Source: Loripinus fragilis (Eukaryota > Mollusca > Bivalvia > Lucinida > Lucinidae). From it: DNA of 64,000 bases. A program made the translations under genes and the position numbers. Below the pieces are notes generated by a model. The model saw only the letters and a program-made list of their open reading frames with translations. It searched no databases and had not been told where the DNA came from. The DNA lies in NCBI GenBank assembly GCA_964019695.1, contig OZ026518.1, positions 86,113,950 through 86,177,949 of the forward strand, given 5' to 3'. Positions 1-64,000 of the stretch are shown here, in pieces; the stretch's first letter is position 1; each line of letters starts with the position of its first letter.

Positions 1-2429
1 AAATATCAGAAAGCATTTTCATAAGTTTTTTTGAAATTCGGGTATGTAACTTCAATCAATGAATACTCCAATAGAACACACTGTATTTGTATATTTGTAT
101 ATTTACTTTTTGCTGAACTCTAGTCTCGTCTGCTGATAACTTTTTCAAACAGTTTGGACCCAGATCAGGCCCGACAAAATGTTGGGCCTGATCTGGATCC
201 AAACTGTTTGACACTTATCATATATCTGAATAAATTTTTTGAAAAGATTGATTCTGGGGGTTGATTTTGAAAAAAATCAGCAGAGGACAGAAAAGAAGGA
301 AAAATTTACCAGGGGGGCAAAGAATTATAATGTTTTTTCCATTACCATTCATTGTGAATGCATGTTCAGTGCAAATAAATCTTTCTTTCAGTAAAAGTTT
401 TAGGGTAGGCCCCATCTTTTAGTGGACTGTTGGGTTTAGAGCAGTGCTTCAGATAAGCTGCTTTTAGGGGTAAAATCAACACTATATAAATTATTTTTGG
501 CAAAAGCCAATTATTTTTCAAAAGATAGGGTACTGAATACCCAATTAATTTACAGAGTACCCTATTTATTTTAATATTAACTCTTTGCATGCTGTGTATT
601 TATCGTAATTTTCCATGAATTTTGTCATCTGTAGAAATTTCAACAGTACCTTTTTTAAAATATTCTTTCTTTCAGTAATAACATCAGCGTCGAACAATTT
701 GGACCCAGATCAGGGCTGACATTCTGCAAAGGTTTTCAGCAGATGACAAAATCTGCAGCTAGCAGGCAAAGATTTAAAGAGTGAAACTTCAATTTTCTGG
801 GTCAGAAAATCATGTCCACTGGTTGAGATAAACAAATTTTTTGAGCGTAAAATTATAAATATTTTCTTACCCATCGGTTTTAACGTATGTTTTGGGTGCT
901 CAAAAGACAGTTTTTTTGAGTTCATACAACATATGTTTTGGTTGAGAAATAAGAAAATTAGTTTTCGATACACACTCTTAACTAAAGTCCTGCATGTCAC
1001 TCATTTACTGAAGTAAAAAGGTATCTTTTTATGCTCAAAGCAATGGGAAGGCAAATGTTATCACTTATCATGTTATCACCTTACCTCAGGGTCGAAACTG
1101 TTTCTAAAGGTTACCAGCAGGCGACAAAATTCGCCGCCAGCAGGCAAAGAGTTTTAAAAGAGTGACACTTTCATGTCTACTAAATTGGAAATGAAGGAGA
1201 GAAATACCTAATAGCTGGAAACAATATCTGTGACACTGCCCCTGAAAAATCACAAACATATAAGGTTTCTTAGCAATACTGATCCGGATCCCCTGAAAAA
1301 TCACAAAGCTACCAAGCCAGCATTCAATGTTGGGCCACCATCAGCACGCCAGCGAAACTCCATTTAAATGGTGTTTCGCTAGCAGGCAGATGATGGCTCG
1401 CATATAGTAGTGGTATTTGGATTCTTTCTTCTCCCCTCACCAAAACAAAACCAAAAACGTCAGAGTTCGACCCCCTCTCGGTAAACTGTCTGGATCGGCG
1501 CATGAAAAATATTCGAAACTGTATTCTATTAGACTATATGAATGGCAAAAACTCTTTGCCTATTGGGTAATTTTTCATGCTATTTTGTTGTCAGTTGATA
1601 TTTTTCAAAATCAACTTTTCCAATGATTATTTCAGGTAAAAACTATCAGAGTGTCAAACAGTTAATTTTGATCCAGATTAGGCCCAACATTTTGTCTGGC
1701 CTGATCTTGGTCCAAATTACTTGCAAAGTTTATCAGCAGATAATTGGTGTAGGCATATTCTGATTTTTGTTGCAGTTCAAATAGCAAAACCTTCTCTGCA
1801 GAAACTCTTTTAAAAAAATTTAGAGCACTCTGCAATACTTTTGGCCTGCATTAAGCAATAATCGGTCTTAACACCCATTTTTGGTCTTCTTTTTGAGTTG
1901 CCGCTTAAGACAAGTTTTACTGTAATCATTTTGAATGTATTTTAAAGAGTGTTAATTTGTGAATAACTCCTGAAACCCATCATCGATTAAAATGAACTTA
2001 AAGCATTAAATTTTTAACTTTATTGGAAGGTCAAAATTTTATCAATGAAAGATTCCCTTCTTCTTATATCAGGAAACAGGAAAAGCATCAAAATGTGTGT
2101 CATGGACTTCATTAGTCATCGGGGAATCTCTCATTTTGATTAGCAGGTCTGTGATACAGGATGTATGTTTATTCGATGTTTATCTGTTTGTGCCCTTTCA
2201 TTCCATGACTTAAAATCTCCTCTACTTAAGAAATGTGTCAGCGACTAAATGTGTATGAAGCAGTAGCCTCTTTGAGTTAAGCTATACAATTAAAACTAAA
2301 GTGTTGGCTGCAGAATCCAACTCATGATGACATCATGGAAGCAAAGGAAGTTTATACATACAACTGTATTTTGAAAGATATATAGGGAAGTTAGAGTTGC
2401 GTTTTTAAAGTCTAATATTGTTAATATTT
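1..2429. other. Upstream region, repeat fragments, no gene seen
   Basis: Contains hairpin cores of the TTAA-flanked family (about 124-330, 680-775, 1085-1155, 1545-1765), a fragment of the foldback family (834-985) and the right part of a TA-flanked MITE (1803-1922). Short open frames here overlap these repeats and show no domain. No promoter could be recognised. Confidence 0.6.
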
Positions 2430-2450
2430 TTTTTTTCAAAGCATTTTCAG
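2430..2450 (+). promoter_or_regulatory. FGGY: Candidate splice acceptor upstream of the ATG
   Basis: A run of T followed by TTTTCAG ends 5 nt before the start codon. This is a good acceptor consensus and implies a 5' non-coding exon joined here. No upstream exon or core promoter could be identified in 1-2430. Confidence 0.55.
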
Positions 2451-2455
2451 AAATT

Positions 2456-2632
2456 ATGAAGTATGTGATTGGGGTTGATGTTGGTACTGCGAGTGTGCGG
2501 GCAGCTCTCGTCCAATCAGATGGCCGAATTTGTGCAACCGAAACAAAGTCTATCAGAATCTGGAACCCCCAACCAGACTTCTACCAACAGTCATCAGACG
2601 ATATATGGGAGGCAGTGACCTTCACTGTGAAG
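2456..2632 (+). CDS. FGGY: FGGY coding exon 1 (residues 1-59)
   Basis: Starts at the ATG and encodes [18 protein letters not shown] through [14 protein letters not shown]. It holds the N-terminal ATP-phosphate motif DVGT. The donor is AAG|GTACTT, leaving phase 0. A pyrimidine-rich tract ending in CAG lies at 2430-2450, so the biological exon probably begins at 2451 with a 5-nt non-coding lead. Confidence 0.95.
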
Positions 2633-4601
2633 GTACTTTTGCAGGTCCCAAATAAGAGTGTAACTGATTTGTTTGTTAGATTTGATTCTTTACGTCCCAT
2701 CAACAATATTTCAGTTAAACAGGGATGGGTCTTCCTGGGTTGAACCTTTACTAAGCTAGGATAAATGTGTCTTGCTCAAGGACCACAAGGCAGTGACGCT
2801 GGTTCGGCTCGAACCCGCGGCCGTTTGGTCTCGAGTCAAGCACTCTACCACTGAGTGTAACTGAATTTTTTTTATTTCTCAACCAAAACATATGTTGCGG
2901 GTACTCAAAAGAACCGACTCGATGAGACGGTTCTTTTGAGCACCCAAAACACATGTTTAAACTGATGGATAAGAAAATAATTGCAATTTTACACTCAAAA
3001 AGTTTGCTTAACTGGCCCTATGACTTGTCTTACTTAACTCTGTGTCTGCTAGCTGGGTAATATTTCATCTTTTTGTTGTCGTCTGCTGACTTTTTTCAAA
3101 AGTAACTTTTTCCAAAAAAAAATTCAGGAATACTACCAGAGTTTCAAGTGGTTTTGATCCAGATCAGGACAGACATTTTGTCAGTCCTGATCTGTGGGTT
3201 CAAACTGTTGGCAAAGGTAATCAGCAGATGACAAAAGTCACTGCTAGCAAGGAAAGAGTTAACTCATGTCTCACCAATTTTTTTGTCCTGAAAATATTGT
3301 CTGCTTTTTACATCTGCTGCATTTATTTAAGTGCACTTTAGACTTGATTTTATCATGGAAGCAAGCACTATGAATCCTGGTCATACTGATCTGGGTCCAT
3401 ATTGGTTGCAATATGGACTATCTAAGAAGTTAAGAACATAAGCAGGCAAGAGAGCAGATGACAAAAGCAATGACTGGCAGGAAAAGATATGCAAACTTTA
3501 GCAGTTTCAAATTGCTTATATTTTTAATCATCAGTTTAAGGAGGCTTGTATAGGGGTTTTAGGGATACAGGATATTTGCCATTTTACTTCCAGGGATATG
3601 GGATACTTGGTTCAATATTTTCGTTACTTCCAGGGATATTGAATATTTAGGAAAATTAATTATGGGGATATTTTCCTATTTGTAAGGGATATTTGCCTGT
3701 TTTCTTCAAGGGATATGGGATATTTGGTACCCCCTATACAAGCCTCTTTAAGCATATGTTTTGGGTAATGAAAAGAGCATTCTCATTGAGGCAGTTCTTT
3801 TGAATACCCACAACATAGGTTTTGATCAAGAAATCAGAAAATGAATTTTTAATTCGGCACCAGTTTAAACCATTGTCCTGCTTAATATGTTAATATGAGC
3901 AGCTCTAAGAGGTATAAGCTTGTTGTCAGGGTATGAAATAAGGGGCCAGTTACATGTACATTAAGCATATTTCCTAAATGCAGTAAAACCTGTCTTAAGC
4001 AGCCACTCAAAAGAAGACCAAAATTGGTTTTTAAGACTGATTATTGCTTAATGCAGGTCAAAAGTATTGCAGAATGCTCCTTGCATTCTGCAATACTTTG
4101 GACCTGCATTAAGCGATAATCAGTCTTTAAGACCTTTTTGAGGGTTTTACTGTATCTACTTCATAAATCCCATGTAAACTAAAGAGAGACAGAATTTATT
4201 CATGTTGGAAATATGTCTTACAACCTTTAATGAAATTGGCCCTTGACAAGTTATGTTCACAAAAATGGTTAAGATAAGCAAAATTGCAAACATAAATTGT
4301 GATTATTTTGCTATCTATCAGTTGAAACAAATAGTTTTTGGTAGTCCAAAGAACAATCTGATCGAGCACCCACATCATATGTTTTGGTTTGGAAATAACA
4401 AAAATAATTTTTAACTAGAACACAGTCTATGGCGCGCCATCACAAATCCCCATACTCTCGAAGAAATCTAATGGTATTTGACCTTTTGACCCCACCCCAA
4501 GGTTTGATTCTAGGAAGAATTTTTGACTTGTATCCTGTTCTACTTTAAAACCATCCTCTTTAATTTGATATGCCTCATGACCATGTTCAGAATTTTTTTT
4601 T

Positions 4602-4636
<35 letters not shown>

Positions 4637-7600
4637 GGCACCTCCAAGTCCCACCCCTGGGGCATGATCTAGGCACTCGAATGAAAATCATGTTTGATAT
4701 GTTTTATATCTTAAATTTGTGAGAAGACACACAAAGTCTGTTTTAAAAATCTTTGAAATTGACTTTGTAGTTGAAATTAAATTATATTTGACCATTTGGC
4801 CCCTCCCCAGGGGGCGGGGCCAAATATATTGTGCTGTTGCACGCCCCATTCATGTGAGTAACTCACACACCAAATTTGGTTGGATTTTGTCCAACAAATT
4901 AGAAGCAGATAGTGTGGCGAACAGATGGAAGGACAGACGGAGGCGATTGCAATATCCCCATTGCTTTTTATAAAAAAGGTTGGGATAATTACATGCTCCT
5001 ATCCGTCTTCAATACTTTAATGGGAGCAGCAAAGGCACTGGCAAGACTATGTATCTGAGCTGCCACTACTCACCTCTGCTATAAGTATTCCATTATATCA
5101 TGCTGGCTTAAATGTTCCGTCATTGTATATTCAACATTTTAAGTCAATTTACAGAAAATATGGGGCTTAATTTAAGAAACAACAACTTGTAAACAGAATT
5201 TTTTTAGAAAAAGTTTAGCACATAGTGTGCTTATTAGCAATAAGCATGAATATGGTATATCAAAATATGTCATTGCTGAATGTTTTCTTGAGCTCTGTTT
5301 TATTTTGAAGACTGTGATATCTAAGGGTGGGGTTCAGAAGGAAGATGTTGTTGGTCTTGGTTTTGATGCCACTTGTTCTCTCGTTGTCATGGATACAGAG
5401 GGGAAACCACTGTCTGTCTGCCCTACTGGTGAGTAAACTATTTAAATGGCTAGCATGCCAGGTGAATGGAAATATTTCTGAAATATGAGGAATCCACCAT
5501 AATTACATGTAGATTCCACCAGTGGAATGTCTGAAAGTCAGCAATTGATATAGTATCAAATTTTACTAATTACAAAGAGCTAAGTGTGTGCTTATTTAAG
5601 AAATAAATTTGATTTTAGGAATGTTCAAAGAATCATGAATACTTAGGGTCTCTTGCAAAGTAAGTGAAGCCCTTTCCGGCTTCAAATGAACTAGATATAA
5701 GGATATATGCACTTTTTAGATTAAATATGGCAATAGTGAAATTCCACCACTGGATTGGTTGAGATCAGATGTTAATATTATGTAATCCAACACATAAAAT
5801 TCCACCATTGGATTGATCAAGATCAGAAGTTAACCCTTTACTCCATACTTACGCCTTTTGACGCCTTTGAAATATCACGTATTTGAAAATATTATGGAAA
5901 ATGGAGCATTTGCTCATTTTGAGCAAATGCTCCATTTTCCATAATATTTTCAAAGTATTCAAAAATTAACTTAAATTTTTCTTGAATTTTTTCAATGTTT
6001 TCTAAAAATAGAAAACGAGGTCATGATCTAAAAATAGCCTGTGGAGTTAAGGGTTACTATTATGTTTACAAACAACACATATGAAGTACTCAGTATGCAC
6101 TTATAAGAGCATGTATGCTTATTAGTTCAGGCCCGAGGTTATGAAACTTTTTCATGCTCAACTCAAGTATGCATGAAATTTCAACTGCTCGTAAAATTTT
6201 AGACTAGAGTGCTGAAAAATAAAGATTTTCCTTTCAAACTCACAGATTCTATATTTATCATGCTAATTAATGTTCAAATGCCAACAATTGTTGGCATTTT
6301 AACATTTATAAGTATTATAAATTTCATGCTCAGTTGAGCTGAGCATGAAAAAATATATATAACCTCAAAGCCGGATATGGTATGTCATTGTTGAACATGG
6401 ATACTCTGTCTCTGGCAGGTAATTCTGAATGTAACATAATCATGTGGATGGACCACAGAGCTGCCAAGGAAACAGACACCATCAACGCCACAAAACATGA
6501 TGTTTTAAAGTATACAGGTGGTGCTATTTCTCTGGAGATGGAGCCTCCCAAACTATTGTGGCTCAAAAAGGTATGATATATGTTCTAAAATTCCGAACAC
6601 TTTTTTCTTTCTGTCCTCAGATAAAATATTGGTTGTCAAGTCTGGAATTCAGAAAACGCTTGTCAAAGTAACAAACAGGGAAGATCCTGATAAGTCTGGG
6701 TTTGTCCTGTTTGTCTGGTGTTCAAAATGTCTGAACATCTTATAAGAATCTATCATGAGTGTGTGGGTAGGATAGAAAAATCCGTCTTGAGGATTGCCGT
6801 TTGGCATAACGAGGCTTGCCGAGTGATGACAAATGGTGATCCAGAGGGACGGATTTTTCCATCCTACCCTCACACGAATAATGGATTCTTTTTCTTGCTC
6901 ACCACTGGTTTTATTTATTTATTTTAAAATAAGCTTGCAGAAACCCCTGAATACGTTAAGATGCAATTTCACATGATGACGTTACTTGACGTCCTGGGTA
7001 AGATAGCATCGGTAAGATAGGATTCTCCCTCCCAGGGTAAAATCTCAGATATCCTTATCAGGTGTGCAAGAATCCATATTATATAAATAACTGGGATTTT
7101 CTTATTGTAATGAACATAAGAAACCTATTCTGAACCAGAAAAATGGATGACTCTCCTGCAAGGTACCGTACTTGAAAATAAAAGAATGTCTTGAAAAATA
7201 CTTGAAATTAAGGACTGTCTTGAGATGTACTAAATGGCTGTCTTGAAAAGTACTTGAAAAATAAAAACTGCCTTGAGAAGGACTTGAAAAATAAGGATTT
7301 TCTTGAAAGTACTTGGAAATTAAGGGATGTTTTGAAAAGTGCATGGCATGAAGGAATGTCTTGAAATACTTCTTAAAAAATAAGGACTGTCTTGAAATTT
7401 ATGTACAAAATTATTAGATTCCAAGAAAAAATCTTCATCTCTTCAAGAGAAAACATTCGAGAATGATTCCAAACATTGCGTTTCAGATAGCATTTTTAAA
7501 TGCTTAAAACTTGACTACTCATCTTCAGAGACTGTTTCAGACCAGGGAATAAAGTCAAGAGCTATTTTCTTGGTGATTGCATACTCCTGCAGATCAGACT

Positions 7601-10600
7601 TACCTATGTGAATTAATTATTACAAATTCTAACACACCTCTCCTGTAGAGCCAATGCTAAAAAAACGTGATATATCAAACAATAATTCTCAGTTTTGAAA
7701 GATCGAGGAAAACACACACTAGCTGACGTCATTTGTTACTGCAAATTGCGTCAGTCATAGTGCTAGACGTTGTAACATCGTTTTTACGCTGGAAAGACGT
7801 TACAAATACATGTAAACGTATGCGACACAGTCCAACTATTGGCGGGATTATCTCAGTGCAATGGCAGTGGCAGCAAGTTGGAAGAAGCTGAAGACTTCAA
7901 ATGTATTTTCATCGTTTATTGTGTGTTAGAATCAAAATAGATCAGCTGCTCTATTGCGTGAATTGTTGAGTAATAATTCACTGTTTGTTGGTCAGTTGTA
8001 CAAGGATAAATCACTCACGCTACATGTTCGTGATTTGATCTTCTTCACAACTGACCTGCAAACAGTGAATTATTACTCAACAATTCACTGCTAGAGCTGA
8101 TCTATTTCTTATAATGAGAAATAAATGTAAAACAACAATTTCAAATTTGTTCAAATAAACATGAAACACCTCTTCTTTTACAAAACAGTGAAGAAGAAAC
8201 TCTTAATTATAAGTTGCAAAAAACAAATATGACCAGGAAATGTCACAATCACAGACCACAGACCAACCCACAGAATTGGGAGGAAGAGACACAGAACACA
8301 GACAGCCACACACTTAGTTTTGCTTTCAAGTTCAAGAAGAAAATTGATTCACTGGCAATGATCTAAAACTTAAATAAAATATTCACTCAGGGTTCTGCAC
8401 CCCTTGAAAGAATATTGTATATATATCTTAATGATGACATTTTCTATGTATAATTCTAACACACCCTGCCTATATAGCCAATGGTAAAGTCTATGATATA
8501 TTGAGTGACAAATCACTTGGCGGACTAGCATGACATTATTTAGCCCCATTTGGCTGTTATTTTTGATTTTTATGACTTCAACTATCCCATAAAATCTTGT
8601 TTTATTAACATTAAGTTTATGGGGTTATGTCACTTTTAGAACTAATGAATGCACAAAACATACGTCAAATTATGCTTTACTCTCCAAACAAGATTTACGT
8701 AAATTTCCAACACTCTGTTCAAGAAGGCATAATCTGAAGGAATTGTTCATATTTTCAATCTTTTTGTGTGTTAGAATCAAAATATATTTGTGCTGGCAGT
8801 GATTTGTTGCTTAATATATCACTGTCTGTTGGTCACCATCTGTTGGTCAGTTGTAAGTCACACTGGTAAATGTATACATCGATTTGCTGGTATTTATGTG
8901 TATTGCCGGTACTTCATAGACCGGAAGTGGTAGATATTGGTGTTGATACTATATAGAAAAACATGCCATATGCCTAAAGGACTATAGAATTAGATCATTT
9001 TTAAGTATTCAGTATATGCTAGCGATTTATGTAAGCATCCAGATTGGTACTCGAATCTATTCCTAAATGCTTACATAAATCGCCATATGCATGCCTAATA
9101 CTTAAAAATGGTCTAATGCTATAGTCCTTTAGGCATATGGCATGTTTTTCTATATATGATTTAACACCAATATCTACCACTTCCGGTCTATGAAGTACCG
9201 GCAATACGCTTAAATACCAGCAAATCGACATATACATTTACCAGTGTGTAAGTGGATAAATCACTTGCAATTTATGCTCGTGATTTATCCACTTTTAAAG
9301 ACTGACTTTCAGCCAGTGTTACATTAGAGCAACAAAATACTTCGAGTGCAAATGCTATTTCTTAAATTTATATGTACCATATATTACTTAATTTTTGTCA
9401 TTTATGCTAGTATGCATATACCTGCCTTTGCAGCTTGTATACCTTCTTGGTATTATCTATCTATCCACCTGTCCCCTTTTGAGCTCAAACTTTTTGTCTT
9501 GTGTGCAATGTTTTACCAATATCAGACCTGTCAGTCTGTGTACCTTATCTCACTCCGACCAAACATGCTGTGTTTCTTATCCCAACTATCCCTGCTGTGT
9601 TGCTTACCCATTAACCCTTAAGGCGCCAATCACGACTGCAGCAGACGACAAATTTTGCGACATTTTTCCCAATTTTCGACAAAAATAAGGTATGATATTA
9701 CATAAGAATCGTGATTCTCATGAAATATCATGCCTTATCTGTTATTCTTGAAAAAGCCGCAAAATTTGAAACTGTCGTCTGCTGCAAATTATAGGTGGCA
9801 CTTAATGGGTTAAACCACACTCTGGCTGTATTGTGTGCAATGCCTTATATCAATCAGTCCTGCAGTGTGCCATATATCACCCCAAACTGTGAGCCATGTC
9901 ATTTCTTAACCCAACCATACTTGCTGTGTTGTCAACAAGACCTAACCTCAATGTATGTATTCACTATATAGCTAAAGAATTCCACCAATCAAGCCATGTT
10001 TGGCCTAGTCATGTCCTAACTAATCAGCCTTCTTGTGTGCCTTTTCCGACCCTGCCAAGGCTGTTTGTGTGCTATGTCTTACTCCAAATAGTCCTGAAGT
10101 ATACAATATCCTACCAAACGAGCCGTGCTGTTTACCATGTCCTACCCAACCAGCTTGCTGTATGTTTTGTCTGACCCTGCAGATGCTTGCTGTATACCAT
10201 GTTTACCGTACCCAGTCTATTTTGTGCCATATCCTATTTGCTAGCCATGTTGTGTGCCTTGTCTCACTCTGCACAGGCTGGCCTTACTTAATTAGCCCTG
10301 CTGTGTATCCTGCTTAACCCAACCAGCCCTGTTGTGTACCATGTCCAACCCAACCAGCCCTGCTGGCTACTATGTCTAACCCAACCAGCCCTGCTGGCTA
10401 CCATATCTAACCCAACCAGCCCTGCTATGTACATGTCTAACCCAACCAGCCCTGATGTGTACCATGTCTAACCCTACCAGCCCTAATGTGTACCATGTCC
10501 TACCCAACCAGCCCTAATGTGTACCATGTCTCACCCAACCAGCCCTGATGTGTACCATGTCTCACCCTACCAGCCCTAATGTGTACCATGTCTCACCCAA

Positions 10601-13600
10601 CCAGCCCTAATGTGTACCATGTCTCACCCAACCAGCCCTAATGTGTACCATGTCTCACCCAACCAGCCCTAATGTGTACCATGTCTCACCCAACCAGCCC
10701 TAATGTGTACCATGTCTCACCCAACCAGCCCTAATGTGTACCATGTCTCACCCAACCAGCCCTAATGTGTACCATGTCTCACCCAACCAGCCCTAATGTG
10801 TACCATGTCTCACCCAACCAGCCCTGATGTGTACCATGTCTAACCCTTCCAGCCCTACTGGCTACCATGTCTAACCCAACCAGCCCTACTGGCTACCATG
10901 TCTAACCCAACCAGCCCTGTTGTGTACCATGTCTCACCCAACCAGCCCTACTGGCTACCATGTCTAACCCAACCAGCCCTGCTGTGTACCATGTCTAACC
11001 CAGCCAGCCCTGCTGTGCACCATGTCTAACCCAACAAGCCCTGCTGTGTACCATGACTAACCCAACCAGCCCAGCTGTGTGCCATGTCTAACCCAACCAG
11101 CCCTGGTGTGTATCATGTCTAACCCAAAAAGCCCTGGTTTATACCAGGACTCACCCAACTAGCCCTGCTGTGTACCATGTCTAACCCAACAAGCCCTGCT
11201 GTGTACCATAACTAACACAAGCAGCCCTGCTGTGTACCGTGTCTGACCCAACCAGCCCTGGAGGCTGGTTGGTGCCATGTCTAACCCAACCAGCCCTGCT
11301 GTGTACTATGTCTCACCCTACAAGCCCTGCTGTGTACCATGTCTAACCCAACTAGCCCTGCTGTATACCATGTCTAATCCAACCAGCCCAGCTGTGTGCC
11401 ATGTCTAACTAAACCAGCCCTGCTGTGTGCCATGTCTAACCCAGCCGGCCCTTCTGTGTACCATATCTCACCCAACCAGCCCCGCTGTGTACCATGTCTA
11501 ACCCAACAAGCCCTGCTGTATACCATGTCTAACCCGACCAGCCCAGCTGTTTGCCATGTCTAACCCAACAAGCCCTGTAGTGTATCATGTCTAACCCAAC
11601 AAGCCCTGCTGTGTACCATGTCTAACCCAACAAGTCCTGATGTGTACCATGTCTAACCCAACAAGCCCTGCTGTGTACCGTGTCTAATCCAACCAGCCCT
11701 GGTGTGTACCATGTCTAACCCAACCAGCCCTGCTGTGTACCGTGTCTTGCCCAAACAGCCCAGCTGTGTGCCATGTCTAACCCAGCAAGCCCTGCTGTGT
11801 GCCATGTCTAACCCAAACAGCTGTGCTGTGTACCTTGTCTACCCAACCAGCCCTGCTGTGTGCCATGTCTAACCCAACCAGCTCTGCTGTGTACCACATC
11901 TAATCCAACCAGCCCTGCTGTGTACAATGTCTAATCCTGCTGTGTATCATGTCCTTCCTTACCAACCTGGCTGTGCACCTTATCGTAGCTTGAGCAGGCT
12001 TGTGCAGCCTTGCTAAGTACCTTATTTTACACCAACCAGACCTGCTGTGTACCATGTCTAACCCAACCAGCCCTGCTGTGTACCATGTCTAACCCAACAA
12101 GCCCTGCTGTGTACCAAGTCTAACCCAACCAACCCAGCTGTGTGCCATGTCTAACCAAACAAGCCCAGCTGTGTGCCATGTCTAACCCAACAGGCCCTGC
12201 TGTGTACCATGTCTAACCCAAGCAGCCAAGCTGTGTGCAGTGTCTAACCCAACAAGCCCTGCTGTGTACTGTGTCTTATCCAACCAGCCCAACTATGTGC
12301 CGTGTCTATCCCAACCAGCCCTTGTGTGTACCATGTTTAACCCAACAAGCCCTGCTGTGTACCCTGTCTAACCCAACCAGCCCTGCTGTGTACCATGTCT
12401 AACCCAACAAGCCCTGCTGTGTTTCATGTCTAACCCAACCAGCCCTGCTGTGTACTATGCCTAACCAACCCAGCCTTGCTGTGTATTATGCCTAACCCAA
12501 CCAGCCCTGGTGTGTATCATGTCTATCACAATGAGCCCTGTCGTGTACCATGTCTAACCCAACAAGCCCTGCTGTATACCATGTCTAACCCGACCAGCCC
12601 TGGTGTGTACCATGTCTAACCCAACCAGCCCTGCTGTGTACCATGTCTTACCCAACCAGCCCTGCTGTATACCATCTCTAAACCAAACAAGCCTGGTGTG
12701 TACCATGTCTAATCCAACCAGCTGTGCTGTGGACCATGTCTAACCCAACAAACCCTGCTGTGTAACCAGCCCTGCTGTATACAATGTCTAACCCAACCAG
12801 CCCTGCTGTGTACCATGTCTAATCCAACAGGCCTGCTTTGTACCTTGTCTAACCCAAACAGGCCTGCTGTGTACCGTGTCTAACCCAACCAGCTCTGCTG
12901 TGTACCATGTCTAACCCAACCAGCCCTGCTGTGTACCATGTCTTACCCAACCAGCCCTGCTGTATACCATCTCTAAACCAATCAAGCCTGGTGTGTACCA
13001 TGTCTAATCCAACCAGCTGTGCTGTGGACCATGTCTAACCCAACAAACCCTTCTGTGTAACCAGCAGCTGTATACAATGTCTAACCTAACCAGCCCTGCT
13101 GTGGACCATGTCTAACCCAACCAGGCCTGCTGTGTACCTTGTCTAACCCAACCAGGCCTGCTGTGTACCTTGTCTAACCCAACCAGCCCTGCTGTGTACC
13201 ATGTCTAACCAAACCAGCTCTACTGGCTACCATGTCAAACCCAACCAGCCCTGCTGGCTACCATATCTAACCAAACCAGCCCTGCTATGTACATGTCTAA
13301 CCCAACCAGCCCTGCTGTGTACCATGTCTAACCCAACCAGCCCTGCTATGTACATGTCTAACCCAACCAGCCCTGTTGTGTACCATGTCTAACCCAACCA
13401 GCCCTGCTATGTACATGTCTAACCCAACCAGCCCTGCTGTGTACCATGTCTAACCCAACCAGCCCTGCTGTGTACCATGTCTAACCCCACCAGCCCTGCT
13501 GTGTACCATGTCTAACCCCACCAGCCCTGCTGTGTGCCATGTCTAACCCCACCAGCCCTGCTGTGTACCATGTCTAACCCCACCAGCCCTGCTGTGTGCC

Positions 13601-16600
13601 ATGTCTAACCCCACCAGCCCTGCTATGTACCATGTCTAACCCCACCAGCCCTGCTGTGTGCCATGTCTAACCCCACCAGCCCTGCTGTGTACCATGTCTA
13701 ACCCCACCAGCCCTGCTGTGTGCCATGTCTAACCCCACCAGCCCAGCTGTGTGCCATGTCTAACCCCACCAGCCCTGCTGTGTACCATGTCTAACCCCAC
13801 CAGCCCTGCTGTGTGCCATGTCTAATCCAACTAATTCTGCTGTGTATCTTGTTCTTCCATACCCACCTGGCTGTGCGGCTTAGCTTGAGCAGGCTGATGC
13901 AGCCTTGCTAATGTACCTTGTCTTACACTAACAAGCCCTACTGTGTGCATGCCTTAGCCTGAGCAGTACTACCTGTTTACCATCTACCTGCTTGCTTGGT
14001 TACCTGCCTGCCTAGTGCCCACTTATTCTGCCTCCAGAATCTGAGAGATAGCTGCTGGAATAAAGCTGGACATTTCTTCGACCTCTGTGATTTCTTGACC
14101 TGGAAGGCTACTGGAAGTTTCACCAGGTGAGATAACACTAACTACAGTAAAACCTGTCTTAAGCAACCACTCAAAAATAGACGAAACAAATATCTTAATG
14201 ACAAATGGTAGCTTAATGAAGGTCGAAAGTATTGCAGAATGCTCCTTGGAGCATTCTGCAATACTTTTGACCTGCCTTAAGCGATAATTGGTCTTGAAAA
14301 CCAATTATTTGGCTTTTTGAGAGTGGTTGCTTTAACTGTAATATAGGACTTAATTCTTCCCCGCTGGTGGCAACCTTTGTTTTGTCTTTTGATAACCTTT
14401 GCAAACATTGTTACACAATGAAGTCCCTTTATAACACACCATTTTATAATAGGGCTTTGGATATACAGTAAAACCTGTGTAAAATGGCCACTCTCAAAAA
14501 GACCAAAAATTGGTTTTCAATACCAATTATCACTTAATGCAGGTCAAAAGTATTGCAGAATGCTCCTAAGGGAGCATATGTTTGACCTTCATTAAGGTAC
14601 CACTTGTCATTAAGATTTTCGTTTATCTACTTTTGAGTGGCGGTTTTACACAGGTTTTACTGTAACACTGTAGACAAATGATAGCTTAATGAAGGTCAAA
14701 AGTATTGCAGAATGCTCTCTTGGAGCATTCTTCAATACTTTTGACCTGCATTAAACAATAATCTATCTTTTTGTCTTCTTTTTGAGTGGCGGCTTTAGGC
14801 TGGTTTTACTGTAACCAGGTCTATTCCTATGGACCCCAAAAATAGCATTATAAAGGGACTGCACATACAGCACTAGTAAATGACTTAACTCTTTTCCCCG
14901 CTGTTGTTTTTTTTTCTTTTTAGGGAGCGCAGTGGCTCAGTGGTAGCAGGGTTTTACACCAAGTTGAATGTTTGGGGGTCCTTGGGACTCAACTTTGAAT
15001 ATGATGGGGGTCCCATCATTGAAATTGGGGGTCTCTTTTTAGATAAGCTTCGAATTTTGGAAGGTAGTACATCCTTCCATGAAGACTCGGTGTTGTCCCC
15101 AGGTCAGTTATTTTGAGGGCTACATGTATGTTTGGCCCCCTTCCGATATTTTGGGGGGCCATTTGAATTTTTTGAGGGCCACATATTACCATCAGTGAAA
15201 CACAATCCTATACGCTTTTTTTACAAAAGCTTAACTTGTCCCTATAATATGCAGGGACCAAGCTATATAGCCCTTAAATTTAGGGGGAGTGCTTCTTCTC
15301 CAGTACAAATAGGGAGAAGTTTGATAAAACAGGGAGAAGTGATAGATTGCTGCATCCAGAAGACAGAAAAAAACAGTCTCTGATCAGACTTTTCTCTAAT
15401 TGAGATAAAAAAAAACTCAAGAAAAAACAGTCACTGATCAGACAGCTACTTGCTTTCCATCCTGAGAAATTTGGTTGGTAAATTTGAAATACACATGATC
15501 TTGCTGTCATTGTATTTTATCTATCTGTCTACAAGTCTCCATGCACTTATCTGAAGTCTCTGGTATCTTTGATCTATTGCCGACCTGAGCCTTTCCAAGT
15601 GAAAATGTTACGTAATTCGGCATATACAAAAGAAAGAAAAGTGTCAAGATAATTGCCCTTCACGCTTGAGCGGTCGGCTGAGTTGTCAGTGAGATTATTC
15701 ACACTATGAAAAAATCAATACACTAAGTCAGTGATGGACAAATCAGTATACGTTTTCCATGCTTTTTAGCAGAGCGGACCTGAAAGAAAGCATGATATTT
15801 TACGCTTTTTTCACGGCCGATGTTTGCACGGATGTTTTCACTTCTCGTTTACCTACGAGGTCAGTCAAGAGCACCTGTCCTATTTATTTATAGATAGCCT
15901 GTAACTATGGGAAAACCGGAATCGTTACGAAATAACTTTTTAATGAAAGGCACAACAAACACATCTGCGTCCCAGAGGACGCAGGTAAGGTGAATTGACG
16001 GGTCCTACCTAATGATTTATGCGTATAAGACGCAGGATATTGCGTCCTGTAAAACCCTGTGGTAGAGTGCTTGACTCGAGACCGAGGGGCCCCATCTTCG
16101 AGCCTCACCAGCGTCATTGCGTTGTGTCCTTGAGCAAGGCACATTAATCCCAGCTTAGTACTGGTTCAACCCAGGAAGACCTGTCCCTACATAACTGAAA
16201 GATTGTTGATGGGACATAAAGAATCAAATCAAACTAAACAAAATCCCCGCTGTTTTTGACTTTTTTGCCTTTTGATAACCTTTGCTAACAGTGTTATAGC
16301 TTCCAGGGGACAAAATATTTCAATATTGCACTTGTCCTGCAGGACAAGTGACTTACAATTTTCACTCATCCTGCAAACACATGTACTTGTCTTTTTAAAG
16401 TGTATGCACTAAAGATCATAAGGGAGTAATATATAATATTACTTCCTTGAGTAATTCTTCCCAAAGCACTTGTCCCACTGGACGAGTGCTTGGGAAGAAT
16501 TACTCGTCCTTTCTAGATATCACTCATAATTACTAGTGGACAAGGTGGAATTATTGTCCCATGGTTTCTTTTTTTTAGCTGACATGAGTGCTTCATGCTT

Positions 16601-19600
16601 TAAGTGAGCTGTGGTTGTTGAGGGTGCGGCAACAATCATAGAAAGATATTATGATCAATCAGCTAGGGGATAACTGTATTCAAAATTTCATTTGAGGAGG
16701 TAAATAGTTGGATATATGGTCGGAATAGTTTTACGGCAACGCTTGAGCGGAGTCGTAAAACATGATATCCGAACGTATATCCGATGATATACCTCCCCAA
16801 ATAAAAATGTTTTGAATATTGTTATCTCCATTCTAATGCACTTCTGTAGTTTAATCTCGAATCGGAGCATTGCAAGCCGCATAAAGCTGCATGTCATCCA
16901 ACGAAATGTGACGTAATTAATGATGTCAAACAATTTCCGAGAGTATATCACAGGATATACTGTCTCAAATTTTTGACATCAACCATTCAGATATCCCGTT
17001 ACAAAAGCAAGTGCAGTAGAATGTCCATTTGTAATAGCTACAATTGCTTAAAAGATCAACAAAAATAGCTAAAACAAATTTGATCTGTTGCCTGGTGGTG
17101 TTGCTGTTTTCCTTTATATACATTTATTACTGGAGAATTGCACCTCAAATGGAGCATAGTTTTTTTGTTTTTAAAATTTTACATGAAGGGTTCTTCACCC
17201 TGAAAATTTGCATGCGCATAGATATAGCAAAACCCTAACTAGATTTAAATTTTGGCGGAGAATGATATAAATCTTACTGCTCTGATATCTTGTAACAATA
17301 AATAACTTAGTTTTTGTTAGAATAAAAATACCCATTTAGTACCCTTTTTTTGTACTGTCAGTGCAACACACCTGGGATAGATATCATAGTATTTGCTCAG
17401 CTAAAAAATGTCCATTTGAGATTACAGCAGACGATTATTTTGTAACATCAAATAATGCGGCTTACGATACCAAGCTGCTTATATAGTTCTGCGGATAATG
17501 GGTTATTTACGCGTTTCATTCCTACCAAGTACCATCATTTTGCCTGCTTCCGTCTATCTATCTGTATGTTTTGTTCATGTGTCTGTATGTGTGAGCATAC
17601 AACTAGAAATACACAGTCCTGAAAATGCAAATAAGATCACAGATGTACGGGCACTTACATGTACATGTACTACATTTCATGTTATATTTAACCTTTACTG
17701 CTTCTTTATATGATGGAAAATATGCCTGTTTTCATATGGGAGTGGTGAGATCAATTAGCAGAGCCATTCATGGAATAGCTAAGCAAATGGGCACTTCCAA
17801 CTAAGAGGGCATTTTGGGCAGTAGACAACTATAGATGTAGCCTTTCGTTTCGGTCACCGTCTTTGTGACATGGTTAGATAACTGAAATATTGTTGACTAT
17901 GCTGATAAACGGCAGCAGCTACATTTAAAACACACCGATGCATTGTTGTAAATTGTCTTATATCAGTATATACATGGCTTTATGTTCAACTGATAGTCAT
18001 TGATCCATATCGCTCAAGGTACAAGAAGGGAATGTTATTTGACATAAAACATTAAGAATGTCAAAATTCCATCCTATCACAGCATTTATGAAAACATATA
18101 CAAACTTAAAAAAACATTTTTGGTTAGGGTTTTTTGGTTAAAATATATTTTTCAAATTAAATTTAAAATTCCTATTTTAGATTTAATGTTATTGCCAAAA
18201 AACAGTGTTCCATTTAAAGCTTTATACTACAGTAAAAATATTATAGTCTCCTTGTGAAACCAATGGTCAGAATAAAGCACTGTTTGGCAGGAATATTAAC
18301 TAGGTGGATTTTAACAAAACTTATTAAAGCAGGTTTGATCTGTCAAAAAACAGGGCCCTAAGGGGGTGTGCATCTTTGTTTCTAGGAAAACTTTAAAATC
18401 TCCTTTTGAACTGCTGATTAGAACTCAAAATAATTTGGTAAAAAATGTCATTGGATGACCTTCTACAAAATTAGTTAAATCCAAAATGTCATTAGCCAGT
18501 TTTCCTTGTGTACATAGAAGAAACTTTGAAAATTTTCTCTGAAACTAATTGTCAAAATTAAAAACCTGAAATCATTAAAAGACATAACTCTATTAGCGTG
18601 TATGTTTTTCTGAATGTTTAATTTTTTGTGCCATTTTTCTGTAAAAACCATTCATACAAAGGACTTTAAATTTATGTGTAAACATATTTTATTACAATTT
18701 TACATATTTATCTCACAACATTAGTTATGGTTATTCCCCTAGCTTTGATTTGTTGACTGCTCATAGGGAACTATCCATTCATATTTTTGCACACTCGAGC
18801 ACAAAAGTGTAGTATTTATCACTTAATGTCCGGTGTGTGTCGTGTGGCAACTGTCTTATTTATCAGCACTTTGCTTTTATCCTTTATGCACTAATGATTC
18901 TTATCTTATTATGTCACGCCGCCATGCAATAAAATCGATAAACCACTAGTGGTTTACAGATTTTCGGGAAATGTTATGACATCCATAACAACGTTGCATA
19001 CATGACAAAATTGTAACGTTTTTACCATAGAATTGAGATTTCAATGTAATCTTAATGTCATAATATGATAAATAGTATCTAACATTTGTGCTCTTGTATT
19101 ATTGAATTTATTAAACTCATTGCGAAAAATAGCTAAAATGCTCGGCAAGCCTCACATTTTATCTCTTTTCCCCAACTCGTTTAATAAATTCAATAAAACA
19201 TGAGCACTCATGTAAGATCCTCTATTTATCCTTTATGCACTAATGATTCTTCCTTCTCATTTGTAACAATAAACATTGGATGGTCTTCAAGGTTTATCAT
19301 GTGCTGAAGTAGTGAGGTCATGATCATATGCTTTGCTGAAAGTGAGCTGACAATACTGTTTACAATATGACTCAATGCTCTTTACTTGAACTCAATGCTG
19401 TTAGCATGGGTGAAAGTTTTCAGGATTATTCCTGAATTCAGGATTCTGAGGCTGACTTTCCATAGAAAGTCGGCCTCAAAAACCTGAATTAAGCAGATTC
19501 TAATAGGTTCTCTGATGTATATTCAGTTTATCTATAGACGATTTACCATTTAAACTGCAAATTGTTGATATTTGTAGGCATATTGCAAGTTTTAAGATTT

Positions 19601-22600
19601 GATTTTAAAAAGTTCAGGATTTTGGAAATTTTGAATTTTTACCCATGTGTTAGTCCTTTGAGTGACACCAATGACAATTTTCAAAATATTGTTGCAACCT
19701 TAATAAACCAAATAATAATTGATATTTTGTATGAGTCATCTGCCTTATTTTCCACAAAAAGTGAAGTAAGAAATCATAAAATTTGAAATCGGCCGCAGTC
19801 ACGACTGGTGTTTTAGCGATTTTTCTTGGTTTTATGTTGTCTAGGTCCCTTTGTTCAGTTGTTTCTAAGTGGACTTACACAAAGGTGGAAGGTGGCAATG
19901 GTGGTTTCAGTGAGGACTTTTACACAAAGATAGGACTTGCAGACCTTTGCGAGAAAAATTATCAAAAGATAGGTAATTGCAGGTTTTTTAATCTATCCAT
20001 GTGGCAGTGGTTGCATTAGCGAGGCCTTTTACCCAATGTAGTTAGCATAGGTGAAAGTTTTCAGGATTAACCCTGAATTCAGGATTTTGAGGCTGACTTT
20101 CCATAGAAAGTCAGCCTCAAAATGCTGAATCAGGGAGGTTACAATAGCTTCTTTGATCAGTTTTCAGATTATCTAAACACAATTAATCATTTAAACATGA
20201 AATTATTTATTTTTTGTAGGCATCCTGCAAGTTCAAAAATGTTGAATTTCTAAAGTTCAGGATTTTAGAATTTGTGAACTTTCGCCCATGTGATAGGACT
20301 GGCATATCTTTATGAGTTATTGAGAAGAAATTTAAAAAAGATAGGTACATGTACTCAGACAGTATAACATTAATGATTAATTGGTTCTTAACCCTTAAAG
20401 CACCAAACATATCTATCTGCTATCTTGAAGACTATTTGATGCATGAAAATGACAGTTTGGGATAAGACATTGGCGTAGCTGCCATTATGTACACTACGCA
20501 CGCGCATTATGAGAAAATGTACACATTCAAGAGAGATCACCGAATGTGGAGATATTGTTTTCCCATAATATTAGGAACTTCTCTTAAAGGAAAGAATTTG
20601 CTCCCTCTGGGAGCAAATTCTTTCCTTTAAGTGAAGTCATCATTATGGATATGGATGCAATTGAAGAAATCTGCTCATTTCAGTTGTCTCCCTTTGATGT
20701 GCATAAATAGTTTAGCATTCTGGCTACGCTCTTGTAAGAGATCAGTACTTAAAATCGACAGTAGATCATTGTTACATATGATTAGCAGTTCATGATCTTG
20801 GCTTTCATCTTAACGATCATTTGAAAATGAACATAACATTTTGTGATAACCTTTCATTGTGACAGGGTTTTTGGCCTCAAAATAAAAGAAGCTAGGCCAC
20901 TGTGACTTAAACATCACTGTTCGATGACTTTGACTTGCTTATATCTGATATTTGATAAATCAATATTACTTTTACATTATGCATTAGTTTGACCATAATT
21001 TTGACCTCAAAATGAAAGTAGGTCATTGTGACCTGTATTTCTTGGTTCATCTGTTATAAGTATCTGCCAGTCTTTGCTTTTAAAAAAATAAGATTAACTT
21101 TAAGTTCTCAGTTAACTTATTATGCTGAATGGAGTGACATAATTATAAGTTATATATTTTGCATACAGTAAAACCTGTGTAAAACCGCCACTCTCAAAAA
21201 GACCAAAAATTGTTTTTCAAGACTAACTATTGCTTAATGCAGGTCAAAAGTATTGCAGAATGCTCCAAGGGGAGCATTCTGCAATACTTTTGATCTTCAT
21301 TAAGCTACCATTTGTCATTAAGTCTAAGATCTTTGTCTTGTCTATTTTTGAGTGATCTTTTTACACAGGTTTTACATAATGTGATTAAATTTTGATCATT
21401 CTCTTGATATCTTTTAATTTCTAGGTAATGACATTCATCCTCAGGGTAGGCCCTGTGACAATGGGCTTTCTTCCTCTGCTGCATGTGACCTTGACCTCAG
21501 ACCAGGAATGGCAGTTGGAGTGGGCATGATAGATGCACATTGTGGAGCAATAGGTAAGGGGAACAGGTAGAGGTGGTGTGTAGAACTTTTGAATTTGTAA
21601 TAATCAGAAAAAAAATCTATTAGTTGAGAATTATATCCCCCAACCTTGTCCTCAATAACCTTGACCTCAGACCAGGAAGAGGTGGTGTGTACAACTTTTG
21701 AATTAGTAATAATCAGAAAAAATCTATAAGTTGAGAATTGTATCCCCCAACCTTGACCTCAGTGACCTTGACCTCAGACCAGGAATGGCAGTTGGAGTGG
21801 GAATGTTAGATGCACATTGTGGAGCAATAGGTAATGAGAACAGGTTGAGTTGGTGTGTAGCCTGTAGAACTTATCGGAAATAATCCATTAGTGAATTATG
21901 TCTCCAACTGTTTTTATATCACCCGCAAAATGAAATTTTTGTGGGGTATACTGCTTTCAGCCTGTCCATCTTTCCGTCATTCCGTGAACATTTCGAGGTT
22001 TTTGTTGAATAACTTATGTAGCTTTTGTCACATTTGGATCAAATTTGCACAACATTTGCGTATTGTTGTTTTGCATATTCATTTTGGTGCTGATCCCTTC
22101 AGTGTCAGTGTAGCTTCTGAAGCATAGGGCCAGTTAAGCAAAAATAATTTGCGTAAAATTGCAATTATTTTCTTATCCATCAGTTTAAACCTGTGTTTTG
22201 GGTACTCAAAAGAACCGTCTCATCGACGGTTCTTTTGAGTACCCACAACATATGTTTTGGTTGAGAAATAAGAAAAATAATTTTCAGTTACACACTCTTA
22301 TCTTGGGGCCAGTGAAGGGATTGATGAATTTTGACAAACATTGCATGTATACATCCTTATGTAGGGTAAAAGAACAGATTAGATTTTGGTGACCTCGGTC
22401 CTGTTTCAAGGTCACTAAAGGTCACGGAAGATTGAAAAATTTTTGTCTGCAGGTCACAGAAGATTAAAAAATTCATTGTCTGCACTATATCGCCTGAATG
22501 GATTTAAGCAAAAACTTGCAAATTTGTATCACTTTGAGATGACAAAGAACCAATTAAATTTTTTTGACATAGATTTTATTTTCAAGGTTACAGAAGGTCA

Positions 22601-25600
22601 AAAAATGTTGAAAAATGGCTTTTCTGTGATTAACAGGTGGAACCCTCCTATGATGAATAGTTTACAAGATTCTCAGCTGCTTATGTGTTGTTGCACTGCA
22701 CACAAATAAAAATGCTGGCAGAAATAGCTTGAAGATTGTTTATTGAGGTTACTTAAGGATACAAAACAGTGCTATAGTTAATATTATGAATAACACTTGA
22801 CAAGAAAGCCATGTTTAAACTAAAAAAAACACAGGAAATGACTTTCATATAAGCTTTTAGCTTACTGTCAAATCCTGTATCCATTGACAATGTATATATT
22901 GCATGAATGTAGAATATTACAATAAAATATTGTTTAAACTAAGAAAACCATGCTGAATATTAGTCCTCTACCACTCAGTCGAAGACTGGTTTAGGGGACT
23001 TTAGGTTTGCTTGATTTCGTCCGACCGTCTGTCCGTCCGTCTGTAACGCTTTAGTGTCCGAGCCATATCTCCTATAATATTTGAGGTAGGCAGCCCAAAT
23101 TTGGTGTGTGGATACATCTTGGGATGGCGGAATGTCGCATACTATTTTTGATTCACTGTGACCTTGACCTCATTTCTAGAATAATCCTGTCTGGAGCATA
23201 TCTCCTACATTATTTGAGGTAGGAATCCAAAATTTGGTGTGTGGATGCATCTTGGGTTGGCGATGTGTCACGTAACATTTTGGATCACTGTGACCTTGTT
23301 GACCTGATCTCATATCTTGTTTTCAGAATAATCAAGTTCAGATCATATCTACTACGTTCTTTGAGATAGGCATCCCAAATTCTGTGTGTGGATGCATCAT
23401 ATGGGATGGAAAAGTGTCACCTTTCATTTTTGGATCACTGTGACCTTGACCTCTGAGAAGCTTCGTCATATATATATTGGTTGCTGGTTTGGGAGGCTTT
23501 ATTATAATAAATTGATTTTATCATATGATGTCACATCTGGGAGTGAACACCATGCATTAAAATTGATAAACCACCAGTGGTTTTACTGATGTTGGTAACC
23601 TTATGTATTGGTGTCCGTAATAATGTCACATACATATGGCAAATTTTTAGCATTTTCACGCAAAAAAATGTGATTTAAAAGTAGTTTTAGGGTCATATGG
23701 TAAATAGATTCTAACATTCATGCTCATGTATTATTGAATTAATTAAACCTGTTGCAAAAAAGAGATAAAATGCTTGGAACCTCATATTTTTATCTCCTTT
23801 CCCCAACTTGTTTATTAAAGTAAAAAAAAACATGAGCACTCATGTAAGATCCTCTATGTAATCACATATTGTTGACTATATTTGAGCCGTGACATGTGAT
23901 TTCCAACAATGTGGTATGTTCAACCAGCAAAGGCTCAGACCAGCCTTCGCATACGCGCAGTCTGATCAGAGCCTTTGCTAGTTGCTTGAATATTCCATAA
24001 TTCTTAGGCTACTGACTGAACACCATTTGGAGTCTCTAAGCTTAAAGGGAGGCTGCACAGGCTCATCTGAGACTTCCCTTTTCAAAATATCACATTGTTG
24101 GAAATCACATGTCGCGGCTCATTTTTTCTCTGTAGGTTGTCTTGGTTGTGTTCCCTCAGATGAAAGCATTGTGATACCACCCTTAGGCAGTAGAATAGCC
24201 TTGATCAGTGGTACTTCTACTTGTCATATGGCAGTAAGTGGCCTTTTACCTCATTAGTATTAGTGGGAGGGCAGTGGCTCAGTGGTAGAGTGCTTGACTC
24301 AAGAGACCGAGGGGCCTCGGGCTCAAGCGTCACTGCATTTTGTCCTTGAACAAGACACATTATTCCTAGCTTAGTACTGGTTCAACCCAGGAAGATCTGC
24401 CCCTTTATAACTGTAAGATTGTTGATGGGATGTATAGAATTAAATCAAACAAAATCATAAGTATTAGTATTACAATGGTCTTGTTATTGCACATACATGT
24501 ACAGTCTAGATTTTATGGTATTGAATATGATAATTGAATAAATAAATTAATTATTACTATTCTTTTTTCCGCCAAAATTTTGTCCGGCCAAGATCTTGGT
24601 AACCAACGGGCCGATTGTTCCAAAATTTGAGGACATGGTAGATATGGATGTGAAGTTGTGCAACAGGGGTTTTATAAATTCAAAATGTCGGACCAGACTG
24701 GCCTATGGGCATGCCCAAAACAACCTGAGATCTCAGTATCCACTAGGTGGATTGTTTTGAAATTTTGGGACATGTCAGATATGGTTGTGAAGCAACAGGG
24801 TTTTAAAATTCAAAATGTCAGACTCTAAGGCTTGATATGATGTATGTATATATATTGATATAAAGTTTGTAACAAAATTTGAAATTCTGGACTCAAAGGC
24901 TGACCTGGAGGCATGTCCAGGCCCAACCAATGCTTAAAGTCCTTATATCTGAGATACCATTCAGATCCCCACCCCTAAACCATATTATATTCTTGTTTCT
25001 TATGATAAGATGCATTCAATAACACCGGCATGCCACACCATCTTCACTTCATAAAAGGCTTTATATCTCGGAACCTTTTAGATCCCCTAACCATATATAA
25101 TGGTATTCCTTATGATATGATGCATTCAATAACACTTACCAGGATGTCCCCTGGGGGTGTGCCAGGTCATGCCCACCCCCTTAACTTCATGAAAGGGCTT
25201 ATATCTCAAAAACCCTTCAGATCCCCACCCCTAAACCATATATAATGTTATTCCTTATGGTAAAAGGCATTTAATAACACTCAGACCAGGATGTCCTCCA
25301 GGGTGAGCCCTGGCATGCTCCACCCTCTTCACTAGAGCTGTAACGATAAACCAGTTTATTGGTATATTGCAATATAAGTCTGAAAAGGCACAATATATTG
25401 GTACGAAAAGCGTATTGCAATATATTGTGGTTACTATAAATAGAACAAAAAGAAAGTAAAGAATTTGATTTTTGTTTAATTTTCCATTCAAAAGTCAGGG
25501 GAATGTCATCAAAACTTATGGAAGTAAAGTTAACTGGAAAAGAAATGTAGTTGTGGTACAAAAAAGGTGCAAATGTAAGTTTAAGTTTAGCTGGCTGCTA

Positions 25601-28600
25601 GCTGTTTACTATCATTATTCATCTGCCCATTCAATGCTTTCACTAATTTTCAAAGCATAAATGATTGATGATAAGGTGCTTTTATATATGTCATATCTTT
25701 AAACCTTAGGTTTTCACATTAATGGAGAAAAATCTAAGTATTTTTAAGACAAGTAGCGCTTAGAATCATGACTAATTGTAATAAACAATATATTGTGGTA
25801 AAATCGCAATATGTTCTTCATATATTGCGATATATCGCAATACGCTTTTGGCATATTGTTACAGCTCTACTCTTCACTTCATAAAAGGCTTAATACCATG
25901 GAAACCATTCAGATCTCCACCCCTACGCCATATATAATCATGCTACTTATGATAAGACACATTCAATAACATGACCAGGACCATATTATATAATGACATT
26001 CCTTATGATAAGACACATACAATGACACTTACCAGGATGTCTCGGGGGTGTGCTGGGGCATGCCCCTACCCCTTTACTTCATGAAAGGGCTTACATCTCA
26101 GAAACTATTCAGATCCCCACCCCTAAATCATATATCATTTATTCCTTATCATTAGAAGCATTCAATAACACTGACCAGGATGTCACACAGGTTTGATTCC
26201 CGCCATGACCCACCCCCTTCACATCATAAAAGCCTTATCTCGAAAAGCATTCAGATCCCCACTCCTAAACCATATATAATCTTGCTCCTACTCTGATAAG
26301 ACACATTCATAACATGACCAGAATGTCCCCCTGGGGTGTGCAAGGGCACTGGGGGCTGGTTTAGGAGAATTTAGAATCGGTAGATTATAATCATATCTTG
26401 TTACCAATGATTTTTATCCAATACCAGGGTTCGCACAGACTTGAAAAGTACTTGAATATACAGGACTGTCTTGAAAAGTCCTTGAAAATAAAATTTGCCT
26501 TGAAAAGTACTTGAAAAACACTCAAAGGCCTTGAAAAGTCATTGAATTTTACCATTTACAGGAGGATTCAACAGTGTTTTTGGAGACCTAAGTTAGTATA
26601 AAATTGTGGTGCCTTATTTGGTGCAGCATTTGCTGCACCAAATAAAGGCACCACAATTTTAAACTAATATCCTTAGTAATGGAATCTAGCATTTCCAAAG
26701 TTGAATTTTAAGGTGTAAATCAGTCTTTTTCTTTAGCTATCAGTCCTTGAAAATAGTAGAAAAGTCTTTGAGAAGTCCTTGAAAAGTCCTTGAATTTTAC
26801 ACAATCTTGCCTGTATGAACCCTGGATACACTCTTACTGACAACCCTGTATGGCTATGTATAAAACTCTCAATTCTGTATACTCTGTAGGTCAGTGAGGA
26901 AGCTGTATTTGTTCCTGGAGTTTGGGGTCCCCTGTGGTCATCAATCATACCAGGGTTCTGGTCCGCAGAGGGAGGACAAAGTGCTGCTGGAAAGCTAGTG
27001 AGTACCATAGTCATCTCTCTCCTCCTCAGCATGATGAGGCTTTCCAAAAAAAAAAAAATTGTTGTCACCGGACTAATAAATTTTCCAGGTGGGTGGGTAG
27101 GTAGGTATTTAATTATTTTTTTTCATTTTGTTAAAAAGACATTATAAATATAGAAAAAATGGCTGATATTAGGCCATCCTTAAAAGAATTTATTTTTTAT
27201 CCCCCCACACCCACAGTGGGAGCATTAACAGCAGAATAAACTGCCAAAGAGCAGACAGTAGATGCAGCCTAAATATATTTTACTGGTTAAATCTTTGCCC
27301 TAGATGCTGCTGTTGTCCAAACATGTAAATTGTTAAACTTACATAGAGGCCTCATAAATAATTCTAAGCATTATCACAGAGAAATGAGTAGCACAGTGGC
27401 TCAGTGGTATCGAGGGGTTGCTGGTTTGAGCCTTACCAGGGGCACTGTGTTGTGTCCTTGAGCAAGACAATTTATCCTTTTAACCCGTCTGGACTTGACT
27501 AAAAAAATGTTGACTGGTGCGTAAAGAATCAAAATAAAACAGATCACAGAGAAATCTTATCAAATTATGAAACAAAGAAGCTAGCTGAAAGCCAGATTTG
27601 AATGAAGTGACTACCACTATATAGACAACAAACAACAAAAGCACTGATCAGACTACAAGTATATTCAGACTGCTCTCGGCCTTTGATATTCATATATTAT
27701 AGCCTCATAAAAACTGGTTTTATCATGAGGTTGCTCATATCTGGTATTCATTCTAATGAGTGCACATTGTGTATAACTTTCAATATGTTATATGATGTTT
27801 TAGAACAGTGTAGACCCAGATCAGATAGCTTCTGATGAAGCCAGATGATCTGGATTGACTCTGTTTTTCTTCAACAATTAATATTGACATTGCACCACTG
27901 AACTGTCCAGGAAACAGAAGGTGACAGTATTCATGACTCCAAACCACTTATTGTGCACTTACATTACCATTAGGTGCTTATTAGGTGAAATATGGTATGT
28001 ATTTTTATTTCCAGATTGATTTTATTGTAGAAACACATCCAGCATACGAACAGACCAAGGAAGTGGCTCAGAAAGAGTAAGTAATTTGTTTAAAATACAT
28101 ATTCAACATACTAAGCCCACTTGCTCTAATTGGCACTCAAGTTATTATACAATTATTGACTAATGAGGCATTGGATATGATGTAATATCGACCAGAGAAT
28201 ACCAATATTGACCGAGGCGAAGCCGAGGTCAATATTGGTATTCTCTGGTCGATATCACATCATATCCAATGCCTCATTAGTCAATAACTGTTTTATTATA
28301 TAACATTTAGAGAAAGATGTACAGGTATCATTGCACCTGGAATAAATACTGAACTTATATACGAGTTTTGGAAAAGTCAAGCAAATAGCAGAATCAGTGC
28401 AGACCTAGATAAGACCACCCGTTTACTATTGTATATATGTTGTGCATGAGTGTCATCATTCAACATTTACTCACAAAAATTCTAACACGACTCGCCTGTA
28501 TATCCAATGCTAAAATAGTGTGATATATCAAACAATAATTCACAGCTTTGAAAGTGCAGGGAAAATGTGTGATAGCTGACGTCATTTGCTACTCGAAAAT

Positions 28601-31600
28601 GACGTCATTCATGGCGTTAGACGGTGTAACGTCGTTTTACGCTTGAAAGGCGTTACAAATACATGTAAACGTATGCGATGTGGTCTAAATATTGGCAGGA
28701 GTTCTTCAAGTCTAATTTTAGTAACTTATATTCACCGGCAAGCGCCCGCCAGCCAGTGAAAATGACAATATATAGACTGGCAACATGAGCGGTCTAAGCC
28801 AATGAAAATCGCTATTTTTACTTAGTTATATAATAATTTTCATTAATTAATGCTATATCAGGTTCTGATTTCCAATCAAGCCAACAGTGTAATTTCATTT
28901 TTAATATGGATTAATCATATGAATGAAAGAGCCTAGTGTGATCAGCTTGCAGGCTTGATTGAGCATAACCTAGTCCCAAGCCCTGAGACATTTTCTTATA
29001 ATGTCCAGGGGTGTAAAATTCCACTCGCCCGCTCGCATTGGCGAGTAAACTTAGGATTCGGTCGAGTGAAATAACTGCCTCGCTCGCCCTTACGGGCGAG
29101 TGCATTTTCAGACATTGTAAAATGCATTTTAGCCTTCAGAAATGACAAAAACAAAAGTAAAACAAAGATCGTCGATCTTTTACTTCGTGAACCGGATGTT
29201 TATATCTGATTCTACCACTACGCATGCGCATTTTCTGACTGGTACAATTAAACTCCCCAGGAGCGGTGTTTAAGAAGAATTTATTCGCGGAGCCCTCGCT
29301 CTATGGGGAGTTAGACGACGGCGGTCGTCTCAAACGGCGGGCGGATTTCAGACATTGAGCACCGTATTTTTGTTTATTTCAACACCGCTTGTTGCGCAAA
29401 ATGTCACAGCGAGATATTAGATCCCTTTTTTATTTTATTTTATTATACAAGAGCTAGTCAAAGCCCATCTGATCATATGCTTGTTCAACAGTTGTTTTTT
29501 TGTCTTATTTGGATATAAATAAAACCAAGATTGTGTTAATTTGAATACTTTATTGCTTTCATTAATATATTATAATACATGATACAAATATGATTAATCC
29601 TTAAGGGCGAGTGATAATACCATAAGGGCGAGTAGGTTTTTCCCCCCACTAGTCCTGCAGGGCGAGTGAGTAAAAAAATAATTTTACACCCCTGAATTGT
29701 CACTCAGGCCCATATCTAGCTCTTGGGTCAATAGCATAAATTTTTCATGAGCATCGACGAGCATCAAGCTCATATGAGCCTATTGCAAAGTGCTGTCTTG
29801 CCAGAACCTGCGCTCCTTGCAAAACACATATCAGACCTGTGGCCCCCCTATTTAGCTGTTCAGGAATGTTTAACAGTTAAAAATCATCATCTATAAATGT
29901 CATCTGCTTAAGTCATCTGATGTGTTTTTTGGTAACATTATTTGACTTATGTAAATATGGGGACAGTGTGAACCCAGATCAGACTGCTCCTATAGGAGCA
30001 GTCAGATCTGGGTCCACACTGTTTGTCAAAAAGCTACTGAAACATTTCAGCAGATGACAAACTTTTGATGCGATTGAGTGAGTTCTCATGTGAGAGCCTC
30101 TTTAAAAGTATCTTCATTTCTTACTAAGGAAGTGCTGAATTATAGTTCATAAAGTGCCTTTTTTTCAAGTAAAAAAACAAACAAAAACACTTTAAAATGG
30201 GTTTAACAAGAAATATCTTTAAAAAAGATATTCGGCGGCTCTCAAATACTTACAATTTTAACACAACTAAGTGACTAAATCCCCTTATACTCCCTGTCTT
30301 TGCATGCTGGAAAAGGATGTTCCGTCTAAAACCAGCGAATTTGGAAGTTGTGCTATGTTTCTGGTCTCTCTTTTGCTTGGTGCTCTTTTCGCTGAGCGAT
30401 ATGCATCTGAATCGTTCCAAATTTTAGGCACTTCACCAGCAAAGGCTAGGGAACAATGTTATTAGTCCTAATGTTTTTAAGAAAACGGGAGATTTTGACG
30501 ATAAATGTATGTACTGAAACAAACTGAAAACCCGGAAAAAACATGCCATATTGTTGTTGTTGTTGTCACATAGGCTAGTTTCTGCCCGTCTCAGATCTCA
30601 ACTTGGAGTAGTTTTCAAGTCTTAAATGGTTTACACTTTCACCACTCTATTTACATATTATGAATGTCTCTATTTACAGAAAAATACTGATATACCAAAT
30701 CACTTTTGTGTGGAACTAACTCCTATAACCTTTCTATTTCCTGTGGCACCTCGCCATAGCCGGGGTCGGGGAATAAATACATGTAGACTCAAAAACTGAT
30801 CGACTAGCTCCCAGTAAGCACGTAAAATCCGGCTACTCTCAGCCTGCCAGAAAAACACCACCCGAAAAGCGTTTTGCTGGCGGGCCCATAGTGGCCCGAG
30901 ATTTGTGCTGGCTGTTTGCAAGTTAGCCCTGGGAAGTTAGCCTTATATGACACATGTTCGTCTGACATACATGTAGTTAAAGAAACTAGAGCTTGTGCTT
31001 GTCATCTTCCTAAAGGAAATAGCAAAATACGCTGATACATGTACAGCTGCGGAGGTTGATCTGAGTCTAAGTGTAGGATTGTGGGTTGCGGGCACATTCA
31101 AATTGTAGGAAATTATGTGCCATTATTTACCGTTAAATATCCATCCCCATTATAACCTCTTTTTTAAGATACATCTTTTTTCACAAAGATGTATCTTGTT
31201 AAGCGCTATTAATAGAAATTATAACGTGGGCTTTTTGGCTGTCTATTTATAACGCACCATGTTGTCTGATTAAAGAGAGACTCTGCCGATAGCTACACTG
31301 TCCTTGTAAAAACATGCATTTGCCGGTCAGAGCAAGCTTTGCACGTATTTACTCGCCTGAACCCCGAGGTTACTCTCTAATTCGCGATGAATTTTACGCC
31401 CTTGTATATAATGTAATGCATTAAATACACTTGTTATATTTGTTTTAGAAATAGACTAGACCTAATTCAGTGATTTTTTTTACAAATTTGTTTCTATGAG
31501 TCCCGGGACTCACTGGGCCAAAATTCTTTGCATCCCAAACTCGAAGTTCTGCATCCCATACGACGTCCACTTTAAATTATAAATTTTGTGTCCATACGAA

Positions 31601-34600
31601 TCCGGCCATTCATAGAAGCCAATATGGGAAGCAAAACACTGGCATACTTATTTATACTATAATAAAGATAAAACTTAATTTACTTTGTCAAGTAAAATAA
31701 TAAAGATATAAAAACCTACCTGACTTTCTTATTAATAAAAAGTTCAGTTGCAGACAGTATATTTCCTTAATTTAATCATATTATCATCTTTTGCCAAGAG
31801 TCAGACTTTTGTCTCGCAGTTTTCATATATTTTTTAGAGCCCAGGTCATTAGCCCGTGTTCATCTAACTCTGCATGCCTACAAGTGTAGTGCTGGAAGTT
31901 ACTGCATTTGAGCCTTTGGACATACCATATTAATTTTTCTTTTATCATCTGTGCACAGTCCAGTCTCCGTACTTCATGAGCCTGCAGTAATACTTTAACC
32001 ATTCTATTGGTATTTGCTCGAAGCAGGGTGTTTAAACTTGCGGGTAAAACGCATTATTCAAATGTTTCATTTCGGGTTGGTAGTATTGGATCAGTACTGG
32101 TTTATCGGCACTGGTTTTTACCAGTAGTCGGGTACTGGCTTTTACCGGTAAACTCCCCTACAGCGGGTCATATCCATTCTCGCGAGACCTGACGATACCT
32201 CATCTAGATCTCTCGCATTTCGCCCTTTGCATCATGGGTAACTAGCGATATTTGGCTAGTGTCGTTCAATTCTCGCACAGCTGTAATTGCAGAATTTATT
32301 GTTAAAAATAGCAAAAAGTTATTTTTTGACAGTTTATCATTTCTCTTTTAGCCAGTATTTTCTGGATGTAAAGCTCCGAGTCATGCAAGCAGTGATTGCA
32401 TAATATATTTTTAATAAAAATGGCGGCTCAATCCCAGTGTGCACCGAGCGAAAGGCGACAGGTTAGTTCGTGCTAGCGGACTTCCTGTGCGACAATGGGT
32501 CATATCTGAAAACACGTGTTTCCCAAGGGAAGTAATGATCGCTATACTGTTGGGGAGTTTTTTTCAGTACCGGTTTTTACCAATATTATCCAAGACACGA
32601 TGCGCAAGTTAAAAAAAAAACACTCAAAACGAAAGTTGCAAATACTAAATGCAGACTTTTCGCCACAATTTTAATGCATCCTGCAGGACTCTCATGGTTT
32701 AAAATCATGCGTCCTTTGTGAGAAGCATGCGTCTGAGACCCAGGACGCGCAGGTAAAAAAAATCACTGCATATTGTCGAAATTTATGAAACAGACTATAA
32801 TCGTGTAACGCGCATTTGATACGGGAAACCATAATGGCTTGAATAAAAAATACAAAGATTTGCTTTATATAATGCTGTTAAAGTCCTTTAGGATATAGTG
32901 AGTTATCTTATATTGCACTTATTTACTATGTGCAATTAAGCAAGGCATGCAAAGAATGGTAGTAAAGCAAATTAGAAATGCTGTACAGCGGGAGTTGACC
33001 TATATTCATGATCAATGTTCATTATTAGGACTAGTGCACAGACTGGTTCTCGGCCATTTACATGGAAATTTTCAAGTTAAATTGCATCTATAATAAGATC
33101 GCGTGGTCAGTCTGAGTATTAACCAATGAGGGCATTGTTTTCTATCTGGTGTGATGAATATTACAATTTAAGAATACTTCTGATTGGTGAAAATTTGCAT
33201 AAATTGCAGGTCTAAAGCGATATTAGAACGGCGGCCTTTAGGCCGCCGTAAAAAAGCCCGTAGGTTATAGATACAGTGAATTCCAGAGGAAAAAAGTAAT
33301 ACACTAAAGGACTTTAAAAACGCAAAAAATGAAAATTATTATTTTTTGAACTCAGAACATTTTTAGTCTTCTCTAACAAGTTAAATCGGCTGGAAACGAA
33401 ACTCTGCCTCTATCTATACCTAAAACCAGTGTTTTTATAGACAATGGCCACCACCAGCTACGCATCAGTGATTTACAATTTTTTGCACGTGGCGTCCCCA
33501 CGAATCAATGAAGCAAAATATTTTATCATTTCTAATATAGCTTAAAGGTATACATGTATAAAAAACACAGTAGCTTTAGTTTTATAGCTGTATCATTCGT
33601 GTTACGTTTGTCTGAACATGAACGACCTGGCGCAATTGGAATGTTAAATGCTTGGGTGCGTGTTGCTGACGTCACGTGATATTATAATTGCCTTCCATCA
33701 ACTGTACATGGCCTCAGATATCTGTATCAGGCTACAGGGACAGTTAAATACCAGACGCAGGTTTTTGTTGACCAAAATGATGACCTGAAGTCAAGGCGGC
33801 AATTCGACGCTTCTAGACGTCGAGGTATCGACGATATTTACATCGACAATATCTGTTCCAGCTGGCTACCGTCAGTGCCAGCCGAAAAGTGGGGTTCGGA
33901 GGGTAATTTGTATTCAGATTTTTAATAAATATATTTTAATACAATTACCTAAAATCACGTCCGATTTCTAGACAAATTTCAAATTGCAGTTTTAGACTCT
34001 AAGGGTATTGTCTTTTTATAGACTGATGCTCTTAAAGTATTTATCATTTTGATATGAAATTTAAATCATGTTTTTTGACATATTGATGTTTATCGTTGCC
34101 GAATCTCAATAAAATTGATACGTTAAAAAGTTGTTTATTTCATGAATTTTGATTTTTGCGTTTTTAAAGTCCTTCAGTGTACACTTATGTGCCAAATTAA
34201 AGTTCACAAACTTAAAATAATGCATAAATTTATGGGAAATTTAGACATTCATTTCTTCTTCATTTGATTTTTATTCATAATATGGACTTGACAAATACAT
34301 GAATGGGAAGATATAAGCAAGTCTTCAAATATTCCCAATATAATTAAGTTGTTCACTGTTTTGCATATTGTTGCTAAGCAACCGATAAAAATAGCTAAAA
34401 AGCCACTAGTATTCTCATTTTGGTGGTTGCCATGGTTACAAGGAATGAATTGCTGGTGTTATTTTTAATGCTTCTCCAAGGCAACATATTTTTCTATATA
34501 TTGACCATCAAAAAGTTATTTGCTAGTCTTTCTTTTATAGCTAAACAATATAAAATGAAAAAAATATTAATAAAATCTGTCAAGATTCAAAGTTCCCAAA

Positions 34601-37600
34601 ATGGGGGTGTGGAAGACAAATATTAATAATTACACATGTTTAAAAGCCATATGTACTTCAAATTATACCTAAGACTTTAAAACAAAGATATACTGTCAAT
34701 AAAATGTCTTTAAAAAGTTAGAATAATGCATTCAAAATGGTGTTGTCATAGAAACAAAGATGCAGTATTTTTGATATTCACTCTTATATTCACCCTTTTC
34801 GTGATCAATTTTATAAAGACATGTTGATTTTTTTTACTTTATTATTGATAGAGATTAAAATAAAACAACACATAAAGACATCAATAAGTTCTTCATGTTA
34901 TAGCATAAACTCAAGTAATTATTGAATGTCTGGTTGCCATTGCAATTGTTTTAATGAACTAGATAGGGCAAATTTGGCCGTTTTTGTTTTGTTGCTAGGC
35001 AACCACCTCCAGTAGGGATTAAAATTTTCTGAACACTTGTAATGATAGGGAGGAAAATTATGTATCCAAACATAAGCCTTATTAATGCTGTAAATCTTTT
35101 CTTTTAGATTTAAAGTAGTATAAGTGTAGAAAATATGCATTATTTTTTGACTTGAAATTCACTTTGTGAACTTTAATTTGGCACATGACTGTAGTGCATG
35201 GGGCAAACCTTCCTTTTATAATGTTTGCTTCCAGACACAAGCACATTCATGATTATTTACATGGGATTCTTGAGAAGGAACGGGAGTCAAAAAGTCTAGA
35301 TTTTGTGTCAGAACTAACACAGGAATTACATATCTGGCCTGATTACCATGGAAACAGGTCTCCTATAGCAGATCATACACTTAAAGGCATGGTAAGTTGC
35401 TTAGATATTCACTATTAGATATTCCAAATAAGCTAACATTTTCACACTGGTAAATGTATACACATGGCGATTTATGTAAGCATTTAGGAATAGATTCGAG
35501 TACCGATCTGGATATTGGCGGTTTATGTAAGCATTTAGGAATAGATTCGAGTACCGATCATCCAGATCGGTACTCGAATCTATTCCTAAATGCTTACATA
35601 AATCGGCATGCACATACTGAATACTTAAAAATGATCTCATTCTATAGTCCTTTAGGCATATGACATGTTTTTCTATATAGTATTAACACCAATATCTACC
35701 ACTTCCGGTCTATGAAGTACCGGCAATACGTGTAAAGCGAGCAAATCGACGTATACATTTACCAGTGTGATTTTGTGTGTAAATTTTTTACTTTCTAATC
35801 AACCATCTTTTACGTGTTTTGGAGTCTCACTAAGATGGTTCATTTGAAATAGAGTATCCACAACATATGCTATGGTTGAGAAATAAGAAAGCTAATTTTT
35901 AATTTGTGTAGTCTTATCTGGAGACATGATATATTCTTTAAAGTCATTATATCTGTAAAAAATGAACAATTTTCACCAGATGCAAATAATAAAATAAAGA
36001 ATTGAATCATTTTTGTATAAAGCCAATGACTGATAGTATTATGTTGATCATAGAACTTAGCTTAATATATTTTATACTGTTATCTTCCAAACTGTAAAGG
36101 ACCTGAGATAGTCTTCTATTCAATCTGCCCAAATTTTGACAGCCTGTGGCTAGGATAATGTATATTTGACAACTATATTTTTGCGCTTAAATCAAACCCT
36201 TACATTTAATGCACCTAGGAAAATGAAAATATTTTGAAAATATTGCATAATTATGCCAGAGCATTAGGTTTTAGGGTGTGGGGATATTTTTTGTGACTAA
36301 ATTTTATTTCACAGAAAGTCAAAGTTTCGCTGGGTATTGACCTAAATACATGGAAATATAATGTTTGGGTCATAAAACTTGAGAGGAAAGTGTTGCGCTT
36401 GCATAAAATTCAGGTTAAGAAGATTTCATCACTTCTTCTAAATAAGTATGCTGTCCATAACTTTTGACAATTACCTGTTCAGCCAGTTTGACATATTCAC
36501 TCGGGTGTATCATACCTGCATACTGTATACACCAGAGTCTAGATAAACACACTTTTTGAGCTTAAAATTATAAATAATTTTTTACTCACTAGATTTAACC
36601 TATATAATATGGTGCTTAAAAGAACCATCTAATTGCGACATTTCTTTTGAGTACCCACAACATATGTTTTGGTTGAGAAATAAGACAATTAATTACTTGG
36701 TACGCAATCATAGCTAAAGCCCTGATACATGCCATTGTAAATTGATATTTACCTACAGGTTTGTACAAAATAAGTTCCTTATAAGGTTTTATAATAAATA
36801 GTTTTTTAGCATTTTGACATTGTCCCCCCCCCCATGGTGGCTAAGAAAGTAATTTATTGAAAAAAGAACAAATGAGGGGGGCAGATCTTACCAATCATTC
36901 ACATATATTCGGTAAACGTCACCAAAATTTCACCTATATCACATATTGTTATGTAACACTGGAGTAGGCTGTGGCCCTTGTTTGAAGGAGATGGCTTATT
37001 TCAGCTGTAATTATGTGACGTAGCTGAGTATATATCATTTCAGGTTAGTGGTTTGACCTTGAGATCCGATGTAGTTGACCTTGCCTTGATGTATTTGGCT
37101 ACTGTGCAAGCACTAGCTGTAAGTATTGATGATTTTTTAAGATGTTGGGACAACTTTTGTAGTCATTTTGGCATCTCTGTTGCATTGATGTTTGCTTCCA
37201 CATTTGAAAAAGTTTTTTTAACTCTTTCATCCCATGAGGTGGCTTTGTTCCCTGTAGATAATTATTGCTAACAGATTGCTTTTTTGTTGTCTTCTTTTTT
37301 GCTTTTTTTTTAATTGTTTGCAGAATACCATGAGAGTGTCAAACAGTTTGGATCTAGATCAGGCCTGACATATGGTCGGGCCTGACCTGGGTCCAAACTG
37401 TTTGTAAAGGTTTTTAGCAGATGACAAAAGTTGCAACTAGCAGGTAAAGAATGGATGAAAAAAAAAAATATTTCTATTTTCAGTATGGCACTAAGCACAT
37501 TATAAGTGAGATGTTGAAGTGTGGGCATACAACCAGCATTATGTATATCTGTGGGGGACTCAGAAAGAATCCCCTCTTTGTTCAAACACATGCCAATGTC

Positions 37601-40600
37601 ACAGGTTAGTGGGTATCACAATACTGATGTCACAGGTCAGTGTGTATTAAAATACGGGTATAGATCCTAGGTTAGTGTTGGCAAAACTGATGTCAAAGAT
37701 CAATGTGTTTTAAAAATGCTGGTATCACAGGGCAATGTTGCAGTGTTCATGTTGTAGTTATATACTGGTGTCACAAAATAGTGTTGTAGTGAAAATGTTG
37801 TTACTTCATGCAGTAAAATGTTGATATCACATGTCAGTGTTGTAGTAAAAGAAATGTCACAGGCAGTAAGATATACTCCTCGCCACAAATTTAGCATAAT
37901 GCGAAAACAGATTCAAAGAATTTATTCAAATTAATGCTATTTAATTATGAACATTTTTCAGCAGAAAATATCATTGCATTCTGATGCATCAATGTATATG
38001 GGAAGTCCGTGCAACAATGGTAGGGTAAGAACGCATGTGTTATGTCACCCAAAACTACAAATTTTGAAAGCAAAAACAAGTTTGTGTTTGAACTGATAGA
38101 ACTTTACGTTTTTGTTTAGAAAACACATTGTAATCAGGAAAAATATTTCAGATGATGTCTTTGATAGATTACTCACTAATAGCCAGTGTCATCAGGCTCA
38201 GCGTCTTTTCAGAAACCGAGGTCAATAACGGATGTATCCTCCTCTACGCTGGTGTAACTCTCGTACTCACAGTGGCATACATTGCACTAGTTTTCTGAGA
38301 AACCCGGGCTCCAAATTGTTCCAATTGACAACAAGTGCACATACAAGGTCATCAAGCATATCTCAGACACACATTTTTCTTATTTTCGCAAATTCCCGAA
38401 GTATGCTAAATTTTTGTTTAGGAGTATATTTATGGCAGTAACAAAAATATTAGTGCCCCATGTCAATGATGTAAAATGCTTAATGTCAAAGGTCAGAGTA
38501 AAATACCAAAGTAACGGGTCAGTACTGCAGTAAAATGTAAATGCCATATGTCAGTGTTATGGGCTATTATCAGCTGCTTCTCGGGCTAAATTGGTTTTGG
38601 TCCCTAAGTTTAATGAGCTGCTCAGAAACTAACTTGGTGACATTAAGGCAACATGCAGATTCAGATGTGCTAAAGTCAATCTGATTTGATAGCCAAGATG
38701 GCAGAATGTAACATATGATCAGTCTCATCCAGGTGAGCAATTTCTGTACTATTGAGGCATATAGTTCAAAATTTATAATTTACAAGTAGCACAGGTCCCT
38801 AAATTTCTGACAATATATTCAAATATTTGTCTTTTATTTAAATAAATTAGCCCTATGCTCAACTTTATCATAAATGATAATGGTTGCTATATGTGACTCA
38901 AGTACCATATTTATCCTAATTAGCAAACATGCTCTTATAAGCCCACACTGAGCTCTTTTGAGTTGTGAATTGATTTTCAGCCAATCTGGTGGTCAAAGTT
39001 CATCAATAATATGATTATACCCCCGGTACAAAGTATATAAGGGGTATATAGTTTTTGCCTTTTCTGTAATTATGTTTGTTTGTTTGTTTGTCTGTTTGTT
39101 TGTTTGTCTGTAAACTTTTTTTTTTCGTCAAAGATTTCTCAGCAACTACTTGGGTTAGGATTCTGAAATTTGGTACAAGGCTTGATAGTGATGAGTTGTA
39201 TTGTGTAACAAAAGAACAGCCACATATTGCTTATCAGTCCCTTTATTTGTTCATTTTTCTTTCTCTCCAATGGAAAAAATTTTCGTCAAAGATTTCTCAG
39301 CAACTACTTGGGTTAGGATTCTGAAATTTGGTACAAAGCTTGATAGTGATGAGTTGTATTGTGTAACAAAAGAACAGCCACATATTGCTTATCAGTCCCT
39401 TTATTTGTTCATTTTTCTTTCTCTCCAATGGAAATTTCTGTCACAGATTTCTCAGCTCCTATTGGAACCAGTGTTTTCAAATTTTGTTTACATCTTCAGG
39501 ATGGCAAAGTGTACTGTGTAAAAGGAAATTAAGATGCTAATCCTCATTTTGCCTTCTTTTTTCAAATTTTCATTTTTTCCTTCTTTCTCTCTTATATAAT
39601 ACATATAGACATTTTTTCTGTCAAAGATTTCTCAGCAACTACTTGAGTTAGGATTCTGAAATTTGATACAAAGCTTGATAGTGATTAGTTGTATTGTGTA
39701 ACAAAAGAACAGCCACATATTGCTTATCAGTCCTTTTATTTATTCATTTTTCCTTCTCTCCAATGAAAATTTCTGTCGCAGATCTCTCGGCTCCTATTGG
39801 AGCCAGTGTTTTCAAATTTAGCGTACACCTTCAAGTAGGCTAAGTGTATTGTGTAAATGAAAATAAAGATGCTAAAGCTCATTTTGGTTTCTTTTTCAAT
39901 TTTTCCTTCTGTCACTCCTATATAACACATATGGACGTTTTTTGTCAGAGTTTTCTCAGCAACTACTTGATTTAGGATTATGAAATTATTTGTGTACGTT
40001 CAGGTAGGAGAAATGTATTGTATAAATGAAAACTAAGGTGCTAATCCTCATTTTTGCCTTCTTTTTTCAAATTTCCAATTTTTCCTTCTGTCACTCTTAT
40101 ATAACACATATGGACATTTTTCATCAAAGTTTTCTCAGAAACTACTTGATTTAGGATTATGAAATCTTTGACAATTTTGTCTTTTCTCTGAAAGTGTTAC
40201 AACCTCTGATGGCTACCACCGGGGGTATGTGAGCTTCGCTCACTTCTTGCTATATTTTTATGGAGTGAATGAAAAAGTGTGGATCAGGATCAGCTGGCTT
40301 CTGACGCCATCTATTCTGGATTTACACTGTTTTCAAAAGAGGGTATAGACTTTGGACCAGTTATATGTACAGTTTCACTATGCCAAATAGGGTATATGTT
40401 AAGTGGCATATTTGCTGGTGATAATAAACCAATTTAATACAGGGGAGATTATCATGTCAAGTTTACTGTACCATGTGTTTGACATTTTAGGTCTTCCAGT
40501 TATTGTTCCTGATGAAGCTGAGTCTGTGTTACTAGGAGGAGGCATACTTGCTGCAACAGCTGCTGGTATTTATCCTACACTGCAGGTAAGGTTATTGTGT

Positions 40601-43600
40601 GGGAGGTGTGCATTTGGGGAAACAGCTGCTGGGTTTTATTTAGGGAAACAGCTGCTGGGTTTTATTTAGGGAAACAGCTGCTGGGTTTTATTTAGGGAAA
40701 CAGCTGCTGGGTTTTATTTAGGAAAACAGCTGCTGGGTTTTATTTAGGGAAACAGCTGCTGGGTTTTATTTAGGGAAACAGCTGCTGAGTTTTATTTAGG
40801 GAAACAGCTGCTGGGTTTTATTTGAGGAAACAGCTGCTGGGTTTTATTTAGGGAACAGCTGCTGGGTTTTATTTAGGGAAACAGCTGCTGGGTTTTATTT
40901 GAGGAAACAGCTGTTGGGTTTTATTTAGGGAAACAGCTGCTGGGTTTTATTTGAGAAAACAGCTGCTGGGTTTTATTTAGGGGAACAGCTGCTGGGTTTT
41001 ATTTAGGGAAACAGCTGCTGGGTTTTACTTAGGGAAACAGCTGCTGGGTTTTATTTAGGGAAACAGCTGCTGGGTTTTATTTAGGGAAACAGCTGCTGGG
41101 TTTTATTTAGGGAAACAGCTGCTGGGTTTTATTTGAGAAAACAGCTGCTGGGTTTTATTTAGGGAAACAGCTGCTGTTTTTTTTTTTAGAAAACAGCTTC
41201 TGGGTTTTATTTAGGGAAACAGCTGCTTGGTTTTATTTAGGAAAACAGCTGCTGGGTTTTACTTAGGGAAACAGCTGCTGGGTTTTATTTAGGGAAACAG
41301 CTGCTGGGTTTTATCTGAGAAAACAGCTGCTGGTTTTTATTTAGGGAAACAGCTGCTTGGTTTTATTTAAGGGAAACAGCTGCCGGGTTTTATTTAGGGA
41401 AACAGCTGCTGGGTTTTATTTAGGGAAACAGCTGCTGGGTTTTATTTGGGGAAACAGCTGCTGGGTTTTAGTTGGGGAAACAGCCGCTGGGATTGTCTGG
41501 AAACAAGAAAGTTCACTGATAATTTTTTAACACAAAATAGAAGTGTATCCACTGTTTAGTACTGGTGTAACCCAGGAATACCCATCCAGATATGACTGAA
41601 AAATTGTTGCTTGGGACATACAGATTCAAAACAAACAAAAAATGATAGAAGTTAAGATAGTTTACAAGTAGAATTGAATTCAAATACAGGTCTTTTACCA
41701 TAATAATATATACAAATTGTTACAACAGTAACTTGATTTGGTGGACTGTTTCCAGTATATGAGCTCAAGAAAACCTGTCTTCGGAGGTTTGTGAACAAGG
41801 AAGGGGCAGACCAGTCTGCACATCCGCGCAGTCTGATCAGCGCCTTTGTTTTTCGCTTTTTGGAAAGTATCATATCCAAACTTGCTACAAGCGAAATTAT
41901 TACTTTCTAACTAGGCTCTGTGGCTGAGCAGGCTAGTTTGAATCTCACCTTGTCGGAAACTCCGAAGACAGGTTTTCTCGTGACGAGGCCCATATGAACT
42001 CATTAGTGGCAGAGTGTGAAGTATAAACCCATCATCCATGAGATGTGATACAAACTTTTGTAATAATTTTTTATTATATATTTTTCTCACCTGATTTTGA
42101 TGAATATTGTATAAAATGCAGAATACACCCGAAATATAAACCTTGCATTTCCGATTCTGAGGTAGTAAGTTTTTACCGTCATAAGTCTGGTTCCATTTAA
42201 CCATATGATATTTACCTCCTAGTGTTGTCTGCTGATAACCTTTGCAAACAGATTGGACCAAGATCAGGCCAGACAAAATGTCTGGCCTGATCTGGATCCA
42301 ATCTGTTTGATACCCAGATGGAATTCCTGAAGCAATTTTTTTCAAAAAAGTTGAATTTGAAAAAAATCAGCTGACAACAAAAAAAATGAAAAATTTCCCA
42401 GGTGGCAAAAAGTTAATAATGCTGCTGAGTCAGCAGAAAATCAATGGGAATATGGATATCTGATCAATTTAAACAAGAAGTGAAAAGCAACATTGATGAA
42501 TCAGAAAAATGTTTAAATTATAGATTATATAAAAAAGAATTTTGCTTTGAAAACTTTTTTAACATTTTGCCATTGCCTCTATCCAAATATATATGTAAAT
42601 TTAGATGTCTCAGTCATAAATTACCAATTGAAAAGGATGCTTTTTAATCATTGAGAGAAATGAACGCATTTGCCTATTGTGTAATAAAAATGAGTTAGGA
42701 GATGAGTTTCACTAGCTGTTTAACTGTGAATTCTTTCATAGAAGCAGAATCAAATTTCTTCCCCTTTGGAGCTTCAGATCACCTAACAGTCTAAAGTTTG
42801 AGAAATTAATGAACTCAGATGATAGAGCAGTCTTGCCTAAATTAGCACTTTTTATAAAGATAATATTCACTAAATTCAAATAATACAGAAACTACCATCT
42901 TCCTCTTGAAATACGTATAACATGCAGTTTTCTTTTTTCTTTTCTAAATTTTAATCTTTTCCATACAGCAATTGCACTTAGTGTTTGGATTGATAGGTCT
43001 GGAGGCTGTGTAGACCTGGACAGGACTGTTTCTGTGAGAGTAGGCCTGTCGGGTCAGCACTGTACCAGACCTCTGGATCAGTGTGCGCTGATCTGTGTGA
43101 TATTTAAAACCTGAGTGCATAAATATGTTCTTCACATGCCATTTTGATGTTTGTAAATATGTTGTTTCATGTTCCATTTTAGCTCTTATGCCCGCAATGG
43201 GCCTGGAGTAAATAAAAACTTGTTGTAAAACTTGTTGTTTAATCCGGGAACAAGGCAGTTCACCGACAAGACAATTCACCGACAAGGTTTTTGAAGACAG
43301 TTCACAGACACTTTTGAAGACAGTTCACCCACACTTTTGAAGATACATATGTTTTATGCAAAAATGACATATGGTTGAAAATATATCTGTCAATTATGAA
43401 GAATAATGGACCAATTATGATTTAAAGTAAAAAGTAGATATATAAATTGGTAGAGAATAATGGCGAATGCTGCCAGTATAGAAGATAGTTAGGATATTTC
43501 TTCCCGCTTATGAGAGAGTACATTTATTTGATTGTTGTACCGCATCAGTTGGATCATGGACTTTGAATTATTGTTGGTTAATAAGGCGAAGGAAATTCAC

Positions 43601-45473
43601 AAACAATACAAAGTATTCTGCTTAATATTTTTAAAAATAGATAGGCTGTGTGTCTATTTTTGTTTATTTTTACGTTTATTTTTTCTTCCCCAGTTTATGT
43701 TTTCTTTCTGTGTTTTCATACAGGCAATGTTATGATCGCCATATATGCATTAGGCATGTGCGTGTCAAGCGACGTATATTAGGTCAATCACTGGTGTGAC
43801 TAATAAAAAAAACGAAGTGCAATAGCAATCATACAACTTCATAAGCTCTATATTAGTCATTCGTTTAATTGTATCTCAATTAATAGTATAAATTGTGACA
43901 TTCATTATAGATACAGTATAAAATTTGTAGATGAACTGTCTTTAATTCTGTCGGTGAACTGTCTTCAATTCTGTCGTGAACTGTCTTCAAAATGCGTGTT
44001 GGTGAACTGTCTTGTCGGTGAACTGTCTCGATTCCGTTTAATCCTAGGATGGGCCTCGTTTTAGAATCTATCCATAATAGTCACATGTTTGATATGAAAT
44101 CCTGTATTTGGGTTTGTCCTATTCAGAGTGTGCTTTCTGACTTTAAGAGATGTTCCATACACATTATCATTATAGTAACTTGATCTGGCTACAGTATCCC
44201 GTCAAGTGGATGAGGCCATACCATCGGATCACCACAGACATGTAGCGTCAAGGGTGATCCAATGGTATAGCCTCATACAGGAGATGTGATACTGGACGTC
44301 AGATCAAGTCACTATTGTGATAATATGTTTTTTATATGCCTTTTTCTGACATTATTCTGATTTTATTACCTGTTTAGGTATTTAATCAAAAAAATTGCAG
44401 GAACATTTGTCATAATGTTTCGTTTCTTTACGTCACTTCATCATGTTTTCTGTCTCTGGTTCCATGCTTGAAATTTACTTTACCTAATGTCGCCACAAAA
44501 ACAGGTAACCGATGTTAGCTACATTTTAAAGGATGGTAATACGGAATCAGAAAACCTCATTTCGTTGATCCGGCTTTCTGTATCATATGGCCAGAAAACA
44601 GACAGTTAAAACCTTGTATCATTTATAGGTATATAATAAATGTCAACGCTGGTTTTGTGCTTTGCTTTCAGGAAAGCATGAAGGAAATGTGTGGTAAAGG
44701 GAAGGCAACTCTTCCAAGGAAAGCTGAACAGAGGTAGGTGACTCCTAGTCCTCATAGGGTAACAGAATCGTGAGAGATCATTATACAAAAAAAAAATTTA
44801 TAGTCTTGGTTCAGAATTTTCTAATCTGAATCTCAAATAAAGTCCATGGAATTTTAGAAAATGCATAAAATTAATTAATGTTGAATTTCCCAAATTACCC
44901 TGGTGTGTTATTTAATATCCCTGGTGTAGCCATGAGATATTGAACTTTCCAGAGCTGTTCATAAGATATTGAATTTACCAGGTGTGCTCATGATTTATTG
45001 TTTTTCAAGATATAATTGCCAGATACTGAATTTTGTAGGTGTGCTAATGATACTTTGAATTTGCCAGGAGTGCTTCCAAGATAAAAAATTTCTAGGTGTG
45101 CTCATTAAATATTGAGTTTTCCATATTTAGAAATGAGATACTGAATTTCTGTGGTGTGATCATGAGATATTGAATTTCCCAGGTGTGCTAAAAATGTATC
45201 GATTGATTATATCGTGTAGTATTATGAAATATTCAATTCCTGGGTGTGCTCATGAAATACTGAATTTTAAAGGCATCCTCATGATGTTTATGTAGTATGC
45301 TCATAAGATATTGAATTTCCTAGATGTGCTGAGCGGCTCATAAGTTATTATTTCCTCTTTCCTGAGCATGCAATCATTTTTAATTTTGTTTCAGCTACCA
45401 TGAGAAAAAGTTTCAAGTTTTCCTAAAGATGTATCAACATCAGAGAGAATACAAGAAGATTATGACCAACTAG
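2456..45473 (+). CDS. FGGY: FGGY carbohydrate kinase domain-containing protein, 15 coding exons
   Basis: The gene encodes a cytosolic ATP-dependent sugar kinase of the FGGY family; the vertebrate orthologue is described as a D-ribulokinase. Joining 15 GT-AG exons gives a continuous 549-residue frame that aligns end to end with vertebrate FGGY (about 550 residues). Visible motifs are the N-terminal phosphate-binding DVGT (residues 8-11), DATCSLVV in exon 2, MWMDHRA (107-113), PKLLWLKK at the end of exon 3, MIDAH (256-260; D258 is the predicted catalytic base by analogy with glycerol and ribulose kinases), GTSTCH (290-295), VPGVWGP (305-311), [10 protein letters not shown] in exon 10 and the C-terminal nucleotide-binding [11 protein letters not shown] (453-463). 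The ATG at 2456 is the only one in frame just before DVGT and gives [11 protein letters not shown]. Intron phases are 0,1,0,2,1,1,0,0,2,0,0,1,0,2. No exon is broken, so the gene looks functional. Family assignment is near certain; substrate is inferred from orthology. Confidence 0.97.
2668..2855 (-). mobile_element. tRNA-derived SINE copy
   Basis: On the minus strand the copy has the tRNA-like B-box GGTTCGAGCC-type segment, CTCAGTGGTAGAGTGCTTGA near the 5' end and the tail block ending near GATTCTTTACGTCCC. It lacks the first bases of the full head, lies 35 nt after exon 1 and abuts a foldback repeat. Confidence 0.75.
2853..3022 (-). repeat. Foldback repeat (GACGGTTCTTTTGAG family)
   Basis: A central inverted repeat of AAGAACCG...CGGTTCTT with flanking CCAAAACATATGTT and AACACATGTTTAAAC blocks, ending in GGCCCTAT. 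At least ten copies occur in the window in both orientations. Confidence 0.75.
3034..3262. mobile_element. MITE flanked by TTAA
   Basis: Terminal repeats TTAACTCTGTGTCTGCTAGC and, inverted, GCTAGCAAGGAAAGAGTTAA. The inner hairpin is built on GATCAGG...CCTGATC. TTAA at both ends would suit a piggyBac-type target; no transposase is present. Confidence 0.7.
3757..3870 (+). repeat. Foldback repeat, partial
   Basis: Carries the ATATGTTTTGGGT and GAGGCAGTTCTTTTGA blocks of the foldback family with a damaged core. Confidence 0.6.
3981..4152. mobile_element. TA-type MITE (CAGTAAAACCTGT ends)
   Basis: Ends are CAGTAAAACCTGTCTTAAGC and an inverted GTTTTACTG. The body is an inverted repeat around TGCAGAATGCTCC. 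It is a shortened copy of the best-represented MITE in the window. Confidence 0.75.
4290..4440 (+). repeat. Foldback repeat, partial
   Basis: Contains the AACAATCTGATCGAG core remnant followed by CACATCATATGTTTTGGTTT, typical of the right half of the foldback family. Confidence 0.6.
4603..4634 (+). repeat. Poly-C tract (32 C)
   Basis: An uninterrupted run of 32 C in intron 1. The length is likely to vary between individuals and may be affected by sequencing error. Confidence 0.9.
5311..5428 (+). CDS. FGGY: FGGY coding exon 2 (residues 60-99)
   Basis: Acceptor TTTTGAAG|ACTGTG. The exon encodes [40 protein letters not shown], which matches the [12 protein letters not shown] block of the family. 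Donor ACTG|GTGAGT, phase 1. The open frame upstream of 5311 (from 5227) is intronic and does not align with the family. Confidence 0.95.
5881..5957. repeat. Perfect hairpin in intron 2
   Basis: Arms of roughly 30 nt around ATGGAGCATTTGCTCA and its complement, with a very short loop. It is probably the core of a small MITE. Confidence 0.7.
6419..6570 (+). CDS. FGGY: FGGY coding exon 3 (residues 99-149)
   Basis: Acceptor CTCTGGCAG|GTAATT. The exon encodes [20 protein letters not shown] through [10 protein letters not shown]. The MWMDHRA block belongs to the sugar-binding N-terminal FGGY domain. Donor AAAAAG|GTATGA, phase 0. Confidence 0.95.
6742..6885. mobile_element. Small MITE with long inverted ends
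   Basis: GAGTGTGTGGGTAGGATAG at the left and its inverted counterpart ATCCTACCCTCACACGA at the right, with GACGGATTTTT inner arms. No coding content. Confidence 0.6.
7160..7400. repeat. Degenerate tandem repeat, CTTGAAAAGTACTTGAAAA
   Basis: Seven or so copies of a roughly 30-nt unit built on TGTCTTGAAAAGTACTTGAA. The same unit occurs inside the hAT-like element at 26425-26824, so this stretch may be a relic of that family. Confidence 0.65.
7625..8112. mobile_element. Foldback element carrying CRE octamers
   Basis: Begins near TTCTAACACACCTC, carries TGACGTCA at 7724-7731, then TGTGTTAGAATC, and closes with an inverted repeat around GTGAATTGTTGAGTAATAAT. Other copies are at 28480-28715 and, inverted, 55985-56405. 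Confidence 0.7.
8450..9330. mobile_element. Diverged copy of the CRE-bearing element, split by a nested insertion
   Basis: Starts with TTCTAACACACCCTGCC and includes GTGTTAGAATCAAAATA near 8767. It is interrupted at 8859 by another element and resumes after 9253 with GGATAAATCACTT. Confidence 0.6.
8859..9248. mobile_element. 390-bp inverted-repeat element, 5-bp TSD
   Basis: Terminal inverted repeats are CACACTGGTAAATGTATA. The target duplication TAAGT is seen at 8854-8858 and 9249-9253. Almost the whole element is one long palindrome. A second copy is at 35443-35769. CAC-initial ends with a 5-bp TSD recall Transib, but no transposase is present. Confidence 0.8.
9480..10315 (+). repeat. Decayed edge of the 31-bp minisatellite
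   Basis: CCCTGCTGTGT, TACCATGTCC and CCAACCAG motifs recur at irregular spacing, indicating older diverged units. A palindromic element with TTAACCCTTAAGGCGCC ends splits it at about 9610-9811. Confidence 0.65.
9608..9812. mobile_element. Small MITE inserted in the minisatellite edge
   Basis: Left end TTAACCCTTAAGGCGCCA and right end CACTTAATGGGTTAA are roughly inverted. The inner arms contain GCAGCAGACGACA and TGTCGTCTGCTGC. Confidence 0.6.
10316..13835 (+). repeat. 31-bp minisatellite in intron 3, about 110 copies
   Basis: The unit reads CCAACCAGCCCTGCTGTGTA then CCATGTCTAAC. Local homogenisation is evident: a block at about 10500-10830 uses CTAATGTGTACCATGTCTCA, and a block at about 13480-13815 uses CCCCACCAGC and often alternates TACC and TGCC, giving a 62-bp higher-order period. 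Open frames in the array are repeat artefacts. Confidence 0.95.
14038..14126 (+). CDS. FGGY: FGGY coding exon 4 (residues 150-179)
   Basis: Acceptor CTGCCTCCAG|AATCTG, immediately after the decayed edge of the 31-bp minisatellite. The exon encodes [20 protein letters not shown] then [10 protein letters not shown], matching the family's GHFFDLPDFLSWKATG block. Donor CACCAG|GTGAGA, phase 2. A MITE begins 18 nt downstream of the exon. Confidence 0.95.
14145..14338. mobile_element. TA-type MITE, 18 nt after exon 4
   Basis: CAGTAAAACCTGTCTTAAGC at the left, inverted repeat around GCAGAATGCTCC, degenerate right end AACTG, with TA on both sides. Confidence 0.8.
14466..14662. mobile_element. TA-type MITE
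   Basis: Ends CAGTAAAACCTGTGTAAAAT and ACACAGGTTTTACTG, TA on both sides, with the same palindromic body as its neighbours. Confidence 0.85.
14671..14812. mobile_element. TA-type MITE, left end missing
   Basis: Resumes 9 nt after the previous MITE at GACAAATGATAGCTTAATG and runs to GGTTTTACTGTA. It lacks the first 50 nt or so, and may reflect a tandem or recombined pair. Confidence 0.75.
14922..14948 (+). mobile_element. SINE head fragment
   Basis: GGGAGCGCAGTGGCTCAGTG followed by GTAGC matches the 5' end of the SINE family, then the similarity stops. Confidence 0.5.
16059..16245 (+). mobile_element. tRNA-derived SINE copy
   Basis: Runs from GGTAGAGTGCTTGACTCGAG through TTCGAGCCTCACC (B-box region) to GTTGATGGGACATAAAGAAT. 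The A-box end is truncated. Confidence 0.75.
17000..18880. other. Intron 4 stretch without recognised gene
   Basis: AT-rich sequence. 18060-18660 holds faint repeats of a block containing AAACTTTAAAATCTCCTTTT with gaps, suggesting an old tandem-core repeat. No exon-like conserved block was found. Confidence 0.5.
18900..19230. mobile_element. Foldback element (TTATTGAATTTATTAAA family)
   Basis: Inner arms TGTATTATTGAATTTATTAA and its complement flank a loop rich in TTTATCTC. Related copies lie at about 23530-23860 and 59870-60340. Confidence 0.6.
19397..19648 (+). repeat. Repeat copy A flanking exon 5
   Basis: Starts CATGGGTGAAAGTTTTCAGG and ends GAATTTTTACCCATG, so the ends are roughly inverted. 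It shares its whole length with 20039-20294 in the same orientation. Confidence 0.75.
19845..19972 (+). CDS. FGGY: FGGY coding exon 5 (residues 179-222)
   Basis: Acceptor TTGTCTAG|GTCCCT. The exon encodes [20 protein letters not shown] then [23 protein letters not shown], matching the CSLVCKWTY block and the following DNYSKIG region. Donor AGATAG|GTAATT, phase 1. Two copies of one repeat flank it in direct orientation. Confidence 0.95.
20039..20294 (+). repeat. Repeat copy B flanking exon 5
   Basis: Direct-orientation copy of 19397-19648, including GAGGCTGACTTTCCATAGAA, the TTTGTAGGCAT block and a CCCATGTG end. It begins 66 nt after exon 5. Confidence 0.75.
20575..20640. repeat. Hairpin in intron 5
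   Basis: Arms CTTAAAGGAAAGAATTTGCT and the complementary AGCAAATTCTTTCCTTTAAG with a short loop. Confidence 0.65.
21166..21376. mobile_element. TA-type MITE just upstream of exon 6
   Basis: CAGTAAAACCTGTGTAAAAC at the left and ACACAGGTTTTAC at the right, with a palindromic body. It ends about 48 nt before exon 6. Confidence 0.8.
21425..21553 (+). CDS. FGGY: FGGY coding exon 6 (residues 222-265), catalytic Asp
   Basis: Acceptor TTTCTAG|GTAATG. The exon encodes [20 protein letters not shown] then [20 protein letters not shown] and GAIG. MIDAH contains the predicted catalytic base D258. The exon is symmetrical (129 nt, phase 1-1). Donor CAATAG|GTAAGG. Its 3' half is duplicated in the next intron. 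Confidence 0.95.
21491..21905 (+). repeat. Tandem duplication of the exon 6 3' half and donor
   Basis: Three copies begin with TTGACCTCAGACCAGGAA at 21491 (in exon 6), 21661 and 21769. The third retains the exon end up to 21830 and a GTAATG donor. Over the last 67 exon bases it differs from exon 6 at two positions, one silent and one Ile to Leu. The middle copy has lost the exon core. Both cryptic acceptors near the third copy give the wrong frame. Confidence 0.85.
22126..22320 (+). repeat. Foldback repeat, near-complete
   Basis: Runs from GGGCCAGTTAAGCAAAAATA through AAGAACCGTCTCATCGACGG to ACACTCTTATCTTGGGGCC. It is the clearest view of the family's two ends. Confidence 0.75.
22965..23490 (+). 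repeat. Tandem-core repeat with CCTTGACCT units
   Basis: Begins with a GTCTGTCCGTCCGTCTG simple stretch, followed by about three roughly 130-nt units containing GGTGTGTGGATGCATCTTGG and CACTGTGACCTTGACCTC. It is the same family as 53047-54655. Confidence 0.75.
23884..24120. mobile_element. 237-bp MITE abutting the exon 7 acceptor
   Basis: Ends GAGCCGTGACATGTGATTTC and AAATCACATGTCGCGGCTC are inverted. ATTT lies on both sides. A second copy of the same length is at 52408-52644. Only 15 nt separate it from exon 7. Confidence 0.8.
24136..24233 (+). CDS. FGGY: FGGY coding exon 7 (residues 265-297)
   Basis: Acceptor TTTTCTCTGTAG|GTTGTC. The exon encodes [20 protein letters not shown] then [19 protein letters not shown] is the second phosphate-binding motif. 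Donor ATGGCA|GTAAGT, phase 0. A 237-bp MITE ends 15 nt before the exon and a SINE begins about 30 nt after it. Confidence 0.95.
24264..24465 (+). mobile_element. tRNA-derived SINE, most complete copy
   Basis: Starts GGGAGGGCAGTGGCTCAGTG (A-box TGGCTCAGTGG), has a degenerate B-box region, then CATTTTGTCCTTGAACAAG and the tail ending GATGGGATGTATAGAATTA. It is a pol III-type retroposon with no tRNA function expected. Confidence 0.8.
24560..26345 (+). repeat. Tandem-core repeat in intron 7
   Basis: Units of roughly 130 nt contain CATTCAGATCCCCACCCCTA, ACCATATATAATG and ACCAGGATGTCC. The array is split by the hAT-like element at 25333-25869 and resumes with CTTCATAAAAGGCTT. No ORF of note. Confidence 0.75.
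25333..25869. mobile_element. hAT-like nonautonomous element, 8-bp TSD
   Basis: Ends TAGAGCTGTAACGATA and, inverted, TATTGTTACAGCTCTA. An exact 8-bp duplication CTCTTCAC is at 25325-25332 and 25870-25877. TAGAG-type ends plus an 8-bp TSD are hAT hallmarks. Subterminal arms repeat GCAATATATTG. No transposase. Confidence 0.88.
26425..26824. mobile_element. hAT-like element with CAGGGTTCG end
   Basis: Left end CAGGGTTCGCACAGACTTGA and right end CTGTATGAACCCTG are inverted. Both arms repeat CTTGAAAAGTCCTTGAA. The centre (26588-26672) is a hairpin around GGTGCAGCATTTGCTGCACC. No clear TSD. It ends 65 nt before exon 8. Confidence 0.7.
26890..26997 (+). CDS. FGGY: FGGY coding exon 8 (residues 298-333)
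   Basis: Acceptor ACTCTGTAG|GTCAGT. The exon encodes [20 protein letters not shown] then [16 protein letters not shown], nearly identical in pattern to the family's FVPGVWGP and EGGQS blocks. Donor AAGCTA|GTGAGT, phase 0. A hAT-like element ends 65 nt upstream. Confidence 0.96.
27050..27387. other. Intron 8 stretch, nothing recognised
   Basis: AT-rich with an A-run, a GGTGGGTGGGTAGGTAGG stretch and a short C-run. No repeat family or coding block was identified. Confidence 0.5.
27388..27541 (+). mobile_element. Diverged tRNA-derived SINE copy
   Basis: CACAGTGGCTCAGTGGTATC, then GGTTTGAGCCTTACC, TTGTGTCCTTGAGCAAGACA and a tail ending GTAAAGAATCAAA. It is clearly older than the other copies. 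Confidence 0.7.
28015..28076 (+). CDS. FGGY: FGGY coding exon 9 (residues 334-354)
   Basis: Acceptor TTTATTTCCAG|ATTGAT. A short exon encoding [20 protein letters not shown] plus two bases. It corresponds to the variable helical linker after GKLIDH in vertebrate FGGY. Donor AAAGA|GTAAGT, phase 2. Confidence 0.93.
28148..28285. mobile_element. Long near-perfect palindrome
   Basis: Arms of about 65 nt start TTGACTAATGAGGCATTGGA and meet at GAGGCGAAGCCGAG. It is a foldback MITE about 70 nt after exon 9. Confidence 0.8.
28480..28715 (+). mobile_element. CRE-bearing element, 5' part
   Basis: TTCTAACACGACTCGCCTGT at the left, TGACGTCA at 28577-28584 and 28600-28607, then GTAAACGTATGCGATG. It lacks the hairpin end seen at 7922-8112. 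Confidence 0.7.
29006..29694. mobile_element. 689-bp element, CAGGGGTGTAAAATT ends
   Basis: Perfect 15-nt terminal inverted repeats, with GGGCGAGTG subterminal motifs repeated at both ends. CAGGGG-type ends suggest hAT, but the flanks show no clean 8-bp duplication. No coding frame. Confidence 0.75.
29957..30030. repeat. Hairpin core of the TTAA-flanked family
   Basis: GTGTGAACCCAGATCAGACT and its inverted counterpart close to each other; outer parts are eroded. Confidence 0.6.
30040..31460. other. Intron 9 stretch without recognised gene
   Basis: No conserved coding block. A short open frame at 30271-30465 and one on the minus strand at 30700-30921 lack recognisable domains. Confidence 0.5.
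31468..32768. mobile_element. 1.3-kb element with CAGTGATTTTTTTTAC ends
   Basis: Left end CAGTGATTTTTTTTACAAAT and right end GTAAAAAAAATCACTG are inverted. CCGGGACTC-like and GAGACCCAGGA motifs lie just inside. No transposase and no clear TSD. Confidence 0.6.
33302..34179. mobile_element. 878-bp TA-flanked element
   Basis: Left end CACTAAAGGACTTTAAAAAC and right end GTTTTTAAAGTCCTTCAGTG (inverted, one mismatch) with TA at both sides. Consistent with a Tc1/mariner-type derivative. No coding content. Confidence 0.8.
34182..35191. mobile_element. 1010-bp TA-flanked element carrying X-box-like motifs
   Basis: Left end CACTTATGTGCCAAATTAAA and, inverted, right end TTTAATTTGGCACATGACTG, with TA on both sides; it shares the left TA with the preceding element. 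It contains GTTGCTAAGCAACC (34370), GTTGCCATGGTTAC (34426), GTTGTCATAGAAAC (34742) and GTTGCTAGGCAACC (34991). It ends 43 nt before exon 10. Confidence 0.8.
35235..35391 (+). CDS. FGGY: FGGY coding exon 10 (residues 354-406)
   Basis: Acceptor TTGCTTCCAG|ACACAA. The exon encodes the variable [20 protein letters not shown] segment and then the strongly conserved [20 protein letters not shown] block. Donor GCATG|GTAAGT, phase 0. Terminal-inverted-repeat elements lie 43 nt upstream and 51 nt downstream. Confidence 0.96.
35443..35769. mobile_element. Second copy of the 5-bp-TSD palindromic element
   Basis: CACACTGGTAAATGTATA ends and an ATTTT duplication at 35438-35442 and 35770-35774. The left arm has an internal tandem duplication of the CGATTTATGTAAGCATTTAG-like segment. 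It starts 51 nt after exon 10. Confidence 0.85.
35830..35935 (+). repeat. Foldback repeat, partial
   Basis: GAAATAGAGTATCCACAACA followed by TATGCTATGGTTGAGAAATA, the right half of the foldback family. Confidence 0.55.
36545..36725 (+). repeat. Foldback repeat
   Basis: From TTTTTGAGCTTAAAATTATA through AAGAACCATCTAATTGCGAC to ATATGTTTTGGTTGAGAAAT; the core pairing is partly lost. Confidence 0.65.
37044..37118 (+). CDS. FGGY: FGGY coding exon 11 (residues 407-431)
   Basis: Acceptor TATCATTTCAG|GTTAGT. The exon encodes [20 protein letters not shown] then VQALA, matching the DDLAILYLATVQAIA block. Donor CTAGCT|GTAAGT, phase 0. Confidence 0.95.
37217..37452. mobile_element. TTAA-family MITE filling much of intron 11
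   Basis: Left TTAACTCTTTCATCCCATG, hairpin core at 37335-37410 around GATCAGGCCTGACA, right CTAGCAGGTAAAGAATGG. It takes up about 65% of the 365-nt intron and ends about 31 nt before exon 12. Confidence 0.7.
37484..37604 (+). CDS. FGGY: FGGY coding exon 12 (residues 432-472), nucleotide-binding motif
   Basis: Acceptor CTATTTTCAG|TATGGC. The exon encodes [20 protein letters not shown] then [31 protein letters not shown] is the C-terminal adenosine-binding motif; R458 replaces the Ser of human FGGY. Donor TCACAG|GTTAGT, phase 1. Sequence around this donor is repeated in the intron. Confidence 0.96.
37594..38565 (+). repeat. Degenerate tandem array seeded at the exon 12 donor
   Basis: The junction sequence ATGTCACAGGTTAGTG (exon 12 end plus donor) recurs as ATGTCACAGGTCAGTG at 37627 and in about eight decayed units of 30-50 nt. 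The array is split by an insertion at 37874-38426 and resumes with CCCATGTCAATGATGTAAAA. Confidence 0.7.
37874..38426. mobile_element. 553-bp TA-flanked element
   Basis: Left end TACTCCTCGCCACAAATTTA and, inverted, right end TTTTTGTTTAGGAGTA, with inner AGCATA / TATGCT pairing and TA on both sides. The short open frame within has no recognisable domain. Confidence 0.7.
39010..40255 (+). repeat. Tandem-core repeat in intron 12
   Basis: Bounded by ACCCCCGGTACAAAGTATAT and ACCACCGGGGGTATGTGAGC. It has a TTTG/TCTG simple stretch at 39073-39110, then about seven units of roughly 160 nt starting GTCAAAGATTTCTCAGCAAC. Open frames up to 106 codons are products of the repeat. Confidence 0.8.
40491..40585 (+). 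CDS. FGGY: FGGY coding exon 13 (residues 472-503)
   Basis: Acceptor GACATTTTAG|GTCTTC. The exon encodes [20 protein letters not shown] then [12 protein letters not shown], matching the MPVVLSQEVESVLVGAAVLG block of the family. Donor CTGCAG|GTAAGG, phase 0. Bases 40553-40573 closely match the unit of the adjacent 26-bp minisatellite. Confidence 0.96.
40606..41490 (+). repeat. 26-bp minisatellite seeded from exon 13
   Basis: About 33 copies of GGGAAACAGCTGCTGGGTTT then TATTTA, starting 20 nt after the exon 13 donor. Each unit has a CAGCTG E-box core. The first units are in the same reading frame as the exon (TAAGFY versus exonic TAAGIY). Confidence 0.95.
41545..41643 (+). mobile_element. SINE 3' part
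   Basis: TTAGTACTGGTGTAACCCAG through TTGTTGCTTGGGACATACAG to a short A-rich tail. The tRNA-like head is missing. Confidence 0.65.
41754..41992. mobile_element. MITE with AGAAAACCTGTCTT arms
   Basis: Left CAAGAAAACCTGTCTTCGGA and inverted right GAAGACAGGTTTTCTCGTG, with GCGCAGTCTGATCAGCGCCT inside. Copies are at 50152-50388 and, interrupted, 57205-57700. Confidence 0.75.
42225..42416. mobile_element. TTAA-family MITE
   Basis: Core hairpin ATTGGACCAAGATCAGGCCA and its inverted copy, outer GTCTGCTGATAACC arms, and a right end reaching AAAAGTTAA. Confidence 0.65.
42420..43237 (+). pseudogene. Decayed LINE: reverse-transcriptase C-terminus and 3' UTR
   Basis: From 42444 the frame reads [20 protein letters not shown] onward with [20 protein letters not shown] and [13 protein letters not shown]. 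After a frameshift near 42640 it continues [20 protein letters not shown], an in-frame [19 protein letters not shown], and [20 protein letters not shown] to a stop at 42881-42883. The CxxC-x8-H-x4-C knuckle and surrounding words are typical of the C-terminal end of animal non-LTR reverse transcriptases. The tail GGGCCTGGAGTAAATAAAAA at about 43200-43219 looks like a LINE 3' end with poly(A) signal. It is 5'-truncated and dead. Confidence 0.8.
43246..44036. mobile_element. 791-bp element, 8-bp TSD, subterminal repeats
   Basis: The target duplication TTTAATCC is at 43238-43245 and 44037-44044. Ends are loosely inverted (GGGAACAAGGCAGTTCACCG against CGGAATCGAGACAGTTCACC when read inward). GACAGTTCACCGACA-type motifs repeat three to five times at each end. 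This fits a hAT-like nonautonomous element; the class is inferred. Confidence 0.82.
44165..44325. mobile_element. Palindromic MITE in intron 13
   Basis: Outer arms CTTGATCTG and CAGATCAAG with inner TGAGGCCATACCAT against ATGGTATAGCCTCA. No coding content. Confidence 0.65.
44672..44733 (+). CDS. FGGY: FGGY coding exon 14 (residues 504-524)
   Basis: Acceptor TGCTTTCAG|GAAAGC. The exon encodes [20 protein letters not shown] plus two bases, matching the QEAMAKMSKVGKVVFP region of vertebrate FGGY. Donor CAGAG|GTAGGT, phase 2. Confidence 0.93.
44895..45340 (+). repeat. Degenerate minisatellite in intron 14
   Basis: About a dozen decayed units of 30-40 nt built on CATGAGATATTGAATTTCCC and AGGTGTGCT. 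It ends about 55 nt before exon 15. Confidence 0.75.
45395..45473 (+). CDS. FGGY: FGGY coding exon 15 (residues 524-549 and stop)
   Basis: Acceptor TTTTGTTTCAG|CTACCA. The exon encodes [20 protein letters not shown] then KKIMTN and a TAG stop, matching the KKYQVFLKLVEHQKEY C-terminus of the family. The 3' UTR runs into a foldback repeat about 20 nt after the stop. Confidence 0.96.
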
Positions 45474-45493
45474 ATCAAGCCTCCAGATAAATT

Positions 45494-45650
45494 GGATAAG
45501 AGTGTATAATTAAAAGTTATTTTTCAACCAAAACATATGTTGTGGGTAGTCAAAAAAAAACGTCTCAATGAGATGGTTCTTTTGAGCCCCCAAAATATAT
45601 GTTTAAACTGATAGATTAAGAAATAGTCACAATTTTGTGCTCAGTATATT
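45494..45650 (-). repeat. Foldback repeat in the FGGY 3' UTR
   Basis: GGATAAGAGTGTATAATTAA, AACCAAAACATATGTTGTGG and GAGATGGTTCTTTTGAGC blocks in reverse orientation relative to 22126-22320. It starts about 20 nt after the stop codon. Confidence 0.75.
45509..45514 (+). promoter_or_regulatory. FGGY: Candidate poly(A) signal ATTAAA
   Basis: This is the first poly(A)-signal variant seen after the stop codon. It lies inside the left end of the repeat at 45494-45650. No canonical AATAAA was noticed close by, so the true 3' end is uncertain. Confidence 0.3.
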
Positions 45651-46019
45651 TACTTTTCTGAACTTATCACTATATGTTGAAAGATGGTAAACACAGACAA
45701 CAAATCGTGATTAGGCAAAAAAAACATATGTGTGTTACATGAAATTTTAAAAAAAGGGACTGTAGGTAGGAAAAGATTTTTATTTTGGTAAAAGTTTTTA
45801 CATGGGGAAGATGGGGAAACAATATGGGCCAACTGGGAAATCTTTTGGAAATCCCCTAAAAATGCTTAAAAAATTGAGGGTGGAGAGTAAATAATGAGAC
45901 ATGGTCGGGTAACCTGAACCTCACATTTTTTATTTTTTTTTAGGCCTAATAACAAAAGTGCTCAAAATGATAGAAGATCTACTTGACAATTAACAAAGGT
46001 CCAGGTACTTTTGAGCATA

Positions 46020-46165
46020 ACATTTAGAAAAAAAATGTTATCCAGCAGTTAAAACATGTTTTGGGTGTTCAAAAAAAGATGGCATTGAGACATTTCTTTT
46101 GGCTGATAAATAAGAAAATCATTTTTAATTATGCACTCTTATCTTGAGGCCTGGATAGGACCAGA
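46020..46165 (+). repeat. Foldback repeat, eroded
   Basis: AAACATGTTTTGGGTGTTCA, a damaged core, then GGCTGATAAATAAGAAAATC and CACTCTTATCTTGAGGCC. Confidence 0.6.
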
Positions 46166-47204
46166 GAATTATGAACAACTAACAGAGTCGTTGAAAGAAT
46201 CTTGCCACAGAATTGGGGAGAAAAGGTTTTTCATAGATCGTGTGGTCTGGTTCCTCAAAACGTTATGGTGAAGTTGTGTTGTGCATGCATACAGGGAACA
46301 ACTTTTTACAAATGGCAGGGAAATTTTGACAGGGAAAGGCTAAAAAACTCACAGAGATTCAGAAGATACTAACAAAAAATGATAGAACACATACCACACT
46401 GTACTTTTCATAGTTTATTTTTGTGGCTTCAGGGTCCATTAATTATTTTTGTGTATAATAAAAGTAATAAAACAAATAGGGAAAGGACCTCTGACACTTT
46501 GATAGGGTATCTGCCTATTTCTCAGATGCTTCCCAAATTTTCCACATGCATAAGATATCGCTGGTATTCTTTTGAATAGGACACTTGGTGTATTAGGAAC
46601 GAATTAAGGTTATAATTAGACAGGCAGATCCCTACGACAAAACAGGAGATGCTACCAAAGGGGTAGGGGTTGCAAAATTTGACTTCACCAAAACATTTAG
46701 AAATCAATTATTTTCATGTGCAAGGGTATTATATCATCAATCCTCGATTACAAATCACAGTGAAAGTATTTTAAAGTCCAAAATCATGAGCATTTTAATG
46801 ATTATTTTTGTTGGGTTTTTGTCTATCTGATTTGTTAAGTAATATTTTGATGTGCAACTGTAGTCCATATTCAACCTTGATAAAAATGTATTTACCTGGT
46901 GCAATATTATGCAGCAATGTACTATAACCATTCATCCATGCATAAAGTACACCTAGTCAATGGCCATGTAGTTTATGTGTATTGAATAGATACAGTATAT
47001 GTGCAAAATAATCTACAAACTGAATTTAGTAAAAGGACAATTTTCATAATCTAAAGAAAAATATGCTAAAACGTTGTAATATTTCATTGCTAATGGGTTA
47101 TGAAAAGGAAGCTTACTTGTACTTATTGTTTCATTATACTGGAAAAAAAGATTTTCAAGAGAGCACACCAAAAATCCAAATGCTAATGACCGGGCTCGCC
47201 CAGA

Positions 47205-47245
<41 letters not shown>

Positions 47246-47930
47246 AGTCCCAGCTAGCTTTTCACATACATTATGTAAAATATGAGAACACACTTACATG
47301 CAAAAGGATTAGTTGGGACTCGGGGGAATGATGTTTTAAAAATATTTTTCTATTTCCTATATGTATGATACAAAAATTGACCATTTTAGCCCCAAAATAA
47401 AGCCGTACATTTATGGAAATAGGAAATCAAATGCAAAATCATAAAATAGAGACCAACAGCGAGCTTATATATGAAGATGGAAGCATTTGATCGACTTTAA
47501 TTTTTATCAAAATAATAGGCAGCGATACACTGTGATTCCCATTACCACCGTCAGAGGTCCTTTAACTCTTTGCCTACTAGTGTCATCTGCTGATGAGGCT
47601 ATCTATCGTTGCCTTGAAGACAGCTTATCGCTCGTAGACGCCTCACATAAACCATATTGTGACTGATCAACTGCATATTTGTTGCAGTATTAATTGCTAA
47701 AATTATTGATCAAACGATGTAGAAATGGTGACAATTTTCCATGCATTTGTTGATCACCCCTCCTATTATATATACTTTTAGATGATTTAGTTTTGTTCAC
47801 AATTTTGTATATTATATTGCCTTTTCTATGTGCTTGTTGAGAGCTTGAAATTCATAGGTCTTGCCATATTTTATCTTAGCTGAATTACATAGCTCTTTGC
47901 TCTGTAGGAAATATTGAAATGCTTTAAATA
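46166..47930. other. Downstream region, nothing recognised except poly-C
   Basis: AT-rich sequence with short open frames that match nothing I know. The only distinct items are a 38-C run at 47207-47244 and a start fragment of the TTAA family near 47560-47600. Confidence 0.5.
47207..47244 (+). repeat. Poly-C tract (38 C)
   Basis: Uninterrupted C run. Length polymorphism and assembly uncertainty are expected. Confidence 0.9.
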
Positions 47931-47934
47931 CCCC

Positions 47935-48870
47935 GCCACTTTAAAAAGTGTGGGGTATTATGTTATACCCTCCATTAAAAAAATTGCGTTTGAGTGTCCG
48001 TCTGTCTGTCTGTCCATGCTACAGATATCGACTTAGGGGCCTTTTTAGTCCTCTGGTGATAGACAAGGGGCCATAAAAAATCTAGGGGCCATGGCCCTCT
48101 GCAAGTTTCTGTAAGCTGCCACAAATGATTCAGGGGACCTCAGGGGAGGTAATAAAATAAACTTCTGAAAAAGTGCCATTTTAGGTCTATGGTGATGGAC
48201 GTCTAAACTGGAAATGGCCCTCAGTAATTTATCAGTCTGATGTTAATGGGCCAATTAGGAGCTAAACTGGCCCGTTATTTAGGACACTTGGCCCCTAATT
48301 AATGGCCCTGTATAAACTGGCCCCATATTCAATGTTGGGCGTATGTCCGTCCGTCTGTAAGTCCGTCCGTCAGCGTATCGTTTTCACCCTCTCCTGGGAG
48401 CATTTTTTAACTAATTTTCTTCAAACTTGCTATGAGAGTTGATATTGGGAAGGAATGTCCTGGGATTGCAGATGGGTAAATTTTGGCAATAAGTACAGAG
48501 TTACGACGTTAGAAATTGGTTTTCACTCTCTATCTTTAGCATTCCTATACCAATTTTCTTCAAACTTGGTATGAGAGTTGACATTTTGAAGGAGTGTTCT
48601 GGGATTGCAGGTTGGTAAATTTTGACAAATAAGTACAAAGTTATAGCCTATGATTGATGTTAGAAATTTGTTTTCACTCTCTATCTTAGGCATTTTTTCA
48701 CCGATTTTCTTCAAACTGGTAATAAGGGTTGATATTGAAAAGTAGTGTCTTGGTATTGCAGTTGGATAAATTTCGACAAATATGTACAGAGTTATGGCCC
48801 TTGATTGACATTATAAATTGGTTTTTAACTCTCTATCTTTTGCATTTCTTTACCGATTGTCTTCAAACTT
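47935..48870 (+). repeat. Tandem-core repeat
   Basis: GTCCGTCTGTCTGTCTGTCC at about 47996 and GTCCGTCCGTC at about 48361, followed by at least three units of about 140 nt containing TTTTCTTCAAACTTG, GGGATTGCAG and GGTTTTCACTCTCTATCTT. Confidence 0.7.
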
Positions 48871-48954
48871 TACATGAAAAGGTCTAGTTTCAAAATGACT
48901 TTCTTTGCATTGAAAATATCCCGTGGCTGGGTATATTGCATGGTTGCAGCGCTT

Positions 48955-49885
48955 TTATTTGTTGTCTGCTGATTTTTATCAAAATCAACTTTTTTGAAAA
49001 ATTCTTCCAGGAATACCATCTGATTGTCCAGTACCTTAATTGGTAAGCGTATTTGCGTATTTACCCAACTGAAATATGAGAAAACATAATTAATATTGAT
49101 TTGGTAGCGTAACAAAACACAAGAGAAATTCGGGATACGCAATTCAAGTAAATAGCTGGCTTTTGACTGATTGACCGCTGACTGATTACTCCCCAACAGT
49201 TGTGGATTTTAGTTTAGAGACCCGAATCCTCGCCATTAGGAATGTTGTTACTATTGGGGAGTTTGTGCTGTCTGGGGTTTTATTTTTTTGTGCAGTTAAT
49301 AGAACACAGCCAATTGACTGGTTCACCACATTTACTCAATCATTGTACAATATCCATGTGTTAGCAGATAACCAGTCCAAAGTCATGAAATTCCGAGCGA
49401 GGAATTTTGAGAAACAAACTAAGAAAATTATGGGCTATTTTAGCCATTCGTCCTTTGATCCTCAGCCAGTCATCATCGGTATTGTGAATGAATTGATTGC
49501 ATGACTACTGTGTCAGACCAGGATAAATAATAGAATCATCAATAATTAATTACATTATAGGCGAGTTTGAAACTGAAATTAGCTTGCACTCAGACTGTCA
49601 ATTATCAAGAAAAACACAAATTGAATGGTGGCATGAGACATTTTCAAAATAAAACAATTGAAAAAAACAAAATACCCAAATCAACATTTCTTAAAAAAAA
49701 TAGAATACCCAATTGAAATTTGCAATACCCAATTGAACGAAAAAGGGGTGGGTAAAATACTCAATTACTGAAAAAATTAATTAAGGTACTGGTGTCAAAC
49801 AGATTGGATCCATATCAGGACCAACGTTTTATCAGGCCTGATCTGGGTCCAATCTGTTTGCAAAAGTCATCAGCAGACGACTTGG
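48955..49885. mobile_element. TTAA-family MITE split by a nested element
   Basis: TTGTTGTCTGCTGATTTTTA and CAGGAATACCATCTGATTGT before the insertion; GTGTCAAACAGATTGGATCC and ATCAGCAGACGAC after it. The two halves join as in other copies. Confidence 0.75.
49029..49791. mobile_element. 763-bp nested element with 100-codon frame
   Basis: 13-nt terminal inverted repeats CAGTACCTTAATT. Flanks TTGTC and GTGTC suggest a 4-5-bp target duplication with one change. It contains an open frame at 49202-49504 with no ATG (it starts GTG) that begins VDFSLETRILAIRNVVTIGE and ends PQPVIIGIVNELIA. A CCCCAACAG acceptor-like site precedes it. No domain was recognised; it may be a captured exon or a transposase remnant. 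Confidence 0.65.
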
Positions 49886-50151
49886 TCAAAATTGATGAAT
49901 TTTTGTAGTGTTTTTGAATGGAAAAGTGTTTATAGGTTAATTCTTTGCAATTCACCTTATGTATAATATATATTTAATAACCAGAATCTGGCCCCATAGG
50001 GGGATACTGTGGATATTACATGTACTTACAATGCAATATGTTATATATTAATACATCTATGTAAATAGATTTTTACTTATATGTATGATACATCTATTTT
50101 AGACAGTTATTTACATTTGTACAAAAGTTTATGTTAGCAGGGTGACAAGAG

Positions 50152-50388
50152 GGTCTCAACATGAGAAAACCTGTCTTTGGGGAATTGTGAACAACAAAGG
50201 TGCAGACCAGCCTGTGCATCTGTACAGTCTGATCAGCGCCTTTGTTATTCACATTGGAAAGTATCATATCTAAACTTACTACAAGTGATATTTCAATTTT
50301 CTAGCTAGTCTCTGTAGCCTAGCAGGCTAGTTTGAGCATGACCTTGTTGGAAACCCCAAAGACAGGTTTTCTCGCGTTGAGGCCCAAG
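50152..50388. mobile_element. MITE with AGAAAACCTGTCTT arms, second copy
   Basis: ATGAGAAAACCTGTCTTTGG and inverted AAAGACAGGTTTTCTCGCG, with TACAGTCTGATCAGCGCCTT inside. Same layout as 41754-41992. Confidence 0.75.
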
Positions 50389-50763
50389 TTATCTTGAGGG
50401 CTACATGCATTAGCAAGATAAAAATTAGATGAAAGGAGTGCAGTACATAAAAAAACTAATCAGCATGACTGAAAGGTTGACCCATATAAGCCTATTATCC
50501 CTTTTGTAGGACATAGACAAACTGTGCAGACCTACAGAATGCGGCATCGGATCAGGGTCTCCACTGTTTGCTGACAGAATGTTCTATTAAAATTTGAATA
50601 AAAATGAAAAATACCATCCAACAACCCTTACAACGGAAATATATTCGTCCAAATGATAAGTGTGAGAAATACCATAAGGCATAAATGGGTTCAGAAATAT
50701 GACCAAAATACTATATGAGCCAACACATGAGATTTTGGTACTCTTTGAAAATAATGCCCAGGC

Positions 50764-50950
50764 TCACACCGGGTAGGCAGCAATCAAAAACGCTATCAAC
50801 AAATGCGGGTAAAAAATCGATAGAAACAGTGTTTTCAATTGCCATTTGTCGCCAGTGTGACCACAAATAGCAATCTATAACTGTTTCTAACAGTTTTTAT
50901 CTATGTTCCTTGATAGTATTGGTGTTTTCGATTGCCACCTACCCGGTAGG
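50764..50950. mobile_element. Small MITE with CCGGGTAGGCAGCAATC ends
   Basis: Left CCGGGTAGGCAGCAATCAAA, right TTTTCGATTGCCACCTACCC, with inverted inner blocks around TAGAAACAGT. Confidence 0.65.
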
Positions 50951-51198
50951 ATGCTGACATATCCAGAAGAGCTTGGTCTAAAATTTTAGCATGAGTCTTC
51001 ATCTACACCCATACTTTGTGTAAGCAGGCAGTAAAGGCTCTGATGGGCCTGGGCATATGCTCCAAAATGTGGTATTAACCCTTTGAGGACTGGAAACCCC
51101 AAAATGTAGCATTTCATCAGGATCTGCACTGTTTACAAGGACAAAATCAATCTACAAAGAAAGAAATGTATTTTTTTGAAATTATAACCTGAGACTTT

Positions 51199-51392
51199 TG
51201 TTTGATTTGATTCTTTACGTCCACTCAACAATCTTTCAGTTATGCGGGACGGGTCTTCCTGGGTTGAACCAGTACTAAGCTAGGATAAATGTGTCTTGCT
51301 CAAGGACCACAACGCAGTGACGCCGGTGAGGCTCGAACCCGCGGCCCTTCGGTCTCGAGTCAAGCACTCTACCACTGAGCCACTGCGCTCCC
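51199..51392 (-). mobile_element. tRNA-derived SINE, near full length
   Basis: On the minus strand it starts GGGAGCGCAGTGGCTCAGTG, continues GGTAGAGTGCTTGACTCGAG, then GCGGGTTCGAGCCTCACCGG (B-box) and the tail. This is the best-preserved A/B-box pair in the window. Confidence 0.85.
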
Positions 51393-52407
51393 TTTATAAC
51401 CTGAGACCCCTCAATATATACAATAAACCATCTTGACTTAACTGTATCAAACTTTATCAGTTACCATTCATATTAACCGCAGTCTTACACATTGCCTGAT
51501 AAACATTGTCTATCTCACTGCATGATTGTGTTGCACTTTTTTAATGACATCGCCAATGACGCTGAATAGACACAAAAAAGATCATTATGTCATATTCGCT
51601 AGTTTGAAGAGTGAATCAGCTTGATAAGCTGATAACTAGAATACCAGGTAAGCATCTTTTGATACCTCGCAATGTCAACAAGCGTTCTCGAAGCCGTGCC
51701 TGGTAAACTTGATATCAAAAGGCACTCACCTTGTATTCTCTATTTATGGGAAATTCTATTGATCCTAATGGGGTTAAAATCTCATGTGCTGGCTCATAAT
51801 TTACTATATAACCGGTGAATATTTTAATATGTAAAATGGTGCTTCAATATTAAAAGTAGAAACATGTACCAAATTTGTTTTTATTTCATTTTTAACTCCC
51901 CTAGGTGCTCTGTTGACATTTTGTCGGTACCAGCATCCCCCCCCTCCCCATGTTTTCGACAGTGCAGACTGATTTGAACAATTCATTCCTTTCAATTTGA
52001 GATGCAACATGACCACTTTCAGAAAAAATTGTTTTTACCTTTTAAACCCATCCACACAGATCAACCCCTGGTTTACAAGGCGAGTAAGAATGACATGGAT
52101 GTAATGGTTACGTAAGCAAACAGTAGTAGGAACTTCATTGGCGTGGTGCAAGCGTGGCAGGGACGAGAAAGGTTGCTCTACGCTCTCACTGCCTTGCCAC
52201 TGCGTCCTTGCTACATCCATGAAGTTCTCTCTACGACCTTACCACGCTTATGAGACCATGGTACGTCCATGCCACGTTGAAGGTTCTGTAGGTGCTTACT
52301 TTGGCCATGCACGTTCGTAGTAGTTTCTCATTGCGTCTTTTTCACGTCCAGGGATTTGAGTATATATACTAGATTCAAATTCTCAGACACTCACTTCTAT
52401 TAAATTT

Positions 52408-52644
52408 GAGCCAGTGCATGAGATTTCCAACAATGTGGTATGTGCGACCAGCAAAGCCTCAGATCAGCCTGCGCATACGCGCAGTCTGATCAGAGCCTTT
52501 GCTAGTCGCTTGAATATTTTATGAGTGGTAAGCTACTGACTGAACACCATTTGGAGTTTCTAAGCTTAACAGGAGGCTGCAGAGGCTCGTCCAAGTCTCC
52601 ACTTGTCAAAATGTCAAATTGTTGGAAATCTCATGCTGCGGCTC
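52408..52644. mobile_element. 237-bp MITE, second copy
   Basis: GAGCCAGTGCATGAGATTTC at the left and AAATCTCATGCTGCGGCTC at the right, again with ATTT on both sides. Same length as the copy next to exon 7. Confidence 0.8.
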
Positions 52645-53046
52645 ATTTCAATTTCGACTAAACCACAGCGGTTCTTATCTGGCGCTTTGAATTTTACTTA
52701 TCTAATGCTTTGATTTTTACATATCTAGAGCTCTGACTTTTTCTTATCTGGAGCTTTGATTTTAATCTTCTGGAGCTTTTAATTTAACTTATTTGAATTT
52801 TGACTTATTTGGAGCTTTGAGTTTTACTTGTCTTTAGTTTACTTTATTTATACTTTTTTCTTGGCTGGAACTTTGAATTTTACTTATTTGGAGCTTTGAT
52901 TTTGACTTATTTAGAGCTTTGAATTTTACTGATTTAGAGCTTTGAATTTTACTGCTCTGAAGCTTTGACTTTTACTTATATGGATTATTTAGAGCTTTGA
53001 TTTGAACTTATTTGGAGCTTTGATCATTGATTTTTACTTGTATAGA

Positions 53047-54655
53047 GCTTTTTATGCCCCCAAGGAACTTTGGGAGGCATATAGTAATCGCACTGTCCCT
53101 CGGTCTGTCAGTCCGTCCGTGTGTCTGTCCGTCCCGCTTTCGTGTCCGGTCCATATCTCCTATATTCTTTGAGGTAGGAATTTCAAATTAGGTGTGTGGA
53201 TGCATCTTGGGATGGCTGAGTGTCGCATACCATTTTCGGGTCACTGTGACCTTGACCTCTGACCTAGTCTTTAGAATAATCGTGTCTGGAGCATATCTCT
53301 TAAATTACTTGAGGTAGGAATCTCAAATTTGGTGTGTGGATGCATCTTGGGATGACGAAGTGTCGCATACGATAATTGGGTCACTGTGATCTTGAACTTG
53401 ACCTCTGACCTAGTTTCTAGAAACTGCATTGAGTCTGGCGCATATCTCCTATATTCTTTGAGGTAGGAATTCCAAATTTGGTGTGTGGATACATCTTTGG
53501 ATGGCGGAGTGTCGCCTTCCATTTCGGGTCACCTTGACCTTGACCTCTGACCTAGTTTTTAGAATAATCGTATCCGGAGCATATCTCTTATATTATTTGA
53601 GGTAGGAATTTAAAATTTGGTGTGTGGATGCATCTTGGGATGGCGGAGTGTCGTGTACCATAATTGGGTCACTGTGACCTTGAACTTGACCTCTGACCTA
53701 GTTTTTAGAATAATCGTGTCCATAGCATATCTCTTATATTATTTGAGGTAGGAATCTCAAATTTGGTGTGTGGATGCATCTTGGACTGACAAAGTGTCGC
53801 ATACCATAATTGGGTCACAGTGATCTTGAACTTGACCTCTGACCTAGTTTCTAGAAACTGCATTGAGTCTGGTGCATATCCTATATTCTTTGAGATAGGA
53901 ATTCCAACTTTGGTGTGTAAATACATCTTGGGATGACGGGGTGTCACATACCATTTTAGGTCACTGTGACCTTGACCTCTGACCTAGTTTTAAGAATTAT
54001 TGTGTCCGGAGCATATCTCTTGTATTCTTTGAGTGAGGAATTCCAAATTTGGTGTGTGGATACATCTTGGGATAGCGGAGTGTCATGTACCATTTTTGGG
54101 TCACTGTGACCTTTACCTCTGACCTAATTTTAGAATAATCATGTCCAGAGCATATCTCTTGTATTATTTGAGGTAGGAATCTCAAATTTGGTGTGTGGAT
54201 GCATCTTGGGATGACGAAGTGTCGTTTACCATAATTAAGTCACTTTGACCTTGAACTTGACCTCTGACCTAGTTTCTAGAAACTGGTGCATATCCTATAT
54301 TCTTTGAAATAGGAATTCCAAATTTGGTATGTAAATGCATCTTGGGATGCCTGAGTGTCACAAACCATTTTTGGGTCACTGTGACCTTGACCTCTGACCT
54401 AGTTTTCAAGAATTATTGTGTCCAGAGCATATCTTCTATATTATTTGATGTAGGAATCCCAATTTTGGGGTGGTGATTCCTCGTGGGATGGCGGAGTGGT
54501 GCATACCATTTTGAGTCACTTTGACCTTGACTTTGACTTCTGGCCTCATTTCTAGGTTTTTGGTGCTATATTACAGCTATCTTTCCTCAAATGTGTCTTA
54601 TGCTAGACCAATTCCTTTGGGGGCATTTGTCACGTGTTTGTGACATTTCTTGTTT
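53047..54655 (+). repeat. Tandem-core repeat with DR1 and ERR-like sites
   Basis: Bounded by ATGCCCCCAAGGAACTTTGG and TTTGGGGGCATTTGTCACG. It has a GTCCGTCC simple stretch at 53113-53135, then about ten units of roughly 140 nt containing GGTGTGTGGATGCATCTTGG and GTGACCTTGACCTCTGACCT. Eight exact TGACCTCTGACCT sites are present. Confidence 0.85.
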
Positions 54656-55055
54656 ATTTTAACTTTTTACTTCTTTTTTGTCTGAAACCATAAGGCCTAG
54701 AGCCTTGATATTTGGTATGTAGCATCACCTAGTGGGCATCTACCAAGTTTGTTAAAATAGTTTCCCTTGGGACCAAATTGCCCCACCCCTTTGGGGTCAC
54801 GTTTTACATAGGCTTATATGAGGAAAAACATGGAAAAATATTCTTGTCTGAAACGATATGACCTAGAGCCTTGATATTAGGTATGTAGCATGATCTAGTG
54901 GACCTCTTTAAGTTTGTTCAAATTATATCCCTGGGGCCAAAATTGGCCCCGCCCCCAGGTGTCACCAGGAATATGGCCAGCTTTCAACAGATACTTATAT
55001 GTAAGCTTTAAACAAAACTCAGGTGAGTGATTTAGGGCCTCTTGTTTCTTTTCAG
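54656..55055 (+). repeat. Second tandem-core insertion
   Basis: Two units of about 170 nt containing TTGTCTGAAAC, CCTAGAGCCTTGATATT and GGTATGTAGCAT, ending at GGTGAGTGATTTAGGGCC. No coding content. Confidence 0.65.
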
Positions 55056-55564
55056 GAGCTTTGTTTTTACTTATCTGGAGCTTTGAATTTTACTTATTTG
55101 GAGCATTAATATTTGCTTTTCTAGAGCTTTGTTTTTACTTTTCTGGAGCTTTGATTTTTACTTTTCTGGAGCTTTGATTTTTACTTTTCTGGAGCTTTGA
55201 TTTTTTACTTTCCCGAAGCTTTGTTTTTTACTTGTCTGGAGCTTTGATTTTTACTTTTCTGGAGCTTTGTTTTTATTGTGATTGTCTTTGTCTGTCGTCC
55301 ATCTGTGATGCGTAAACTTTTCTTTAACGTAAGAGGAGTTGCCTTCACAAGATTGGACAAAATTTGTGACAGACACACAAGGGAAAACAATTGGTCTCCT
55401 GACCATGACGGGAGGAGGCATAATAAAAGGTTTTACTCACCAATTGACTCATATAGGTAACCTTTAGATATAAACCAACTACTGAACACAGGTAATGTTC
55501 CACATTTATTATTCATAATGACATAAAACAATCATTGGCAATGTTCATGAGTACATATATCATA

Positions 55565-55755
55565 GGCCCAGATTAGGAAAATTTATTTGCGTAAAAGTTA
55601 AATTATTTTCTTACCCATTAGCTTAAACATGTGTTTTGGGTGCTCAAAAGAACCGTCTCATTGAGACGGTTCTTTTGAGTACCCACAACATATGTTTTGG
55701 ATGAGAAATAAAGAAAATAGTTTTCCAATACGCAATCTTATCTGGAGGCCTGCAT
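55565..55755 (+). repeat. Foldback repeat, well preserved
   Basis: Core AACCGTCTCATTGAGACGGT is a perfect palindrome, with ACATGTGTTTTGGGTGCTCA and CCACAACATATGTTTTGGAT flanks. It is nested in the array. Confidence 0.8.
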
Positions 55756-55984
55756 ATATAATCATTGACAGTTACCATGAGTACATATACAATCATTGAC
55801 AATGTTCATCGAAAGCTTTCCACTCATTAGCAATGCTCTTGATCTAATATTTGATCATTTGCAATGTTCATGAATAGCCTTTAAAGTCATTGACAATGCC
55901 CATGAGTAAATATAAAATCATTGACAATGTTAATGCTTTCATATATGCACATTGGCAAAGTTCATGGAAAGCTTTACAATTAAG

Positions 55985-56405
55985 AAATAGATCAGCTCCA
56001 GCAGTGAATTGTTGAGTAATAATTCACTGTTTGGAGGTCAGTTGTAAAGAAGGTTAAATCCAACTGACCGACAAACAGTGAATTATTACTCAACAATTCA
56101 TGCACTGGAGCTGATCTATTTCGATTCTAAGACAATAAACGACGAAAATTCATTCAAAGTCTTCAGCTTCTTCTAACTTTCCTGCCATTGCACTGAAGAA
56201 CTCCCGCCAATACTTAGACTACGTCGCATACGTTTACATGTAATTGTAACATCTTTCAAGCGTAAAAACGATGTTACACCGTCTAACGCCATGAATGATG
56301 TCATTTTCCAGTGACGTCAGCTATCACACACTTTAGCAGTGAATTATTGTCCAATATATTGCAGTTTTTTACCGTTGGCTCTATAGGCTAGATGTGTTAG
56401 AATCA
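55985..56405. mobile_element. CRE-bearing foldback element, inverted copy
   Basis: AATAGATCAGCTCCAGCAGT, the AATTCACTGTTTG...CAAACAGTGAATT hairpin, GTAAAAACGATGTTACACCG, TGACGTCA at 56312-56319 and a GATGTGTTAGAATCA end. Confidence 0.8.
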
Positions 56406-57204
56406 CTGGCAATGTTCAAGAGTACATACTGGCAATGTTCAGGAGTCAATAAGTAGCAATGTTTTATATTTTACAATCATTGACAATGTTCATGAGTAGC
56501 TGTGTACTCAATGGCATATATATTCATGATTTTATATATGATCATTTGCAATGTTCATGATCAACTTTACAACCAATGGCAAAGTTTTAGAGTATAATAC
56601 AATCATTGACACTGTTCAATATAATCATAAGCAATGATCATGATTGTCCAGACAATTATTGGCAATGTCCATGTTTGTCAAGACAGTCATTTGACAATGG
56701 CCACAAATAGTTAAACAAATGCTGACAATGTGCATGGTTGTAAAAATACAACTATTGATAAAGTTCATCTAGACAATATTTGGCAAAGTTCATAAATAAC
56801 TAAATGGACAATGCTCATGAGAAGCTATACAATCATTGGTAATCTTCATGATTTCATGTAAAAACATTTATGTACCGAAGTAAATACACAATCATTGACA
56901 CTGCTAATGTGTAGCTATACAATAATTGCCAATGTTCATGAGTAGCTATGCATTCATTGACAACATGATTACCAAGACAATCACTGGCATCGTTCACAAT
57001 TTCAGTCAATGGTAATGTACATTTCAGAGATAATCATTAGTCAATGTGCATGATAACAATACACCAACAATCATTAGCATTGTACGCTTTAACATTTGTT
57101 AACAATGTTGGCAATGCCTGAAATTACCTATACAAACAAAAAAGTTCATGATTGCCTCTAGTATTTAATCACTTCTAAGTTTAAAGCACATTTACAGGCA
57201 TTGG

Positions 57205-57700
57205 CAATGTTCTTTGGGCCTCGTGGCAAGAACACGTCTTTGGAGTTTACAACCAAGTTAAGACTCAAACCAGCCTGCTCAGCTACAGACACTAAACAGA
57301 ATAATGCACTTTGCATGATTTTACTGACCGTTCCAAGGCGGTACTTCTTTTGTGGGTCTTTTATGTTTTTGTTCTGTCTTGTGTTTGCTATGTTTTGTGC
57401 GCGTCTATTTATATGTGCTTTGTGGTCACCTCCTGGGAAAGGGCTGACCTCTTGGCTCTCGTTTGTGGTGTCTACTGTGAGTTTGTCACTTTCCCATTGG
57501 TATCCTGGGTCAGGTGTGGTACTTAATTGTATCGATTCCTGATCTTTGCACCCTTACTTACTTTGCATGATGATAGTTTAGATGCTATACTTTTCAATAA
57601 GGGAAAAACAAAGGCACTGATCCGACTGCGCAGGCTGTTGTCTGTGAAGTTGTTCACATGCAACAAAGTCAGCTTTTCACACGATGAGGCCCATTTTATG
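57205..57700. mobile_element. MITE with AAGAACACGTCTTTGGAG arm, split by retroposon
   Basis: Left part to about 57307 and right part from about 57590 (AAAGGCACTGATCCGACTGC) correspond to the two halves of 41754-41992. Confidence 0.65.
57320..57559 (+). mobile_element. 240-bp retroposed insertion, 12-bp TSD
   Basis: ACTTTGCATGAT is present at 57308-57319 and 57560-57571. The insert starts TTTACTGACCGTTCCAAGGC and is rich in TTTGT words. TSD length suggests target-primed insertion (SINE or LINE 5' fragment). The 113-codon frame across it is not a gene. Confidence 0.7.
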
Positions 57701-58379
57701 ATCCTTGACAACACACATAATCTCATGATTGCTTATACAATCATTACCATTATTCATGATTGACTATACATTCATTGGCATTGTTCGATAATAATCATTT
57801 ACAATGATCATGATTGACAATACAATCATTACCAATATTCATGATTGCCTATACAATCAGTACCATTATTAATGATTGACTATACATTACACAATAACAA
57901 TCATTTACAATGTTCATGATTGCCTATACAGTCATTACCATTATTCATGGTTGACTATACATTCATTGGCTTTGTACAATAATAATCATTTACAATGTTC
58001 ATGATTACCTGTACAGCCATTACCATTATTCATGATTGACTTTACATTCATTGTACAATAATAATCATTTACAATGTTCATGATAACCTGTACAGCCATT
58101 ACCATTATTCATGATTGACTATACATTCATTGGCATTGTACAGTAATTATCATTTACAATGTTCATGATTGCCTATACAGCCATTACCATTATTCATGGT
58201 TGACTATACATTCATTGGCATTGTACAATAATAATCATTTACAATGTTCATGATTACCTATATAGCCATTACCACTATTCATGATTGGCTATACATCCAT
58301 TGGCATTGTACAATAATCATTATCAATATTCATGATTGGCTATACAAAAAATAATGTACACTAAATGCATTGAACAAAT

Positions 58380-59870
58380 GAGGTTTCTCAATATAGAGAA
58401 GTCTAACCCATATCCACTTAGATCTGAAAAAAAGCCACAAGGTTTGAGCTAGCACAAGTTCAACAGGTTTATGGTTAAGTCAAGTTTCAAAAATCCTTCA
58501 GTACAACACCAGAAATGGGTTGTTATAGCACAGAGAGTCAGTCCATTATACTGAAGGTGTATTATTTAAAGATAATTTCTTTCCTTAAATGGGTCATCTT
58601 TGTCTTCACTGTTTGCAGAAGTACTCTTTTAGAGGTTCCCAGAATACAAAGGGTTCACCCATATAAGCCTATTGTCCTTTTTGTGGGACATAGGCAATCA
58701 GTGCAGACCCAGATCAGACGCCGCAGAACGCGTTATGGTCTCCACCGTTTGCTTACAGAATGTTCTATCAAAATTTGAATAAAAATGAAAAATACTATCC
58801 AACAACCCTTAAAACGGTAATGGACTGGTCTAATTGATGTAAGTGGGTAATTCCATTCGGCTTAAATGGGTTAAATAATAACTTAAAGCATATGTGGCAA
58901 GTGTTGAGATCTTATGAGCTGGCCCATTTCACAATAAGGCCCATAAAATGGGCTAGTTTGCGAGAAAATCGGTCTTCATCTTTTATGTCACATAGGTCCA
59001 GATAGGCAAATATTTTCAGCGTAAAATCGTAATATTTTATTATCCATCAGTTTTAACATTTGTTTTGGCTGCTCAAATGAGACGGTTCTTTTGAGTACCC
59101 ACTACATATGTTTTGATTGAGAAATAAGAAATAATAAACTATTTTTGATTATGCACTCTTATTTAGAGGCCTGTTATGACATGGTAAGGTTAAAACCAAT
59201 TTGTTCAGTTACAGAGACTAGCAAGATTATGGAAGTTTTTCATGGAGCAAGTCTGCGGTTTTCAAATATTGAAGGTTCTCTCTATGTCTGAAGGACTGGG
59301 GTTTTTTTTCCAGATTACTTAGAGGTCGCAACAGCTGGCGTTGTGTCTGTGTGGAGCTGGTAAAATGTCTCCCCGTGCATAGATATAGTGTTGATATTTT
59401 TTCATATTATGGTCCTTAGGAATATTGGGTTCTGACAGGAAAGCAGAATACCGCTTAAGCTGGTGCTAGGGGGCATGGGAATTGTTGCACTTTCCATTAC
59501 TTCTCATGGAGAGACTCAATAATACCGAGGCTGCTGTTTTCAAATATTGTAGGTTCTCTCTATTTCTAAAGGATCCGTTTTTCCAGATTATTTATAGATA
59601 TACTTTGCAGGCAGGTAATAACAAAGGTGTCGATCTGACTGTGCAGATGTGCAGGCTGATCTACTCTTTTGTTGTTCCCAGCAAAATCAGAATTTCTCTC
59701 AACAAGCCACAAAAAGTAAGTGAGTATGACCAGGAAATGCCACTAAGTCAAAAAGTAAGTGAGTAAGGCCAGGAAATGCCACAATCACAGACTGCAGTTT
59801 TGCTATCAGTTACCAAGTTATTCCAAAACAATATCTCTTGGCGGACGATAAAGTCATATAGGATAGAAAA
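58380..59870. other. Repeat-fragment region, no gene seen
   Basis: Includes a foldback repeat at about 59000-59172 and partial pieces of the AGAAAACCTGTC MITE (59160-59240, 59600-59680). No conserved coding block. Confidence 0.5.
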
Positions 59871-60046
59871 CACAATATGATATAGAGGATCTTACATGAG
59901 TGCACATGTATTATTGAATTTATTAAATAAGTTGAGGAAAGAGATAAAATGCGTGGCTTGCCAAGCATTTTAACCACCTTTTCGCAACAAGTTTAATAAA
60001 CTGAATAATACAAGAGCATGAATGTTAGATTCTATTTATCATAGTA

Positions 60047-60252
60047 CAGTAAAACCTGTGTAAAACGGCCACTCAAAAATAGACAAAACAAAAATCTTAA
60101 TGACAAATGGTAGCTTAATGAAGGTCGAAAGTATTGCAGAATGCTCCCCTTGGAGCATTCTGCAATACTTTTGAACTGCATTAAGCAATAATTGGTCTTG
60201 AAAACCAGTTTTCTGTCCTTTTAAGAGTGGCCGTTTTACACAGGTTTTACTG
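60047..60252. mobile_element. TA-type MITE nested in a foldback element
   Basis: CAGTAAAACCTGTGTAAAAC and ACACAGGTTTTACTG ends, TA both sides. It interrupts the TTATTGAATTTATTAAA foldback element (about 59870-60340). Confidence 0.85.
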
Positions 60253-60922
60253 TACTTTTAAATCACGTTTTGGGTGTGCAAAGCTCAAGATTTTACCATA
60301 TATAATATGCTACATTGTTATGACCGTCATTATAAAATGTAACTGTCAACTAGTGGTTTAACAATTTTAATATATGGCCTTATATCACTCTCAGACATGA
60401 TGTCATATGATAAAGAAAGCATCTTAACAGATTTGTACAATTTGGATCAATATGATCCAAATCTTTCATCGCATAACATGAATGAGGCCTTAAAACCACA
60501 AACAACTGCAGCAGACCGCAAGTTTGCCATCATCTGGCGGCAAACAAGGCTTGAAATTTCAGGCAAACTGACTGCAGTCAGACAGTGATTAAGGCTTTTA
60601 AATTGCATGGAACTGTCTGCTGGCTGAGGATTCATCTGAAATATCAACCCTTATTTTCCTGCAGAAAATTAACTTGAAAATCAAAACCAAAATGGGTGTT
60701 GTTTGTGTTAATGTTATGATTTCAAAAAATGTCTGCTACAAATGGAAGTGCTTTAAGGATGAAGGGTAGGTTCAGCATGGCTATCCTGTAACCACATTGT
60801 CAAATTTACTCATCTTCTACAGAAATTTCCTTTACATTGGGAAGTATGGATAAAACGGGATGGTAAATTCAGGAACTACCTCAGTAATAGCATTTAGTGT
60901 AAACCCTGATCAGCAGACTGCT

Positions 60923-61075
60923 CTGAAGCTGCCACTCAAAAGAAGATCAAAAATTGGTCTTTCAAGACCGATTATTGCTTAATGCAGGTCAAAAGTATTG
61001 CAGAATGCTCCAAGGGGGAGCATACTGCAATACTTTTGACCTGCATTAAGCGATAATCGGTATTTAAGACCTTTA
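60923..61075. mobile_element. TA-type MITE, ends missing
   Basis: Palindromic body with GCAGGTCAAAAGTATTGCAG and its inverted copy; terminal CAGTAAAACC parts are lost. Confidence 0.7.
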
Positions 61076-61214
61076 TTTGTTTGAATCAGCAGAAGTGTAA
61101 ATATATTTTTAGGCTATAAATTTTGGAGGGAAAGCTCCTATCATGTGACTGATTGCCTTACATTTCATCTGTAAGTAGCACTTGTGTGATTCCCTTATCT
61201 TTTTCTGACAATAC

Positions 61215-61416
61215 AGTAAAACCTGTCTTAAGCGGCAACTCAAAAAGACAAAATGAAAGACTTAGACCGATTATCACTTAATGCAGGTCAAAAGCATTCC
61301 AGAATGCTCCCCCTCGGAGCATTTTGCAATACATTTGCCCTGCATTAAGCGATAATCGGTCTTGAAAACCAATTTTTGATCTTCTCTGGAGTGGCCGCTT
61401 TAGACAGGTTTTACTG
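61215..61416. mobile_element. TA-type MITE
   Basis: CAGTAAAACCTGTCTTAAGC and GACAGGTTTTACTG ends with TA on both sides. Confidence 0.85.
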
Positions 61417-61844
61417 TATTTGGCATTAGAATATTAAAACAAGTTTGTTTCTGAGTATCCAAGTTAACTTATTCATAAGCATCATGAATATGAAGAAAAA
61501 ACCACCTATACTACCTACCTACCCATCGCCTTTGTTTTTTTTCTAAAAGGTTCCTGATTTACCATCCATGAAAAGGGAATCGATCAATAACAACACAGCA
61601 TGCTGGGTCAGATGTAAAACAGTATCAATAAACAAGTTCTAACTCACACAAACCATTCACAGTTTCTCAAAAAATCTTCAAAATGGTTGTTATTTTGTTC
61701 CAAATTCAAATCAGTCAGCTCGTAAGATTTTGGTACATAATGCACAGGCACAGTCCAGAAAAGCCTGCACATACATGCAGTCTCACCAGATAAAACTCAA
61801 ATCTCTCGTCCCACAATATAGGTCAGTATGGGTTTTAACTACTT

Positions 61845-62047
61845 TGCATGCTGAGTAATTTTTCATGATTTTATTTTTGTCATCTGCAGATATTTTTCAA
61901 CATTACTTCAGGAATACTATCAGAGTGTCAAACAGCTTGGGATCCATATCAGCTTAGATCCAAATCAGGCTGACATTATGTCAGTCCTGATCTGGGTCGA
62001 AACATTTTGCAAAGATCAGCAGAAGAAGCTAGCAGGCAAAGATTTCA
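61845..62047. mobile_element. TTAA-family MITE, eroded
   Basis: TTTGCATGCTGAGTAATTTT at the left, GTGTCAAACAGCTTGGGATC core and GAAGCTAGCAGGCAAAGATT at the right. Confidence 0.65.
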
Positions 62048-62404
62048 AGTATGGTGATGAATATATGCCATTTCGTCAGCTGGCACATTTTCTTCATTCT
62101 AACACATATCTCACTGATGTTCAGATGATTTTGATCCAATTTACATCTAGCAAATTGGATCAAAATCAATTAAAAATCAAATGCTTAATAAAGAAATATT
62201 GATCATATCATGATGTTTTTGATATACATTGTTTAGAAAAACTGCAGTTTCTGTTGGCTCATTTTGAAGTTTTATTGACAGCTACTGGTTATATATATAT
62301 CCATTGTTAATGGAAGGCGAGGTTTATCTACATCATTATGCATATCTATACCAATGTAACATTTTATCAATAGCACTAAGGCAAATCATCTATACCACTG
62401 TGAG

Positions 62405-62912
62405 TAGGGCAGTGGCTCAGTGGTAGAGTGCTCAACTTGAGATTGTTAGAGCCTCACTTATCTTCTGCTTAAAGCTGCATAGTCTGTAACTTTTGATCTT
62501 CTAATTTTAAAAATAATGTTTTTATTTTTCAAGAACGCAGTAAAAATACTCAAATTCAGGTAAACTTTTTACCATTTTCGTAAATCTTAACAAGTTATCA
62601 CTATCAAAACAACTGCATTTATGTTAAAATTCAACGGTCTATAATTATTGGAGGGACGCAAATAATTACCAACAAGAGAAAAATACACCTATTTGATAAG
62701 ATAACTCACTTTTCCATGCAGTTTTCAGCTGTACTGAACATTTTTATTGTGAAAACATAGCTTAATTCTACTTTTACAAATGATTTAAAAAGAAAATAAA
62801 ATTTTTCGAAAAATGTTCACAGTTACAGAGTATGCAGCTTTAATACCAGATATGACCAAAAGTCATTGACTGATAAATAAAGAATCAACTGAAAAATAAA
62901 AATCAAACAAGC
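62405..62912 (+). mobile_element. SINE copy split by a TTAA element
   Basis: Head GGGCAGTGGCTCAGTGGTAG at 62408 and tail ATACCAGATATGACC through GATAAATAAAGAATCAA after 62843. Confidence 0.7.
62469..62843. mobile_element. TTAA-flanked element inside the SINE
   Basis: Ends AGCTGCATAGTCTGTAACT and, inverted, AGTTACAGAGTATGCAGCT, with TTAA at 62469-62472 and 62840-62843. Fits a piggyBac-type derivative. No transposase. Confidence 0.8.
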
Positions 62913-63204
62913 ATTGTTTTCAGAGAAAACAGCTACCCTCCCCAACACACACACTAAAATTTGATCTATTTAGCTCCCCTGTGACCTTGAAAACTAGGGC
63001 AAGGTCAGTAAACCTAATCAAGTCTTTATACTGACGCAAAGTTGGTTCCAATCAATCAGCACATTAAATCATGAGATGTCTTGGATGCAAGAAAATACCA
63101 CACCGACGCCAATGGAATCCGCACCAAAACCAATCTGTTTCCCTCCCACTTCGGTACAGGGACATAAAAATCTATACCAACATTACAACTGTAACGATGG
63201 ATAT

Positions 63205-63575
63205 ATAGCAGAATAACAGTCTATCCATAGCAATGTAAGTTTGTTTTATATCACTGTAACAGTCTATCTATAGTAACGGAACAGTATATTCTATAACACT
63301 GTAAGCACTGTAACATGGGCTTTGTAGTACTGTAACAGTTTATCAAAAGAAATATAACAGTATATTCTATAAAACTGTAAAAGTGAACTTTTGCACTGTA
63401 ACATGGGCTTTATAGCACTGTAACGGTTTATCAAAAGAAATGTAAAAGTATATACTATAACACTGAACTATATATAGCACTGTAAAATGGGCTTTATAGC
63501 ACAATAACAGTCTATCCATAGCAATGTAACAGTTTGTTTTATAGCACTGTAACAGTTTATCCATATCACTATAGA
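63205..63575 (+). repeat. AGCACTGTAACAGTTTATCC tandem repeat
   Basis: Degenerate units of about 30-60 nt alternating GCACTGTAACAG, TTTATC and AGCAATGTAACAG. The short open frame on the minus strand is a by-product. Confidence 0.75.
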
Positions 63576-63579
63576 ACTA

Positions 63580-63788
63580 CAGTAAAACCTGTGTAAAACA
63601 GCCACTCAAAAATAGACAAAACAAAGGTCTTAATGACAAATGGTAGCTTAATGAAGGTCTTAAGTATAGCAAAATGCTCCAAGGGGAGCATTCTGCAATA
63701 CTTTTGACCTGCATTATTAAGCGATAATCGGTCTTGAAAACAAATTTGGGATCTTTTTGAGAGTGGCCATTTTACAGAGGTTTTACTG
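63580..63788. mobile_element. TA-type MITE
   Basis: CAGTAAAACCTGTGTAAAAC to GAGGTTTTACTG, TA on both sides. Confidence 0.85.
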
Positions 63789-63807
63789 TATATCTTAGAT
63801 CTATACA

Positions 63808-64000
63808 TGCCCCCAGATAAGAGTGCATAACAGAAAATTATTTTTCTTATTCCTCAACCAAAACATATGTTGTGGATACTCAAAAGAACCGTCTCGATGA
63901 GATGGTTCTTTTGAGCACCCAAAACACATGTTTAAACTGAAGGGTAAGAAATTAATCATAATTTTACGCTAATTTTTTTTTTGCTTAACTGGCCCTATGT
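63808..64000 (-). repeat. Foldback repeat, near full length, at the window edge
   Basis: AGATAAGAGTGCATAACAGA, core AAGAACCGTCTCGATGAGAT and right end TTGCTTAACTGGCCCTATG. Reverse orientation relative to 22126-22320. Confidence 0.75.

What the first reader, a model, noticed from the sequence alone, without database searches (positions are those of the whole stretch)
40553..41490. A 26-bp intronic minisatellite that appears to derive from the end of exon 13
The exon bases 40553-40573 (GCAACAGCTGCTGGTATTTA and one more T) match the repeat unit (GAAACAGCTGCTGGGTTTTA...) at 18 of 21 positions. The array of about 33 copies starts 20 nt after the donor. The first unit sits 66 nt downstream of the exon copy, in the same reading frame, so TAAGIY in the protein and TAAGFY in the array correspond. 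It looks as though a coding fragment was duplicated into the intron and then amplified. Each unit also carries a CAGCTG E-box core.
Basis: partly seen in the sequence, partly recalled or inferred. Interest (0 to 1): 0.75.

Follow-up and report, generated by a model that had tools for sequence, protein, structure and literature searches.

The report
Intron repeat grown from exon fragment
In the sugar-kinase gene of a probable bivalve, a repeat array inside an intron most likely grew from a copied scrap of the neighbouring exon, and three other exon ends of the same gene also seem to have left copies in their introns; this looks like harmless genome drift rather than a working element.

Summary
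Exon 13 of an FGGY carbohydrate-kinase gene (probably a bivalve) ends at 40585; a 26-bp array (40612-41491, 33.8 copies) starts 26 nt into the intron. Exon bases 40553-40573 match the unit at 18 of 21 positions; no other place outside the array comes within 6 mismatches on either strand. The unit is private to the locus: of 38 genome matches with at most 2 mismatches, 32 lie in the array and 6 are scattered. Relatives carry the exon's peptide or a near form, so exon-to-intron is the likelier direction.

It is not alone. Comparing each exon's last 60 nt plus 10 intron nt with up to 590 nt of its own intron, 4 of 14 exons (5, 6, 12, 13) have a same-strand copy scoring 28 or more, against 0 of 14 reverse-complement and 0 of 182 swapped-intron controls. 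Three copies keep a GT donor. MIB1, nearby, gave 0 of 8. This resembles amphioxus "mirages" (tandem duplications of exon-intron boundaries); the exon-13 unit lacks the boundary, so it is mirage-like only. No function is shown; neutral duplication followed by amplification is the best reading. The frame and E-box arguments carry little weight.

The parts
40491..40585 (+). FGGY exon 13 (13th of 15 coding exons in this model), peptide [31 protein letters not shown]
   Evidence: tblastn with relatives, splice sites, weak sub-threshold FGGY_C match alone, E 0.094, alignment of relatives
40553..40573 (+). exon stretch matching the array unit at 18 of 21 positions, presumed source
40586..40611 (+). 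donor gtaagg and pre-array intron; part of a possible longer copy (40602 on)
   Evidence: alignment; flank tests marginal
40612..41491 (+). 26-bp minisatellite, 33.8 copies
21485..21557 (+). end of exon 6 with its donor, source of an intronic copy
   Evidence: blastn 97.3% over 73 nt to 21762-21834; score 120
21660..21766 (+). middle 107-bp copy of the exon 6 repeat, exon part missing
21762..21834 (+). intronic copy of the end of exon 6 including GGTAA
37596..37655 (+). 31-bp tandem repeat, 1.9 copies, beginning inside exon 12 and crossing its donor (exon ends 37604); copy at 37627-37645
19929..19975 (+). end of exon 5 with donor, source of a diverged copy
20292..20347 (+). diverged intronic copy of the end of exon 5, ending GATAGGTA

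Best explanation
The array descends from exon 13. Inferred steps: (1) a short local tandem duplication, about 66 bp, copied the last part of exon 13 across the 5' splice site into intron 13; (2) selection kept the real exon while the intron copy drifted; (3) slippage or unequal exchange took hold of a 26-bp segment of that copy and amplified it to about 34 units. Shown here: the similarity, the privacy of the unit to this locus, the conserved exon peptide, and copies of three more exon 3' ends in this gene's introns. It most likely has no function: it is spliced out and tolerated because the authentic donor CAG|gtaagg is intact (inferred, no RNA data).
For: 18 of 21 match 66 nt away and nothing else within 6 mismatches in the window outside the array; 0 of 20000 shuffles, 2 of 3000 against the longer intron and 0 of 2736 window pieces, 87 of 20000 synonymous recodings. 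Unit private: 32 of 38 genome matches in the array. Of 958 array x exon x strand comparisons the two best are the two exon-array pairs that are neighbours, exon 6 (42) and exon 13 (28); next 24. 6 of 17 aligned relatives have GATAAG here and the rest near forms. 4 of 14 exon ends have own-intron copies against 0 of 182 swapped and 0 of 14 reverse-complement at score 26 or more (Fisher 1.7e-5, threshold chosen after seeing the scores).
Against: The matching core is only 12 exact bases inside 21. Given the protein, 0.4% of recodings do as well. The sequence after TTTAT in the exon is not recognisable after the array (best alignment is the unit core again). Upstream flank: local test not significant (1103 of 5000 shuffles; 2743 of 19635 window pieces). 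In the exon-start version of the test one swapped intron of 182 reached 31, so scores near 30 can occur between unrelated pieces. MIB1 gave 0 of 8. No DNA of relatives was available.
Confidence: 0.8

Rival explanations
1. Chance: an unrelated minisatellite happens to resemble the alanine-rich codons of the adjacent exon (ACA GCT GCT GG).
For: Keeping the protein and redrawing codons gives an equal score in 87 of 20000; the finding was picked post hoc; upstream flank only marginal.
Against: 2.1e-8 per position by composition, 0 of 20000 shuffles, adjacency, same strand, and three more exon-end copies in the gene.
Confidence: 0.15
2. The array is a splicing or transcription element: exon-like repeats beside the donor (G triplets, CAGCTG, acceptor-like TTTTATTTAG) act as enhancers or decoys, and the exon likeness is kept for that reason.
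For: Position 26 nt from the donor; intronic minisatellites have been linked to alternative splicing in C. elegans (PMC4039745, passages). The motif reading is recalled, not from a call.
Against: No match in Rfam for 40000-45600; folding only mildly better than shuffles (z -1.95, 10 of 200); no RNA data.
Confidence: 0.04
3. Reverse direction: the array, or gene conversion from it, shaped the exon bases.
For: Exon and array are adjacent and share sequence.
Against: Relatives share the exon peptide here (6 of 17 GATAAG, rest near forms), so the exon state is older than a locus-private array.
Confidence: 0.01

Closest known systems
'Mirages' of amphioxus: minisatellite-like tandem duplications of exon-intron boundaries in Adh3, globin, troponin C and PGBD5 genes (PMC3087553, PMC3902484; passages read; the original Adh paper is not held)
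   Same: Tandem copies of exon ends in the neighbouring intron; units of 10-160 bp are reported there; some keep splice signals. Exon 6 and exon 12 here fit directly.
   Different: Probable bivalve, not amphioxus. The exon-13 unit holds exon-like sequence only, no boundary, and has about 34 copies. Instability and normal splicing were shown there, not here.
Ordinary intronic minisatellites / VNTRs
   Same: 26-bp head-to-tail units, variant units, a degraded far edge.
   Different: The likely source of the unit can be named: the adjacent coding exon.
Tandem repeats that modify exon-intron structure in human paralogues in segmental duplications (PMC2812944, passages)
   Same: Minisatellites at exon-intron boundaries.
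   Different: There the repeats change exon or intron structure and may form introns; here no change of the transcript is known.

Membership tests
Minisatellite | Head-to-tail repeat of roughly 10-60 bp (definition recalled) | tested here: met
   26 bp x 33.8, 91% matches; 34 anchored units
Minisatellite | Length polymorphism (VNTR) | not testable with these tools
   one assembly, one array found
Mirage (amphioxus) | Repeat unit spans an exon-intron boundary: exon 13 array | tested here: not met
   the 26-bp unit has only exon-like sequence; array starts 26 nt inside the intron
Mirage (amphioxus) | Repeat unit spans an exon-intron boundary: exon 6 and exon 12 repeats | tested here: met
   exon 6; exon 12:
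Mirage (amphioxus) | Repeat unit spans an exon-intron boundary: exon 5 copy | tested here: inconclusive
   one diverged copy with donor about 370 bp downstream, gapped alignment
Mirage (amphioxus) | Normal splicing is unaffected | not testable with these tools
   no RNA data
Dispersed or transposon-borne repeat | Unit or array at other genomic places | tested here: not met
   6 scattered single matches at up to 2 mismatches against about 14 expected by composition; the tool warns that counts of repeats are lower bounds

The most novel reading that the evidence does not exclude
Exon 3' ends with their donors are a recurrent seed of intronic tandem repeats in this bivalve lineage: duplications across the 5' splice site arise again and again, are tolerated because the upstream authentic donor wins, and then decay or amplify, so that some ordinary-looking intronic minisatellites are fossils of duplicated coding sequence. 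A donor-side bias (4 of 14 ends against 0 of 14 starts; Fisher p 0.098, not significant) would follow from splicing tolerance.
Probability: 0.3. Interest if true: 0.55.

Novelty: new member of a known kind. Interest (0 to 1): 0.42.

Why it matters
Where the first unit of a minisatellite came from can seldom be traced (general knowledge). Here the likely source is a named coding exon next door, and four exon ends of one gene seem to show the same kind of event at different stages: near-intact copy (exon 6), short repeat across the donor (exon 12), diverged single copy (exon 5), full array (exon 13). That offers a way to test, across bivalve genomes, how often splice-site duplications seed repeats and whether they are tolerated on the donor side only.

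Tried and rejected
RNA structure: folding only mildly better than shuffles (10 of 200); no Rfam match at gathering score in 40000-45600. Dispersed repeat family: not supported by the genome pattern search. E-box function: not pursued, since CAGCTG is part of the exon stretch. Rest of the presumed 66-bp copy beyond the array: best local alignment was again the unit core. Longer copy upstream of the array: anchored nucleotide test 224 of 5000 shuffles and 334 of 19631 window pieces; local version not significant (1103 of 5000; 2743 of 19635). Peptide version by sum over relatives: 117 of 19630 window pieces, 350 of 10000 shuffles; by best single relative not significant (933 of 19630; 2680 of 10000, in which one of 17 rows was mis-sliced; only the sum version was redone). 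Exon starts: 0 of 14 at score 26 or more; exon 15 scored 25 (3 of 300 shuffles), left as a hint. Exon ends were placed from protein matches and splice consensus and are off by 1-2 nt for several exons. In one search, 32 of the 51 TRF rows were used; the rest (homopolymers, period 4 or 16 rows, other-period rows of the same arrays, long rows with a truncated consensus and a few others) were dropped, one long unit was used truncated as printed, and the overlapping pair exon 12 with its own repeat was left out. The translation printed at the end is in a wrong frame and is not used. FGGY paralogues and a 3-mismatch genome count could not be obtained.

Papers: PMC3087553, PMC3902484, PMC4039745 and PMC2812944 were seen as passages; all others as search listings. 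That no bivalve case is in print is not claimed; none was listed in searches of one open-licence library (best-ranked rows only).

Full report
What is there. The window lies in an animal assembly of 1.99 Gb in 685 contigs (G000:C5) and carries an FGGY carbohydrate-kinase gene on the + strand. tblastn with relatives places 15 coding exons between 2456 and 45473. Among the best-scoring relatives the named ones are mostly bivalves (Mercenaria, Ruditapes, Mactra, Potamilus, Dreissena in the first seven rows), so a bivalve is likely; the species is not identified. Exon 13 is 40491-40585 and intron 13 is 40586-44671.

The array. TRF gives 40612-41491, 26 bp, 33.8 copies. Unit by unit there are 34 anchors, 13 identical to AACAGCTGCTGGGTTTTATTTAGGGA; variants (TTTGAGGA twice, TTTGAGAA twice, TTTACTTAGGGA twice) recur at scattered units; the far edge is degraded while the first three units at the near edge are pure consensus. 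That is ordinary minisatellite behaviour. The unit was found nowhere else as an array: 38 matches at up to 2 mismatches in 20, 32 here and 6 scattered, about 14 being expected by composition.

Is the exon match real? 18 of 21 is confirmed. By composition it is rare: 2.1e-8 per position, 0 of 20000 shuffles of the intron start, 2 of 3000 against the longer intron and 0 of 2736 window pieces. The fairest null for a coding stretch keeps the protein and redraws the codons (uniform codon use); it reaches the score in 87 of 20000. Direction: 6 of 17 aligned relatives carry GATAAG here and the others near forms, so the exon is older than a locus-private array. A longer local alignment (exon 40535-40573 with intron 40602-40639) suggests that the copied piece began further upstream; its flank alone is marginal in some tests and not significant in others. 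The intron copy reads G where 14 of 17 relatives have G and the present exon has A, a hint that it keeps an older state.

The wider pattern. tblastn also hit a second copy of the end of exon 6. It is a repeat whose first copy, from 21490, is 170 bp (exon end, donor, intron start), the second 107 bp without the exon part, the third again with the exon part, 63 of 65 identical. A systematic test followed: last 60 exon nt plus 10 intron nt against up to 590 nt of the downstream intron. Exons 5, 6, 12 and 13 score 32, 120, 28 and 32; the other ten score 15-20. Swapped introns: 1 of 182 at 24 or more, 0 at 26 or more; reverse complement 0 of 14. Exon starts against upstream introns: 0 of 14 at 26 or more, while 2 of 182 swapped ones reach 26 and one reaches 31, so scores near 30 are not beyond chance in every comparison. 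Shuffles reaching the observed score: 1, 0, 4 and 2 of 3000 for exons 5, 6, 12 and 13; window pieces 0 of 2714, 2722, 2691 and 2736. Fisher for 4 of 14 against 0 of 182 is 1.7e-5, with a threshold set after seeing the scores and swaps that are not independent. The exon 12 case is a 31-bp tandem repeat beginning inside the exon and crossing its donor. Exon 6 is beyond doubt, the other three rest on statistics. In the one other gene that could be tested, eight exon ends of MIB1 about 145-162 kb beyond the window's end, none scored above 20, so generality is open.

Mechanism. Short tandem duplications crossing the 5' splice site (seen most plainly at exons 6 and 12) put exon-end copies into the intron; the intact upstream donor continues to be used (inferred); the copies drift, lose parts, or are amplified. 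The exon 13 array fits as the amplified outcome of such a copy. Shown: similarity, privacy, direction by conservation, recurrence in the gene. Inferred: the 66-bp duplication, amplification by slippage or unequal exchange, neutrality.

Comparison. The phenomenon is close to the amphioxus mirages (PMC3087553 and PMC3902484, passages): the exon 6 and exon 12 repeats meet the defining feature; the exon 13 array does not, because its unit lacks the boundary. It may be the end stage of one, but is not filed as one. No bivalve case was listed in the searches made, which cover one open-licence library only.

Verdict. A real and well-chosen observation; the origin story is probably right; the array is most likely neutral; the larger point is the recurrence at four exon ends of the same gene.

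Noticed in passing
21490-21554 vs 21767-21831; flanks 21555-21640 vs 21832-21908: The exon part of the exon 6 copy is more alike (63 of 65) than the adjoining intron part (62 matches, 12 mismatches, 15 gap columns); Fisher p 0.011, post hoc. Gene conversion from the exon, or constraint on the copy, would explain it.
   Followed up: partly
21484-21504 and 53140-54546: Exon 6 contains a stretch (around TGACCTTGACCTC) that matches units of the 139-bp array at 53140-54546 at up to 19 of 20 positions and other window places; it also sits at the borders of the exon 6 repeat, as if short homology guided the duplication.
   Followed up: no
45399-45435 vs about 45161-45200: The start of the last exon (15) has a weak copy in the intron upstream, next to a 29-bp array at 44909-45189 (score 25, 3 of 300 shuffles).
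   Followed up: no
10294-13846: A 3.5-kb intronic array of a 31-bp unit (114.5 copies, also 93-bp higher order) lies between exons 3 and 4.
   Followed up: no
L024-L026 (G000:C5, about 145-162 kb beyond the window's end): The 3' part of a MIB1 (mind-bomb) E3 ligase gene lies on the opposite strand; used as a comparison gene.
   Followed up: yes
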